64,000 nucleotides of DNA. It comes from Branchiostoma floridae (Eukaryota; Chordata; Leptocardii; Amphioxiformes; Branchiostomatidae). Below the pieces are notes generated by a model. That model ran no database searches and was not told where the DNA came from. It worked only from the letters and a program-made list of their open reading frames with translations. Of the stretch, positions 1-64,000 are shown piece after piece. Made by a program: the position numbers and the translations under genes. The first letter of the stretch is position 1, and every line of letters begins with the position of its first letter. The stretch covers positions 7,556,279-7,620,278 of the forward strand of contig NC_049992.1 in the NCBI RefSeq assembly GCF_000003815.2, in the 5' to 3' direction.

Positions 1-1597
1 TACTTAAAATAACCAGCAGACAACAAAAGCTCTAGAGACGGAGTGTGACCCTTGACATAACCGTCAAGTTTTGAGTTTCAACTGACCAGATATTTAAAAA
101 CCTCGTTCATAAAAACAAAGAAAACAACAATAAAAAAACACAACTGCGAGCGTTTACAGCAAATCAATCAACCACACATACCTTGATGAACAGCTATTAA
201 GTCCGAGTCCTGGATACTAGGGAATGTTTTCAAACGCTCAAATCAACCGAAACGAAATCTTTTTCCGGTTGAGAGAGATAGAGGGGGAGGGGGGCGTCGT
301 TAACGTCAAATCTTACGAGATTTCTAAAGCTAAACCGGTTGAGTTTGATCTGAGCTATAAGAACGACATCCTGGCTGTTACGTCACAGGTTTGAGTAGAC
401 AGGAATTGCTGGGGAGTTCGTCAGTTTGTTGTCATGACCAAATCAGGAAGTGGGTGCCCAGCCCTGCCCTCCCCACATACAAACATGACGACAGAAACCG
501 CAAAGTGTCGCCTGATCCTGACCCGTGCGCTATTCACTCGCTTCTCCCGCTAGCACGTTACGTCATTTCCGGATAAACAACTTCGGTATCAAGTGCGACA
601 GCTCTTAAAGACACGTACGCACCACGCATACGTGTTGGGGTGGGAATTGTGAGGTAAAAAGTGGAGATTTAGGCCTACCTTTTCTGTAACTATTCCCGGG
701 TGCGGTTGGACGACTTCGGCCATTTTCTGCTGTTTCCGTCCCGTCATGCAGCAGGGTCGACCTTTGACCCAATTGGATGTAAACACACCAGCTTCGGAAG
801 TCACGTGCGGTTTCGCGCGCTTTTTTAATCCCCCCCCCCCCAAAAAAGAGACAATGAAATAAAACTGAAATCCTCTAATTTGTAGAGGACTATTATCCTG
901 ATCTGATTCGAGGAAATGTTTGCTATGTATCGTCTGGGTTTCTGTACATGTATTTAGTGCTGCCACTGCCACTGACAAGCTACTTCAGTACAGACATGGA
1001 TCACTAGCGTCACCTATCTATAGCCTTCATCACTGCAGTTCTAGGAACTCATTTGATTTTCCTTACTACGTATACCCCAGCTCTGATACTATTCAGAAAA
1101 TAAATTCAGACTGTAAAACAAGTCAACTAAACAGCAGAACCCGAATGATTAATCCGTTGCACAAACTTGGTAATGCAAAAACTATCCATATAACTCGTTA
1201 TATTAACTGTGCAATGACTATGCAATTAAACCAGCCACTAGTATATGAAATATAACATATACAACTTTATGCGGTCTATGTTATGAAACTTTAGTAATAA
1301 GAACGCAATTCGGGTTGTTTCATGTCCGCAAGGTGTTTACTGAACAAAATCCATTGAACCATGGAATCAGTTAGGACTTCTATTTTACCGCCTAAGGCAT
1401 GTGCATCACGGCTTCTCTTTGTACACACAACACTGACATTATTCAAATATGACCCCGGGTTAGCGTGGGTCTACGTCATTGGAATTCCCCGGTGAAGGTA
1501 ACGCTACTAAAGAGCATACTGAAAAAATCTCTTTTCGTGGCGACTAGTTTGAACTCAAATCAGGAGAAATTCGTCACAGACATAATAAAAAGGCAAT
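1..1597. other. Upstream non-coding region of the TPR gene
   Basis: No convincing gene seen. The stretch holds a C homopolymer at about 830-841 and scattered short chance ORFs without family resemblance. It should contain the promoter and 5' UTR of the TPR gene that starts at 1598, but no clear TATA box or other core element was identified. Confidence 0.5.
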
Positions 1598-4500
1598 ATG
1601 GCAAGAAGCCTGGCAGAGAAACATCAGGAGTTAGAAACCCTGCTAGAAGCGACGGGAGAAAGTCTTGAGGTAGGGTACGGAAGAGCTATGAGGAACGCCA
1701 TCGCTGAAAATGACACCTGCATGGAGGTGGAGACTCTAAAATGTCTAGGAGACCTTCATCTTGAGAAAGGACAATTAGTCAAAGACTTGAAGGAGTTCAA
1801 GACGGCTTCTACCTTTTACTCAGCTGCCCTACTTCGTTGTAAAGATCCGGATCTAGAACAAGCGATACAAGATCGTACAGCCTTCATGGGAAAACTCGCC
1901 GAAATACTACAACATAAGGACAGCCGAAGTCATAATGTGAACAAGGAGCGGCAGGATACCTTAAGGACAAGTGCCAACGACGTCTTGAGGGTTGCCGAGG
2001 TTTGCCACCAATTGAGTATGGCTCGTTTTGAGGGTTTAAGCGGAATGTATGTCTTGGAAGAGGGTTATACGAAAGCGTTAATACGAGCTATTGCAACAGG
2101 AGATAGGCTACTGGAGATAGAGTTGGTGAAAAATCTGGGAGATTTGTACCTTGAGACAGGGAAGGCATGTGCGGATGAATCCTTGCTGTCCAAAGCGATA
2201 GCGATGTACAACAATGCCAGGGCAAGGTGTGGCGACACAGACGGGAAAGAGGCTCTAACTCACCGTGTTAAGTACACAGAAAGAGTCAAGAGCACAGCGA
2301 TAAGGGTACGTAATGATAACTTGAAGATTTGTGGTATAATTCTCAGTAATCCTGATATTCAAGATAAGGGGAAGACGAGGATGTCTTTATCTGAAATTTT
2401 CCGAAATGTTCTCAAGAGTAACCATGCATAAATCTTTTGTTATCAATAAGTGAAAGTTTATTTGCAAGTTCTTGCCCGAAGGCTAATTGCGACATGAAAC
2501 ATACAGAGAATAAAGTAAACATACGTAAAATAAAATACTTTGGTATAGATAACAATGGTGACAAGTGTAAACAAGTGACTATTCTATCAATGATATGGAG
2601 TGCTGAGAGCTACAATCTACGCATTTGGGGTTTGACTTCTTTTCTGGAAGCAGTGGAAGACGAAGTACCCCACTTTTTCTATGATGAGTGTGACGTTAAC
2701 AGCGTTATAGTTTTGTTTTCGTCAGTAAGCGTTTGGAAATTTTTGTGTGTTTTGCATGCCTCTTCAAATAACTCCTTTCTTTCCTGGTCATTAGAGAGGC
2801 AGTTAGAAATAAAATGTATTTCGTCTTCCACCGGTTTTGCAATACAATGGTTACAGGTTCTTTCGCCCACAGGTAGCTTCTTTATATATCTAGATCCACT
2901 ATAATACTAAGTACACTACACTATTTCCTGTCGTGTTATATAAAATCTATAATGTGAAACACTAAGAACGTTAACATTTCTCTTCCTTTTTGAATAATGG
3001 GAAAGGATGATCATTATTTATTCATTACAATCGCAATTTGAAACATTGTTTCTGTACGTCATTGGATAATATCAAAATTAAATGTAATCTAATCTACTGT
3101 ACAAAAGTTAGAACGTTACAGATGTTTCTATGTCATCCAGCATTATTCGTCAGTGAAATAAAACTGAAGTGGATTTTTCAGCAATCGGACTCATCAGGTT
3201 TTGATTTGATCAAAATATCACAACTCCTTGAAAAGGTCAGTGCATGACACAAATGGCTTTGTTGTTATTTTCATGTTGTTGTTGTTGTTGTTGTTGTTGT
3301 AACGTTGCTAAGATGCGAAGAGGCAGCAACGTCTATGACCATGGTGCTGTGGATGCGGAGGAGAATCCTGATGGTACAGCTATTATGAGGTATGTTATAG
3401 GTAGTAATATAACGCATAATTGTCAAATCCATCATACTATAATTCAGACTTTCTTATTTCATTAAAAACCCTGAGCTCCTATTGGACTAACTTTCAACGT
3501 AATAAGAAATTCCAACTATCAGTACTCCGTGTACTTCCCAGTCTCCTGGTTTAAGCTAAGGGCACAGCCCGCCGTACGTGCAAATACGTGCTGTCTACGT
3601 GCCAAAACGTGGGCAATATTTTGGGATCCGTAAGTGGTAATTACTGCCTCCGTACGAACTCGTAGGGAATCCGACGGATTTTGGAGCACGCAGACACGCC
3701 GTAGAACTTTCACGTGCAGGCAAAACTTTGTGTGCCATCGGGCTGCGGATTGGTACGTGCCAGTACGGGCGACGCGCCTGCCCTGTACAGCCTGAACGTT
3801 TTCAGAAAGACGTAGCGGACGTGGCCTCCCATAAAAACGTACCGACAAATTGCACGTACGGCGGGTTGTGCCCTTAGCTTTAGAGGTGAGCGGCCACCAG
3901 CTCTCAGTGCAGGGGGTCAGAAGATTGTGTAATGACAGGCTACCCAGTAGTCTGAACATCATTGGATGGATGAAATCATAAATATCGTGTCCTTTTATTC
4001 ACAAGGACCTACAGAGAACATCACCGACTTGGAGACCGGGCATTGCGGAAAGGGGCTGTCGACTTAGCGGAGCGACGATTTGCCTCTGCACTGAAGCTTG
4101 TCCATGGTGAGTTGCACTGATTATAGAGTAATGCAACTTGCGTCAAGACATAATTCTAATAGATAATGTATGTAACGTTATATATCATTTTTATGTAAGC
4201 CCAACAAGATTAAGCACGATGTACTATACGATGTACGAAGGGAGAAAAGAATGTGTAGAGGATCAATATGCTGTTGTTGCTGTGTCTTTGTTTTGTGAAA
4301 TGGCCGTTTTTAATGAAGTCAAATAGTTTAAGAAGAGCATTATTTTAAACTGAGGACAGGTAATGCGATAACCTTCGATAACTACTCTCGGTACTTCCTT
4401 GGACCTTTGACCTAGCTTCTTCTTAAAAGAGAGTCGAAATAATTGCCATCGGAAAGTGTGTTATACACTTGTGCGTTTTGATTTAACGTAGGCACGGGTT

Positions 4501-7500
4501 CTGCGCACTTGAACAAAGAGGCAGAGACTTTACAAAAGCTGGGAGATGTCTACCTGGAGCGAGGAAAGGTGACAAAGGACGGGGAAGACTTTACCAAAAG
4601 TGCTGCTCTGTATAACGCATCTATGGCAAGAACAGAAAACAGACAGTCCGCGAAAGATTTAATCTTCGCCATTAAACGTACAGAGGAATCTTTCTTACAA
4701 CATGTGATAGGCGTCTCCTGTGTGGCAAGTCCGTATGAACTGGACCTACGGCACAAGAGTGACCTAAAAGAAATGCGAGACAAGGTAAAACAACAGCTTG
4801 GCTTTATTGATGAGCAGCATGATCCTTTTAAGTACGAAGAGGACGACCCTGAAGTTAGGAAAGCCGAATCTGCTAGAGCTGTAGCCGTCAGAGCTCTCTT
4901 CCAGAAGACAGCTAAGGACAGAAGCACTTTTCTCGACAATCTCGTCTCTGAATGCATTACTGTAATGGGCCCACCACCATGTAGGTATGCAATCATAGGT
5001 TTGGGTTCACAGGCCACAGAGCTGGTTACTCTCTACTCAGACCTGGAGTTTGCGATTCTGCTTGAAGATGGGCGCGACTCCGAAGAAAACAAGATGTACT
5101 TCCGTATTCTCACTCACTTCTTGCACCTGAAAATCATCAATCTCGGAGAGACCATCCTTCCAGCCATGGCAATCAAATCACTCAATGACTTTTACTCCAA
5201 AGACCCTGAAGACAGTTAGTTCTACGACTCCATAACGACGCGCGGACTCGCCTTTGACGGTGCGATGCCCTGGGCGAGCCACACCCCTCTGGGTAGAAAG
5301 CAGACAGAAAACAAACCAGCGCTGGAACTTATACAGACTCCCAGCCAGTTGGCGAAGTTCCAGGAGTCGGATGCAGCCATGTCTGAAGAAGACCACTTGT
5401 CAGATGTTCTACGAAGCGTCTGTCACATAACAGGAGACAAAACTCTCGTTGAACAGTACCGTGTCGAAGTGATGGCAACCCTCAAAAGTAATGCGCTGCA
5501 TGCCAACATGGAATTGGCAAACAGAGAAGAGTTCAGGAACCCAGAGTTAGTGTCCACGCTACTGAACGTTAAAAAGGAGATCTATCGCTTCTCCCGATTG
5601 CTGTGCAGAACATAGCTTTGCGCTGTGGGGTTGGAACGTCCAGCGTGTGGGCAAGCATTGAAGAGCTGGAAGCTGGTGGGTACATAAGCAACCAAAACGC
5701 ACACCACATTGCAGTGCTGGTTGCTATCTCAGCGGAACTTAGACTGAGGACGTACATGGCTAACGGAGGTCAGAAAGAAAACATGTCTGCATTGTTGCGT
5801 TTAAGTAGCAAAAAAGGTCATAGTAAGAAAACAGTCCCTGATCTAGAGAAGGTGTTTTATCTTCCTAATCAAAAGATGCTATACCGGTACTACTACTCCG
5901 CTCTGCCTCTTCGCAGAGCTTTGTCAGAGCTGCAAAAGGAAAACGCGTCGTTTTCACTGGCGTTCAGTCTGTTTGAAACGTCGGAAGGAACGAAAGGAGA
6001 AATGAAGATGAAGCTTTGTGATTTCATATCAGCAAAGGCACTATTTGAACGTGCGCTGGAGAGGAACCAGGCGATCCATGGTAACGGCAAAGGCCATCCT
6101 GACATTGCAGCGTGTTTTAGGAACCTTGGATGGGTCTGTTATAGCATGGGTGAGTACGGTGATGCAAGGGCCTTCCTCCAACAAGCACTGGACATGTATC
6201 ACCGAATACACGGGTCAACCCATCCCGCTATTGCTGCCTCCCTCAGAAGCCTGGGTGCTGTAGCTAGCTGCATGGGAGATTACAAACAAGCGGAAACGCT
6301 TTTCGAACAGGCACTGGAGACACTGAAGCTCCTGCATGGCGATAGTGCGGATCAGGAGGATATTTCTTCAGTTCTTCACAACCTGGGATCAACATGGGCT
6401 GACATGGGCAACAACAGGAAGGCAGTCAGCTTTTATGAAAAGTGTCTGGAGATTAGAAAAAGTCTACACGACTCGAAAACAGCACATCCTGACGTAGCGT
6501 CTGTGCTCAACAGCCTTGGCGCTGCTTGGAACAACCTTGGCGACTACAAAAAGGCGATTGACTTCTATAGACAAGCTCTTATCTTAAGGACGCTTACATA
6601 CGGAGGAGAAACGGTGCATCCGGATATTGTATCATCATTAGGCAACTTGGGTACAGCTTACCTTAACCTCAAGGATCACTCGAAAGCAATCGACTTGTTC
6701 GAGCAAGCTGTACAAATGAACAATCTGCTATATGGACAAGACCACGCACACCCAGAAACTGCCTCGTTAATTGACAATCTAGGCTCAGCCTGGAATAGCA
6801 TTGGTGCTCACAGAAAAGCCCTTAATATCTTCGAAAGAGCCCTACATATGAAACGACGAGTGTATGGAGATTTTGCGGTACATCCAGAGATCGCGACGTC
6901 ATTAGCAAATCTTGGTGAGGTCTGGAGTGATCTTGAAGATCACAGGAAAGCATTAAAGATGTATTCTCAGGCATTAGACATGTATAAAGCTGTATATGGA
7001 CAGGACACTGCACATCCCGGAATCGCGATTACGCTCAACCACTTTGGAGCCGCATGGAGGTGTCTTGGTTTTCCCAGAAAAGCTATTCATTTTTACGAAC
7101 AGGCTTTGCACATGAGGGAGAGGGTCTATGGTCAAAATGCCGCGCACCCAGACATTGCCACGTCACTCAACAATCTTGGGGAAGCTTGGAGTCAGCTTGG
7201 CGATCGCAGGAAAGCTCTCGCTTACATTGAACAGGCTTTGGATACAAGGAAACGTGTTTATGGGTACGATGTAGACCACCCTGACATTGCCGCGACATTC
7301 AACGACTTGGGGGTTGCTTGGAGCATCTTTGGTGATCCCATGAAAGTCATTGTCTTTTACGCACAAGCCTTGAACATGAGGAAACGTCTATATGGACACG
7401 ACAGGGATCATCCGGACATTGCCATGTCTCTCAGTAACTTGGGCACCGCGTGGAGTATTCTAGGCCAGGTTAGGAAAGCACTTCCCTTCTACAAGGATGC

Positions 7501-8851
7501 GCTAGACATGACGATACGTATATACGGAGATACGGCGCATTCGGATATTGCAGGATCGCTGAATAATATAGGTATAGCTTGGGTTAACCTCGGTCAATAC
7601 AGGAAAGCAATCAAATTCTTTGAAAGGGCAATTGCCATGAAGAAGCGGCTCTACAAAAACCGCAACGCATACCCGAAGATTGCAGTATCACTGAATAACC
7701 TTGGTGAAGCCTGGAGTGCGCTAGGTCATCACGGCAGGTCTCTTCTAATACATGAAAATGCTTTACACATGAGGAGATGTACTTACGGACGTGATACCCC
7801 CCACCCACATACGGCTACGTCATTGTACAACCTGGGAAAATCATGGAGTAACCTGGGTGATCACAGAAAAGCCATGATGTTCCACGAGCAAGCACTGAAT
7901 ATGAGAATTCGTATAACTGGAAATAATGAGAGCGCTTCGGACCCAGACATTGCTTCTTCGCTTGAAAGTATGGGTGTTGTGTTGAGTGATATTGGTGACT
8001 ACAGGAAAGCAATAAGCTTCTATGAGAGGGCTTTGAAAATGAGGAACAATGTGTACGGACACGATGCAATACACCCCGGGTTTGCTTCATTATACAACAA
8101 CCTAGGAACAGCATGGAGTCAGTTGGGACATCAGAGGAAAGCAGTTGATTTCCATGAACTTGCCTTGGACATCAGGAGACAAACATATGGCCAAGAGGGG
8201 GCTCACCCCGACATCGCTTCCTCACTCAATAACCTTGGTGCCGCTTGGTGCAATCTGGGTGACTACAGGAAGGCATTGAAGCTGTATGAAGAGGCACTTG
8301 ACATCAGAAGACGGGCGTATGGAACCAAGACAGCTCACCAAGACGTTATTCGGTCACTCGCCAACTTGGGTGCGACGTGGAACTACTTGGGTCGTCCTAA
8401 CAAAGCAATCCTCTGCTACGAAGAGGCGTTGGACATGAGCAGAGCCATTTTTAATGGCGGATTGGCACACCATCAAACAGCGTCTCTACTGCAGAAGCTT
8501 GGGACATCGTGGGGACTTATCGGTGATCACAGCAAGGCAATCAACTTCTTTGAAGAGTCTTTACAGATGCAGAAACGTTTGCGTGGAAACCATTCAGACC
8601 ATCCGGACGTTTGTCTGCTTCTGTCTAATCTAGGGGCGTCTTTGGCAGCTCGGGGTGACTACAGAAAAGCAACTGGCGTTCTACAAGAGGCATTGACGAC
8701 GATGCGCAAAGTCTATGGACACAACGCGGCCCATCCAGATATACTGAGGACGCTGAAGAACCTGAGTATAGCATGGAGAGACATGGGCGATCACGACAAG
8801 GCAGCTGCAATATCGCTACAGGCGGAGGAGATGCAAACTCGACTAAAATAA
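1598..8851 (+). CDS. Large TPR protein with DUF294-like nucleotidyltransferase region; frame disrupted
   Basis: Four exons join in phase: 1598-2305, 3313-3389, 4006-4106 and 4492-8851, with donors GTACGT, GTATGT and GTGAGT and AG acceptors. Ignoring two lesions, the frame runs about 1,748 codons. The first three exons and the start of exon 4 hold three similar helical repeats, each with an LGDxxLExGK core and an ALYNA-type second helix. Exon 4 then has GLGSQATE, followed about ten residues later by YSDLEF. This is the GS...D-x-(D/E) pattern of DUF294/GlnD-type nucleotidyltransferases. The exon ends with 21 TPRs of the kinesin-light-chain/nephrocystin-3 type. Lesions are an in-frame TAG at 5217-5219 and a 1-nt loss near 5592-5596. 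TPRs bind proteins; whether the NTase region is catalytic is unknown. It may be a young pseudogene, a null allele or a sequence with base-call errors. Start chosen at the ATG at 1598, which opens the N-terminal repeat region. Confidence 0.82.
2440..2900 (-). mobile_element. 5'-truncated non-LTR retrotransposon (LINE) 3' end
   Basis: On the minus strand about 60 residues end a retroelement protein with a C-x2-C ... H-F-I-x2-C zinc-knuckle-like pattern (positions about 2870-2790). Downstream lies a 3' end, read in reverse as a conserved tail ending near 2455. The same tail occurs at 42180-42220 and, diverged, near 32890 and 46020-46065. It sits in intron 1 of the TPR gene in antisense. A dead 5'-truncated copy is the simplest reading. 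Confidence 0.6.
3272..3300 (+). repeat. (TTG)n microsatellite
   Basis: Nine or so TTG/GTT units lie immediately upstream of the exon 2 acceptor of the TPR gene, so they form its pyrimidine/G-rich 3' splice region. Confidence 0.9.
3552..3882. mobile_element. MITE with ~30-bp terminal inverted repeats (family X)
   Basis: The left end reads AAGCTAAGGGCACAGCCCGC and the right end is its near-perfect inverse (…GGGTTGTGCCCTTAGCTT). TTA-like bases flank both ends, which would fit a PIF/Harbinger-type target duplication, but I cannot confirm it. The element is 331 bp, non-coding, and lies in intron 2 of the TPR gene about 120 bp before exon 3. A second copy forms the frame of the composite element at 25098-27869. 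Confidence 0.8.
6024..8848 (+). repeat. In-gene array of 21 tetratricopeptide repeats
   Basis: The translation repeats a unit of about 47 residues, usually HPDIAxSLxNLGxAWxxLGD followed by a YRKAIxFYEQALxMRxRVYG-type helix. I counted 21 units from about 6091 to the stop, with one preceding half unit. Unit length and the HPDIA signature match kinesin-light-chain and nephrocystin-3-like TPRs, longer than the 34-residue canonical TPR because of the inter-helix loop. The array is entirely in one exon, which suits expansion by unequal exchange. No stop or frame change occurs inside the array, unlike the region just before it. Confidence 0.9.
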
Positions 8852-9227
8852 GAAGCAAAGTATGGATTCAGTAGTTTGATATTCATGTTAGCTCTGAAGC
8901 ATCAGTGTATACAGTCTGTATCATTTTTATCATTGTGATCATTATTAACATAAGCCTATAGAGTCTTTGCCATTATAGTGTCTTTATTTTGTACATATCA
9001 GATAAATCTACAATGTAAATACTTAAGGTAGTGATATTTTTTTATTTCCTTTGATGTTGTCATCAATCTTAACTCATGTCAATATTGGAAAAGAAAAAGT
9101 GAAACGGATGTTTGGTGTCCTGCTTTCATTGTATTCTCATAGTACTGAAACTGGAATCACTTTGAAAAATTGATTTGATCTATTACTGACTAGGTTTGCA
9201 ATTGTGAATATGACAACTATTTTCGTG
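8852..9227. other. Intergenic space between convergent 3' ends
   Basis: AT-rich DNA between the TPR stop codon and the GALNT stop codon on the opposite strand. It must contain both 3' UTRs or their ends; no canonical AATAAA was found in either orientation with certainty. Confidence 0.5.
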
Positions 9228-9600
9228 TTATCCTGTTAAAGGTTGAAAGTTTTCGATGCGCCACCTCTGGCTGCCACTAGTACTGCAGTCCATCATACTC
9301 AACCCAGATACGGATCCGTCCAAACACCTGTCAGTTTGAGGGTGGTACAGCACTCCGGACTCCTGAAAAGAGATGATACATCTTGTATGTACGGTGGCCC
9401 AGAAGTAAAAAGTATTTTTTTCAAGTCTTTACCTTGTTGTCATTGTCATTTTCTGTGTGTGATTTCATTCCTGGGGGCAAGGGGGGAGGTGCTTTCATTT
9501 TTTGGAAAGACTCTATCATGCATCACCCCCTTGGCCTGACCTTGACATTGGGGTTAAAAATGCGCACAGAAAATGAACATACAGACGGAAAATAAAAATG

Positions 9601-9658
<58 letters not shown>

Positions 9659-12600
9659 TAGAAAATGAAAACACCCACAGCAAATGAAAATACACACAGA
9701 AAGAAAATCAAATTTGAATACAAAGCAAAAGATAGGAAAAACGTCTTTGTACTTCTGGGCCACCGTATGAATATCTATCTACTAGTAGTATATAGATTTA
9801 TTTAAGATAACAGGAAGGCCGGCTGATTTATCAGAAGCGACATTACAAACGACTGTGCAAAGCGCCCCTTGTCGTCTGCACATTACCTTGACAACCCATT
9901 TCTGCTCCTCAGACGGTCCGTCGTCACCGCGCACGTGTGTGCACTTTGCCGTGATGACGTCAGACCTATCCCATGATGCCTGCAGACAAAAGTCCCCACT
10001 GACGTCACGTATTTCCTGCGCATGCGTCACTTCCCAGTACTAGTGGGGAATGGAGTTCACCATTATGACAGTTACAATGGCAATGATTTTATTACATATT
10101 CCTGCCCAACATGGGCTAAATGCATCGAGTTTGACAACTTAAGTATACATGAAAGAGGTTACATCTGATATTACTAAATTCTACAGAGTCTCTTTTCTTT
10201 TTTTAAAACTTCTGTAAAAAAATTTACAAAGCTTTTCCAGCGCGTTGTACTCATTAGTCGACATAGTGTAGTTGAACATTTCGCATATTCATGATCTAGT
10301 TGTTGTGTACTTATGAGAGCTCTATGCATCTCTGTGTATAGTGGGCATTCTAAAAGAAAATGTACTTCATTCTCTACACATGTGTCGTTGCAAAATGCAC
10401 ACGTTTGGAGGAGACTGGTTGTGTCTTCCAACTTTAATTTAGAAAAACAGGTGCTTGATCTCCTCCAGATACTTTGTTTTCGCTCACCTCTTTATATTTT
10501 CTGTATCTCTTACATGATATTTTGCCACATGTCTATGTGATATCTATTTCAATTTACGGCACATATTTGCTGATTCTGCAGCAGCTTTGTACTATTTTTA
10601 GTCTGGTCGAAAACGATTTGAAACGGCCGAAAAGTGATGCGCGCGTGAATGCCATCCATATAAAGAAATGAACATGGCCTGAGCATACCTGGGTACCGCC
10701 CTTCCCGTGGCAGGGGAACACCCCTGCTGGCTCCTTCCCAGCCTTGATGACGTCCAGACACAGGCCCGTTTGTTCGTTGGAGATCTGCGGGGAAGACGTT
10801 ATGCATACAATAAACATAGGGTAAAAAACGAAATAAGTCATTTTATAATCAGATTTCAATTTGAATCTGCTTAAAGCCACATAGATAAAAGTCTAATTGG
10901 GGTTTGATTACTTTCATATCAATAATGACATGTACACAGTCGATCGTCATCATAGCCTACATATATACCTTTTCATACATACAAACATGTATTTGGGTTG
11001 TACTAATGAAACATTTTTTTTATGGGAGTGAAGGTAGCATGGTAATGAAGACTGCAAGTTACATGTAAGCTGCCTCACAATTCCAAGTGCGCATGTGCAT
11101 TCGTTATATATTGTAGTCTAGGTCAAAGTTCAAGATCCCTTGGCCTGTGAACAGATCCTTAACTGTTATCCGTTTCCCAACAGCCACCACTTCGGAAATG
11201 GTCGTAAGCAGGCTGAACACGCACGGCTGTATACAAGGCAATAATTTCAGAACACAGTTTTTCGGGTATGGGGATTTACATGGTTAAGGACCCCAAAGTG
11301 AGGTGGTTCGACGACTCAAAACCTATAGTAGGGTGCAGATACAATTCACAAGAATTTAGTATGTTGAAGTTGAGGGTACAAGCTACAAAATATCTGAAGA
11401 TGAGCATAGATTTGCCGGCTCGTTTTTCTATAACAGACACTTTGATTTGACCCCCAGCGGAGGTCATGGAACTGCAGGCGGCGAACAGGAAGTGCCGGTA
11501 ACATATCAAGGCGCAAATTCCCGCCGGCCGAAAAAGCGATGTAATCCAACTTATACAGTATGAACGCCGATGTATTCCTCTACTATTCACCACAGATTCC
11601 ACCTCGCTGTCGTGCACGGAAGAATAAATACGGCCTTTGCAAGTACCGCGATGCACTATTTTAACCCGAACTACTTTTGGGGACGGGGGTCGCGGATAAT
11701 TACTGTGTTATGAGACCTTAAGCCAACTTGACCTTGGATTTCTTTACGTTCATACAATAAAACTAGTCAAGATACAAAACCGTACCAAATTTTAGAGCAG
11801 AAATCCAAATGGTTCCTGAGATATGGCCAACTTTGCACTTTGGCGCCTAGCACAGGTGTCGGCACTGTACAAGGACTATCTGAGGGGCCGCCAATTGGTC
11901 TCATTATCTCAACAAACTTGATATTCTGGTTGACTTTTTCTGTTATAAGGAGCTTGCCAGACCACATTCTACCGTTCTGAGTGATTGGGGTTGGGGGTTT
12001 GTCTTTTTTAGGGCGGAAAAAGGGGGGGGGGGAGTCGAGCGGGCTTTAGACCGCACTAAGTCCTATACTTAAGCATAGGGAACGGTCTAGGCGGCCGTTG
12101 CCATGGTAACGGCGGGTCAGACGGTAACAAAAATGTTACAGTTCAAGTCAGCCGAGGTCAATTACCAACATATCGGTCAAATTTAATGTGCTTGTCCGTC
12201 CCTGGGGAATTCACGCTGTGGATGAAGGTCTCAGAACACAGTTTTTCGGGTATGGGGATTTACATGGTTAAGGACCCCAAAGTGAGGTGGTTCGACGACT
12301 CAAAACCTATAGTAGGGTGCAGATACAATTCACAAGAATTTAGTATGTTGAAGTTGAGGGTACAAGCTACAAAATATCTGAAGATGAGCATAGATTTGCC
12401 GGCTCGTTTTTCTATAACAGACACTTTGATTTGACCCCCAGCGGAGGTCATGGAACTGCAGGCGGCGAACAGGAAGTGCCGGTAACATATCAAGGCGCAA
12501 ATTCCCGCCGGCCGAAAAAGCGATGTAATCCAACTTATACAGTATGAACGCCGATGTATTCCTCTACTATTCACCACAGATTCCACCTCGCTGTCGTGCA

Positions 12601-15600
12601 CGGAAGAATAAATACGGCCTTTGCAAGTACCGCGATGCACTATTTTAACCCGAACTACTTTTGGGGACGGGGGTCGCGGATAATTACTGTGTTATGAGAC
12701 CACAAGTCAACAGACCTTTAACTTTGACTTGGACCACAATGCATCTCGACTGCGCATGCGCACTTGGGACGTATTGTGGGATCACGCCTGACGTAATTTA
12801 TCAAGCCATACCTGATTGGCCAAATATCCGGGTCATACACGGTTGTAACTGAACATGTAAATAAGTGAAGTCACGTGACTTACCTGCCCATGTGCGATTG
12901 GTTGGATGTCTGGGACGTACAAAGTGGGGAACACGTGACTCAGGTACCAGCTGAAGTCCCGACAGTGAAGACCTTTCCTCAGAAGCTTCCGCTGCGTCAC
13001 GTCTCCCATGTCATACTAGTTAAAGGTTCAAACAATGTAGTTTTAGCCATTTAGGTTATCACTTCCAACAAGTGAACATATCATTAAATTTTTACATGAG
13101 TTCAAGGTCTCATCTTTCCAAGGAGCTTAACCGCCTTGATCTTTCAGACATCCACATGCTTTCGACATCATGTTACAAAAATGAGTGATGATGCCCCCTG
13201 AGATATTTTTGTTCACTTAGGCAGACTTGCGGCAACAGTACGTCTACACTAATGTGAGAATGTCAGGGTGAGTATGTTGCTTTTCCCTCCTACTGTATTT
13301 CCATAAATATAGTCTCGTAACTGTGTAACTGTTGATAGTAAAGGCCTCTGTCATTCGCACATGCGTAAGAGCTTTTTCTAGGACTGGTATGTGTATATAT
13401 TTTTGCATTATTCCGACTTTTATTTAACCTTGAAAATTACATCTCTTTGGCCTTGACCATTTCTCAAGAGTTCAAGAGCTGAGGAGGTCAGGAGATATCA
13501 CACACAGTTGTTAACAATGATACATTCAAATTTTCCATAATCATATTTAGTAATGTAAACAGATCATTAACATCATATCAGTCCATACTCCATTATTTTA
13601 GTCAGTCCGTGGCCACTTGCTGCAACGTGAATTACAACTCATCGGTATAGCCTCCATGGCAGGCTCTCTGATGCCTTTTTTTGGCTCATGATACACTTTT
13701 GCTGGTCATTTTGAGGCCGGCAGCCAGATAAGGCCAGCAATCAGCGACCCAGTATAGAATGAAATGGCCATCAAAAGTGTATTATGAGCCAAAAAAGGCA
13801 CCAGAGTCTCTGAGAGCCTGTTATGGAGGCTATCATAGGTAGGTGAAGTTCGAAAAATGAATTGACTAGAACCTTTCTATATTCGGGGTGTTTCCTGTAG
13901 TAGATCTCCTTGTAGTCGTCCATCCACACCTCTGCCATGCGCCTGTTGTTATGCACCAACTTCTTCCAGGCATCTCCGGTCGAGTAGGGTGACGTGGGTC
14001 TGAACACGTGACCCACGTGAGAGCACGGCAGGACCACGATGGTTCCGCCACACTGCCAGATCTGTCATGGAATGATTTTGATTTTGCGGATGACATTTTT
14101 GGAGCCACGTACTACCACATGGCGGGGGGGGGGGTCTCATCTGGTTTAGGTAAGGGAGTTCTTTTGATAATAAACTACAGCCCGGCCTCCTGATTGGGTC
14201 AGTCTTGAGAGAAATGCAGAATTTCTGAACCTCGTCCGTGTGTCTCAGTAATTTGACACCTTACATTTGGTGGCAGAGGTGGGATCCCCCTAATCTAAAC
14301 CAGATGAGCTTTTCTCCAAATATGATGGGACATATCTGATAAGATCATCAACTATGGATCCACATCTTCTTTGATAGTGAAAAAATGATGTCGTTTTGTG
14401 ATCGTTATATCGCCACAACTACACATACAGCGTTTGTGGACGGATATGAAAATCAGGAATCAAGCTGATCAGCCACAGTAGAACAAATACGGACAGCTAT
14501 CAGTGATGTCATTGTTGGCACCGACGGACTGCTCTAAGCAAGTATGCACAAACCGACTGGCAACCCCACATTTAACACTATTAAGCACTCAATTTTGTGT
14601 AAAAACAATCTGTGGCAATTTGGTTCCGTTTACCCGGAAGTAAAAGAACAAATGACGTCACTTTACCCGGAAGGACATCTCTATGTTCTCCCCGCCCCAG
14701 ACCTCCATGCCTGTGTCGTATGCACCCAGGTACTCGAAGTACTTCTTGTTTATCGAGAAAATTCCTCCGGCCATGGTTGGAGACCTGTAGAAATACTGAG
14801 AGATTATCGAAAGGACTACGAGACTTAGAGAGGACTAAGAGATTAAGGACTAAGAGATTAAGCTCGATCACCATTCCGAGTAAGCATGCGGAGCGACGAG
14901 AATTTAGAGTAACATATGATAGGTAGCGGTCCCTGAGATGTAAACAAAACACATCTGGACATTGCTATGCGAATCGAGATAATCGTCGAGACGAGAACGG
15001 TTTAAACTTTGGGGGACTTCGCTTTTGATTTACTACCCACAACTCCTTATGCTGCTCATGCGAACTAAGAATGGTGAACGAGCTTATTCAACTTGAGTGG
15101 GCCGCTATCTGTATTTTGCTTGTGTATGTTTGTTCAATAAAAAGGCCATTAAAATTTAGAAAACGTTTCGCCGCAAGGTTATCTTCGGCACCCAGTATTA
15201 GTTTTACGTAGTATAAGTTGATCTGTCTCTTAAAACTACTACCAGGTCCAAACGATGACCCGGACGGCGGAGACCTGTTTCTGCTCCGAAGAGATTCCTG
15301 CCATCCCGCGGTAATAATAAGGTGGACGATATGTTAGGTAACACCTCCATAGAATCCAGACTTTACCTGATGGGATCTACAGGAGATTTTCGCCGTCTTC
15401 GCTCGTGCTCAGGAATCGGCTCCCATATGAAGGTGAGTTCTTTGAAGTTGATCCCGCCCATCTGTGTACTCTGTGGAGTAAGAAACGACGGTAAATAATA
15501 AAACAAACAAAGAAACAAACAAACAAACATACGATATTGAGAAGGATTTTGGGAGGATAAAAAGTGGTTGCTGTGATTGAAAGTGTTCTACATATCAATA

Positions 15601-18600
15601 AACACTTATCAGGTTATATTGGTTCGCGATTTCCAACGTTGGCTATGTTCTCTTGTGCCGGGAAAGGGAGTTTGCCGAGGAAGGGAGTTTCTTGGAAGGG
15701 AGTTGCCGTGATAGCGANNNNNNNNNNNNNNNNNNNNNNNNNNNNNNNNNNNNNNNNNNNNNNNNNNNNNNNNNNNNNNNNNNNNNNNNNNNNNNNNNNN
15801 NNNNNNNNNNNNNNNNNTCCAACTGCGGTTCCAGCCACCCGTGCATGCACTCACAGTGCGAGTCCAGAAACGTCAGGACCTAGGCGCAGGTACGAAAATT
15901 ATCGTCAAATATGTAAACTTCAAAACCACGGGGAAGTAAAAGCCTGCACAGAGACTTAGGGATAACACTCCTATAACTTAGACGTCCTAGGGAACCCTAG
16001 CACAAAAAATATCCCTGAAAAAGTCCCAGGCCCAGGGAGCAAACTCTAGCCCCTTCAGAATGGCCCCTACAACAGTATGTACATGTGTACGTTGTACTAT
16101 GTCCTAACTGCGGCCGTGACTGCCATGCCAGGATCGGCCTGCAGTGCAGAGTCATAGCAGACGTGCCAACCACCGTGACTTCAAAAAAAGCAATACCACC
16201 ATCTGCAAAGAAAGAAGGATACCTACTACTACTACTATTGCTACTACTTCCTCTACGACTACGTTATATTATAAACTAAGTGCCTAGACGAATAAGTGAG
16301 GGGAGAGTACGTAGTGTTGAAAGTGGTAAGGAAGGTAAATTTCCGATGAAAATCAGTGTGAGTATTCCACAGACGCTTTGGCCTTCGGCGAGTATTCTAA
16401 CCCACAGCTGACGCGGAAAGCAATCTACAGATAAAAACAGTATGTAGAGACGCCCCTGGGGCGTTACCAAAATGATTTTTTCTCTGCCTTGGCCTACACA
16501 AGTCCCCGTTATCAGCAGAGAGAGAAGATAAAGCTAGCTAGGAAAAAAGACAGGAGAGGATAAGAATCATCATCTCCTTCCCCCTTCCTTCATAGACGTA
16601 TCTACCTCTCCCTGTTTTCTTTAACAGGTTGTAAAAAGCTGTTAACAACTAAAGGAGTTAATAAACAATAACCAATAATTTCTCCTTGACTGTTTTATGG
16701 TCGAACAAAAGGAGTCTAAGAGGCTCCGCCTGTGAGGCGTAGCCAAAAAAGAATTACCTCTCCTCTTGCGTGTAAGGCCCCCAGTAGACGGGCCCTGATC
16801 AGCCCCTGCCGCTCCGGGCTGCGCACAAGTCGCACCTGGGGGAGTGTCGACAGGTACGCCTCCAATGGAGCCTTTAGGTGATCTGGAATGTATTTTGTTA
16901 CCTATTAGGACATATTGTTACCTCCATGAAATGACATGAAGGTTATATTTTCACTAGCGTTTCTCTCTCTCTCGCTCTCTCTCTCTCTCTGTGTGTGTGT
17001 GTATCCGTGAAAAATATAATTCAAGAATGGCTGAATGGATTGGTTTCATACTTGGTGTGTTGGTACTTGGTAGGGTGTAACGAAAGCTGGAAATTATTAG
17101 ATATTTACCCCCTAGCAGCTTCCCTTGGTACTTCAGCGCTAGAGAGATAAAGAAAACTGTACAAAATAAAAAGCTCAATGAAGACACCTAAACACGTCAA
17201 AGAGCAGCCGCAGCCGAACATCTACTTGGAGAATAACTACTAGTATTCCTTACCAAACGTACTGCAGTCGTCCACCAGGATGACTTCCCGCAGCAGCTCG
17301 GCAGGGGACGCTTCTAACACGCTGTGCACCGTGCGCAGCAGAGTGGACCACGCCTCGTTGTAGAAGATGATGATGACAGAGGTTTGAGGTAAGGGCCGGA
17401 AAAACTGCTTTTGTTTACACCTGTATAAATGATGAACATCTTCACGATAGCGATAATAATTGATAAGAAAGACAGTAGTTGGGCGTGTCCGCCATTTTTT
17501 CGGTCACTGTGTTGCTGTTGTATCTTTTTTGGCGACGCCTCAGGAGCGGAGCCTGTGGTTTAGTATCGTTGTCATATCTGGATTTGCGTATGCATATGTG
17601 CATGTGTGTGTGTGTGCGTGTATGCATATGTGCGTGCGTGCGCGCGTGCGTGTATGTGTGTTTGTGTGTGTGCTTGTGTGTGTGTGTGTGTCAGTTTGTG
17701 TGTCAGTTTGTGCGTGTGTGTGTGTTGGGCTCTGCATTAGGGCACAATTGGGAAACTTAATTTGTTTACCTCGTGTGGACGGTGTGATATTAGTGTTGAT
17801 TCTAATTCTTTATCATCAATTCTTATCTTAATTCTCGGGATTAAAATCTATTTTTAAAAAATGGATAAGTAAAACAATTCACTAACAGCCTGTGTCTGAG
17901 ATCCGGCAGACTCCGGTGGAGAGATATTTTGCTGCTCGCCCATGCGTTGAAGGAGTTATTTTTCAGCCCCTCTTTATAAAGTCTTTTCTCTTCCGGGGTC
18001 GAAGGTTGAAGGTTAACCCCATGACCTCCCTCCCCCGGAGCTGTGGGGTCAACTGGCGGGCGTTTTAGATGTGGGGTCGGGTCGATTAGCTCTTTTTTCT
18101 CCTCTCTCTGAAAAGAAAGTTTCAATTGATGAAATCTTGTACTTTTCCAACGGCAAGAAAATTGACACAAAAACAAACTTTGTTCAATACTTACGTCATG
18201 CCTCAAGACGGTGGTCACGTGTCAGTGACGTATTGGTCATTACAGCCTGTGGAAGGCCTAAAATTTAATTCGGTCGCAAAATTTGTATTGGCGAGTTCCT
18301 TGTTGATGTTGGACCAACATAGATGCTTATTACGCTGACTGACTCAAGATGTTTGATGTAATTCATTAATTTCTTAAATCCCTAGGGTAGAATGGCTACA
18401 CACATTCATAGCTAAGATGATCGACAAGCAAATTCCAAATTCAAATTAGTTTCATACCGTCAAAATGAGGTCAAAACAATCATGATCAGTCATGGGTTCC
18501 AAGTTCACTATCCCTTCCCTTCCCGTTAAGTTCATTCCAAGTTCATTCCATAACATTATACTAACCTTTACAACGATTTTCTCTTTCTCCATTTTCGCTG

Positions 18601-18889
18601 CTGGTATTTTTTGTGAAGTTTTCTCACTTTCCGCACGGTCAATTCGCTGTTCCCCTTCTGTTGGATGTTCCGTCCCGACTTTGTGAACAGAAGCGCTACT
18701 AGCGTTTTCATGATGAACTGCACCACTTGTCTCATCAAGCAACGCAAATTGCCACATGACGATCCCAACAGACAACCAAACCAACGAGACTATCACAGTC
18801 ACTTTGAGGATGCTGAAGTTGGAGGGGTAGCGTTCTATTACAATCAGCCTCTCTCCAGAATGCTTCACGGGGATTTTTAGACTGTACAT
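9228..18889 (-). CDS. Polypeptide N-acetylgalactosaminyltransferase (GT27, ricin-type lectin tail)
   Basis: This enzyme starts mucin-type O-glycosylation by moving GalNAc from UDP-GalNAc to Ser/Thr in the Golgi. Exons in reading order: 18889-18566, 18107-17887, 17420-17254, 16882-16758, 15879 into the gap at 15817, 15470-15367, 14784-14667, 14061-13873, 13015-12884, 10784-10689, 10015-9887, 9362-9228. Joins keep phase. Exon 1 encodes a short cytoplasmic tail and a signal anchor ([20 protein letters not shown]). The catalytic domain shows [42 protein letters not shown], the metal-binding DSH of [37 protein letters not shown] and AEVWMDDYK. The tail has three ricin-B units (TGLCLDV...[14 protein letters not shown]...EEQKW; TDRCLDG...SQRW). 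The end of the DSH exon is lost in the N gap. About 8-10 residues expected after GGTQ were not found. The paralogue number within the family is not assigned. Confidence 0.93.
9604..9656. repeat. (TA)n microsatellite
   Basis: About 26 TA units, in the last intron of the GALNT gene, flanked by related AAATGAAAA(C/T)AC-like short repeats. Confidence 0.95.
10075..10440 (-). mobile_element. LINE 3' fragment with C-terminal zinc knuckle
   Basis: Minus-strand reading gives [20 protein letters not shown], a C-x2-C...H-F-x3-C pattern typical of the C-terminus of some non-LTR retrotransposon proteins. The adjacent 3' tail near 10085-10125 resembles those at 2450 and 42190. It lies in GALNT intron DNA in the same orientation as the gene, between the first and second ricin exons. 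Confidence 0.55.
10555..10682. repeat. Dispersed repeat with GATG(A/C)CATCCATATAA end
   Basis: The stretch ending ...GCCATCCATATAAAGAAATGAACATGGCC recurs with variations near 39380-39410, 56210-56290, 57040-57080 and 57335-57370. It ends within a few bases of the donor site of GALNT exon 10, so it is inserted at the very start of that intron. A short non-autonomous element is likely; class unknown. Confidence 0.5.
11247..11717. repeat. Long direct repeat, copy 1 (471 bp)
   Basis: Repeated at 12231-12701 at a constant offset of 984 bases with no difference seen by eye. Boundaries are TCAGAACACAG at the start and GTTATGAGACC at the end. It lies in a GALNT intron. No protein family was recognised in any frame and the ends do not show TG...CA, so an LTR is not supported. 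Confidence 0.9.
12231..12701. repeat. Long direct repeat, copy 2 (471 bp)
   Basis: Second copy of the 471-bp unit, separated from the first by 513 bp that include a G homopolymer (about 12020-12031). Sequence just beyond the right end (ACAAGTCAAC...) resembles that beyond copy 1 (TTAAGCCAAC...), suggesting the duplicated segment was once longer. Confidence 0.9.
13648..13832. mobile_element. Fold-back MITE (family TAGCCTCCAT), copy 1
   Basis: An inverted repeat of more than 70 bp begins TAGCCTCCATGGCAGGCT and ends with the inverse (…ATGGAGGCTA). The arms contain TTTTTTTGGCTCATGATACACTTTTG and its inverse. The loop is short. A closely related copy lies at 38507-38716. It sits in the GALNT intron between exons 8 and 9. 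Confidence 0.85.
14930..15085. repeat. Diverged MITE remnant related to 53505-53682
   Basis: Contains CGAGATAATCGTCGAGACGAGAA and ACTACCCACAA, both shared with the element at 53505-53682; another relative lies near 35435-35625. The left arm is degraded. Confidence 0.5.
15718..15817. other. Assembly gap (100 N)
   Basis: Exactly 100 N, a conventional placeholder length, so true size is unknown. It removes the end of the GALNT exon carrying DSHCE. Sequence left of the gap (15625-15660) matches, in inverse, sequence right of the second gap (21982-22020), so a copy of the same repeat probably caused both breaks. Confidence 0.95.
16078..16165 (+). mobile_element. LINE C-terminal zinc-finger fragment
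   Basis: The plus strand reads [14 protein letters not shown], close to the C-x2-C-x-R-x(4)-SRIGL motif that closes many invertebrate non-LTR retrotransposon ORF2 proteins. Only about 25 residues are recognisable; the rest is decayed. It is antisense to GALNT. Confidence 0.45.
16964..17002. repeat. (CT)n/(GT)n microsatellite
   Basis: CT-rich tract followed by GTGTGTGTGT, in the GALNT intron before the [11 protein letters not shown] exon (in gene orientation, between exons 3 and 4). Confidence 0.9.
17590..17727. repeat. (GT)n-rich microsatellite
   Basis: Interrupted GT/GC/TG repeat of about 140 bp in GALNT intron 2. Long apparent reading frames through it are low-complexity artefacts. Confidence 0.9.
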
Positions 18890-19908
18890 GGCGCCACCTG
18901 GCGACTTGGTTCCAAACTGACGGACAATTTGGTTCACGTAGTTGCCAAGTTAAAATTTCTCTTTTGGCCAGACGATCACAGCTCCGGTGAAATATCTACA
19001 AGAGAATGGATAAAAAATGTACCCAGCATGGGGTGTGAACTCCTACTCAACCGAAAGAAGTCTACTCTACTCTACTACTCTACTCAGTTAAGTAGGCTAC
19101 GAGTATTCCATTGTAATAGATATGTTGTAGGCAAAGCGGTGTATGCTATAGCGCTATGGTACATCGTTTATAACACTGTCATTGAGAGATATGGAAACAT
19201 GGCAAAGAATTCCAACTATGTCTGTGTCATTTTAGCATGAACAATCCTTTTTTTAAAAACAATATTTGGAATGATAATGTAAAACATTTACCGCTTTTAT
19301 ATCCGGACGGACGTAACAAAATTTTGCCTTGCGTAGAACAATGTAAACACCAAAACACACGCAAGAGGATATCACAACTGCTTGAGTAAAATGATGACGC
19401 AAACCCACCTTTTCTTGAAGTACCCGAGTGCCGGAAGATCGTTTGAAGATACACCTGTTTAGGTCTAGGATCTGTTTTGTGCCGTATGCTAGACGTTGTT
19501 GTACCGACGTACTATAGTTGGTATATTTCACGGAATAACGGTGACGTATTTTCGAGTATGGTTGGTGAGGTATCGAGTCGACTAGTATGGCAGGTGCTGC
19601 ATCCGTCAACATGGCCGTAGGCTAAGTAGAAGGTAACAGCTGGGAAGCCATATTTTCTTAGTAGCAAATGCAACATATTTCTCCACCAATATTTTCCAAA
19701 AGTATCGCCCCAACTGTGTGACGCCCACCGTTTTGAAATGTGTCATTGGTGAAAGATACTATTTGAAAGATACAGATTATAGGTTAGCTGTCTTTCCTGA
19801 AATTTAGCCATTTTTGCTATTGTTGTTATCGATGTCGATGATGAATAGTAAGTATCTTGTCATTGTGTGGTGTCGGTGGTAACCATGGCACTGCGTTCTG
19901 TTTTGCAG
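18890..19908. other. Divergent intergenic region
   Basis: Between the GALNT start codon (minus) and the sialyltransferase exon (plus). It should contain the GALNT promoter. No exon carrying sialylmotif L or S was found here, so the sialyltransferase exon has no visible partner. A short (TCTAC)n run lies near 19063-19083. Confidence 0.5.
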
Positions 19909-20146
19909 GGGTTTTGTGACGATGCACCTCTGCGACTGGGTCTATGTCTATGAGCTCGTTCCTTCCGACAAGGACCACACCAAACTCAAGTATCATTTCG
20001 ACGAGAAGCTGAAGATGATCACTGACTTTCACTCATACATCCGAGAAAGGGTTTACGTCAGGACTCTGTCACTGACTCAAGAAAAAGACATAAAAGACAC
20101 CGGCGTGGTACTGTTGAAGGGGTTTTCACAAACTCAGTGTGGCTGA
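19909..20146 (+). CDS. Orphan terminal exon of an ST6Gal-type sialyltransferase (GT29)
   Basis: After a good acceptor (TTCTGTTTTGCAG) the frame opens with GFVTMHLCDWVYVYELVPSD and ends in QTQCG and a TGA at 20144-20146. In the ST6GAL family the C-terminus has a G-x3-M-x2-LCDxVxxYExxPS block, then sialylmotif VS (H-x4-E), then a closing cysteine. Here HSYIRE supplies H-x4-E and FSQTQC the end. The family adds sialic acid to terminal galactose in the Golgi. No exon with motifs L, S or III could be found upstream, where the GALNT gene lies on the other strand. It is either a pseudogene fragment, a misplaced piece of assembly, or the last exon of a gene with a very long intron. Entry phase needs two bases from an upstream exon. 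Confidence 0.75.
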
Positions 20147-21111
20147 TCAATCAACCAATCAATCAATAACTGGATGGCCTTGTCGGCCTTAGCCGTTCTT
20201 CCCGGAGGTCCAGATGGGGGGGGGGGGGGTTGTAATGGGAAAAATAGATAGATTAATACAACGTAAGTAAACATTTTACACTGATAACTTTACAATTAAT
20301 GACCATAATAACTTAATAGCTACATCGTAATAACGCAAGTTTCAAAATTGCCCTAGGTACTCTGGACTGATGCCGTCACTAGTGTCAAATAATGGAAAAA
20401 CATGTAAATCACATCAACTTCAGTTAGAATTAAATTGACTTGACAAGAGTACGGCTTTCTACTTGTCTCAATAGGTAGATATTTTTGAGGGTAGATTAAA
20501 CGAATACTAATCCATCAAACAGTATGCTGTAGGAGATGAATTGTGAAACATTTTCATAGATAAATGAGTTTGACAACTTATTAAGCAAAAAGATTTTTGT
20601 TGCTCGCTGTCACAAACACATATGACATACCCGCAAACATGTCCTTTTTGACAAATATAATAAATCCTTGACATCGTAGAAGCACAATCGAGATTTATCA
20701 TAGGGCATTAGATAACAATGAGGTAAAAAAAGAAGCTGTCAATAACCGTTCCTGTAGAAGCAATCGTCGCAAAACAAAACTTACATCGAAAAAACATAAC
20801 GGGGGACAACGTTTTGCATGTACCACGCGATTCTCCTGCAAAGCTTGTTTTACGTCATATATAAATATGCAAGTTTCTCTGAAACTATCACTATTAAAGT
20901 CATCTACGAACTCACCTGATTTGTCTACGGTGACAACATCGAAAGTACGATGACATCATCTCATTCAATTGGAATTTTAGCTTTCATCTGATTTTTTTTT
21001 CAATTTGTTCAGTAGGGCCCATGCTTTGGTTTCGATTTGTAGTTCAGTCAACGAGCCCCATACCAGGAGTTTGGTGCGTTTGTGCTGTACGGAGACCTGT
21101 AAGCTGTCATC
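20147..21111. other. Intergenic region upstream of the first lectin gene
   Basis: Contains (TCAA)n at about 20147-20166 and a G homopolymer at 20217-20230. No gene recognised. The lectin promoter and 5' UTR should be near the right end; no clear TATA element was assigned. Confidence 0.5.
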
Positions 21112-24100
21112 ATGCCGGGACGGCAGCAGGACCAGGACAAGGACCAGGCTAGCAACACTGGTGGGTTTTCGTGATTTTCTGACTTCTCTTAAGTTCCTAT
21201 AAATACAAATGAAACACTCGAACCGTTTCAAGATACGTAATATATTTGGTGCACTCTTTCTTGCAGGTGTATTTTTTTGTCTCTTGTCTATTGTCTAGAA
21301 GAGGGGCAAATGAAAGATGGGCATTTTGTGTTTACGTGTGTGTGTATTCTCTAACTATCGCTAGCTATGTAAGTTTATGCACCATTTGGAATGGATAAAC
21401 ACTAAGATAACCAGAAAACATCGGGATATGAATTTTCGATGACATTCAACTGATTTTGCGCCCTATTGTTTTAAGCAGATTTCTGTATTTTACAACATAC
21501 AGACAGATTTTGATAAAAGAAAGGTAAATTCGAATTTTTATGACTAGCAATCTGATTACAGAAATTTCTATTTCTTCCATGTCAGTTTTCAGATATGTTT
21601 TACTCTATGAAGGCAATGGCTACATTTCCAAATAGTACTATCTTTAACGTAAAATATGAATTCTTTAGACTCCACTGCAGTCTTCGAACGGGGCTGGTTT
21701 TTTTGGGGGGGGGGGGGGGGGGNNNNNNNNNNNNNNNNNNNNNNNNNNNNNNNNNNNNNNNNNNNNNNNNNNNNNNNNNNNNNNNNNNNNNNNNNNNNNN
21801 NNNNNNNNNNNNNNNNNNNNNNNNNNNNNNNNNNNNNNNNNNNNNNNNNNNNNNNNNNNNNNNNNNNNNNNNNNNNNNNNNNNNNNNNNNNNNNNNNNNN
21901 NNNNNNNNNNNNNNNNNNNNNNNNNNNNNNNNNNNNNNNNNNNNNNNNNNNNNNNNNNNNNNNNNNNNNNNNNNNNNNNNNGCACAAGAGAACCTAGCCA
22001 ACTTTGAAAATCGCGAACCAACGCACCCCCCCTCCACACACACACATAAAAACCAGCCCCGTTCGAAGACTGCAACGGAGTCTATGAATTTTTCTCATTT
22101 GAATATTAATTTCTGCAGACACCACGCACATGCAGAAGCGCCAGACTAATTGGTGGTGGTCGATGGCTGACGCAGCTGCGAGTAACGCCAATCCTGTGTA
22201 CGTCACCAGAACAGGTAAAAGTTTTATTTATTGCGTTCAATTCAATGCATTGACGTCTTACTAATACAGTAGAAGCCGCTTTATTGCACATCCTATTTGC
22301 CATCGTATTTCGTGCAATTATCCGGGTGGTGCAATAATGCGAAGTTATCTAGCTGGACCGCACTGGTTTGGGATTTTGGAATTCCGTGCAGTTAACAGAA
22401 GTGTGCGTCAATCCGTTGTGCAATTAACTGGCTTCTACTGTAGCATAATAAAAGGGGGATGCTCTGAGCTAGGGATTAATCGATTTCTTTTGTCAGGGTC
22501 TTTGTGAAGGAATATCTAATCTAGTAGGTTTACTACGTATTCATTGTCATCACATTTGTTTCAAAATAGGGACGAAAGGAGTATCACTGGATGTAGGCAT
22601 ATCAAGATTGTAAGATTAACATTTAAAAATGAATGCTTAAACTAATGTCAACAAGGCGATAAAAAAAACAACTTTAAAAGAATGGTTTAATAAGAACAAG
22701 CAAGAGAAAACTATTTAGAAAAGGCGAGGGGAAAGACAGTCACATTTTTTAGGTAAATAAAATGAAAAGACTAAATACGCTGTGAGCATAGAACTTATTT
22801 TGAGATGTACTGTGCTTTATGCCACCTTGTAGGAAAACAATACTTACATTAACACTTTCAAAATTCAAAACAGTATGTTTATAATGAAAATAAACAAACA
22901 TTGCAGGCTTGTGACAGATAACAATAATGTTGTCTCTATTTCTGTGCCATCACTGGATTGTATCTATTGTCCTTATTGTGGATTTATTGTAAAGTATTTT
23001 CTATTTTTCCATTGTTGTTTTTACTTGGTCATATTCACAACAAAAGCTGTTCAAAATACCATCATTGGCTGTACGCTTGCCAGGACAACAATTGGCAAGG
23101 GCGTCTTACTATATGATTTTAAAGAAACAAATAAACAACAAAAATGAACGCAGTGCATGGAATGTGCAGCAAATATTTTATGAAATTGTAGTATAAAAAA
23201 TCACTCACCACAGTAGGCGAAGTTAGACTCAACTTAGTATCAACACGATTTTTTGTTTTCTTGAATCAGCGACCTCCGACACAGCCACTGAAAAGACGGC
23301 GGGTAGCTGTCTGAGCAAAAAGCTGTGGGCCGCGATACCGTTTGTGCTTGTCGTTATTGTGGTTTTCGTGGCTTTACTTGCAGGTCAGTTGGTGTATAAC
23401 TTGCCAATAAATTCTTGTAATCTCCTTAGTTAAGGTTATACTACTATTAATTATTGCAGGTCATCCATTGTTGTTTGCGCATACTGACAATTATTATGTC
23501 AAGTTACGTAGAGAAAGACATTGTTTTTGCTGGTGTTTTTCGTCTTCTTCTTTCTCTTTTCTCTTTTTTTCTCTGTCATGAAGGTTCAATGGGATCAACC
23601 ATGCAAACCTTATCTATGTTAGTATACTTGTTAATGTGAACAATATATATAATAACAATATATAATAAGAACAATTGCACACTTTTGATTCTATGCCAAA
23701 ACGTTTCTCAAAGTATGTTTATTATCGCAGTAATTCAATGGATGAATCCAGTTGCATATATTATGTTAATATTTCTTGGCGTTGCCTCTGGGGTGAGCCT
23801 TTTGGTATATTATTGTGCACGAGTAGTTTGACAAAAGGCAAATTACTGGGAGGGAAACATTCTGCATTTTCTCAAAAAAATATCGCATTTCTACTCCATT
23901 TCAAGTCTTGTTTGAGTCTAATATCTTAAGATAATATCGCAATGATTTCGTGATTTTCTTCTTTCGTTGCTCAGTTAAAGTCATCGCCCTTTCTAATGAG
24001 ATGTCCGAACTTAGAGTACAGAACCAACAAATCAGGCAACGACTTGTAGAATTAAAAAGTAAGTAAAATGTCTTCATAAAAATGCATTAATTAATATTTA

Positions 24101-27100
24101 ATGACCTTATCAAAATGTAGAGGTTATACTTCATGTTCTACAGAACGATTTATCTTTCAATTATACTAATTACTCTGATCTTTACTGTAACAATCAGTAA
24201 CAGAATAAATTTCATGTGTCAACTTGTTATTATGTTTATTGCTTTTACGGGAAAGTTTACCGTAATGTTGTAAGGTGAACTCTCTTGAACAACTATTTCA
24301 ACATCATAAAATTAGGGTTATCAGTTATCACAGTCTCTATCGTTCTTTGGACCTTTAGATCCAGCTGGACCTGTCGGGCCTCCTGGACCTCCAGGAAAAA
24401 CGGGACCAGCCTACCCAAATGGAACCTCGATGTGTTTGAGACCAGCTGAAACACCAGAACCTCTTCAAACATCAGCACAATTTGAGTCGAATGAAGGTAA
24501 CACGACCATTCTCTTTTGTTCCATGCTCCTACGCAGAGGGACCACAGTCGTGTCGAAACTCCCTGTGGTCACCTCTGCTGTTTGGTGCACTCAGATCAGT
24601 TACTGACGCCCTGCTTATACTAAATATTAATGAAGTTACCCTTATATGAGCCGTTGGGATCGGGCGCAGGAGGATGGAGCTATGTAAGACGTAACATGAT
24701 TTGCTGATAGCGGTCTTTACGAGATGGCTTTCGTAAACAGAAAGCCCAACAAAGGCCTATTCTCTGATTGGCTGACAGCTGGTTTGTGGTGACGCTCACA
24801 GTAACTGCTGGTGGGCCTCCAGACAGCAGGGCCCCAATAGGCAGTTGGCTAGCCGTTGGGGACCGTGCGTAGGAGGATTTTGTTCATACAAATCAATCAT
24901 TTTAGGGTAAAGTTACATGTACAACCAAATTGGTTTTTAGTTGTTCAGTTGTTTACCTGGTTTCTAAGCTTTATGACTGCTTTTTCTTATCATTGTATTA
25001 TCCCGGGCGATGGTCGGAAATGGCCTTCAGTCTCACCAACTCAGGAACACACCGCCAGCCACCACTGGATAAAAACTCGGTTGATTTTTTCCTAAGCTAA
25101 AGCTAAGGGCACAACCCACCGTACGTGCAAATACGTGCTGTCTACGTGCAAAAACGTGGGCAATCTTTTGGGATCCGTAAGTGGTAAGTACCGCCTCCGT
25201 ACGAGCTCGTAAGGAATACGACGGATTTTGGAGCACGTAGACATGCAAGCCGAAGAACTTTACGTTCTGGCGAAACTTTTTGTGTCATCAGGCTAGCCGG
25301 CTGTGGATTCGCCCCCATACGTGCCAGTACGGGCGACGCGCCTGCCCTGCACAGCTAGAACGTTTTCAGAAATACGTGGCGGACGTGGCCTCCCAATAAA
25401 ACGTACCGACAAATTGCACGTACGTAGCTGTAGAGGTGAGCGGCCACCAGCTCTCGGTGCAGGGTGTCAGAAGATTGTGTAATTACAGGACCATCAGAGA
25501 TCATTTTGTCCTTGAAGTTAAAAATCGCTTTGATGCTCTCTCTGACCCAACAGACGACATAGAAACGACATATAACAACCTTGTCAAGGCCAACGAAGAT
25601 GTGTCACTCACAACCCTACCCAAGAGGGAGAAAAGGAAAACCACACCTTTTAGCCTGCACAAACAAGTCTCGGCCGCACGCAAGAAAGTGACGGAAGTTA
25701 CAAAACTCCATGAGAAAAGACCAACAAGACTTTCCCTTAAGAAAGTTACTAAAGCACAAAGAGAGCTAGATATCGCCTACGCTAGTGCTCAAGCAGAATA
25801 CATCAAAGGGAAAATAGACAAAATTAGCCTCCTGCATGCAACTAGACAATATGAAGCAGCATGGAAAACAATTAATGAACTCAGTGGACGGAAAGCCCAA
25901 CCTACAAGCAAGATAAAAGGAGGATCCCAAGAAAACAGGAAGGCCAACTGGCTCTCACACTTCAAGTCCTTACTTGGAGAAGTTCCCAAGTTACCACCTA
26001 ACCAACCGTTAAGAAGGATACAGGTGTCTGAAGAGCTTAATATATCAACTGAGCCCTTCTCACTAGAAGAACTTGAAGCCGCACTGGACTCTTTCTCTAA
26101 CAACAAATCCCCTGGACTTGACAACATCCCTACCATAATATGGAAGGATCCGGTATTCCATGATTTGCTTCTTCACCTGTGTAACAACACCTTCCTTACA
26201 CACAAACCTCCTTCTGCCTGGCTCAAAGGTGGTATTATTCCAGTACCCAAGAAAGGAGATTTGACTTCAGTTGCAAACTACCGTGGGATCACTCTTACTC
26301 CTATAGCTGCCAAGGTTTACAACAAGTTGCTACTTAACCGTCTAGTTCCTGCAGTAGACCCACTCTTAAGAAAGAACCAGAACGGCTTCCGAAGAGGTAG
26401 ATCCACCATAGCACAAATACTCTCCATCCGCAGAATAATAGAGGAAATGAGAAGATGCGACAGAAATCTTGTACTACTGTTTGTCGATTTCCGAAAGGCC
26501 TTCGACTCCATAGACAGAAACATTATGTTTGAGATACTTAGTCTGTATGGAATACCATTACCCATCGTCAGTGCAATCAAGGCACTATATACGAACACCA
26601 CTGCTACTGTGATAACTCCCGATGGTGAAACAAGCCCGTTTGAGGTCACAGCCGGTGTCCTGCAAGGAGACACATTAGCACCTTTTCTTTTCATCATAGT
26701 GCTTGACTATGTACTACGTCTCTCATTGGACAGCATGCAGGAAAAGGGTATAGAAATTCAACCTAGAAGAAGCAGTCGCCACTTAGCTGTGAATCTTACA
26801 GACCTAGATTTTGCAGACGATCTAGCACTGTTAACACACCTAGTCAAGGATGCTGAAGATCTTCTGCAGTCTCTCGAGAAAGCAGCGGCCCAAGTTGGAC
26901 TCTATTGTAATGCAGCAAAAACTGAATTCATAAAAACAAGTACAAGTATTACTATTGCACCAACTGATCTCAAATCCCTATCTGGAACTTGCCTAAAAGA
27001 AGTCGAGGACTTTAAGTATCTCGGGTCTTACATTATGAACTCAGAAAAGGACTTAAGCATTAGGAAAGCCATGGCCTGGAATGCTTGTAACAAACTGGAT

Positions 27101-28578
27101 AAGATCTGGCGCTCCAGCATAAACAACAAACTTAAGGTACAAGTCTTCCGCGCAGTAATAGAGCCCATTCTCCTGTATGGTGCTGAAACTTGGACCTTAA
27201 CAACTCGTCTGGAGAGGAAACTTGATGGTACGTACACACTACTCCTGCGCAAAGCACAGAACATTTGTTGGAAGCAGCACCCATCCATAAGGGACATTTA
27301 TGGAGATCTCCCGAGGGTCTCTCACAGACTCAGACAGAGACGGGCACAGTTTGCTGGACACTGCCTTCGGGCTAGTGAAGAGGTAGTTTCCTCACTCCTC
27401 TTGTGGAGGCCTCGAGGAAAAACTCACTCCCGGAAGCTGACCTTCCCGAGACTGCTTTCCAGGGATACCGGGCTAGCGGAGGAGGACCTGGCAGCGGTCA
27501 TGTCAGACAGGAAGGCGTGGGCTGAAGTAGTGCATGGACTTACCCCGTCCCCTCCGGGGGTCGACTAGGCAAGGCAAGGCAATTACAGGCTACTCAGTAG
27601 TCTGAACATCATTGGATGGATGAAATCGGACAAATAGTTTGTTCTTTACTTCATCAGGATCTACAGCGAACATCACCGACTTGGAGACCGGGCATTGAGG
27701 AAAACTTTGTGTGCCATCGTGCTGCGGATTCGCCCCCGTATACGTGCCAGTACGGGTGACGCACCTGCCCTGTACAGCCTGAACGTTTTCAGAAATACGT
27801 GGCGGACGTGGCCTCCTAAAAAAACATGCGGACAAATTGCACGTACGGCCGTTTGTACCCTTAGCTTTAGACACAATCATGAGCTACTTTGTCTACGTCT
27901 TCCACTTTCTTGCCGTCTTCTGTCCTCTGGGAGGACCTGTCTCTGCTCTATTTCCAAGAAATTTCTCAAATAATGACCAGTGACTTAAAGATTTCTAAAC
28001 ACCAGAAAAAGACATCTAGAAAAGAGCGTATCCGTATCATCTAGAGGGGCGATGTTGCAAATGCAAAGCATGCTTTCAATGTCACATTGTTTTGAGAGTT
28101 GAGGTCCACATCGTCCATCCCTATATGTATGATTGTTGTCAACGTTCACTTTTTTCTAGTTTCTTGTCCCAAAGGTTATTCGAATCTACGTGGAGCCTGC
28201 TACAAAGCGTTCAACACCTTGGTGAACTTCGGGGACGCTATCCTGCACTGTCGTCTGGATGGTGGTACACTCGCCATGCCCCGGGACCCGGCCACCAACG
28301 ACTTCCTCATCTCCCTCAAAAACCACGTCAACCCCAATGCCCGCTTCTGGATTGGACTGCACGACCAGCGAAGGGAAGGACACTTCGAGTGGATGGATGG
28401 AGTTGCACTTGGAAGGTACAAGCCGTGGGATTCACATCAACCAGATGATGCTAAAGACAAGGAGGACTGCGTTCAATACTTTATGTACACTGAGTCCCGC
28501 TTTGGAGCAAACAAGTGGAATGATGCTGACTGCAATGATCCATTTCCCTTCATATGCCAGGTGACTCCAGATGCCTGA
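21112..28578 (+). CDS. Type II membrane C-type lectin with short collagen segment (lectin A)
   Basis: Six exons: 21112-21160, 22119-22214, 23270-23383, 23975-24058, 24359-24496 and 28160-28578. Every intron is phase 1, the pattern of shuffled extracellular modules. The 299-residue product has a cytoplasmic head, a membrane span (IPFVLVVIVVFVALLAG) after a Cys-Leu-Ser-Lys-Lys stop, a short coiled-coil-like exon (28 residues), and a collagen piece of only five or six Gly-X-Y triplets ([15 protein letters not shown]). A C-type lectin domain follows. The domain has SCPKGY and ACYKAF (extra N-terminal disulfide), WIGL, QPD, WND and four core cysteines. QPD with WND is the calcium/galactose-type binding pair in this family, so galactose or GalNAc binding is likely. 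It probably works as a cell-surface pattern receptor. The last intron holds the composite mobile element at 25098-27869. Confidence 0.9.
21655..22095. mobile_element. Inverted-repeat element interrupted by assembly gap
   Basis: Left arm CAGTCTTCGAACGGGGCTGG is mirrored on the right by CCAGCCCCGTTCGAAGACTG, with flanking TAGACTCC and GGAGTCTA also inverted. A G homopolymer of at least 18 precedes the gap. It lies in intron 1 of lectin A. Confidence 0.75.
21723..21981. other. Assembly gap (259 N)
   Basis: The gap sits between the arms of an inverted repeat and right after a G homopolymer, both of which block sequencing. No coding exon is expected to be lost, because exons 1 and 2 on either side join in phase. 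Confidence 0.95.
22265..22441. mobile_element. MITE with TACAGTAGAAGCC termini
   Basis: Begins TACAGTAGAAGCCGCTTTAT and ends with the inverse (…AACTGGCTTCTACTGTA); TA at both ends fits a Tc1/mariner-type TA target. 177 bp, non-coding, in intron 2 of lectin A. Confidence 0.75.
25489..27568 (+). CDS. LINE reverse transcriptase (ORF2 C-terminal part)
   Basis: An uninterrupted frame of about 690 codons encodes the region between endonuclease and RT, the RT domain and the C-terminus. RT motifs: YRGITLTPIAAKVYNKLLLNR (block 1), NGFRRGRSTIAQI, LLFVDFRKAFDSID (block A aspartate), GVLQGDTLAPFLFI (block B), DLDFADDLALL (block C, the catalytic DD), AAKTEF and, later, LLYGAETWTL. It copies element RNA at the nick. 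No EN domain is present, so it cannot move by itself. The open frame through the left junction is accidental: upstream codons belong to the captured TPR fragment. No frameshift or stop is seen, which argues for a recent insertion. Clade not assigned. Confidence 0.92.
25489..27580 (+). mobile_element. 5'-truncated LINE insertion with perfect target-site duplication
   Basis: AATTACAG at 25481-25488 is repeated exactly at 27581-27588; the unoccupied TPR-gene copy has AATGACAG there. The 3' end closes with short tandem AAGGC units (GGCAAGGCAAGGC) rather than poly-A, as in several LINE clades. The 5' end starts inside the coding region, so the endonuclease part is missing. Confidence 0.88.
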
Positions 28579-29638
28579 CGCCATTTCAAGCTATCATCAA
28601 CACTATTTATACTATGCTCACTAAGGTTTCATTCATGTGTCACGTATCTTAGGTGCGAAAAAGTAATCGGCTGCATGGACCTTTGTTAATGATTTAGTTG
28701 TGAGAAATTTAGATGAGCCCAACTGACTTCTTCTGGATACGTTGCAAACTTATTATTGAATTGTTTGGGCCAGTTCATTCAGTGACGTTGAAGAGGAGTT
28801 ATGGATGCCACTCGAAATGTCCGGAAGTAATTCTCCGTTTTAATCCATTTGTGGAGATTGGATGGTTTTCTTCTAGATGTTTTAAGGGTTATATTGTGAG
28901 TTATAATTACACTACGAAGAAGTCATCAATGGGTTATAATCCACTGTCATTAAGAAGAGTAATCACACAATGCTTAAGCCCATTCTTAGAAACCATGCGA
29001 AATCAACCTGTGGAAGGAGCTTTCTGTATGTTGTATTATGGAAATACAGTAATGGAATTTTTCGAACTTGGGAAATGTGATGTTTGGAGACAATTGTTTT
29101 ACGACTTTCTAAGGTACAATTGAAATACAATGCTTCATTACACACTTTATTCACGTGATTGTGAGATAAAAGGGCGATGCTTTTCAATTGTTTATAATAG
29201 TTGTGTTATAATGATGATCATTGTGTAACCGTTTACCTTGTCAGAATGTACATAAGTGGAATGACTCTGTGATTCCAACAGTAATTGTAGTCTGTAAACA
29301 AATGTGTCATTATGGATTTCTATAATCATAACCAGAATTCTGTATGTTCATATTAATATTTCATATAGACATGTGGTATCCTTGATCATGATTGTACTTG
29401 TAGAAGAGACAGTAACTATATCTGTAGTAGTAAAAATGAAACTAGTTTGATAGTAAAAGTGCCCCAATGTGGTAGCCATGACTGTAGTTGTCAACTCGGT
29501 AAGTGATACGAGTTTGCCACACAAATGTCTGTCTGCGCACCTCTTGAATACAGAAATAAAAGGCTTGTTGGCTGTGATACCATGTTTTGTTGCTTCTATT
29601 CTTGTTACACCGTCTATTGTGAAAATCTAGCCATCAAG

Positions 29639-29639
<1 letters not shown>

Positions 29640-29688
<49 letters not shown>

Positions 29689-29706
29689 GTGTGTGTGTGT
29701 GTGTGC
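29640..29706. repeat. (GT)n microsatellite
   Basis: About 32 GT units with one GC interruption, followed by a G-rich stretch. Confidence 0.95.
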
Positions 29707-29872
29707 GGGGGGTGGCGGTGAGCCCAGTCTAGGGTTTACTTCTAAGATATTGTGTACATATTTAAGTAATCAAATCCACGTTCACAAATTAATCTTGAGT
29801 GATTTTGCTTGTTTCATAGCAAATTGTTTCATAGCGACATCTGTCCTGCAGTACAATGTGAACCAGTCAGAA

Positions 29873-29916
29873 TTGCCCTGAAGAAGGTGACAGACGGTCA
29901 CCGAAACGTCGGTGAG
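29873..29916 (+). ncRNA. Hammerhead-ribozyme-like motif of a retroelement
   Basis: CTGAAGA (29878-29884) fits the core CUGANGA. GGTGAC-AGACG-GTCACC (29886-29902) forms a six-pair stem II. GAAA (29903-29906) follows, then CGTC, so A-C/G-U would be a minimal stem III before the cleavage-site C. TTGCC before and GGTGA after can pair as a five-pair stem I with wobbles. One extra A (29885) sits between the core and stem II, which departs from the canonical fold. Motifs of this kind are known in Penelope-like elements. Activity is unproven. Confidence 0.4.
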
Positions 29917-31117
29917 AATAAAGCATTGGTTGTGTAAAAAGAGTCTCTTTATTTAGTATATCTTTAGTCTAGTAATGAAGGTTTCAATGTACCAATGATG
30001 GAAAGTTTCTAGGACTCCAATGGCATCATGAATGAATGCAAAATTAGGCCATCAGGTAACCCATTAAAATGCATTGTTTTGTCCTTTTTTGGTCCTTTTC
30101 TATCATATGGGACTAAGAATGGTAGAGACGTGACAAAGTTAAACTCAATCAGTCTTTCTTTATTAGCTTCTAAGATGTTGTACACTTATTTCAAGTAATT
30201 CTGTTGAGATATTGCTAAAATTGCCAGTTATATGCAGGTACACCACATTGGTTGTGTTATGTTGAAAGAACTTCAAACGCCGTTTCACTTGTCTTCACAT
30301 TGGAGATTTCTAACTTCAAACCACATGGTTTTGATATGTCAAAACTTCTTTTGTTATTTCATATCTTAAGTATTTTTTTACAGATTTATGGTGTGTCCTA
30401 CAACTTGATATAAAAGGATGTTGACAAACTACAGGAAGGGCCTGCCTTCCGGCTACAACAATGCATCAATCCGCATAATGTGCACTAAAAAAGATAAATG
30501 TAAAATGATTACATCATTTAGTGCTATAGAAAGATCATGCAACAATTCTTAAGTCTTGGTGAAAAAAGTCTGACAGATATTAACATACAAACATTCTTCT
30601 TGTATACATTCCATAATGACTCATACTAAAACATATAGTTTTACAGGGCCATTTCCAATTCCCTTGCTTTGTTACTTTACAGCGAAGTATCATCACTTAT
30701 ACAGTACCATACAGAGCCATCTCACTTGTGCAATTAGAGCTATGTCACTGAAGTACATTGTTACAAAGTCATCTGTTGCAAAACTACCCTTGCTGCAAGA
30801 CAATGTTATAATTAGCTGAAACACATCACCCTTCTGTCTTACATTCATTTGAAAAAGATGCATAATAAATCCATTTGATCATCACATGGTTTTCAAAAAT
30901 CCCAAAAATGCAAATATAAGATAACATACAGAAATTGAAAAAAAGAACAGTGGTCATTTAATGAATGAATCAATGAAGGACCTTTATATTGTACATTCAT
31001 TCCTAGGCCTCGACGGGCTAGGTATAGGTCACTGATAACAGGCATAACAGAATAATGAGCATGGTCAAGTGAAAGCTGATGACAGCGAAGTATTGAATGA
31101 GAAGAAACGGTAAGCTT

Positions 31118-34100
31118 TTATGAAGTATCTGGAGTCACTTGGCATATGAAGAGATAAGGAATGCTGCAGTCTGCGTCATTCCACGTATTTGCCCCCCAAT
31201 TGGTATCCATGGAGCTGAAATAGTGGACACAGTCCTCCCCCCAATGCCGATCATCTGGTTGCTTTGCGCCCCACGACTTGTATCTCCGAAGGCCAAGTAG
31301 TCTACCATCCATCCACTCGAAGCGTCCTTCCCTGCGCCGGTCGTGCAGGCCAAACCAGAAGCAGGACTCGGAGTTGACGTGGTTTTTGAGAGAGATGAGG
31401 AATTCGTTGGTGGCCGGGTCCCGGGGCATGGCGAGTGTACCACCATCCAGACGACAGTGCAGGGTAGCGTCCCCGAAGTTCGCCGGGGTGTTGAACGCCT
31501 TGTAGTAGATTCCACGCCGCCACGCATAACCTTTCAGAAAAGATGTTAGCAACAAAGTTTGAGTATTGCTAAGTAAGACTAGAAATGCAACATTTTTGCT
31601 GAAATGCAGAATGTTTTTTCCATAGCCTTTTGTCAAGCCACTCGCACACAGTACTGTGTCATTTAGGCTCGGTCTGTAATATTGTGTGAGATTAGAAAAT
31701 ATATCTATATCTACTTGGTTTTTAAACCAGGTCATTATAATAATTATACTATACCGCCAGGCTCACCCTATAGTATTGCGTTCATATTTGCAACAACAGC
31801 TAATATATAACCTAAGCTCTGATTGACTACTGATTGCTAACATTTGCAACAACAGCTAATATCTAACCTAAGCTCTGATTGGCTACTGACAGCAGAAGAA
31901 AGAAAAACACACCAGCAAAAACAATATGTACACATGTATTTCCCTCCCGATGAAAACATGATAAGACATAATAAGCAACGTTTCCCTTCTGGGTGATCTT
32001 AATTCTTGAATTTCTTCAATTCTTTACTTAGAGACACATGAAATGATAAAAAAGATGAATCATAAAAAACTTCGACAAGAGATAAAACACCATATCATCA
32101 AATGTTATAATTGTACTCTACATCGTGTGCTCATGATAAAAAACTTACCTTTATCCGACATGAACCGTGCGGCACTTTGGCGATGTTGGCGTGGTCCGAC
32201 AGGTTCCAGACACATGCTGTTGGAGCCGGGTGGGCCCACGGATCCCGCCAATGCTTTGGGGCCCATGCGTCCACGGGGTCCATGGGCCCCACGAGGTCCA
32301 GGAGGCCCGGCAATCCCTGGCCCATCCGGCTCTGTGGGAACACGGGCTCCACAAGGTCCAGGTGGACCGGCCATTCGATGGGGACCCATGGGTCCACGGG
32401 CTCCTCGGGGTCCAGGAGGTCCAGGAAGTCCGGGAAACCCTGTCCCATCCGGCCCCATGGGTCCCCTTTCTCCTGGAAGTCCAGGAGGCCCGGGAAATCC
32501 AGGTCGAGCTGGCCCCATGGGTCCCCTTTCTCCTGGAGGTCCAGGAGGCCCGGGAAACCCAGGTCCAGCTACACCCACGGGTCCCCTTTCTCCGGGAGGT
32601 CCAGGGGGACCGGGAGTTCCGGCAGACCGAGGGCCTGCTGGGCCCATGGAGCCCTTCTCTCCCGGAGGTCCAGGAGGCCCCACAGACACAGGGCCAGCCG
32701 GCCCCATGGGTCCCCTTTCTCCTGGAGGTCCAGGAAACCCAGGCTCTCCTGGCCCCATGGGCCCCTTTTGTCCTGGGTTACCAGGAATCCCTGGTAAACC
32801 AGGGGGACCTGGGGGACCAGGTGGTCCCAGACTCCCCAAAGAGGCCGGAGACACACCAGTTCCTGAAAGACGATAGATTTGGTGTTTATAATGATAATCT
32901 TTATGGCATATTCATGCCCGAGGGCTAAATGCACAAAAGGACCACATGTGGTCTTATGGATGCAGAGGAAAAACTTAACTTATACAATGATTTTAAACTA
33001 GGCTAAATGGAAAAGTAACTAATACACTATGTGTTACAATCTCTAATGGCTGCATCTAGTATGTTCTTCTCTCTTTTTGAAACACATGGAGGCATATTTA
33101 CATATTGCGTCAATAGCATAATCGTCCTTGCATGACATCAACTATTTAAACAAGTCTTGTTTTGACATTTTCTTACAGTTATTGTCTATTTGTAAAGTAT
33201 TAAATAGGGATTGGCGTTCGTATTCATATAATGTACACTCTAGTAAAAATGTGTCTCGTCTTCAAGATACAAGTGGTCACAGAATTTATATGTTCTATCA
33301 TTTAAAGGAGTACGGTTATGCTTGCCGGATTCTATATGTAACGGATGGTCACTTATGCGAAATTTACACATAGCTGTGCGATGTTCAAAGCTTGAGATGC
33401 TAAGGTATTAAAGTTTCTCTTTCATATGTCTCTTTATAAAACACACAGTAACGTACAAACTATACATACATCACAGGGAATTCTTATAAAAAGCACTGTG
33501 AATGTGGCAAAAGCGTAAGATGTCACTCTCTTTATTTTCATGGTCTAGCTAGAATTATCACTGTACAATATCAGTAGCCTCTACNNNNNNNNNNNNNNNN
33601 NNNNNNNNNNNNNNNNNNNNNNNNNNNNNNNNNNNNNNNNNNNNNNNNNNNNNNNNNNNNNNNNNNNNNNNNNNNNNNNNNNNNNNNNNNNNNNNNNNNN
33701 NNNNNNNNNNNNNNNNNNNNNNNNGGTAGAGGCTACAATATCAGGGCACACGGTAAACACGATACTTACGGTAAAGTTCCGTGTGAAGTAGCTCCGCCAG
33801 TCTGTCCTTTGACGTAAGCTTGGCCATCTCATCAGAAAGTGCCATCACCTTAGCTGTGTTCAAACAAGAAGAAAAATGTATGTCATCGTGTTCTGTAGGT
33901 GGAGGGACCGGAATTCTTTTTTCTGCCACTCGACCTGAATGTTGATTTCTTTTTCTTTTTCTTAGCGAAATATGTCACAAATATAAAATTCCTTTTATAA
34001 TATCTGCCACTGACACATAATGAACTTCATTTGCATAATTGATTGTCAATTTTATATTCAAATACAAAATTCCCGTTATTTAGCACTGTTGTAGCAATAT

Positions 34101-37068
34101 CTAATTGACTATGCAAATGAGGACCTTAATTAGTAATTAGTAATTAACAACTATAGATGTTCGTCTCTTCGAGTCAGTCTCATTCTAAGCTTCTATGCCA
34201 CATTAAAAAGTTTTATCGTGGGACGTGTCCATCTTTACCAAGCAACCAACCTCCAATAATTATTAAAATCCATCAATCCCTTCTGAGGCTATTGTTTTCG
34301 AGCTTGTAGTACCACAGAAAAACGCCAAGTGGTCCGTAATCGAGCTCGTTCTTCGTTTTACCAACACCGATTCACATACCAAAAATCAAATGTCCGCTAC
34401 TGATCCATTCCCAACTTTCTTCAGGGTTATGTTTTCCACAGGCAGACAAACACACCCACCAGCATCACTTAAACGAGGTATTTAAGCGTGCTGACTGACA
34501 CGCTATAACGTAGCTATGACGTACACAGGGGGCACGCAGTGACGGCAGTCATGAGGTGCTGTATAGGGCACCAAGAACGGCAGTCTTTTATTGCTTCCAG
34601 ATAGTGTAAACTGTGGACAACTGAGTTGAAAACAGCTTATGTAATTTATAATCATCTTTTACGTGTGTTTTTTTTTTATTATGAAAGGTGACAAAGCCAG
34701 GGAAATGATCGAGTTTTCAGTTCGTAGATAGGCGTACTCTGGACGTCCCAAGGGCTATCTACCCCTAAAAATCGCGATCATAGTATGTCCAGAAAACGAG
34801 ATATGAAAGTGGAAGTTCCGCTGCAGTACCTTAGCAAGCTGCTAAGGGGCCCATCCTACCCACCTACCAAATATAATCAGGATCCTTCCAAGGGTTGTGC
34901 CGTTAACATACATACACACAAACACGCCCAAAACATAACCTTCTGGCGAAGGTAACTGACCTGCAAAATATGCCAGCAGTACGGCGTTGCCCATGACGAA
35001 CAGAAAACCCACGGTTAGCCACAACTTCCTGCACAAACCTTTACCATTGGCATCGCTGTCATCAGTGGGCGCCTTGTTGTCTGAAACACGCCGTAACAAA
35101 AAAAAGTATTAATAAAGTCGAAAGTAAATGTGGTCTTCGCTTTTATACGTTTTCTCCTCGACTACGCAGAGTTTTCTACCGGTTGTGGGTTTTGGTAGCC
35201 TCCGCCAGGCCTTCCTACGGAGGTGCGAGGATCGTAGATTTTGGCAAAAAAAATCGGGAAATTGAAATCATTCTCCCTATAATAGCCAGCGTAGTCAGCC
35301 AGGTAGAGACTAGGGTTTTGACTGCTTGCCAGGGCAGGCATGATTGGGTAGGGAATAAAGACTTCAACTATAACTTTGTTATGCTAACTTAATCTACGTT
35401 GCAGTCCTGCCGCACATTCAAAAACGACCTGCGACAGAAACTGTACGTGATATGTCGAAGGTGAAGCTCATTGACTTGTGGACATTCTTCAGGCGACATT
35501 ACGTATTGTTACGTAAATGAAACAATTTTCGGGACAAGACTGTTTACGTCTCAGTGGCCTTTATCTTTGACATATTACCTACAATTCCTGTCGCCACACA
35601 TGCGTACTCAAACGTTTGAAAGGGCTTATAACTATCACACTTAGTGTCGGTGATTTTTAGGAGCCGCCCGATGCTCGCTGTGCTTGTTCTTAACATTAGC
35701 GACTACTCGCCATTGATCTTCGAGGTCGCAGAGCTTTAAGGTGTCGGGCGAATTTCGAGTTCCCGACTCATGCTTCATTCAAATGTAGACTTTCTTTGAC
35801 CTAGCAACAAATTCCGACATTGTGGTGGTATGCTGGTAGCCTCTACCAGGATACGTGGATCGATGGTCTAATTGTAGAAATTGATCATTTCTATTCTACA
35901 TGTGCGGTTCATTAAATGGTTAAAAAGATTCCCATAACTCAGACATCAAAATTGGTTGAACTGTTGCCTTTTTATGAGGATTTTTTGTCTTCCCTGGTCC
36001 GAGTTGGCGCTATGTCATGGGAGGCTAATTATCATAAATGTATTGTTAGGCGATGCACGAGTCTCGCTCAATGTGACAGGGATGGTTTTCAGGCGAAAAA
36101 CTCGCGCGACCCTCGATCGATTTTAAAATAGGCCACCCTTTCAGCGATCGCGAAGTGTGCAAGAAGATCGACAATGTGAATTAATACCCCTATCACATAT
36201 TATTATATTTCGGCGTATCGATGGAAGATCGGCCATATTTAAGATCGACAGAGGGTTGCGCCTATTTTTCACCTGAAAACCGTCCCTGGCACATATATGC
36301 GATACCTTGTACCTTGTACAATTGTTGTGCAATAAAGTTATAATCATAAGCGAGGCTCGGGCGATTGCCGCAGAATCGTAGTCCGATCGATTTTCGCCAA
36401 ATGTGACAGGGGTATTAGAACAGATTTCGGTGCACAGCGAGTATCGATCGGCCGAAATCGCGGACGATCCCTAAAAATGTTGCATTGATCAAGAAAACAA
36501 AAAAATGCTATTTAAGGCCCGTAGACGTCATAGACACGTCGTCTGACCAATTCTCGCCCGATGTGGCAGGGGTATAACGCTGGCAAAAATAGTGATTCCG
36601 GACACAAATATGTAGGCTCCTAGCCTTATCAAAGGCGACATTAATAGACTGTGTGCATGGTATATTGAAGTTAAAGTCGGTATACATATCGGCACACTGG
36701 ACAAGGAAAGGGAACGCAGAGCTCCAGACATGTAACAATTAATACCAAAAATGACAAAGCACGGCACCGAATAGATCCTTTTTACCGGTTGATTTTCTTA
36801 CAACTGTTCTTGAACACTCTATGTTATCAAAACTGTGTGACGACCTAGGACTAAATAAACCTCACCGTACATAAAATATCGTTCATACCTGACCAACCAA
36901 TGTGTTTTTGTTAATCTATCATAACACATGTGCTGTATATAAATGCCTCTATATTTTAACCGTGACAGCAAAATGTCTTACCTCGTCTGTAGCCATACGA
37001 GGGGTTGTCGGTCTGCGCATAGTCCGTGTCCGACTCAGTCTGAGACTGCTGCATGGGTGCGGCCGTGC
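31118..37068 (-). CDS. Type II membrane C-type lectin with long collagen stalk (lectin B); first exon not found
   Basis: Exons in reading order: 37068-36982, 35080-34961, 33853-33770, 32862-32149 and 31530-31118, all joined by phase-1 introns as in lectin A. An upstream first exon with the start codon is needed and was not recognised. The parts match lectin A one by one: an acidic head with DNPSYGYR, a membrane exon ([20 protein letters not shown]), an 84-nt coiled-coil-like exon of identical length ([12 protein letters not shown]), a 714-nt collagen exon and a lectin exon. The lectin domain keeps the four core cysteines, QPD and WND, but the two N-terminal cysteines are gone and the family WIGL is WFGL's counterpart (FWFGL). 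Galactose-type calcium-dependent binding is inferred. The long triple helix should make a trimeric stalk. Confidence 0.88.
31790..31912. repeat. Tandem duplication (~62 bp x 2)
   Basis: ATTTGCAACAACAGCTAATA... ACCTAAGCTCTGATTG occurs twice in a row, in the intron before the lectin B CTLD exon. Confidence 0.85.
32149..32862 (-). CDS. Collagen-stalk exon of lectin B
   Basis: One 714-nt exon encodes about 60 Gly-X-Y triplets in the style [17 protein letters not shown], with a few interruptions ([22 protein letters not shown]), then a short cysteine-bearing linker ([10 protein letters not shown]) before the lectin exon. The DNA shows a 54-bp-like higher periodicity (repeats of CTCCTGGAGGTCCAGGAGGC on the plus strand), so it probably grew by internal duplication. 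The same linker style (TSMCLRP) follows the tiny collagen piece in lectin A. The opposite strand also reads open but only because of the repeat codon bias. Confidence 0.9.
33585..33724. other. Assembly gap (140 N)
   Basis: Flanked by an inverted repeat: TATCAGTAGCCTCTAC on the left and GGTAGAGGCTACAATATC on the right. A hairpin element is therefore probably inside. It lies in the intron between the coiled-coil and collagen exons of lectin B; exons on both sides join in phase. Confidence 0.95.
35195..35350. repeat. Dispersed repeat (CCTTCCTACGG... family), copy 1
   Basis: GCCTTCCTACGGAGGTGCGAGGATCGTAGA plus a later CTCCCTATAATAGCCAGCGTAGTC block recur at 41042-41265 in the same order. Probably a MITE; ends not defined. 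In an intron of lectin B. Confidence 0.55.
36060..36420. repeat. Inverted-repeat element with TGTGACAGGG units
   Basis: TGTGACAGGGATGGTTTTCAGGCGAAAAA near 36070 is mirrored by TTTTTCACCTGAAAACCGTCCCTGGCAC near 36267-36295. A relative of one arm lies at 39470-39590. In an intron of lectin B. Confidence 0.6.
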
Positions 37069-38506
37069 CTGGAAGAATATTTTCAAGAAATCACTATCTA
37101 ACATTGTGCACATACAATTAAATGGTGCATCTCAGCTTACGAAAGGACCAAAAGGGAAAACAAAACAAAATGTCACAAGGTATAAAGAGTTACCAGCTGG
37201 ACGCGGCCGTCCCGGCATGATTTTTCCTAGCGAGAGAAAACACACCCTACACCAGTCAAGGGGCTTGCTGACTGAGCCACGACTCTGAAAATAATATGCG
37301 AGACCAAAGTGTCTGAAAAGCTGCTCTCTCAACGAAATTGAGAAGCAAGTGATTAAACAAAGCATATTGTATGAACTTTTTCCAACACGTACGACCACGT
37401 TTTACCCTATCACGACGTAGACAAATCATATGAATAAGTAGTTGTTTTGGTAGCTGAGCACCGAAAACAAGTTAGGGACAACAACCTTCGTGGGCTTCTA
37501 TTTTTCTATTTCTTACGCATGCTCTTTAACTTTAAATGCACATTTTTGGAAACAATATAAACCATCGACAAGCTAACATCATATCCTGGATAGATTTTCA
37601 ATAATTCTGATTGTTGTCTAATTTGATAGACTTTTGAAATTATCTACCATCAACTGTTGATAGCCCTGCTCAAGCCCAGGTCTTATAAGTGATTCATCAT
37701 AACACGGTCTCGTCACCTCCGTATACGGAGGTGCTGTTTGGTTTACTGTTTGTTTGCTTGTATGACTGCCTGCGGGCATGCTCATTCATTCATTAGTCCC
37801 ATAGCCTTTTATCAGCCGTAGGGGCAGCACAACGTGTTATGCTGTATCAATAGGCATTTTAGTCCCCTGTTGGCGCCTATCTCCTCTCCGAGGCATTGTG
37901 AATGATGTAAATCACCGTGTGGCTGATACGACACGAAGGTTCGCCAGGCCTCCGTCTTGGTGACTTGTAGTGAATCACCAACTCCAGACAGAATGGTTTG
38001 TCCCAACGCACACCGCCCCATAGCACGTGAGGGGGTTCTTTAACGTGCATGGGGTGTCTGCTAGCAATTATTTACATTCGGGTGTTTAAATACTACAGAT
38101 TTTATGATTCTCGATTCTAGAAGTAGATTTGACTAGATCTTCAGATCCAACAGCTCTCATAATGCTAAGATAGATGAATGCATAGATTGTTTTGTAATTA
38201 GAAAAAATAATGGCACTCACGATTAGCCCTAGATGATTATCTAACAGTTTTTGTTATCTCTTATTGAATTTCATATCCCATAAGTCAGTAGAATTTTAAG
38301 ATTTATCACTATTTTTTAGTTTACGAAAGTCACTGCGCTTTTTGTCGTGTCAATAAAGCCTTCTTGTAGTTATAAACAAAACACGTCTGTACATTGTTCT
38401 GCAAACGAAGAACTGTTTATAAGTTAGGGGCTTTCAGCTTTGACCTATCACCCTGAATACATTTCAATGCGCATGCGTACTTTGAATCGTAAACCTCTTT
38501 ATTATT

Positions 38507-38716
38507 TAGCCTCCATAGCAGGCTTTCTGTGGCCTTTTTTTGGCTCGTAATACACTTCTGCTGGCCATTTCTATTTGTACTCGGTCGCTGATTCCTGGCG
38601 TATTCTGATTGCCGGCCTCCGAGGCCAGCAATCAGCAACCGAGTACAAATAGAAATGGCCAGCAAAAGTGTATTATGAGCCAAAAAAAGGCACCAGAAAG
38701 CCTGCTATGGAGGCTA
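38507..38716. mobile_element. Fold-back MITE (family TAGCCTCCAT), copy 2
   Basis: Begins TAGCCTCCATAGCAGGCTTT and ends with its inverse (…AAGCCTGCTATGGAGGCTA). Arms continue through GCCTTTTTTTGGCTCGTAAT and GAAATGGCCAGCAAAAGTGT for nearly 100 bp each, leaving a small loop. Related to 13648-13832. Confidence 0.88.
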
Positions 38717-38916
38717 TTCATTATCAGACTTTCATGATGAATCTGACCAGGAGGCCTGCATGACCAACAGTTATCGCTAGGTGGCATGTGTTTTTTTACA
38801 ACAGACGTCGGCAGAATGATTGACAGGTGTAAACAGCATGGCTGCAGTTGTCGACAACGTAACCGGAGACACATTTGTTCTCCTAGAACTTGTTAATGTA
38901 ATATCCAAGTAGATCT

Positions 38917-39215
38917 ACCGGTGGCAGGCGGACACAATATCCATTTGCCTCGATCGATGCATGTATACTAGGGGTTGGTACCGGTACAGAAAATTCAGGT
39001 CCAGGTCCGGTTCAGGTCCAGAGGATCAGGTCCAAAATGTATGAATGCCTGATCATATAATCTGTTCATTTTGCAATAGGTCCAACATCCGGTCCAAAGA
39101 ATTTTTTTCAGGTCCGGTTTTTCTGGACCGGTCCAATAAGAAAAACCGGTTTTGTACCGGTAGTCCGGTACCCATCCCTAATGTATACTGTCCGCCTGCC
39201 ACCGCTAGATTTGCA
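38917..39215. mobile_element. Nested inverted-repeat elements
   Basis: The outer arms CTACCGGTGGCAGGCGGACA (left) and TGTCCGCCTGCCACCGCTAG (right) are inverse copies. Inside them, 38969-39180 is a second element of the CCGGTCCAA... family (TAGGGGTTGGTACCGGTAC ... GTCCGGTACCCATCCCTA) flanked by ATGTATACT on each side. One element has inserted into another. Confidence 0.75.
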
Positions 39216-39927
39216 TATAGGTTTTTGTCAGGCCCTGGTTATTGTTAACGTGACAGTTTCTTGTACGCGAGAGATGAGAAGAGACCCCTAGGGACCAGCC
39301 TGTTGTGTGATGATTAACGACCGAACGTGTCCTGGTTGGCATGTGACGATGGTTGTTCTAGATCAGGTCATAAGGCCATGTTGATTTGATTATATGGATG
39401 ACATCCTCGGGGAAACACAAAACCGGTACGAGTGTGCAATTAAACGTGACCAGAGGTTTTGTCCATTATGTGACACGGACGGTTTTCAGGTGAAAAATAC
39501 GCGCAACCCTCAGTTGATCTTAAACATGGCTGATTTTCCATCGATACGCCCGAAGATCGTGGATATTGTGACAGGGCTATTACCAGACGCCAGGAGGCAA
39601 GTCGCAAAGGAATGCGTCAGCTTACGCCTCCTGGCGTCAAAGGTGTCTACGCGCATCTGTGCAAAAAGCCAGCTGTTGCTGCTAGATCTTGGTTGTGATA
39701 TGATGATCCAAAAGGCATCGTGAAATGCTACTCTGATTCTCTGCTGCGTGGCGGCGCTGTGGTTAGACCATATGATGAAATCAACATGGCCTATAAAGGT
39801 ACATGTATTATACAAACGGTCGAAAGGCTTAATGCTATCATAGAGTTAAATCAAGGAGTTTTTATACTGTGAAATCGAGAGTCTACCTGACTAGACGAGG
39901 GTTTGAAGACATTTGCTTGTACTGTGA

Positions 39928-40297
39928 ACAGGCGACAGTATAATTCCGGACAAACACTCTAATTCCGGAAAACCTTAATAATTTCAAAATAGATTGACCA
40001 GATGAATTGATATCTGTTGGTATGATATATCAAATGATAGTGAATACTTAGGTTGCAATTAGATGTCTCTACGAAGAAAGGTCTGCAGAATTCTGGCTCA
40101 GGGTCCCAGAATTCTGGCAGAATTCTGGCAGAATTCTGGCTCGCCTTCTTTATGGAGACATCTAATTGCATCTATATATTCATCATCCTTTGATATATCA
40201 TAACTACAAATATTCATTTATTTGGTTAATCCATTCTGAAATAAATTAGAGTTTTCCTGAATTAAAGTGTTTGTCCGGAATTATACTGTTGCCTGTT
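39928..40297. mobile_element. MITE with AACAGGCGACAGTATAATTC termini
   Basis: AACAGGCGACAGTATAATTC at the left and its inverse (…GGAATTATACTGTTGCCTGTT) at the right; the arms extend through TCCGGACAAACACT. An inner palindrome (TGCAATTAGATGTCTC / GAGACATCTAATTGCA) lies within, so it may be two nested units. Confidence 0.8.
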
Positions 40298-40737
40298 TGT
40301 GTTATTTTGCTTTTCATGGGCCAACGGCACTGGAAAATGATGTGGCATTGCCATTGCAATTGTACATGTATGGCTGTTTTTCCGTCTCTCATTTCCGACA
40401 TCTGAAGTAAAAACAAGCAGCAATAACAAACAGACATCTAAAGCAAAATGATAGACAAACGCCCCTGCAGTTCCAGAGCAAGCTGGCAAGGGGGCCAAAA
40501 CCTACACCACTTCTTCCTTACATGAAAATCTATCTGCCGCCAAAAAATTAAGATCACAGCATGTCCAGAACAAGACACAAAAAACTACAGTTCTGCTGCA
40601 GTACCAAGGAAATACACCAGGGGGCCACAGTCGACCTTGACCTTCGTATTCCCAACATCTATCTACATACTAAATATCATTACAATCCATCCAGAGATGC
40701 TGACTACAAATATCCGAAAACGTAAATAGTACGTACA

Positions 40738-40786
40738 GACAGACAGACAGACACACACACACACACACACAGACACACACACACAG

Positions 40787-40818
<32 letters not shown>

Positions 40819-40846
40819 AAACAAACACACACACACACACTCACAC
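40738..40846. repeat. (CA)n microsatellite
   Basis: About 110 bp of CA and CAGA units. Confidence 0.95.
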
Positions 40847-41041
40847 ACGTCACATCAAAGACAATGCCTCCATTTTTCATGGAGGCAAGCCGCACGAGAG
40901 GATGATAAATGCACTGCGGAACGTTGACATTTTCTGACAGACAGGTCCGGATAGCGTGACGATCTCTCACGATTGTCGTCAATATTTCCACGCGGAGTCA
41001 TCCATCACGCACACGAGCCGCTCGCGTGAGCAACCTTGCCT

Positions 41042-41265
41042 CCATCAAGCCTTCCTACGGGGGTGCGGGGATCGTAGAATACGGCAAAAAAAAAAGTCGT
41101 GAAATTGGCCACGCTAATAAGGTTAATGTTTCCCCTCTGGCTGCGCGGCCGGCCAACTCCTCTGGTATAGCAAAATCTCCCCTGGCAAATTATTCTCCCT
41201 ATAATGGCCATTGTAGTCAGTCTTGTATACGTAGAGACTATGACCAACCCTTTTGACTTCTTTTC
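41042..41265. repeat. Dispersed repeat (CCTTCCTACGG... family), copy 2
   Basis: Shares CCTTCCTACGGGGGTGCGGGGATCGTAGAA and ATTCTCCCTATAATGGCCA with 35195-35350. Confidence 0.55.
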
Positions 41266-42179
41266 CCGTACGTTGAAAGCGTAACAATAAGCTAAGCCTT
41301 ATAAGGCAAATGCATGCGTGCTGAGTTCGTATTGCGGTTTGTTTGTTGACTCTAAATGAGAAACTTTACCATAAAAAATCATAACGCTGCAAATGATCAA
41401 AGCTGAACATGATCTACAAATCATAAAGAGATAAATCTAAATTAGAGAATTATCTGTTAGCAAAACAGAAAACCAAATCCAAAACAAGGGATGCAGACGA
41501 ATCAGGTGAAAGTAGCTTTTAAGTATAATATCTAGCTGTTTTGTGAAGTTGGCTGCTCTAGACTACCTTCCTAAAAGGAATAGTAGGAATCATTTGAATC
41601 AAGAGCAAAGAACCTCTCTCTACTACTCATTCATACAGATAGACTGACCCGGTCATGGAAATGTTGCCACTTTATGTGTCCGCAATCAGCAAAACGAATT
41701 ATATCTCATTTGCTCCGTTATACGTACAGTTATCTTCACGTTGGAACGATAAATTGCGTTTTCGAGCACTTCAGAAGATTGAATTACACACTCAGCCCCC
41801 TGAGTGGTTCACTGCATCATACCCATAATGAAAATTGATGGATTATGAAAAAGAGAGATTAATTGATTTCTTGAAAGGTAGATACGGCAAAAATTGAATT
41901 AATACAATAACGCCACCCAAGGCCGTTATGGACATCGTACTTGAAAATGAACATTCGATGAGATTTTGAATTACTGAACTGCACCACATGTATAAGTTAC
42001 TTCCCTGGAAAATGGAGGTAAAGTTTTCGGCTTCGTAGGTGTTTCCACTGCAATAGCTTCAGAAGTATCAATCATTTCATGATTCATTATCTTAAAACAT
42101 GCAATGTCATCGTCCAAAACTCAGCAATTACAAAACATGGATCGAAATAGTCTGCGACAGTTAGTCGTAAATAATTAAG

Positions 42180-42650
42180 AAGTTTATTTGCAAGTTCATG
42201 CCCGATGGCTAATTGCAAGTACATGGTATAAACATAGTAAATATACAAGTGACAGTTATGAACAATATCATACTCTTATATACTAGTGTTGGCTATTTCT
42301 AAACAGGTTGGGTTTGACTTCTTTTTGGAAGCAGAGGGAGACGAAACGCCCCACCTTTTCTAAAATTTGTGGGTTCTGCGATTTCAAGAGAAAAGTGTCT
42401 TTCTGTTCGTCTGTTATCGTGAAGTTGGGATAAGTCTTTGTGGCTTCTCTAAACAGAGTGATTCTTTCGGTTTGGTTGAATTGACATTTGGAAATAAAAT
42501 GTGTTTCGTCTCCCACTGTTTTAGATGTACAGTATTTGCACATTCTTTCACACACTGGTAATCTCTTATAGGAATTAGAAAACGAAGAAACAGAAAAATC
42601 GTCAACGACTGAAACAAAACTAGGCCGTGGCATGTCCAGGACAAAAGTTA
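42180..42650 (-). mobile_element. LINE 3' fragment with C-terminal zinc knuckle
   Basis: Minus strand encodes CKYCTSKTVGDETHFISKC, the same C-x2-C...H-F-x3-C end as at 2440-2900, followed by a 3' tail (inverse of GTTTATTTGCAAGTTCATGC near 42182) shared with that copy. It is truncated at its 5' end. Confidence 0.65.
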
Positions 42651-44812
42651 CAAAAATACAAAAACTGGAACCCTAAATCGACCTTGACCTTCGTCTTCCC
42701 AACAACTATTCACATGCCAAATATCATTACATGTATGTTATGTATGTACTATGTGGTAAAAGCAAAAAGAAACCACTGTCGAATTTTTGTATAAGCACAT
42801 AAGGTATAAGGTTTATCTGGAGTAGTCGAAGATGTAGTAATGAACCTGTACATGTAAATGTAACAATGTATTGAGTTATTGTTATTTTTCAATAAAGCTT
42901 TAAAAAACATATATCATTACAATCTATCCAGAGATTATCAAGTTATGACACAATATCCGGAAACACAAGCAGACAGAACACACACATGTACAGAAAAACA
43001 CAGACACACTCAAAACAGTACCTCCATTTTTCATGGAGGTAACAAGTGCATGAGAAGGCTGTGGTTTTCATACATTCATTTTTTCAGACAGCGTCTGTTC
43101 ATCTCGATCTACGTGTCATCTGATGTACCAACACGGAATCATCAATATGCGAACCGCGAGCTAGGTTCACCCCCGGGGACTTGCATGTGGATACAATATG
43201 TATGTAAAGGATTTTTGTGGCGCCTGTCGACACGACGCCCCTTGTGGTGTTGGTTTATTCTATTTTGTCGTTATGGCTATTATAATAATGAAAATACAGA
43301 GCGGGAAATGTTTAAGATGACTCAAAACCACAGTACGTAAGTCTGTGATCAGTAGCAATTGGCATAGCAAAGACAGGAAGTTATGAATAAGTTGAAAAAA
43401 CGTTACATATGAAAATTCACAAGCAATAACTAAGAGCAAAAAGCAAATGTGACACTGTGTGTGTGCATTAAATTTTTGATATGTAGTTCCATATTCTATG
43501 GTGTGTGTAGTATACTGACTGAATGCTGATGTGTTCTTGTTATCTTGTTTATTTATCAGAAGTTTGTAACAGCAAATATGTGGCAATCGCGCTGAATCAC
43601 TATTGAATACACATCTATTGATATAACCAAAATTATCATGATCGACCGATGGAAGAGTAGAAAAATTTATGTCATATTTTGAGAAACAACTGATATCTTC
43701 CTTCGTTTAAGGTAGCCGCTTTCATCGTATTGAAGATTCTCATGCCTGGATCATGACCAACTAAAAACTAATTTAAGAAGCATTTTTAAAACTTATATCT
43801 TTGATGCATCACTACAAATTGTTATTACACACTATTAATACTAGTACCAGCATAATTCTATTCAATAAGACAAATAATTGCCAAGTAACACATAGACGCG
43901 TGGGTAAAATAACAATTAGAATACAATTGCATAATTAATCATGCATTGAATAATTAACTATGCAATCTCACTAATACATACCGTATAAGGGCATATTTCA
44001 CGAGGGGGGGGGGTTAATTTTAAACTGTTGGGAGAAAACGGAGTGTTCGTGGTGGTTAAAAGTTCACGATTGAAACAAGTGGGGTAGGCGGGTACAGAAT
44101 TTTTCGCGGAGTTTTAAAGTTCGCGGTGAGTCGGTCCCAGCGAAAATTACGAAAATTACAATTATTGTTTTTAGTTGTGTATATTTTTAAAGGTTATATA
44201 CATCCATACCGTTACAGTGATACACATAATCTTTATTGACACGACAAAAGTACAGCGACTTTCGTAAGGTCTACATGTATGACAACTACTTACAGTACAA
44301 CTAAATACACATATATGGATATCTATAGGTATGAATAAATCAACATACAGGGTCTAGCATGTCATTTACACTATTGGTTCTACGGTATAAACATTCGTGG
44401 ATATATTTGCCTACTTGTATACATGTGCAGTTGAATAGCTTACAATGTTCTGTAATGTATGATTTGGGAATAAAAAATGGGGGGGGGGAGAAAAAAAAAC
44501 TCGAATATTTCCCCATTTAGAGTATAAAGGTTCTAGCGCTGTGGCTGTGTGAACCACTGCGCACCTAATATCGCTTTGTGGCGTGCGTAGAATGGTTAAT
44601 CTCCCAGCGTTCGCAGGTCTGTACGAACCAATGATCAACCTGCAGCTTCACCCTTCCCCGGTTCCAGCTGACCGAGCTGACTAATTGTGGGAAATTTCGG
44701 GGTCCGCCCGTTCCGAATCGACAGCGTTTATCATTGGAGAGAGGAGCGGGTTTTTTTTTTCACTGAGGATGAGCCGTGAGGTTGAACGGAACCGTCCCGT
44801 TCTGTGAGCGCG

Positions 44813-47800
44813 ATGCGGGCGGGAGCGGTGCGATGGTGGAGCGCTCGGCGGCCCCTCCTCACGCGCCTCGCCGCCGCAGCCCTCATCAGCGGCACCTTCA
44901 GCTGCGTCTTCTTCATCTACCTGACCGGGCGGCAGGAGTCAGGCCTCTTCAAGGCGTTCAGGGGAGGAAGGAGGGGGCTGAAGACGTGGAACGGCTCCGA
45001 GACGCAAGGAGGGAATGTCTTAAGGGATGGGAGGTATTTTGTAGATTTCCATGATGTGATCATATACATATGTACCTCCGCCGGAGGGATTTAGGATCAT
45101 AATGGTATTATTTTATGACTTGATGTGTATCTGTGTGCTTGTGTGTCTGTGTACGTAAAGGTCTGTGCGTATATATGCGTACCTATAGCCTGTAATATGT
45201 GTAGGATAAGTGTGTGTATTTGTGTGAGTCTATTTGTGTGTCAGTATGTGTTTTGTTTGGTGTGTGTGTGTGTATGTGTGTGAAGGTACGTATGTAAATG
45301 TGCGCGCGCCTGTGTGTTTGTATGTATGTGCGTATCTGTCATATGTAAAGATAAGTTTTTTTTGTGTGAGTTTATTTTTTGGTTTCCAAATATGTGCGTG
45401 CCTATGTTTTTCTGGTGTGTGTGTTTGCGCGTATGTATGTATGTCCGTGCGCGTGATTATATGTGTACGTAATACCATGTATTGAATGTGTGCATATGTA
45501 TTTAAGGTCACATGTATGCCGACAGATTAACATTTTTAAAAATCTCGAATTAGAATCCAACACCGGAATTGTTTCGTGCAGCCCTCACTGCTTTAGTCCA
45601 CATAATGAAGTAAAAAGGGCACACCAAGAGGCTAACCAGTAGCTTATGTCGTCTTGAAATGTGGGAATGTGCTGCAAAACAGAAGTCTATCTTTAAGAGC
45701 TTCTCAACGAGTTGTTGCTGGTAGATAAAACATACTAGTAACTGTTTCCCTGCTTTGGAATGTATGATTGCATAGGACTAACACAAACTAGAAAGAAAAG
45801 GCCAGGGGTTCAAGTATCTTACTACAGATTGCCTCTTCTAAGGGGATTCTGAAGAATGCCTGTTTGTAAAAGAACGGGGCTCTTTGTCTTACCCTGCTTT
45901 CAAATAAGAAGTCAAACCCAAACCCAACATGTCTAGATAGAACCATCACTAATATTCGAGAAGTCTTCCTATTATGATAACGTCTATCACGTTCATTGTC
46001 ACATGTATGTCTCCTGTGTTTCTACCATGCAATTAGCCTTCGGGTGTGAAATTGCAAATAAACGTTCAATAATGTGAAATGATATACCAAGGAGGTTGAA
46101 ATAGGGGATATACATATATGCTGCTGGGGCTCGTACAACTCCGCAATAGGATTGAAAAGGAACAACAGACTGTACCGTTGCGTGTTAGAGTTTTGACAAT
46201 CATAAAAACAAACAAAAAATGTACTGATCAAATTACATTGGTCATTTCCAAGTATTAATTACTTGAACATCCAAGTAATAAGATATGCCAAGTAGTGGTA
46301 ACTCAAGCAACTGGATATGATCTTAGAAACATTCAGACGTTTCAGGTATCATCCATTGATCAAGTTGTTCCAGTTGCTTGGCTGCCGAATGTATCATGAC
46401 AATCCTTGGTCGTAGCTACTCAACAGTCTGGAATGTGGAATATGTGTATTGCAAGTAATGCTGGGAAGTATACAAGCCCTCCTCTGGTTGAGTGAGTAGC
46501 TAAGAATGCGGTTATATCTTATCGGTCCGTTAAGTGCTCTGTTTGTTACAAGGAGATAGATCTACTTGCCAAAGGCAGTCTTTTCTGGCTTTCATATTGT
46601 TGTAAACCGTCGACTATAGTCTAGTTGCTTTGTAATGCATTGACAATCATTACATACCTAGGGGGCCATTTTTTATCCTTTTGCATATACTAGTAATAGG
46701 AATGCTGTGGCCTACTCGGGGTAGGATAAAGTAACACACACATCAAATAACACCATTCATTTTTCATTACGAAATCCATTTTGTAGATTTCATCAGGATC
46801 AGTTTCAGCCCAGAAATATATTACATTTTCATTTTGTTTCCGAAAGCGTCCCATGAAGGAGGTAACATAACATGTAAGGTACTAAATTGAATTTACTTAG
46901 TATCACAAGGAGCTTTCCTTAGTGTTAAGACCATTTCAAGGAGGGATTTAGTTCGATAACACAGCTAGAAAATTCCATTCACTTAGAAGCCCAGACCGGT
47001 CGCGTTTGTGTAAATATAGGAAGAGTCTGGTGTTCAGTGTCAAAAGCATGTTGAGACGGGAATGGCAAGGCGCGGGACATTTTTAACCGTGTATAACACA
47101 ACAAGCCGTGCTGTAAAGGTGGTGTGTCAGCGTTGGTAGTCTCGATACAAGGCCCCGCGGCTGAAGTGAAATACCCGTTTAATATTGTGTATAAGCCAGC
47201 AAAAGCTGTCTTCGTAGCCTTCAAGGAGAGGTGGCTTTTTAATTATTGGCGGTTTGTGTTTGTGTGACCGGGGGGGTATAGGGGTGTTGATTGGGCACAG
47301 ATTCGCGATTTTCGACAAACACACCGACCTTTATTGACACAACAGAAGTGCAGCGGCTTTCGCAAGGTATTTCACTGATCTGTACATGCATGCAGGATAA
47401 CAAATAGATAAATCAAGATACCGTGTTTAACGTATCCTTTACACTGCTGCTCCTGAGGTCTAAACATTGTTTGACATATTTACCTATTTCTACACGGGGC
47501 TCAAAGCTCCTAAGTTACCGAGGAGACCCGTGAAGTTTATGATATGAGGCGTACGTACCAGACTAAAAATGTCAGAGCCTGGTCCGCGAGGCTACCGTTG
47601 CCATCAACGCCCGCCAATGCGTCACGCTGATACCGGGTGTATAGAAAGTGCGTAAGTGAAGGAAAATGAGCAAAATAGAACGAAATGGAACGTACAGAAG
47701 AACGAAATGGTATGAAAAATGAAGCAAAATGAAATGGAATCGGTGGGAATGATAGGAAACTTTACCTTGGCAAAATTGATGTACTGAAGTGGGCAGTAAA

Positions 47801-50800
47801 TAAATGTAACGTTTTGTTTACAAAATTTTATCCAGAATGAGGCAAGATTAAAGTTTACAGCATTGTTCTGTTCCTAAGGCTAACTAATTCTCTTAATTGT
47901 TACGGACGGCTTTCGAATACGTAATACGTAATACGATTTTACTTCTGAATCAGTTTGCTTCGTTCCATTTCGCACTAGTGTTCTGTACATTCCATTCGGT
48001 TAAGTCCGTTTCATTTGACATTTTATATACACCGCAGATATCGCGTGATGTAGGAAGCCGCAATTTGTTGATACTGGAAACGACAGCGAGGAGACATTTC
48101 GTTCCATTTCGAACTTTCTGTAAATTCTATTCCACTTCATTGCGATTCATTTTGTATTTTCTGTCCACCGCTGAGATCGTGTGATGTAGGAAGCCGCAAT
48201 TTGTTGATACTGGAAACGACAGCGAGGAGAAAAGATCAATGGAGCCCATTATAGAGCCTTCCCGTGGGAGCCGGCGGAAGGAAAATATTAATTTCGAGGT
48301 GTGGAAACGAGATTCCTCAGCGTAGAAATGGTAGGAGCGGATTAAAACAGCGTGGATTGGTCTTACAGAGGCCGCATGGGCCCGAGTGAGGGGGTTTTCT
48401 TCATCGGATATGCAGTCACATATAGGTCGTGCGATCGTCGTACGGGTCGTACTAACTACGGGAATTTTGGAGGACAAAAAACGTACGTCTCCTGCAACGT
48501 CCAGCTGTCTTGGTACACAAATTGCTGTTTTGGATCCATGTCGGTGGTTGGTTCTGTCACCGCCTTCTTGAAAATCATATGGCATCAAAATCGTGCGACG
48601 ATCGCACGACCTATGTGACTGCGCCGGAACGAGATTCCTCAGCGTTAGAAATGGTAGGAGGGGATTAAAACGGCGTGGTTTGGTTTCACAGAGGCTGTAT
48701 GGGCCCGGGTGAGGGGTTTTTCTTCATCGGATATGCAGTCACAGATAGGTCGTGCGATCGTCGTACGATCGCTAACTTCGAGCATTTTGGGGGGCAAAAA
48801 CGTCCCCTGCAAAGCTCAACTGTCTTGGTACACAAATTTCTGTTTTGGACCTATGTCAGTGGTTGTTTCAGTGTCACAGCCTTCTTGAAAATCCTATGGC
48901 ATCAAAATCGTACGACGGTCGTGCGACCTATGTGACTGCGCCGGAACGAGATTCCTCAGCGAAAGAAAAGGTAGGAGGGCATTAAAACAGTGTGGTTTGG
49001 TTTTACAGAGGCTGTATGGGCCCGGGTGAGGGTTTTTTCTTCATCGGATATGCAGTCACATATAGGTAGTGCGATCGTCGTACGATCGCTAACTTCGAGC
49101 ATTTTTCGGGGCAAAAACGTCCCCTGCAAAGCTCAACTGTCTTGGTACACAAATTTCTGTTTTGGACCTATGTCAACCTGTTTCAGTGTCACAGCCTTCT
49201 TGAAAATCCTATGGCATCAAAATCGTACGACGGTCGTGCGACCTATGTGACTGCGCCCAGACGAGATTCCTCAGCGTAAGAATGGTAGGAGGAGATTAAA
49301 ACAGCGGTGTTTGGGCTCACAGAGGCGGTATGGGCCCGGGTGAGGGGTTTTCTTCATCAGATACATGGAGAGTTCTGGTCTTCTTTTATCGTTATTGATA
49401 GGCTGTTAGCTGGCTTCATCGATTGGTGTTAACGGTAATCCCTACAATTGGATCTAGAATAACACTGTGTGGAGCTTAATGAAATAACCATACATATCCA
49501 TTATCCAACATCAATTCAAAATCTTCAAAATCAAAATAAAGAAACACTACAAAGATACGGACTGCATTGCAACAATACATAATGATATAACATAAACTAT
49601 AGCCATGAAATATCAAGATAAAACAAAACAAACCATTTTGCAAGACTGGCGACTCTGAAGCCCTATGTAATAAAATTGCTTGCTTATGGAGGTTTCACTG
49701 ATGTAAAACATGAATGTAACGTTAACTGAATCCCGAATGTAACTGAATCGTTTACATATCTTTAACAACACAATTATGCTTGATGTAGTTCCCCATTGTA
49801 AAAACTACGCAACATTACACTATTATCTGTGGCTTACATTTCAGAATTGTCGATCAGTAAGGCTAACCGTTAAAATTTTTATGACCCGTGTCAGCCTGTC
49901 ATCCATTGTATTCAATAATCTCCACGCAGATTATTACCGGTGCCATAACATAGTATCAAAGCTGCTTGCCAAGGAGTATAGCCGGCCAAAGGGAGTCAGA
50001 CGGGCACCTTTCTTCGAGCCGACTGATCGCAGATTCCCAGCTAGAGCCCGGCTGACTCCCTTTGGCCGGCTATACTCCTTGACCAGCTTTGATACTATCT
50101 TATGACACCGGTAAATCTGTCTGGAGATTATTGAATTCAGTTGACTTCATTGTCTGGTTGACTGATTTAATCCAAGTATGTAGGATGTAACATGGATGGA
50201 ATTTTGCGATCCAACGTATGAGTACGGCTGTTAAATATATAGTTGGCCACAGCCTGACCGAAGGCGAAGTGTGTCCGTTATTTCCGTGCCCTTGTGGTCA
50301 TTTAATCACAGAATGTTTAAGAACGGTGAAAGATTACTAATCCATAGGTTTGCCCGCTAGATGTGACTGAAAAATTCAACAGAATTTAATACATGTAACG
50401 CGTTTCCCTGTCCTTGCCGTATCATTTATAACGATATTTTCCAAATACTGCCATCATGTTCAACTCATATATCCACATACGTAGGTCAGTTTCTTTATAC
50501 TGTATTCCAAATGCGAGACCAGATCACTCATATATGACTGTACTGTTATCGATGATATTGTGTTGTTTTGTATGTAGCCTCGTAGTACTGTTGTCTATAT
50601 AGCTATTAGTTGTTATTGGTTGCCATAAATTGTCCCATTTGCGATAGTTGAACAATAAAATTCATTTATTTATCGAATTGTTACCATTACCTTGCCAAGT
50701 CAGTGATAAATTCTCAAAGATAAGTTATACATTCGTAATGGTTTGTTATTTTCATACTTTCGTTAGTCTACTTATCAATTGTTATATATCCACGTGTTGT

Positions 50801-53800
50801 CCTTTAGTTGTTATAGGTATTAGAGGGCAAAGCCAAGTGTATTTCTTTTCCTTTTTGTGACTTGTTATTTATCGAATTGTTATAATTTGTCTGCTCAATT
50901 TTCGGTGACCAGATATACACTTGCTATTTTTTGCTTACCACTGTCTTGATAGTTTTTATTCACATTTATTCCATATTCAAGTTTTTATAGATGCATTTAT
51001 AATGCATGTTCCAATGTATTATATTTTTTTTACCTTGCCTGTACTGTGCAATATACGTAATTCAGCTTTTAGCTGCAAAGTATCACGCTTTTAGTAAACC
51101 ATTCATTCATATATGTACACTTTGCTATTATCTCTTCTGATTTATCACCTTTGCTTATTATAGTTAATAAGCAAACAGGAAGACAGTTTATAACCCTCAT
51201 TGGTCCCCAGCACAATCCACATATATTTTATTTAGATGTCGACTCTTTTTTATTTGTGCTAAATGCATAAAATAACACAAGTCGTTTTGGCCCTCGTTTA
51301 ATCAGGGGTAGGGCTGGGTATCGGTACAGCGTACCGGTACAAAACCGGTTTTTCTTGTTGGACCGGTCCAGAAAAACCGGACCTGAAAAAATTAGGTGGA
51401 CCGGATGTTGGACCGATTAGAAAATTAACATATTATTTGATCAGGCCTTCACACGTTTTAGCGCTTGCAGGTGGAAGAAAATAACAAGAGTGAAGTAGAG
51501 TAGAGTTTATATCATTTCTACCAAGTTTTACAGTCAATCGTACATGTGCAGTTAGTGTTGTAGGATTTTAAGAGGCCAGTGTAAGTCTAATACTCCACCA
51601 AACACATTTCTTTGTAGTGAAATGGACCATTGGTATGAGTCATACTGCATCAGGTCCAGGTCCAGGTCCGGACCTGAACCTGATTCATTATGTGAAAACT
51701 TGTGAATGGACAATACAAGTACTCAAAACAATGGTCCATTTCGGTACAAAGAAATCTGCTTTGTGTAGTATTTGACTCCCACTGGCGTTTTGAAACCCTA
51801 CAAAGCTAAGTGCCTCTGAACAATTGACTGTAAAAGTTGGCAGAAATTACTGTAGACTCTACTCTACTTCGCTGTTGTTATTTTCTTCGACCGGTAAGCC
51901 CAAAAATGTGTGAATGTCTGTTCACATAATCAGTTTATTTGTCAATCGGTCCAACATCCGGTCCACCATTTTTTTTCAGGTCCGTTTTTTTTAACCGGTC
52001 CAACAAGAAAAGCCGGCTTTGTACCGGCACACCGTACCAGTACCCAGCCCTAGTCTTGTGTAGTTTGATGTCTTTCATATCACACTTTTCGTTCCCGAAA
52101 GCTGCCGGCCCCGGTATGGAAATGTGACGTAGGCCTTAATGATGATCCCGGAATCGACCCGCAAGGCAGATCACTATCCGCGCGACTTCCGTGTGAAAAT
52201 ATACGCCGTACTTTGTCACAATTTCCCACAGTTCGATACTGAAAAACACATTTCCCTAAACGCCTGCGGTATACCGGCGTATAAATCAACATCTTCTCTT
52301 TTGTAGTTACGATGGAACAATGAGGAAGATGTACGTCAAGGAAGGCTATGGAAAGATAAGAAGAAACAGAGCAAAAACACATCCCTCCCTTCCGTGAAGG
52401 TAAATATAGAAAAATTTGCTTTGATCGGATCAAAATCCTCCATGTTTTTAATGGTATTCAAAATACCAACAGTACATCGCTACAGTAACAGCGAAACATG
52501 AACAAAATTACAATGATTAAGATTATTATCTGCCAATGTTACAATTCTGTTCTGAAAGGAGATTATTCCTAGATAACTAAAAAAACATCGCAGGCTTTTC
52601 ATACCTTACCCACCAGAAAAAATGACCTTCTTGCAATTGCTTCAGTCCTTCAAATCGTTTATCTATGAAAATGTTGGACAATTAATTCATCTCTCACTGC
52701 ATACGGAAAAGACACCAAACACTTCAAACAGTTTAAGTAGAAATAGATTCGAAATAGATATCATTTCCCTTTTAATCTATATCTATATCTATATTTCATT
52801 TTCCTTTTTTGTTAGAGATATAATTCTGTTTACCTGTTTTACTTTGTTTGCAGTTCTGGCATGGTCTTGCAGCAAGGTTATCATCATCAAAGTTATCAAA
52901 TTGAAAGAGATATGGTCCATGGCCATGAACTTGCTACAAAGACTGTCCATATAACCAGGTCATGCGTCAACTACTGTAAATGCAGAAATATTCGCGGTGG
53001 TTTAATGTTCGCGGTTTTCGCGGTGGCCGCTTCACCGCGAACTTAAAACCACCGCGAAAAGTCATTTTTCCCGCTACCGCGAAATCAAATCCCCGCGAAC
53101 TTAAATGCATTTACAGTATTCCTAAAGTGTAGTTCAAGGTTAAATTGCTGCGATCTATCTTTACAATCTCCTGCTACTTTATAACAACGCGCGCGTTGTA
53201 CATAATACGGTACTCAGTACGCTCGTAACGCTGTAAAAGTATTGGACATTGATTTTGGGTTCGTGTAAAGTGGTATTGCTTCATTTGCACTGCGTCACAC
53301 GTAACGTGTATTACCTTGGAAAAGCGTGTCACGAATAAATCAAACGCAAAAGTGTGTCTTGAGTTTGAGCTACGTTCAGCGATATGTAAATCCAAAATTA
53401 TTGCACATTCCTTGAATAACTATAATGTTTAGCCACCGTAGCAAGGTCTACGGGCCCAACGTTTCTGATGGCATGTCAGTGGTGTAAGCTTGTTCACATC
53501 TCCGAGTGCGCATGCGCGACGAAAGGAATTGTGGGTAATATGTCAAAGGTGAAGTCACCGAGAAATATACAAAACACGTCTTTTATACAAATCGAGACGA
53601 TTGTCGAGACGAGAACTGGTTACAAGTCAGCGGCATTCACCTTTGAGATACTACCCACAATTCCTGTCGCTGCGCATGAGTACTAGGAAGTATGAACTAG
53701 CTTATTGCTCCAGCCCCCTAACCGAAACTGAGTGCAATAGAAATGATATGCATTTAAAAAGAAAAAAAAGATGGATTCATAGAAATATCAAAACCGGACT

Positions 53801-56800
53801 TTCTGCTGTAGTGCCGTGCAGAAAGCTGATAGGAGGCTCATTATCGAACTTGACTTTCGTCTTCCTGACTCCTGTTAACAGACACTTGTTGAATATCATC
53901 AAGATCCTTCCGCGTCTTTTCAAGTTATGGATTAAGAATTCACAGCCATCCACCTGAAGATAAATGGCACTCAAGAGATAAACTTCTTGCCAAACACGTA
54001 AGCATAAGATCAATCACGAACGTTTAAAGATACCCTTGGCAATATGTGAAGTAGAAATTGATGCACAGTTGGTGTAAATGGTGGATATAATAAAGATACT
54101 TGATTGTGTGAATTGTGAGTGTTGCGCAAATCAAATGTGAATCGTTTACTTTCCACAGTTCAAAAGTTTACAGATGACTTTTTGTTACAATTATCAAACT
54201 TATATATATATATTAAAGTGTGTGATTCAACAAATTGCATTGGTAGTCATAAGACAGTAGACACAACTAAAATACACAGCAGATAAATCGTCAACTTTAT
54301 TAGTTTATCTTGTTATGGTAAAACTAAATTTTATCTCACCAAAACTTCGTTAGGACTTAGTTACGGTACCCAAAAGTTGTTCATGGCCTACTACAGTTTT
54401 CGGGAAGACTTCGGAAACACGTGACTGGAGCAGCGGGTCGTAAGTACCAAGATAACCTGTGTCGCCCCCCGTCTCTGTTCAGTGTTTGATAGTGGGCATA
54501 CAAAGTGGACAATGATCCCACCATATAGTTGGGTTACACTGCTTGAATATGACAGAAAAAAAAGGAAATTTTCATCAAAACGTGACTGGGCATGCAACGA
54601 GATGGCAAACTCAAATTCACAAACTCAATATTAGTGTATACCTATTCAATCTTCCTACGGAAACTACAAGGAAACTTCCTTCCCTAGATATGAGAAAGAA
54701 ACACCACCGGTGCACCACATACATATCAATACACACAACACTCCAGCGGCTTGTGAACCTGTGCGCTGCTACCCATCCATGCCGAGAAGACAATTTCCCG
54801 ATATTGCACCCCGTTCAATACCCGTGTCCAATTTCGTCGGCTCTGCGTTTGGGCGCTCCAATAACCACGTACACGGCAGATGTAGGAGTTGAGCCCATAT
54901 TGGGTATGAAGGCTGGGTGTTGAACGCTCCCTACGGTAATCTAGCAGCGTTAGATGGGCTTTTAGCTGTTTCTTACAGGCGTTATGAGGTTTCTGATGCA
55001 AAGTTAAACGATATTTTCCAACATAAATTGTTTCTGATGCGAAGTTAAACGATATTTTCCAACACAAATTACACGTCGGCCATCTAGACTTTGTCGAGGA
55101 ATGATCTTATGTGACGTCACGTTATGTAGATAGAATACGTGACTCGGTGAGTAGTGGGTCATATGCATAAGTTGCAGAATTCTATTATGGCACCCCCCCC
55201 CCGTCCCTGGCAATTTTTCTGCAAGACACTCAATTGTATTTCAATTTTGCTTAAAATCTGTCTCTACCGACAAATATCAACTCTCAAGCTACGTTGTTTT
55301 GCCTTAGAGTAATAATGTGTTCACTTATTTACACGCGGACTTATATTCAACTTTAATTCTAATATTTTCCCTGGGTCCTCTCATACCTATTTAAAAGACC
55401 GTTAATTTTAATGTAAAGAGATTTAATAATGCAGCATCAGTAATCCTTGAAGTATGCAAATCTACGATATCCTGGTGTTCAACGAAAATATAATTGATTC
55501 CCCAAAGCCTCTCCGGTGCTGAAAGAGAGTGAAAATGATACTGACCCAATTAAGCCCTCGGAAGAGTTATTTTTCCACTGGTCGTGACAGAGAAGACAGA
55601 CGCTATGTACAGTATTTACAGGTTCACTGTACCAGGAAAATTCTCCTGGCTCTTTTTGACAAGCACAATGAACAGTGGACCACGGCTTAACGTCCTGTCC
55701 CAGGGATCGCAACCCTTTCTAGTAGTAGACTCTTTGTATATACTTCACCAGGAGTCTGGACAATCTGTTTTTAGCTAACGTTGTATATAGGTCAAGTCAA
55801 CCAGTTTTAGCATGATCAGACTTTTAATATGTATAGTTTTAACCCTATTCTAATTTGCCCTTTGACATTGCGCTCGAATCTGCAATATCTATCCATTATG
55901 ATATTTATGCTACACGTCTTATTGTATTGTATTGTTTATGTTATAATTGTACAATATGTTCTTCTGAGTATCAATAAGGTGCGATACTCAATGTAAACAA
56001 GCCTGATAATTTGGCTTTCGAGCCGCAAGTTGGCTGTGAAATGAATAAACCATTCTCTCTCTCTCCCTAGTGTGCATGTTGGGTTAGCGACACAGCCTGA
56101 GTCGGACTCACGGCCTCTAGTTCCAGAGGGGACGAATCAACCATTGGACTAGGCCCGCTGCGTCATATATTTTAAATGCTATGTCTTTATGTGGCACATA
56201 AAACAAATAAGGCCATGTTGATTTGATTATATGGATGACATCCGCGCTCGCATCAATTTTCGGCCGTTTCAAAACAAAACAAAATTGACCACATAGTAAA
56301 TTGTGCAATTAAAGCAGCTGTAAAATGAGCACATATAAGCATGTCGAAGATTGAAAAAAAGTATCAGAAAACAGATAACTAATGCCTTAGAATGCCAAAA
56401 TAAATCTGAAGTCAAAGAATAAGATGCGAAAGGACAGAAAGAAAAAAATTGTTGGCACAGAGAAGTACCAGTACAGACAATTCAGGTATAGGTCCTGGTC
56501 AGGTCCAGAGGATTAGGTCCAGAACTGAACCTGGACCTGATTGTGGAAACTTGAGAATTGGCAATACTCAAAACAATCGTAATTGGTCAATTTTGCTAGA
56601 AAGGAATCTGTTTGGCGGATTATCCGACTCCCACTGGTATCTTACAATCCCATCTTCATGACTAAAGGCTAACTGTCTCTGTACTGTAGAAACTTGACTG
56701 TAGAAACTTGTTACAATTGACTATAAACCCTACTCAACTTCGCTCTCGTTGTCTTCTTGGCCCGATAAGACTCCAAACGCCTGCCGAAATAGTGTGTCCA

Positions 56801-59800
56801 TTTTCTAATTGGCGAGATCCGTTCCACTGATTTTTTTCCGGTCTTTTTTTTTTCGAATTGGTCCAAGAACAAGAAAAAAACATTTTGCACCCGTACGGTG
56901 TACTGGTCCCTTCACTTAACTGCTGGTATACCATACTATGTGTTTTAGTCCTATGTTCAACCCTCCTAACCACGTAGATTCATACGGAAGGCCAAACTTC
57001 TTTTTTTATTCGCTCGCTCGCCTCAGTTTTGGAGTTTCCAGAGCATGTCATCCATATAATCAAATCAACATGACCTAATGATTAAAAATGTTACGAAATA
57101 TGCAATACAGTGTAATAAATTATGACAGGAAATGTTAAGAAATACGCAGTACATCGTAATAAATTACGATTGGAAAGAGGCATTTTACAACATTGGCAAT
57201 GTCCATTTCCCGAAAATTTGTTTTAGCAATTCACAGGGTGTATTTGTTCGTTTTTTTTTTCATCTTCTTTGTACGAGTTAAAATATGACCGCCCTTTTTT
57301 GGGGGGAACGAAACGGAAGAAAGTTGATGAGCGCGCGGATGTCATCCATATAATAAAGGCAATGCAGCCTTTGCCCTAATGTAAACCAACTTCACACCAT
57401 ACATACTATTAACCTTAAGGAACCAAATTGTCAACGATCATGATCTTTAAAAGTTCTAAGGTTGACGTAAGACGTATTGGTTGGTTGTTCACGGCCTCGG
57501 GTAACCGTTAGGACTGAAGTTTATATTCAAAAGTTCTAAGGTTGACGTAAGACGTATTGATTGGTTGTTCACGGCCCCGGGTTACCGTTAGGACTGAAGT
57601 TTATTAGAGGGTGTGTCGTGAGAAGCGTATCTACCAGGGAAGTAATTATCGGGGGTGGAAAGTCGGATTAGATTTGTAATAGACCGGGCAAGGTCGCACC
57701 TCAGGCGTAGAATTAACAAAAAGTGCACGTAATCCAAATAATTGCGATTGGTGTGATGTTCAGCACCAAGGACTAAATGAGAGGTCCGTATGTTTGTATG
57801 GATGGCGTTCAGCAAAAAGGATAAACCGGTATAATTGTGTGTGGATGGTGTTCAGCACCAAGGACAAACCTGTATAATTGTGTACGTGTGTGGATGGTGT
57901 TCAGCACCAAGGACAGGCCTGTATAATTGTGTGTGGGTGGTGTTCAGCACCAAGGACAGGCCTGTTTATTTGCGTGTAAATGGTATTTAGAACCAAAGAA
58001 AGGTCTGCATGTTGGTTTGTGGAGTGTTCAGCACCAAGGACAGGTCTGTTATGTAGTATGGTTTCAAGACCAAAAGCACGCTACATATACTTCATACAAT
58101 GAAGAAGAATAACCAATCCCTCTTCATTGTTTTTACGCTGTTTTCCAGACAGGAAGGTTGGTCGTGGCTCAGTGAGACAGAAAAGGGTAAAGCATGTGAG
58201 AAGAAGAAAGACTTCGTGTTCGTGAAGGTCCACAAGGCGGGATCAACAACTACAGCCTGTATCTTCCAGCGCTTCGGCTACGAACATGGGGCTACGTTTG
58301 TCTTACCAAGGTGGCTGCTTTGATTCCACGTTTTTCATAATCTGCAATAGATTCCCCCTACTCTAGGATATATCTCCTAAACTTGTTTTGGATACTCATT
58401 ATTGTTTAGCCTTCAAAGCTAATATACGTTTAGTTAATACCGATTTCAGCAGTCCAGAGTATAATCTTCTATGTACCCTCTAACAATACCTATAAACCCC
58501 TGTGTCAAAGTAGATAGCCATAGTCTCCAACTAGACTATGTAATATTTTTGGATATGCACTTACATGTACTTTTCAATCAATACATTCTATAATGTATAT
58601 CAGCCCAGGGTGTCAACGTGTAAGAATGGTCTGTAACTGTGTAAATTTTATTTTTATCTGTTTATTTATAATAATAATAATATCGGATGAATTTGAAGCC
58701 AGTAGGTACCCAATATTTTTGGTAATGAAGCTGATTTACGTGGTGATTTAGGTGTCTCCTTGAGCACCCTGTCAGTAGGTAATTAAAAATGTACGTGATA
58801 TCAAAATATGTATGGTCAGATTTTCCATCATGTCTTTCTTTAATATATTTTGACACAGGAACCACAAGAGCGACATCGGTTGGCCCAACCTACTCAAGAT
58901 GGAGGACCTCATCCCTTCAGCAGGCGGCGCTTTCAACATCCTGACAGACCACATCGTTTACGACCGACGTCTGACCGACCATCTCATGACCCCTGATGCA
59001 GTCTACCTCACCATCTTACGACATCCCCTCGACCAACTCAAGTCCGTCTTCAACTGGTTCCATCTGCCACACGAATACCAACTCGAGCACTCTCACAACC
59101 CCATCGCAACGTTTCTCGAAAACCCGGAAAAGTACCAAGATCCCTACGTCACGAGTCGACAACACAGGGACCCGTTTTCCCTCACAAAAAACTTCATGTC
59201 GTTCGATCTTGGGTACCCCATGGGGCTTACAGACGACCAGACTGCGATCAAAAACTTCATCACCCAGTTGGACAAAGAGATGTTTCTTGTTTTGATTTTG
59301 GAACATTACATGGAGTCGTTAGTACTACTGAAGAGGTTGATGTGCTGGACTATACAAGATATATTGTACGATCTAAAACCTAAAAACCAGAGGCAATATG
59401 CATACAGGACAATGGAGCTTCCGGAAAAGTATAAGAAGAAGCACCAAGAGTGGAGCAACGTGGATTACGGTTTGTATAATCATTTTAATCAGTCTTTATG
59501 GAACAAAATAGGACAACAAGGGGACGACTTTGCAAGGGAGGTGGAACACTTTGACAAGGTTGTTCAGAAGGTTTCCTTGTATTGTAGGACAGTGAGCGCT
59601 CCGGTAGAGGGCATCGCTCCAAATTTGACATTTCCAAAGTCTCAGTGGGATGAAGGTTTTACAGTTGATCCTTTCTTCTGCACCAAACTTAAGATGCTGT
59701 GGCAAGACTGGGAGTATGTCTTGAAGAAAACTCACAAGCTGCCAAGGGACGTTTCACAATCCGTCAAGAACACAATTTCATACCATCCCGTATCGACACT

Positions 59801-60095
59801 CACGCCGAGGGATCTTTTAAAAATCTTCGGCATCACCGCAGGCCCAGAGCTTAAGGTAGCGGGCCAAAGCAAAGTTGGTTCTTACGTGAAGAGTAGGCCC
59901 TTGATCGTGTACAGGAAACCTGTAAAGCGATATGTTCCAAAAGGAATCCAGGACAGCAATGTGGTGTATCAGGTCAAGCCGGGGTTTAACCCCAAGTTTC
60001 CGCACGTAGCTAGGTGGAACAACCAGTACATCGTTGTAAACAGAGACAGGCCGATTAACCAGAGCCAGGGGACTCCTAAGGAAAACAGGGTTTGA
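44813..60095 (+). CDS. Galactose 3-O-sulfotransferase (Gal3ST family)
   Basis: Three exons: 44813-45033, 58149-58310 and 58859-60095, both introns phase 2; product 539 residues. The enzyme moves sulfate from PAPS to the 3-OH of galactose on glycolipids or glycoproteins in the Golgi. Residues about 1-18 are basic, then a signal anchor (AALISGTFSCVFFIYLTG). Exon 2 has the 5'-phosphosulfate loop KVHKAGSTTTACIFQRFGY. Exon 3 has TDHIVYDRR and the 3'-phosphate motif ILRHPLDQLKSVFNWF. GAL3ST1-like cerebroside sulfotransferases are the nearest relatives I know; substrate is not decided by sequence alone. The protein is about 100 residues longer than mammalian members because of a basic, proline-rich C-terminal tail (KSRPLIVYRKPVKRYVPKG). 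Exon 1 is GC-rich, as expected near a promoter. Start chosen at the ATG just before the basic head. Confidence 0.92.
45115..45480. repeat. GT-rich low-complexity stretch
   Basis: Interrupted TGTGTG/TATGTATG repeats soon after exon 1 of the sulfotransferase gene. Confidence 0.85.
46015..46070 (+). mobile_element. LINE 3'-tail fragment
   Basis: GCAATTAGCCTTCGGGTGTG plus GCAAATAAACG is the sense form of the LINE tail found inverted at 2450 and 42190. Confidence 0.45.
48010..48230. repeat. Direct duplication of an ~80-bp segment
   Basis: TGATGTAGGAAGCCGCAATTTGTTGATACTGGAAACGACAGCGAGGAGA occurs near 48047 and again near 48182, with a similar preceding CACCGC(A/T)GA block, about 136 bp apart. Confidence 0.85.
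48308..49363. repeat. Tandem array of ~317-bp units (3.3 copies)
   Basis: Units start with ACGAGATTCCTCAGCG at 48308, 48629, 48946 and 49261 (periods 321, 317, 315; last unit partial). Each full unit contains a pair of inverted arms: GCAGTCACATATAGGTCGTG at one side and CGTGCGACCTATGTGACTGC at the other. A TIR element is therefore part of the repeat. In intron 1 of the sulfotransferase gene. Confidence 0.9.
49910..50136. mobile_element. Fold-back MITE with ~100-bp arms
   Basis: ATTCAATAATCTCCA at the left is mirrored by TGGAGATTATTGAAT at the right. The arms include AAGGAGTATAGCCGGCCAAA and its exact inverse, leaving a loop of about 50 bp. Confidence 0.88.
51309..52052. mobile_element. MITE of the CCGGTCCAA family, 744 bp
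   Basis: TAGGGCTGGGTATCGGTAC at the left and GTACCAGTACCCAGCCCTA at the right; arms of more than 100 bp contain ACCGGTTTTTCTTGTTGGAC and its inverse. The interior is itself partly palindromic (AATGGACCATTG-like blocks near 51620 and 51730). Shorter relatives lie at 38969-39180 and about 56459-56920. Confidence 0.85.
52972..53118. mobile_element. MITE with TACTGTAAATGCA termini, copy 1
   Basis: TACTGTAAATGCAGAAATAT at the left and …AAATGCATTTACAGTA at the right, with repeated internal TTCGCGGT/ACCGCGAA blocks in both orientations. A relative lies at 62778-62988. TA at both ends fits a mariner-type target. Confidence 0.8.
53505..53682. mobile_element. MITE with AGTGCGCATGCGCGAC-type termini
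   Basis: Left arm GCGCATGCGCGACGAAAGGA..TGTGGGTAATATGTCAAAGG and right arm its inverse (CCTTTGAGATACTACCCACA..CTGTCGCTGCGCATGAG). Arms of about 45 bp. Diverged relatives at 14930-15085 and 35435-35625. Confidence 0.8.
54991..55067. repeat. Tandem duplication (~37 bp x 2)
   Basis: TTCTGATGC(A/G)AAGTTAAACGATATTTTCCAACA(T/C)AAATT occurs twice in a row. Confidence 0.9.
56085..56165 (-). mobile_element. Putative tRNA-derived SINE head
   Basis: On the minus strand TAGTCCAATGG (56151-56141) fits the Pol III box A consensus and GAGTCCGACTC (56109-56099) resembles box B, at a spacing usual for tRNA-like promoters. The intervening stem-like CCTCTGGAACTAGAGG is not a normal anticodon arm, so a functional tRNA is not supported. 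Confidence 0.4.
56459..56920. repeat. Diverged CCGGTCCAA-family element
   Basis: Shares CAGGTCC(A/T)GGTC, CTCCCACTGGTATCTTACAA and a right end …GTACGGTGTACTGGTCCCTTC with 51309-52052; arms are decayed. Confidence 0.55.
57449..57606. repeat. Tandem duplication (~81 bp x 2)
   Basis: AAAAGTTCTAAGGTTGACGTAAGACGTATTG...ACCGTTAGGACTGAAGTTTAT occurs twice with few differences. Confidence 0.9.
57740..58062. repeat. Minisatellite, ~45-50-bp unit, about six copies
   Basis: The unit GGTGTTCAGCACCAAGGACAGGCCTGTATAATTGTGTGTG repeats with changes, ending less than 100 bp before exon 2 of the sulfotransferase gene. Units nearest the exon are most diverged. Confidence 0.88.
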
Positions 60096-61979
60096 CCACC
60101 TGCATCAGTGTTCTCACCAGGACTTTTTCACAGCATAGGGGCATCTTAGTGCATCGAAGACATGTGGTACCCGTGCAGTTATTGTAAGGTATCTGGGGGA
60201 ATCCTAAATTTTTATGGCCAAATATAGAGAAATATAGCAAACTTTATTTTACCTTAGTTACAAAACTACAGAAAACTCCCCTTTGTTGGTCGAAACACAG
60301 CATAGGGGCCCAAATCACAGCATAGGGGCTAAAATCACAGCATAGGTGATCCAAATCACCTGAAAAGCCCTGGCGAGAACACTACATATAAATGTTCACA
60401 CACATATTTGATTCAGCGGATGTCAGTGCAGCTACATTAAACTAGATTTTAGGACTCAGGTTAAATGTCAAACAATTATCAAATCTGTCCATGACATGAT
60501 GTAAACCAGACATTTCACAACTATAGAGCGTTTCCATGTGACGTCATCGGTGTGCCTGCTGCCATGTTGGTGTTCATATTTGATTTTCAATCAATGGAAG
60601 CTGAAGCAATTTCCGACATTGATTTTGAAGATCTTTTGGCCCTCTCAAATAACAACTGATCTACAATTCAACAAAGAAAATACCTTTAAACTACTAAAAC
60701 ACACAAAAAAGATGTGTATGTTTGAGATATGATAAATCAAAATAGGGACACCAGCAATGGTGGTCAGAATCTGCCTGCTTCTTTGATATGGAAGGTACGG
60801 GATCTATTTGATAAGCTTCTGTGAAGAGCCATCAGATGCTACACTGTACTTAACAATGATGACAGAAAGGCAATAATTCTGCTGTGCATATTGAAGTTAT
60901 TGTGTACATACTGTTATGTACAAAAAGTAAGGAAAACAATGTACAATGTACATGTGAACAATCATATTATAACTTTTCTCTTGTAAAGAGTGTATTTCAC
61001 TGGCTAAAATTTAACATAAATGTACACTTATTTGTGCAAGGTTGGCTAATGCCAAAAATAAATAAGTCAAAAAAGAAATATTTGTGTGTGTTTTTTTATA
61101 TATTGGTATCTTTCCTTACTTGGTGACTGCATGCTAAATATATGGTGGAAAAGTACAAAAGTACCAGAACACAATGCAAAAACTAACGATTTGGTGGACA
61201 TACTCTGAAAGCAAATGCTAGTCTCTCCACAGGTATTTCATACATTGTTACTGACATAATGATTATAATGATAATAACAATAATAAATCATAATAATGGA
61301 TAAAGGACAGATGCAAAAGCCTTGTGGGTAGACAGTCTGCCTTCAGAAGTCACAGATTCAAATCACACCAGAGCCAGAGCAAGGAATATTTAACCCTTAA
61401 ACTGCCAAAACTGGATATATCCGGCACACATATACACAAAATGTACATGCCCTGTGTGCCATGCCCGGTTATAACCGGGATAGCGTTTTCCCCCCGAAGT
61501 AGCAGCTTTGCGTGCGTGTAGCGCACGAACCCCGGAAGTTAGGAACTTCGGCCTTGTTCGGGTGTCTCTTTTCTGGGGTCAGCGGCCAACCCTGGCACTG
61601 ATAGCATTTTATAGGGCTGAAACTCTGGCAGTTTAAGGGTTGTAATATAGTTCATACTGCCCTCTCTGCAATCAACACGTATGAGGAAGAGTACTTGAAC
61701 ATGCAACTGTGTTTCCCAAGGGCTATGAAAAAAAGGTATGGGAAAGATTGTACCTTAAAGTAATTGATAAGCTGGTGCATCGGAGCATGATTTTGTCGGG
61801 CTCATAAGAATGCATTAATTTCCCTCTTTAACTTTCTGTGATATGACTTGTATGGTTCCCAAATGGAGTTCCCAAGAATGGAAAAAGGATTTTCCAAATT
61901 GAAGACACCACCATTGAGGAATATATACATTTGCCTTGAGAAAGCAAGATAATAGTAAGAATAGGCATAAATAGTGTCA
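60096..61979. other. Convergent intergenic space with sulfotransferase 3' UTR
   Basis: Between the sulfotransferase stop and the CENP-S stop on the other strand. Holds a small array of CACAGCATAGGGGC units at 60293-60350 (one earlier at 60131) and the inverted-repeat element at 61391-61641. No other gene recognised. Confidence 0.55.
61391..61641. mobile_element. MITE with TTAACCCTTAAACTGCCA termini
   Basis: AACCCTTAAACTGCCA at the left and TGGCAGTTTAAGGGTT at the right are perfect inverses; 251 bp, GC-rich interior with GGATATATCCGG and CCGGTTATAACCGG palindromes. Confidence 0.8.
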
Positions 61980-64000
61980 TCACATGTTTGAGTCATCATT
62001 CTCTGCATCGCTGTTGTTAGAAGGTGCTGTGGCTTTCTTAACCCTTTTGGATTTCTTCTTCTCTTTCTCTGAGACAAGACTGTCTGCCATCTGTGATATG
62101 TGCCTCTCCTAGAACAGAATTTGACAGGTTTGTCACTTTTCACAATCTCAAACTGTCATATTTTATTTACCAATAAGCCATTCCCTACAGCTCCTAGTGC
62201 ACAAGTGCAGCTGTGATGCATTTTAGGCCTTAGGTCAAAGCAAGGCAATAACAGTATTGGACAGGTTTGTCACTTTTCACAAGCTTAAGCTGTCATCTTT
62301 TATTCACCAATAAGCCATTTCATGCAGTTCCTAGTGCACAAGTGCAGTTGTGATGCATTTGAGGTCTTAGTTCAAAGTACGGCACAGACAAAGAATAGTC
62401 TGGGGCTTAAACTTTGACCTTACACCATATGTCAATACATCAAGATCGTGCATGAGTACTAGGAACAATGAAATGACTTATTGCTGACATCACATCACAT
62501 GTTCACGATGATTAAACTAATTATAAAAGGCACTCCAAAAATACAACGGGTCAATGTAAGTTTGACGGAATGAAGAATCTTTTTACCAAAGCCCGGTTTC
62601 TTCTGGCCACCAACTTCACATCATCTGCATTCACCACAGTTCTCTTCCCATGCCTGAAGACATGTAAATGGTTTACTGTATGACTATAAGATCCTTATAA
62701 AATGTGTTTCAATGACATTCAAATCCAGAGAAGCCAGACTGATGCGCATAGCAGAAGAAAAGTGGATCTTGAGAAAGTACTGTAAATGCATTTAAGTTCG
62801 CAGGGATTTAATTTCGCGGTAGCAGGAAAAGGGACTTTTTACGGTGGTTTTAATTCGCGGTAAGACCATAGACTGCAGTTGAATACCATAATAGAACAAT
62901 GTTCGCAGTGGCTTTAAGTTCGAGGTGAAGTGGTCACCGCGAAAACCGCGAACATTAATCCACCGCAAACATTTCTGCATTTACAGTAACTCAACAGACC
63001 TGAGTCAGCCTACAAGGAGACTGTTATTTTCGTCTAGGACTGTTCAGCCATAGCCAATGCTGTAGGGCTGATACACATGTATCAATAAGGATTTTACCAT
63101 GGTCATTACTGACCGAAGGGGGCCATATACATACCCAAGGGGGCCATATACATACCCAAAACCAGACGTCTTGAAAGAAGATGGTAGTACTCTGGATTAT
63201 ATACAACATCCATATACATGTATATACAGCTGGTGGAAATGTGAATATTATTTAACATCTAAGTTCTAGGGAAAGTTGAAAACTGTCAACAACCATGCAA
63301 ATCTGGCCTACCGTATATTCTCGAATAAAGTACGCACCCCAATTAAAGTACGCACCACTGATTTTGGACAAGTCTTAGACAGATCTTTGGGACTGAAAGG
63401 TAAAATGGAAAAACTCAAATAAAGTACGCACCCCTTCTCCACCAATTTTGAACAGACCTTTAACTGGATAAATTCAAATTTATGATGTTTTCCCCCGGTT
63501 ATTTTGCATAAGATAACCTGGAGAATTGCCTACTGCAATTATAAAAATCACTGTGAACTGGTAGAAGAAATCAGGAAAAACCAGTTGTACAAGTCAAAGT
63601 CACTAACTCAAAGGATTGTATGCAAATGCCAATCTTATGTAAATCATGTTTAGACAATTTCTTTGTTTCATGTTTAGACAACTACAAGACAACAACAATG
63701 TGCATGTTTTGAAAAATTACTAGAAGTGTAGCTCCACCTTGCTTTATTTTAGGCTTTTTTTACCATTTCTCTGTGCAGTGACCTCAAATAAAGTACGCAC
63801 CCCAACTTTGGCAACAACTTGTAGCACCTTTTCAATTTTGAAAAGTTAAAAATGTGCGTACTTTATTCGAGAATATACGGTAGATTGGGTTAATACAAGT
63901 GTGGGTTTAAAAAGAGAAAAACAAAACAACAAAACTGCAACCACAAAGAAGCTAATTACATACATGATGTAGGTAAACTTTTTACCTGCAAAAAGCTCCA
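61980..64000 (-). CDS. CENPS: Centromere protein S / MHF1, last three exons (partial, runs off window)
   Basis: Exons in reading order: 64000 (incomplete) to 63986, 62653-62587 and 62108-61980, joined by a phase-2 and a phase-0 intron; stop TGA at 61980-61982. CENP-S is a histone-fold protein. It pairs with CENP-X, joins CENP-T-W at kinetochores, and with FANCM acts in DNA repair. The sequence AFCRHGKRTVV then NADDVKLVARRNRAL matches the family pattern F-A-x-H-x-KRT-x2-N-x2-DVKLLARR at the loop-2/helix-3 region. The last exon continues the helix (ERHISQMADSLVSEKEKKKS) and ends in a lysine-rich then acidic tail (NNSDAENDDSNM). The N-terminal helices lie beyond the window. The exons are too short to stand out as ORFs, but phase, splice sites and family match agree. 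Confidence 0.85.
62123..62385. repeat. Tandem duplication (~137 bp x 2)
   Basis: GACAGGTTTGTCACTTTTCACAA ... ACAAGTGCAG(C/T)TGTGATGCATTT occurs twice, in the last intron of CENPS directly upstream of its final exon. Confidence 0.88.
62778..62988. mobile_element. MITE with TACTGTAAATGCA termini, copy 2
   Basis: TACTGTAAATGCATTTAAGT at the left and …AATTTCTGCATTTACAGTA-like inverse at the right, with TTCGCGGT blocks in both orientations; compare 52972-53118. In a CENPS intron. Confidence 0.82.
63309..63882. mobile_element. MITE with TACCGTATATTCTCGAATAA termini
   Basis: TACCGTATATTCTCGAATAA plus AGTACGCACC at the left, and the perfect inverse (GTGCGTACTTTATTCGAG ... ATATACGGTA) at the right. 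AATAAAGTACGCACC is also repeated internally near 63345, 63420 and 63790. 574 bp, non-coding, in a CENPS intron. Confidence 0.9.

Follow-up and report, generated by a model that had tools for sequence, protein, structure and literature searches.

A gene fragment framed by MITE ends

An element at positions 25101-27866 very probably carries a captured fragment of a tetratricopeptide (TPR) gene framed by TIR ends. All coordinates refer to the window, the whole stretch of 64,000 nucleotides that was analysed (C14:7556279-7620278 of a 513-Mb genome in 431 contigs). The window contains an Rfam match to mir-2060, a family of lancelet origin, which together with the size of the genome and its expanded TPR genes indicates an amphioxus (Branchiostoma). 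The outer parts of this composite derive from a MITE family designated family X, and the parent of the captured fragment lies in the same window, at a distance of 21.5 kb. We favor, with a probability of about 0.55, the interpretation that the composite is a single-copy Pack-TIR (Pack-MITE-like) transduplication, which arose by a template-switch route with the MITE next to the parent exon as its anchor.

BLAST searches within the window aligned the composite with the parent locus in three segments: 25100-25489 with 3553-3939 (84%, E 5.6e-128), 27581-27703 with 3931-4051 (87%, E 8.9e-37), and 27701-27871 with 3722-3884 (87%, E 2.5e-56). The two ends of the composite, 25097-25130 and 27837-27870, match each other in inverted orientation at 30 of 34 bases. 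The first-pass annotation, made from the sequence alone, had described an intron-exon piece with its splice acceptor framed by family X sequence, and the alignments bear this out. Its match of 25433-25488 plus 27589-27697 to 3883-4045 was correct almost to the base; the captured exon sequence extends to 4051 and measures 46 bp, not 40 (there is a mismatch at 4046).

Boundary mapping and alignment give the following order, on the plus strand except where stated. A TAA triplet (25098-25100, unstranded) precedes a nearly full-length left MITE copy (YL, 25101-25429), whose outer TIR of 28 bp occupies 25101-25128. The first part of the captured piece (25430-25489) consists of an altered triplet, GTA, and host intron, and ends with the first copy of a target duplication, AATTACAGG (25481-25489). 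A non-LTR retrotransposon (25490-27580) and the second copy of this 9-bp duplication (27581-27589) follow. The second part of the captured piece (27590-27703) runs from the end of the intron through the splice acceptor into 46 bp of exon. The right MITE part (YR, 27701-27866) is a 3' half only, beginning near consensus position 169; its 28-bp outer TIR (27839-27866) is on the minus strand, and the flanking triplet is TTA (27867-27869, unstranded), unlike the TAA on the left.

The inner 3' TIR of YL is missing 14 bp, and its homology to the parent locus crosses the 3' junction of the parent MITE into the intron, where the parental TTA (3880-3882) reads GTA. The captured piece and YR overlap by 3 bp (AAA, 27701-27703), for which the chance expectation is 0.050. 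BLAST found no homology between the parent and composite loci beyond the outer TIRs, and scanning other offsets and lengths around the composite gave no convincing target duplication.

Parent locus and direction of copying

The parent MITE (3554-3879, plus strand, delimited by its located TIRs) is situated in an intron of the tetratricopeptide gene, between TTA target-site duplications at 3551-3553 and 3880-3882 (both plus strand). The parent of the captured piece, 3883-4051 on the plus strand, is made up of 123 bp of intron (3883-4005), including the splice acceptor AG at 4004-4005, and the first 46 bp (4006-4051) of a host exon. This exon (4006-4106, plus strand) holds a TPR-like segment, TYREHHRLGDRALRKGAVDLAERRFASALKLVH. 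Pfam recognizes 17 TPR_10 stretches in frame 5573-8848 of the gene; the parent exon, when joined to the next one, matches TPR families only weakly and short of the curated cut-offs (TPR_12, E 0.00047). The acceptor of the parent exon calls for two bases contributed by the exon before it, and all four donor-like sites in frame 1589-2431 leave one; the number 3 that the first-pass annotation gave this exon is thus provisional.

Using 3885-4106 as query against the whole genome, we obtained three candidates and three matches, one at the parent and one in each half of the composite. The composite is thus apparently single-copy, a strong result that falls short of absolute in a search that skips very common words, and the further copies with the same internal junctions sought after the first-pass annotation did not appear. 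Between 3885-4045 and the captured copy there are 15 mismatches in 161 aligned bases and one 2-base gap. The identity to the parent is 146/161 (90.7%), and gapped BLAST gave 95% for part 1 and 87% for part 2; the threshold in the animal survey discussed below was at least 90%.

The exon peptide is common in the genome. Its search returned 150 matches from the 150 scored of 237 candidates, 41 of them at E<0.001 including the exon itself. Relatives were thereby found at no fewer than 40 other loci, of which 39/40 span 32 or more of the 34 residues and none contains a stop. Because the exon has many relatives in the genome and the captured DNA was found only at the parent and in the composite, we conclude that the exon is an old host exon and that copying was from the gene to the MITE, the direction assumed in the first-pass annotation.

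The carrier family

The exact 28-bp TIR of family X occurs 506 times in the genome (259 forward, 247 reverse; control 0). A genome search with the family gave 2609 first-look candidates, of which 40 were scored. To assess target-site duplications we assembled 66 copies: apart from the parent, the 39 that scored best, plus 27 out of 60 loci taken from the exact-TIR list. The remaining 33 of these 60 had no partner TIR inside the limits that were set and were left out. The two flanking triplets agreed in 36/66 copies, compared to 24.1 expected under random pairing (P=0.00045), and 35 of the 36 concordant triplets were TAA or TTA. In 16 of the 51 TWA-flanked copies the two flanking triplets differ. 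TWA is the target-site preference of PIF/Harbinger elements. A 3-bp target-site duplication is characteristic of this superfamily (PMC2572040), and family X has 3-bp TWA duplications of that type. We provisionally regard the family as PIF/Harbinger-like; the assignment is provisional because no transposase was linked to family X. Among the 30 best loci of 114 matches to DDE_Tnp_4, none had a family X TIR within 1.5 kb, and the search for an autonomous family X element, which the first-pass annotation had proposed, found none among these loci.

Sixty further family X ends were inspected. The partner TIR was at 300-380 bp in 29, at other distances in 17, and in 14 there was none within 1.9 kb; the BLAST picture of these 60 revealed no clear host capture. 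One locus (L085) has an interior of about 220 bp for which we have no explanation. The exact TIR was absent from the viral and prokaryote collections, as expected, and judged by title no related report of the TIR sequence was found in the literature.

The first-pass annotation had proposed to look for target-site duplications; the TAA and TTA at the ends of the composite do not match. Since the triplets of 16/51 TWA-flanked copies likewise differ, the outer ends speak neither for nor against an ordinary insertion. Transposition of the composite as a unit is unproven, because no other copy was found and the flanks are TAA/TTA.

Relationships among the MITE copies

Compared to a consensus of 39 copies, the parent MITE differs at 9/330 positions, the right part at 13/170, and the left part at 28/322; misalignment at the 14-bp deletion accounts for some of the last value. 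The 39 best-scoring copies are 2.4-6.2% divergent, in a sample biased to low divergence; 21 full-size copies selected by their TIR have a median of 6.3% (range 3.1-36.4%). Set against the TIR-selected sample, neither the left part (8.7%) nor the right part (7.6%) is unusual.

One position links the left part to the parent. Column 311, near the 3' end of the MITE, is C in the parent and left MITEs; among the 39 aligned copies it is G in 38 and A in one, and the right MITE has G. The motif around this column was G in 58 and C in one of 99 family X loci, and the exact motif with C is found at ten places in the genome, the parent and left MITE included. The left MITE lacks about nine further variants that the parent MITE carries, including an 8-bp deletion. 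The left and right parts have in common at most one weak variant, at column 221 (present in 2/39 copies); another, at column 333, falls in the misaligned deletion. We infer that the 3' end of the left part was copied from the MITE in the TPR gene when these copies were still young. The suggestion that the MITE beside the captured stretch explains how it was picked up holds: the composite has the 3' junction of the parent MITE and the rare C at column 311. A capture date from raw divergence was considered and dropped, because the values for the captured piece (15/161) and the left MITE (39/318) do not differ (Fisher P 0.36).

Template switching and alternative explanations

Under the favored interpretation, a break or stalled fork would have occurred inside a resident family X MITE at the 25.1-kb locus, and repair by homology would have used the MITE in the TPR gene as template. 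Synthesis would have overrun the 3' end of that MITE by about 170 bp, into intron and exon, before switching back into MITE sequence at the 3-bp AAA overlap; the 14 bp of the inner TIR would have been lost at or after the switch. The retrotransposon split the captured piece later. Several observations support this sequence of events: the homology begins at the TIR and spans the MITE-intron junction with an altered copy of the target duplication; the column 311 C is common to the parent and the left MITE; the captured DNA was found only at the parent and in the composite; the many relatives of the parent exon give the direction; and the right junction has the 3-bp overlap. The composite also agrees with the published gap-filling pattern in that it lies in cis, was found once, and has its breakpoint within the MITE (PMC8277862).

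Several observations go against template switching. The 3-bp overlap is barely past chance. If both halves came from one resident MITE, they should share private changes, except where that MITE was young. Fusion leads one to expect the inner-TIR deletion, which is only incidental to this route. The distance of 21.5 kb also exceeds the bin of under 15 kb that holds 160/281 published cases (PMC8277862). The parent variants missing from the left MITE fit a late strand switch and, equally, a later origin of those variants.

The strongest competitor, which we consider the less probable account while giving it real weight, is fusion of neighboring insertions, as proposed for Pack-CACTA elements. Here one allele of the TPR gene would once have carried two family X MITEs, the second just downstream of the first; the inner ends (14 bp of the 3' TIR of the first MITE and the 5' half of the second) would have been lost, and transposase would have moved the resulting composite 21.5 kb. 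The anatomy that fusion predicts is the one seen, with damage to the inner ends on both sides, outer TIRs kept, and host DNA between them; the scarcity of variants common to the two halves and the PIF/Harbinger-like target duplication of family X also agree with it. Maize PIF examples with deletion or mutation of internal TIRs are attributed to fusion (PMC8903248), and the model is presented in a review as well (PMC13317346). However, it requires that another MITE lay within or next to a coding exon, in an allele not seen here, and in addition a joining deletion, a transposition, and loss of the donor allele. The outer triplets do not match, although this is true of 16/51 TWA-flanked copies too, and the genome search did not find a second copy of the composite. 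Gap filling accounts for the outcome in one event, whereas fusion explains the loss of the inner TIR better but needs more steps; on balance we prefer gap filling.

Segmental duplication of 3553-4051 with MITE insertion afterwards was the fallback of the first-pass annotation, to be adopted if the junctions were unique and the outer ends unmatched. Both turned out to be the case, and closeness to the parent is a further point in its favor; nevertheless we consider it improbable, because the homology on the left ends at the TIR and no parent sequence continues past the end of the right MITE. The lack of homology beyond the outer TIRs is likewise difficult to reconcile with it.

In a bypass of the usual end, transposase would have taken the left TIR of the parent MITE together with a TIR-like end downstream; the left MITE and its flank are contiguous as at the parent, but the right end is half a MITE and no family X match lies 3' of the exon at the parent locus in this window, making this very improbable. 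Least credible of all is the reverse flow, in which the start of the TPR-gene exon would derive from the element as an exonized TE: a MITE-flank junction is indeed present at both loci, but the stop-free exon relatives described above are numerous and the captured DNA was found in no other MITE.

Comparison to known captures

As a process, gene-fragment capture is already documented in animals and plants; as far as searches of the open-licence literature go, the composite is new as a specimen. A survey of 100 animal genomes reported 370 Pack-TIRs (Tan et al. 2021, PMC8277862). The description of such structures as rare may hold for invertebrate deuterostomes; it does not hold for animals. Neither amphioxus, Branchiostoma, nor lancelet is mentioned in the main text of that survey, and we found no amphioxus Pack element in the open-licence literature. 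MITEs as such are known from amphioxus, for example one in a gained intron (PMC5802833).

The composite conforms to the definition of a Pack-TIR as non-TE DNA between two parts of the same TIR-element family, and it resembles the published single-copy animal cases in its cis location, internal breakpoint, and short overlap (PMC8277862). The survey required at least 10 bp of each consensus terminus, and here 28-bp TIRs are found at both ends; it also required an unambiguous single parental copy, which agrees with three matches from three candidates genome-wide. Two other filters would have removed the composite. The pipeline dropped parents with a TE in their 100-bp flanks, which is not part of the definition, and here a MITE of the same family (3554-3879) abuts the parent; the internal sequence had to be 80-120% of the parental length, and the 2.1-kb retrotransposon breaks this limit (PMC8277862). 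Of the Pack-MITE-like transduplication first proposed, the anatomy and the direction of copying stand. A mobile Pack-MITE would be present in several copies that share the internal junctions and have target duplications of their own; one copy was found here, with flanks TAA/TTA.

Plant Pack-TYPE elements attributed to fusion have the same element-host-element order, damaged inner ends, and PIF-type cases, but their copies occur in clusters, in contrast to the one copy here (PMC8903248). Turmoil-1 of C. elegans, a Harbinger-type element, captured two exons and an intron and retained a 3' splice site; it differs in encoding its own transposase and in holding the captured genes inside its long ITRs, and eight further fragments are listed (PMC2572040).

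The composite is a well-resolved case, in which one can see the parent, the carrier family, the junctions, and an insertion that came afterwards. It illustrates how a MITE in an intron may act as a bridge for copying the flanking coding DNA elsewhere, a configuration omitted from the main animal survey (PMC8277862). Tentatively, capture anchored by a same-family MITE beside the parent might be a route often taken in animal genomes rich in MITEs, an idea we consider possible and rather doubtful. The survey itself states that TE-linked parents may be missed (PMC8277862). Because it filtered out TE-adjacent parents by design, its animal Pack-TIR counts would be underestimates if the route were common, and lancelets would be good for measuring it.

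Later insertion and neighboring genes

The retrotransposon inside the captured piece has a reverse transcriptase (RVT_1, E 6e-31) as its sole Pfam family at E<0.001; the frame is stop-free over the 688 residues examined. The tail consists of AAGGC repeats, and the 9-bp target duplication on its two sides is perfect. Pfam found no endonuclease domain in the retrotransposon, which is thus probably 5'-truncated. It is the youngest layer of the composite and split the captured piece after the capture.

A C-type lectin exon (Lectin_C, E 4.5e-22) lies downstream of the element, at a distance of about 290 bp, and the captured acceptor is in sense orientation to it. A donor scan found no site above the cut-off of 6 between this acceptor and the end of the element, making an internal exon of the lectin gene formed within the element unlikely. 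The composite is probably without function.

Family X copies in the genome

Family X MITEs carry TWA target duplications, in which the central W is either A or T. Among the 51 family X copies that are flanked by TWA on both sides, the two triplets differ in 16, one being TAA and the other TTA. If the duplication were a clean 3-bp one, we would expect this discordance to be less frequent.

Another family X MITE (G000, C2:32260391-32260727) is located about 1 kb from a match (C2:32261710-32261808) to the same TPR exon that is found in the parent of the capture. This match is weak (E-value of 0.0074); the locus is a further potential starting place for a capture like that of the composite, in which family X ends surround an intron-exon piece of the TPR gene.

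One relative of family X (L085) is 511 bp long, and approximately 220 bp of its interior have no match to the consensus; this interior is possibly a second capture, or the element possibly belongs to a divergent subfamily. Two other relatives (L111 and L129) have, at one end, two or three tandem copies of the terminal 56-66 bp. A further family X copy (L089) is interrupted by an insert of about 780 bp, whose ends look mutually inverted.

Other features of the window

Two C-type lectin exons, at 28148-28572 on the plus strand and 31127-31558 on the minus strand, are mutually inverted and share 79% identity. Collagen-like repeats (32258-32803) adjoin these exons; similar repeats are present too at approximately 24361-24407. 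A direct duplication of about 490 bp (11247-11735 and 12231-12718) has 99% identity between its copies.

The window also contains a tandem array with 3.3 copies of a 317-bp unit (48306-49363). A second array (57738-58051), whose units are each about 92 bp long, contains a mir-2060 precursor on the plus strand (57878-57971; Rfam RF03662, 75.3 bits).
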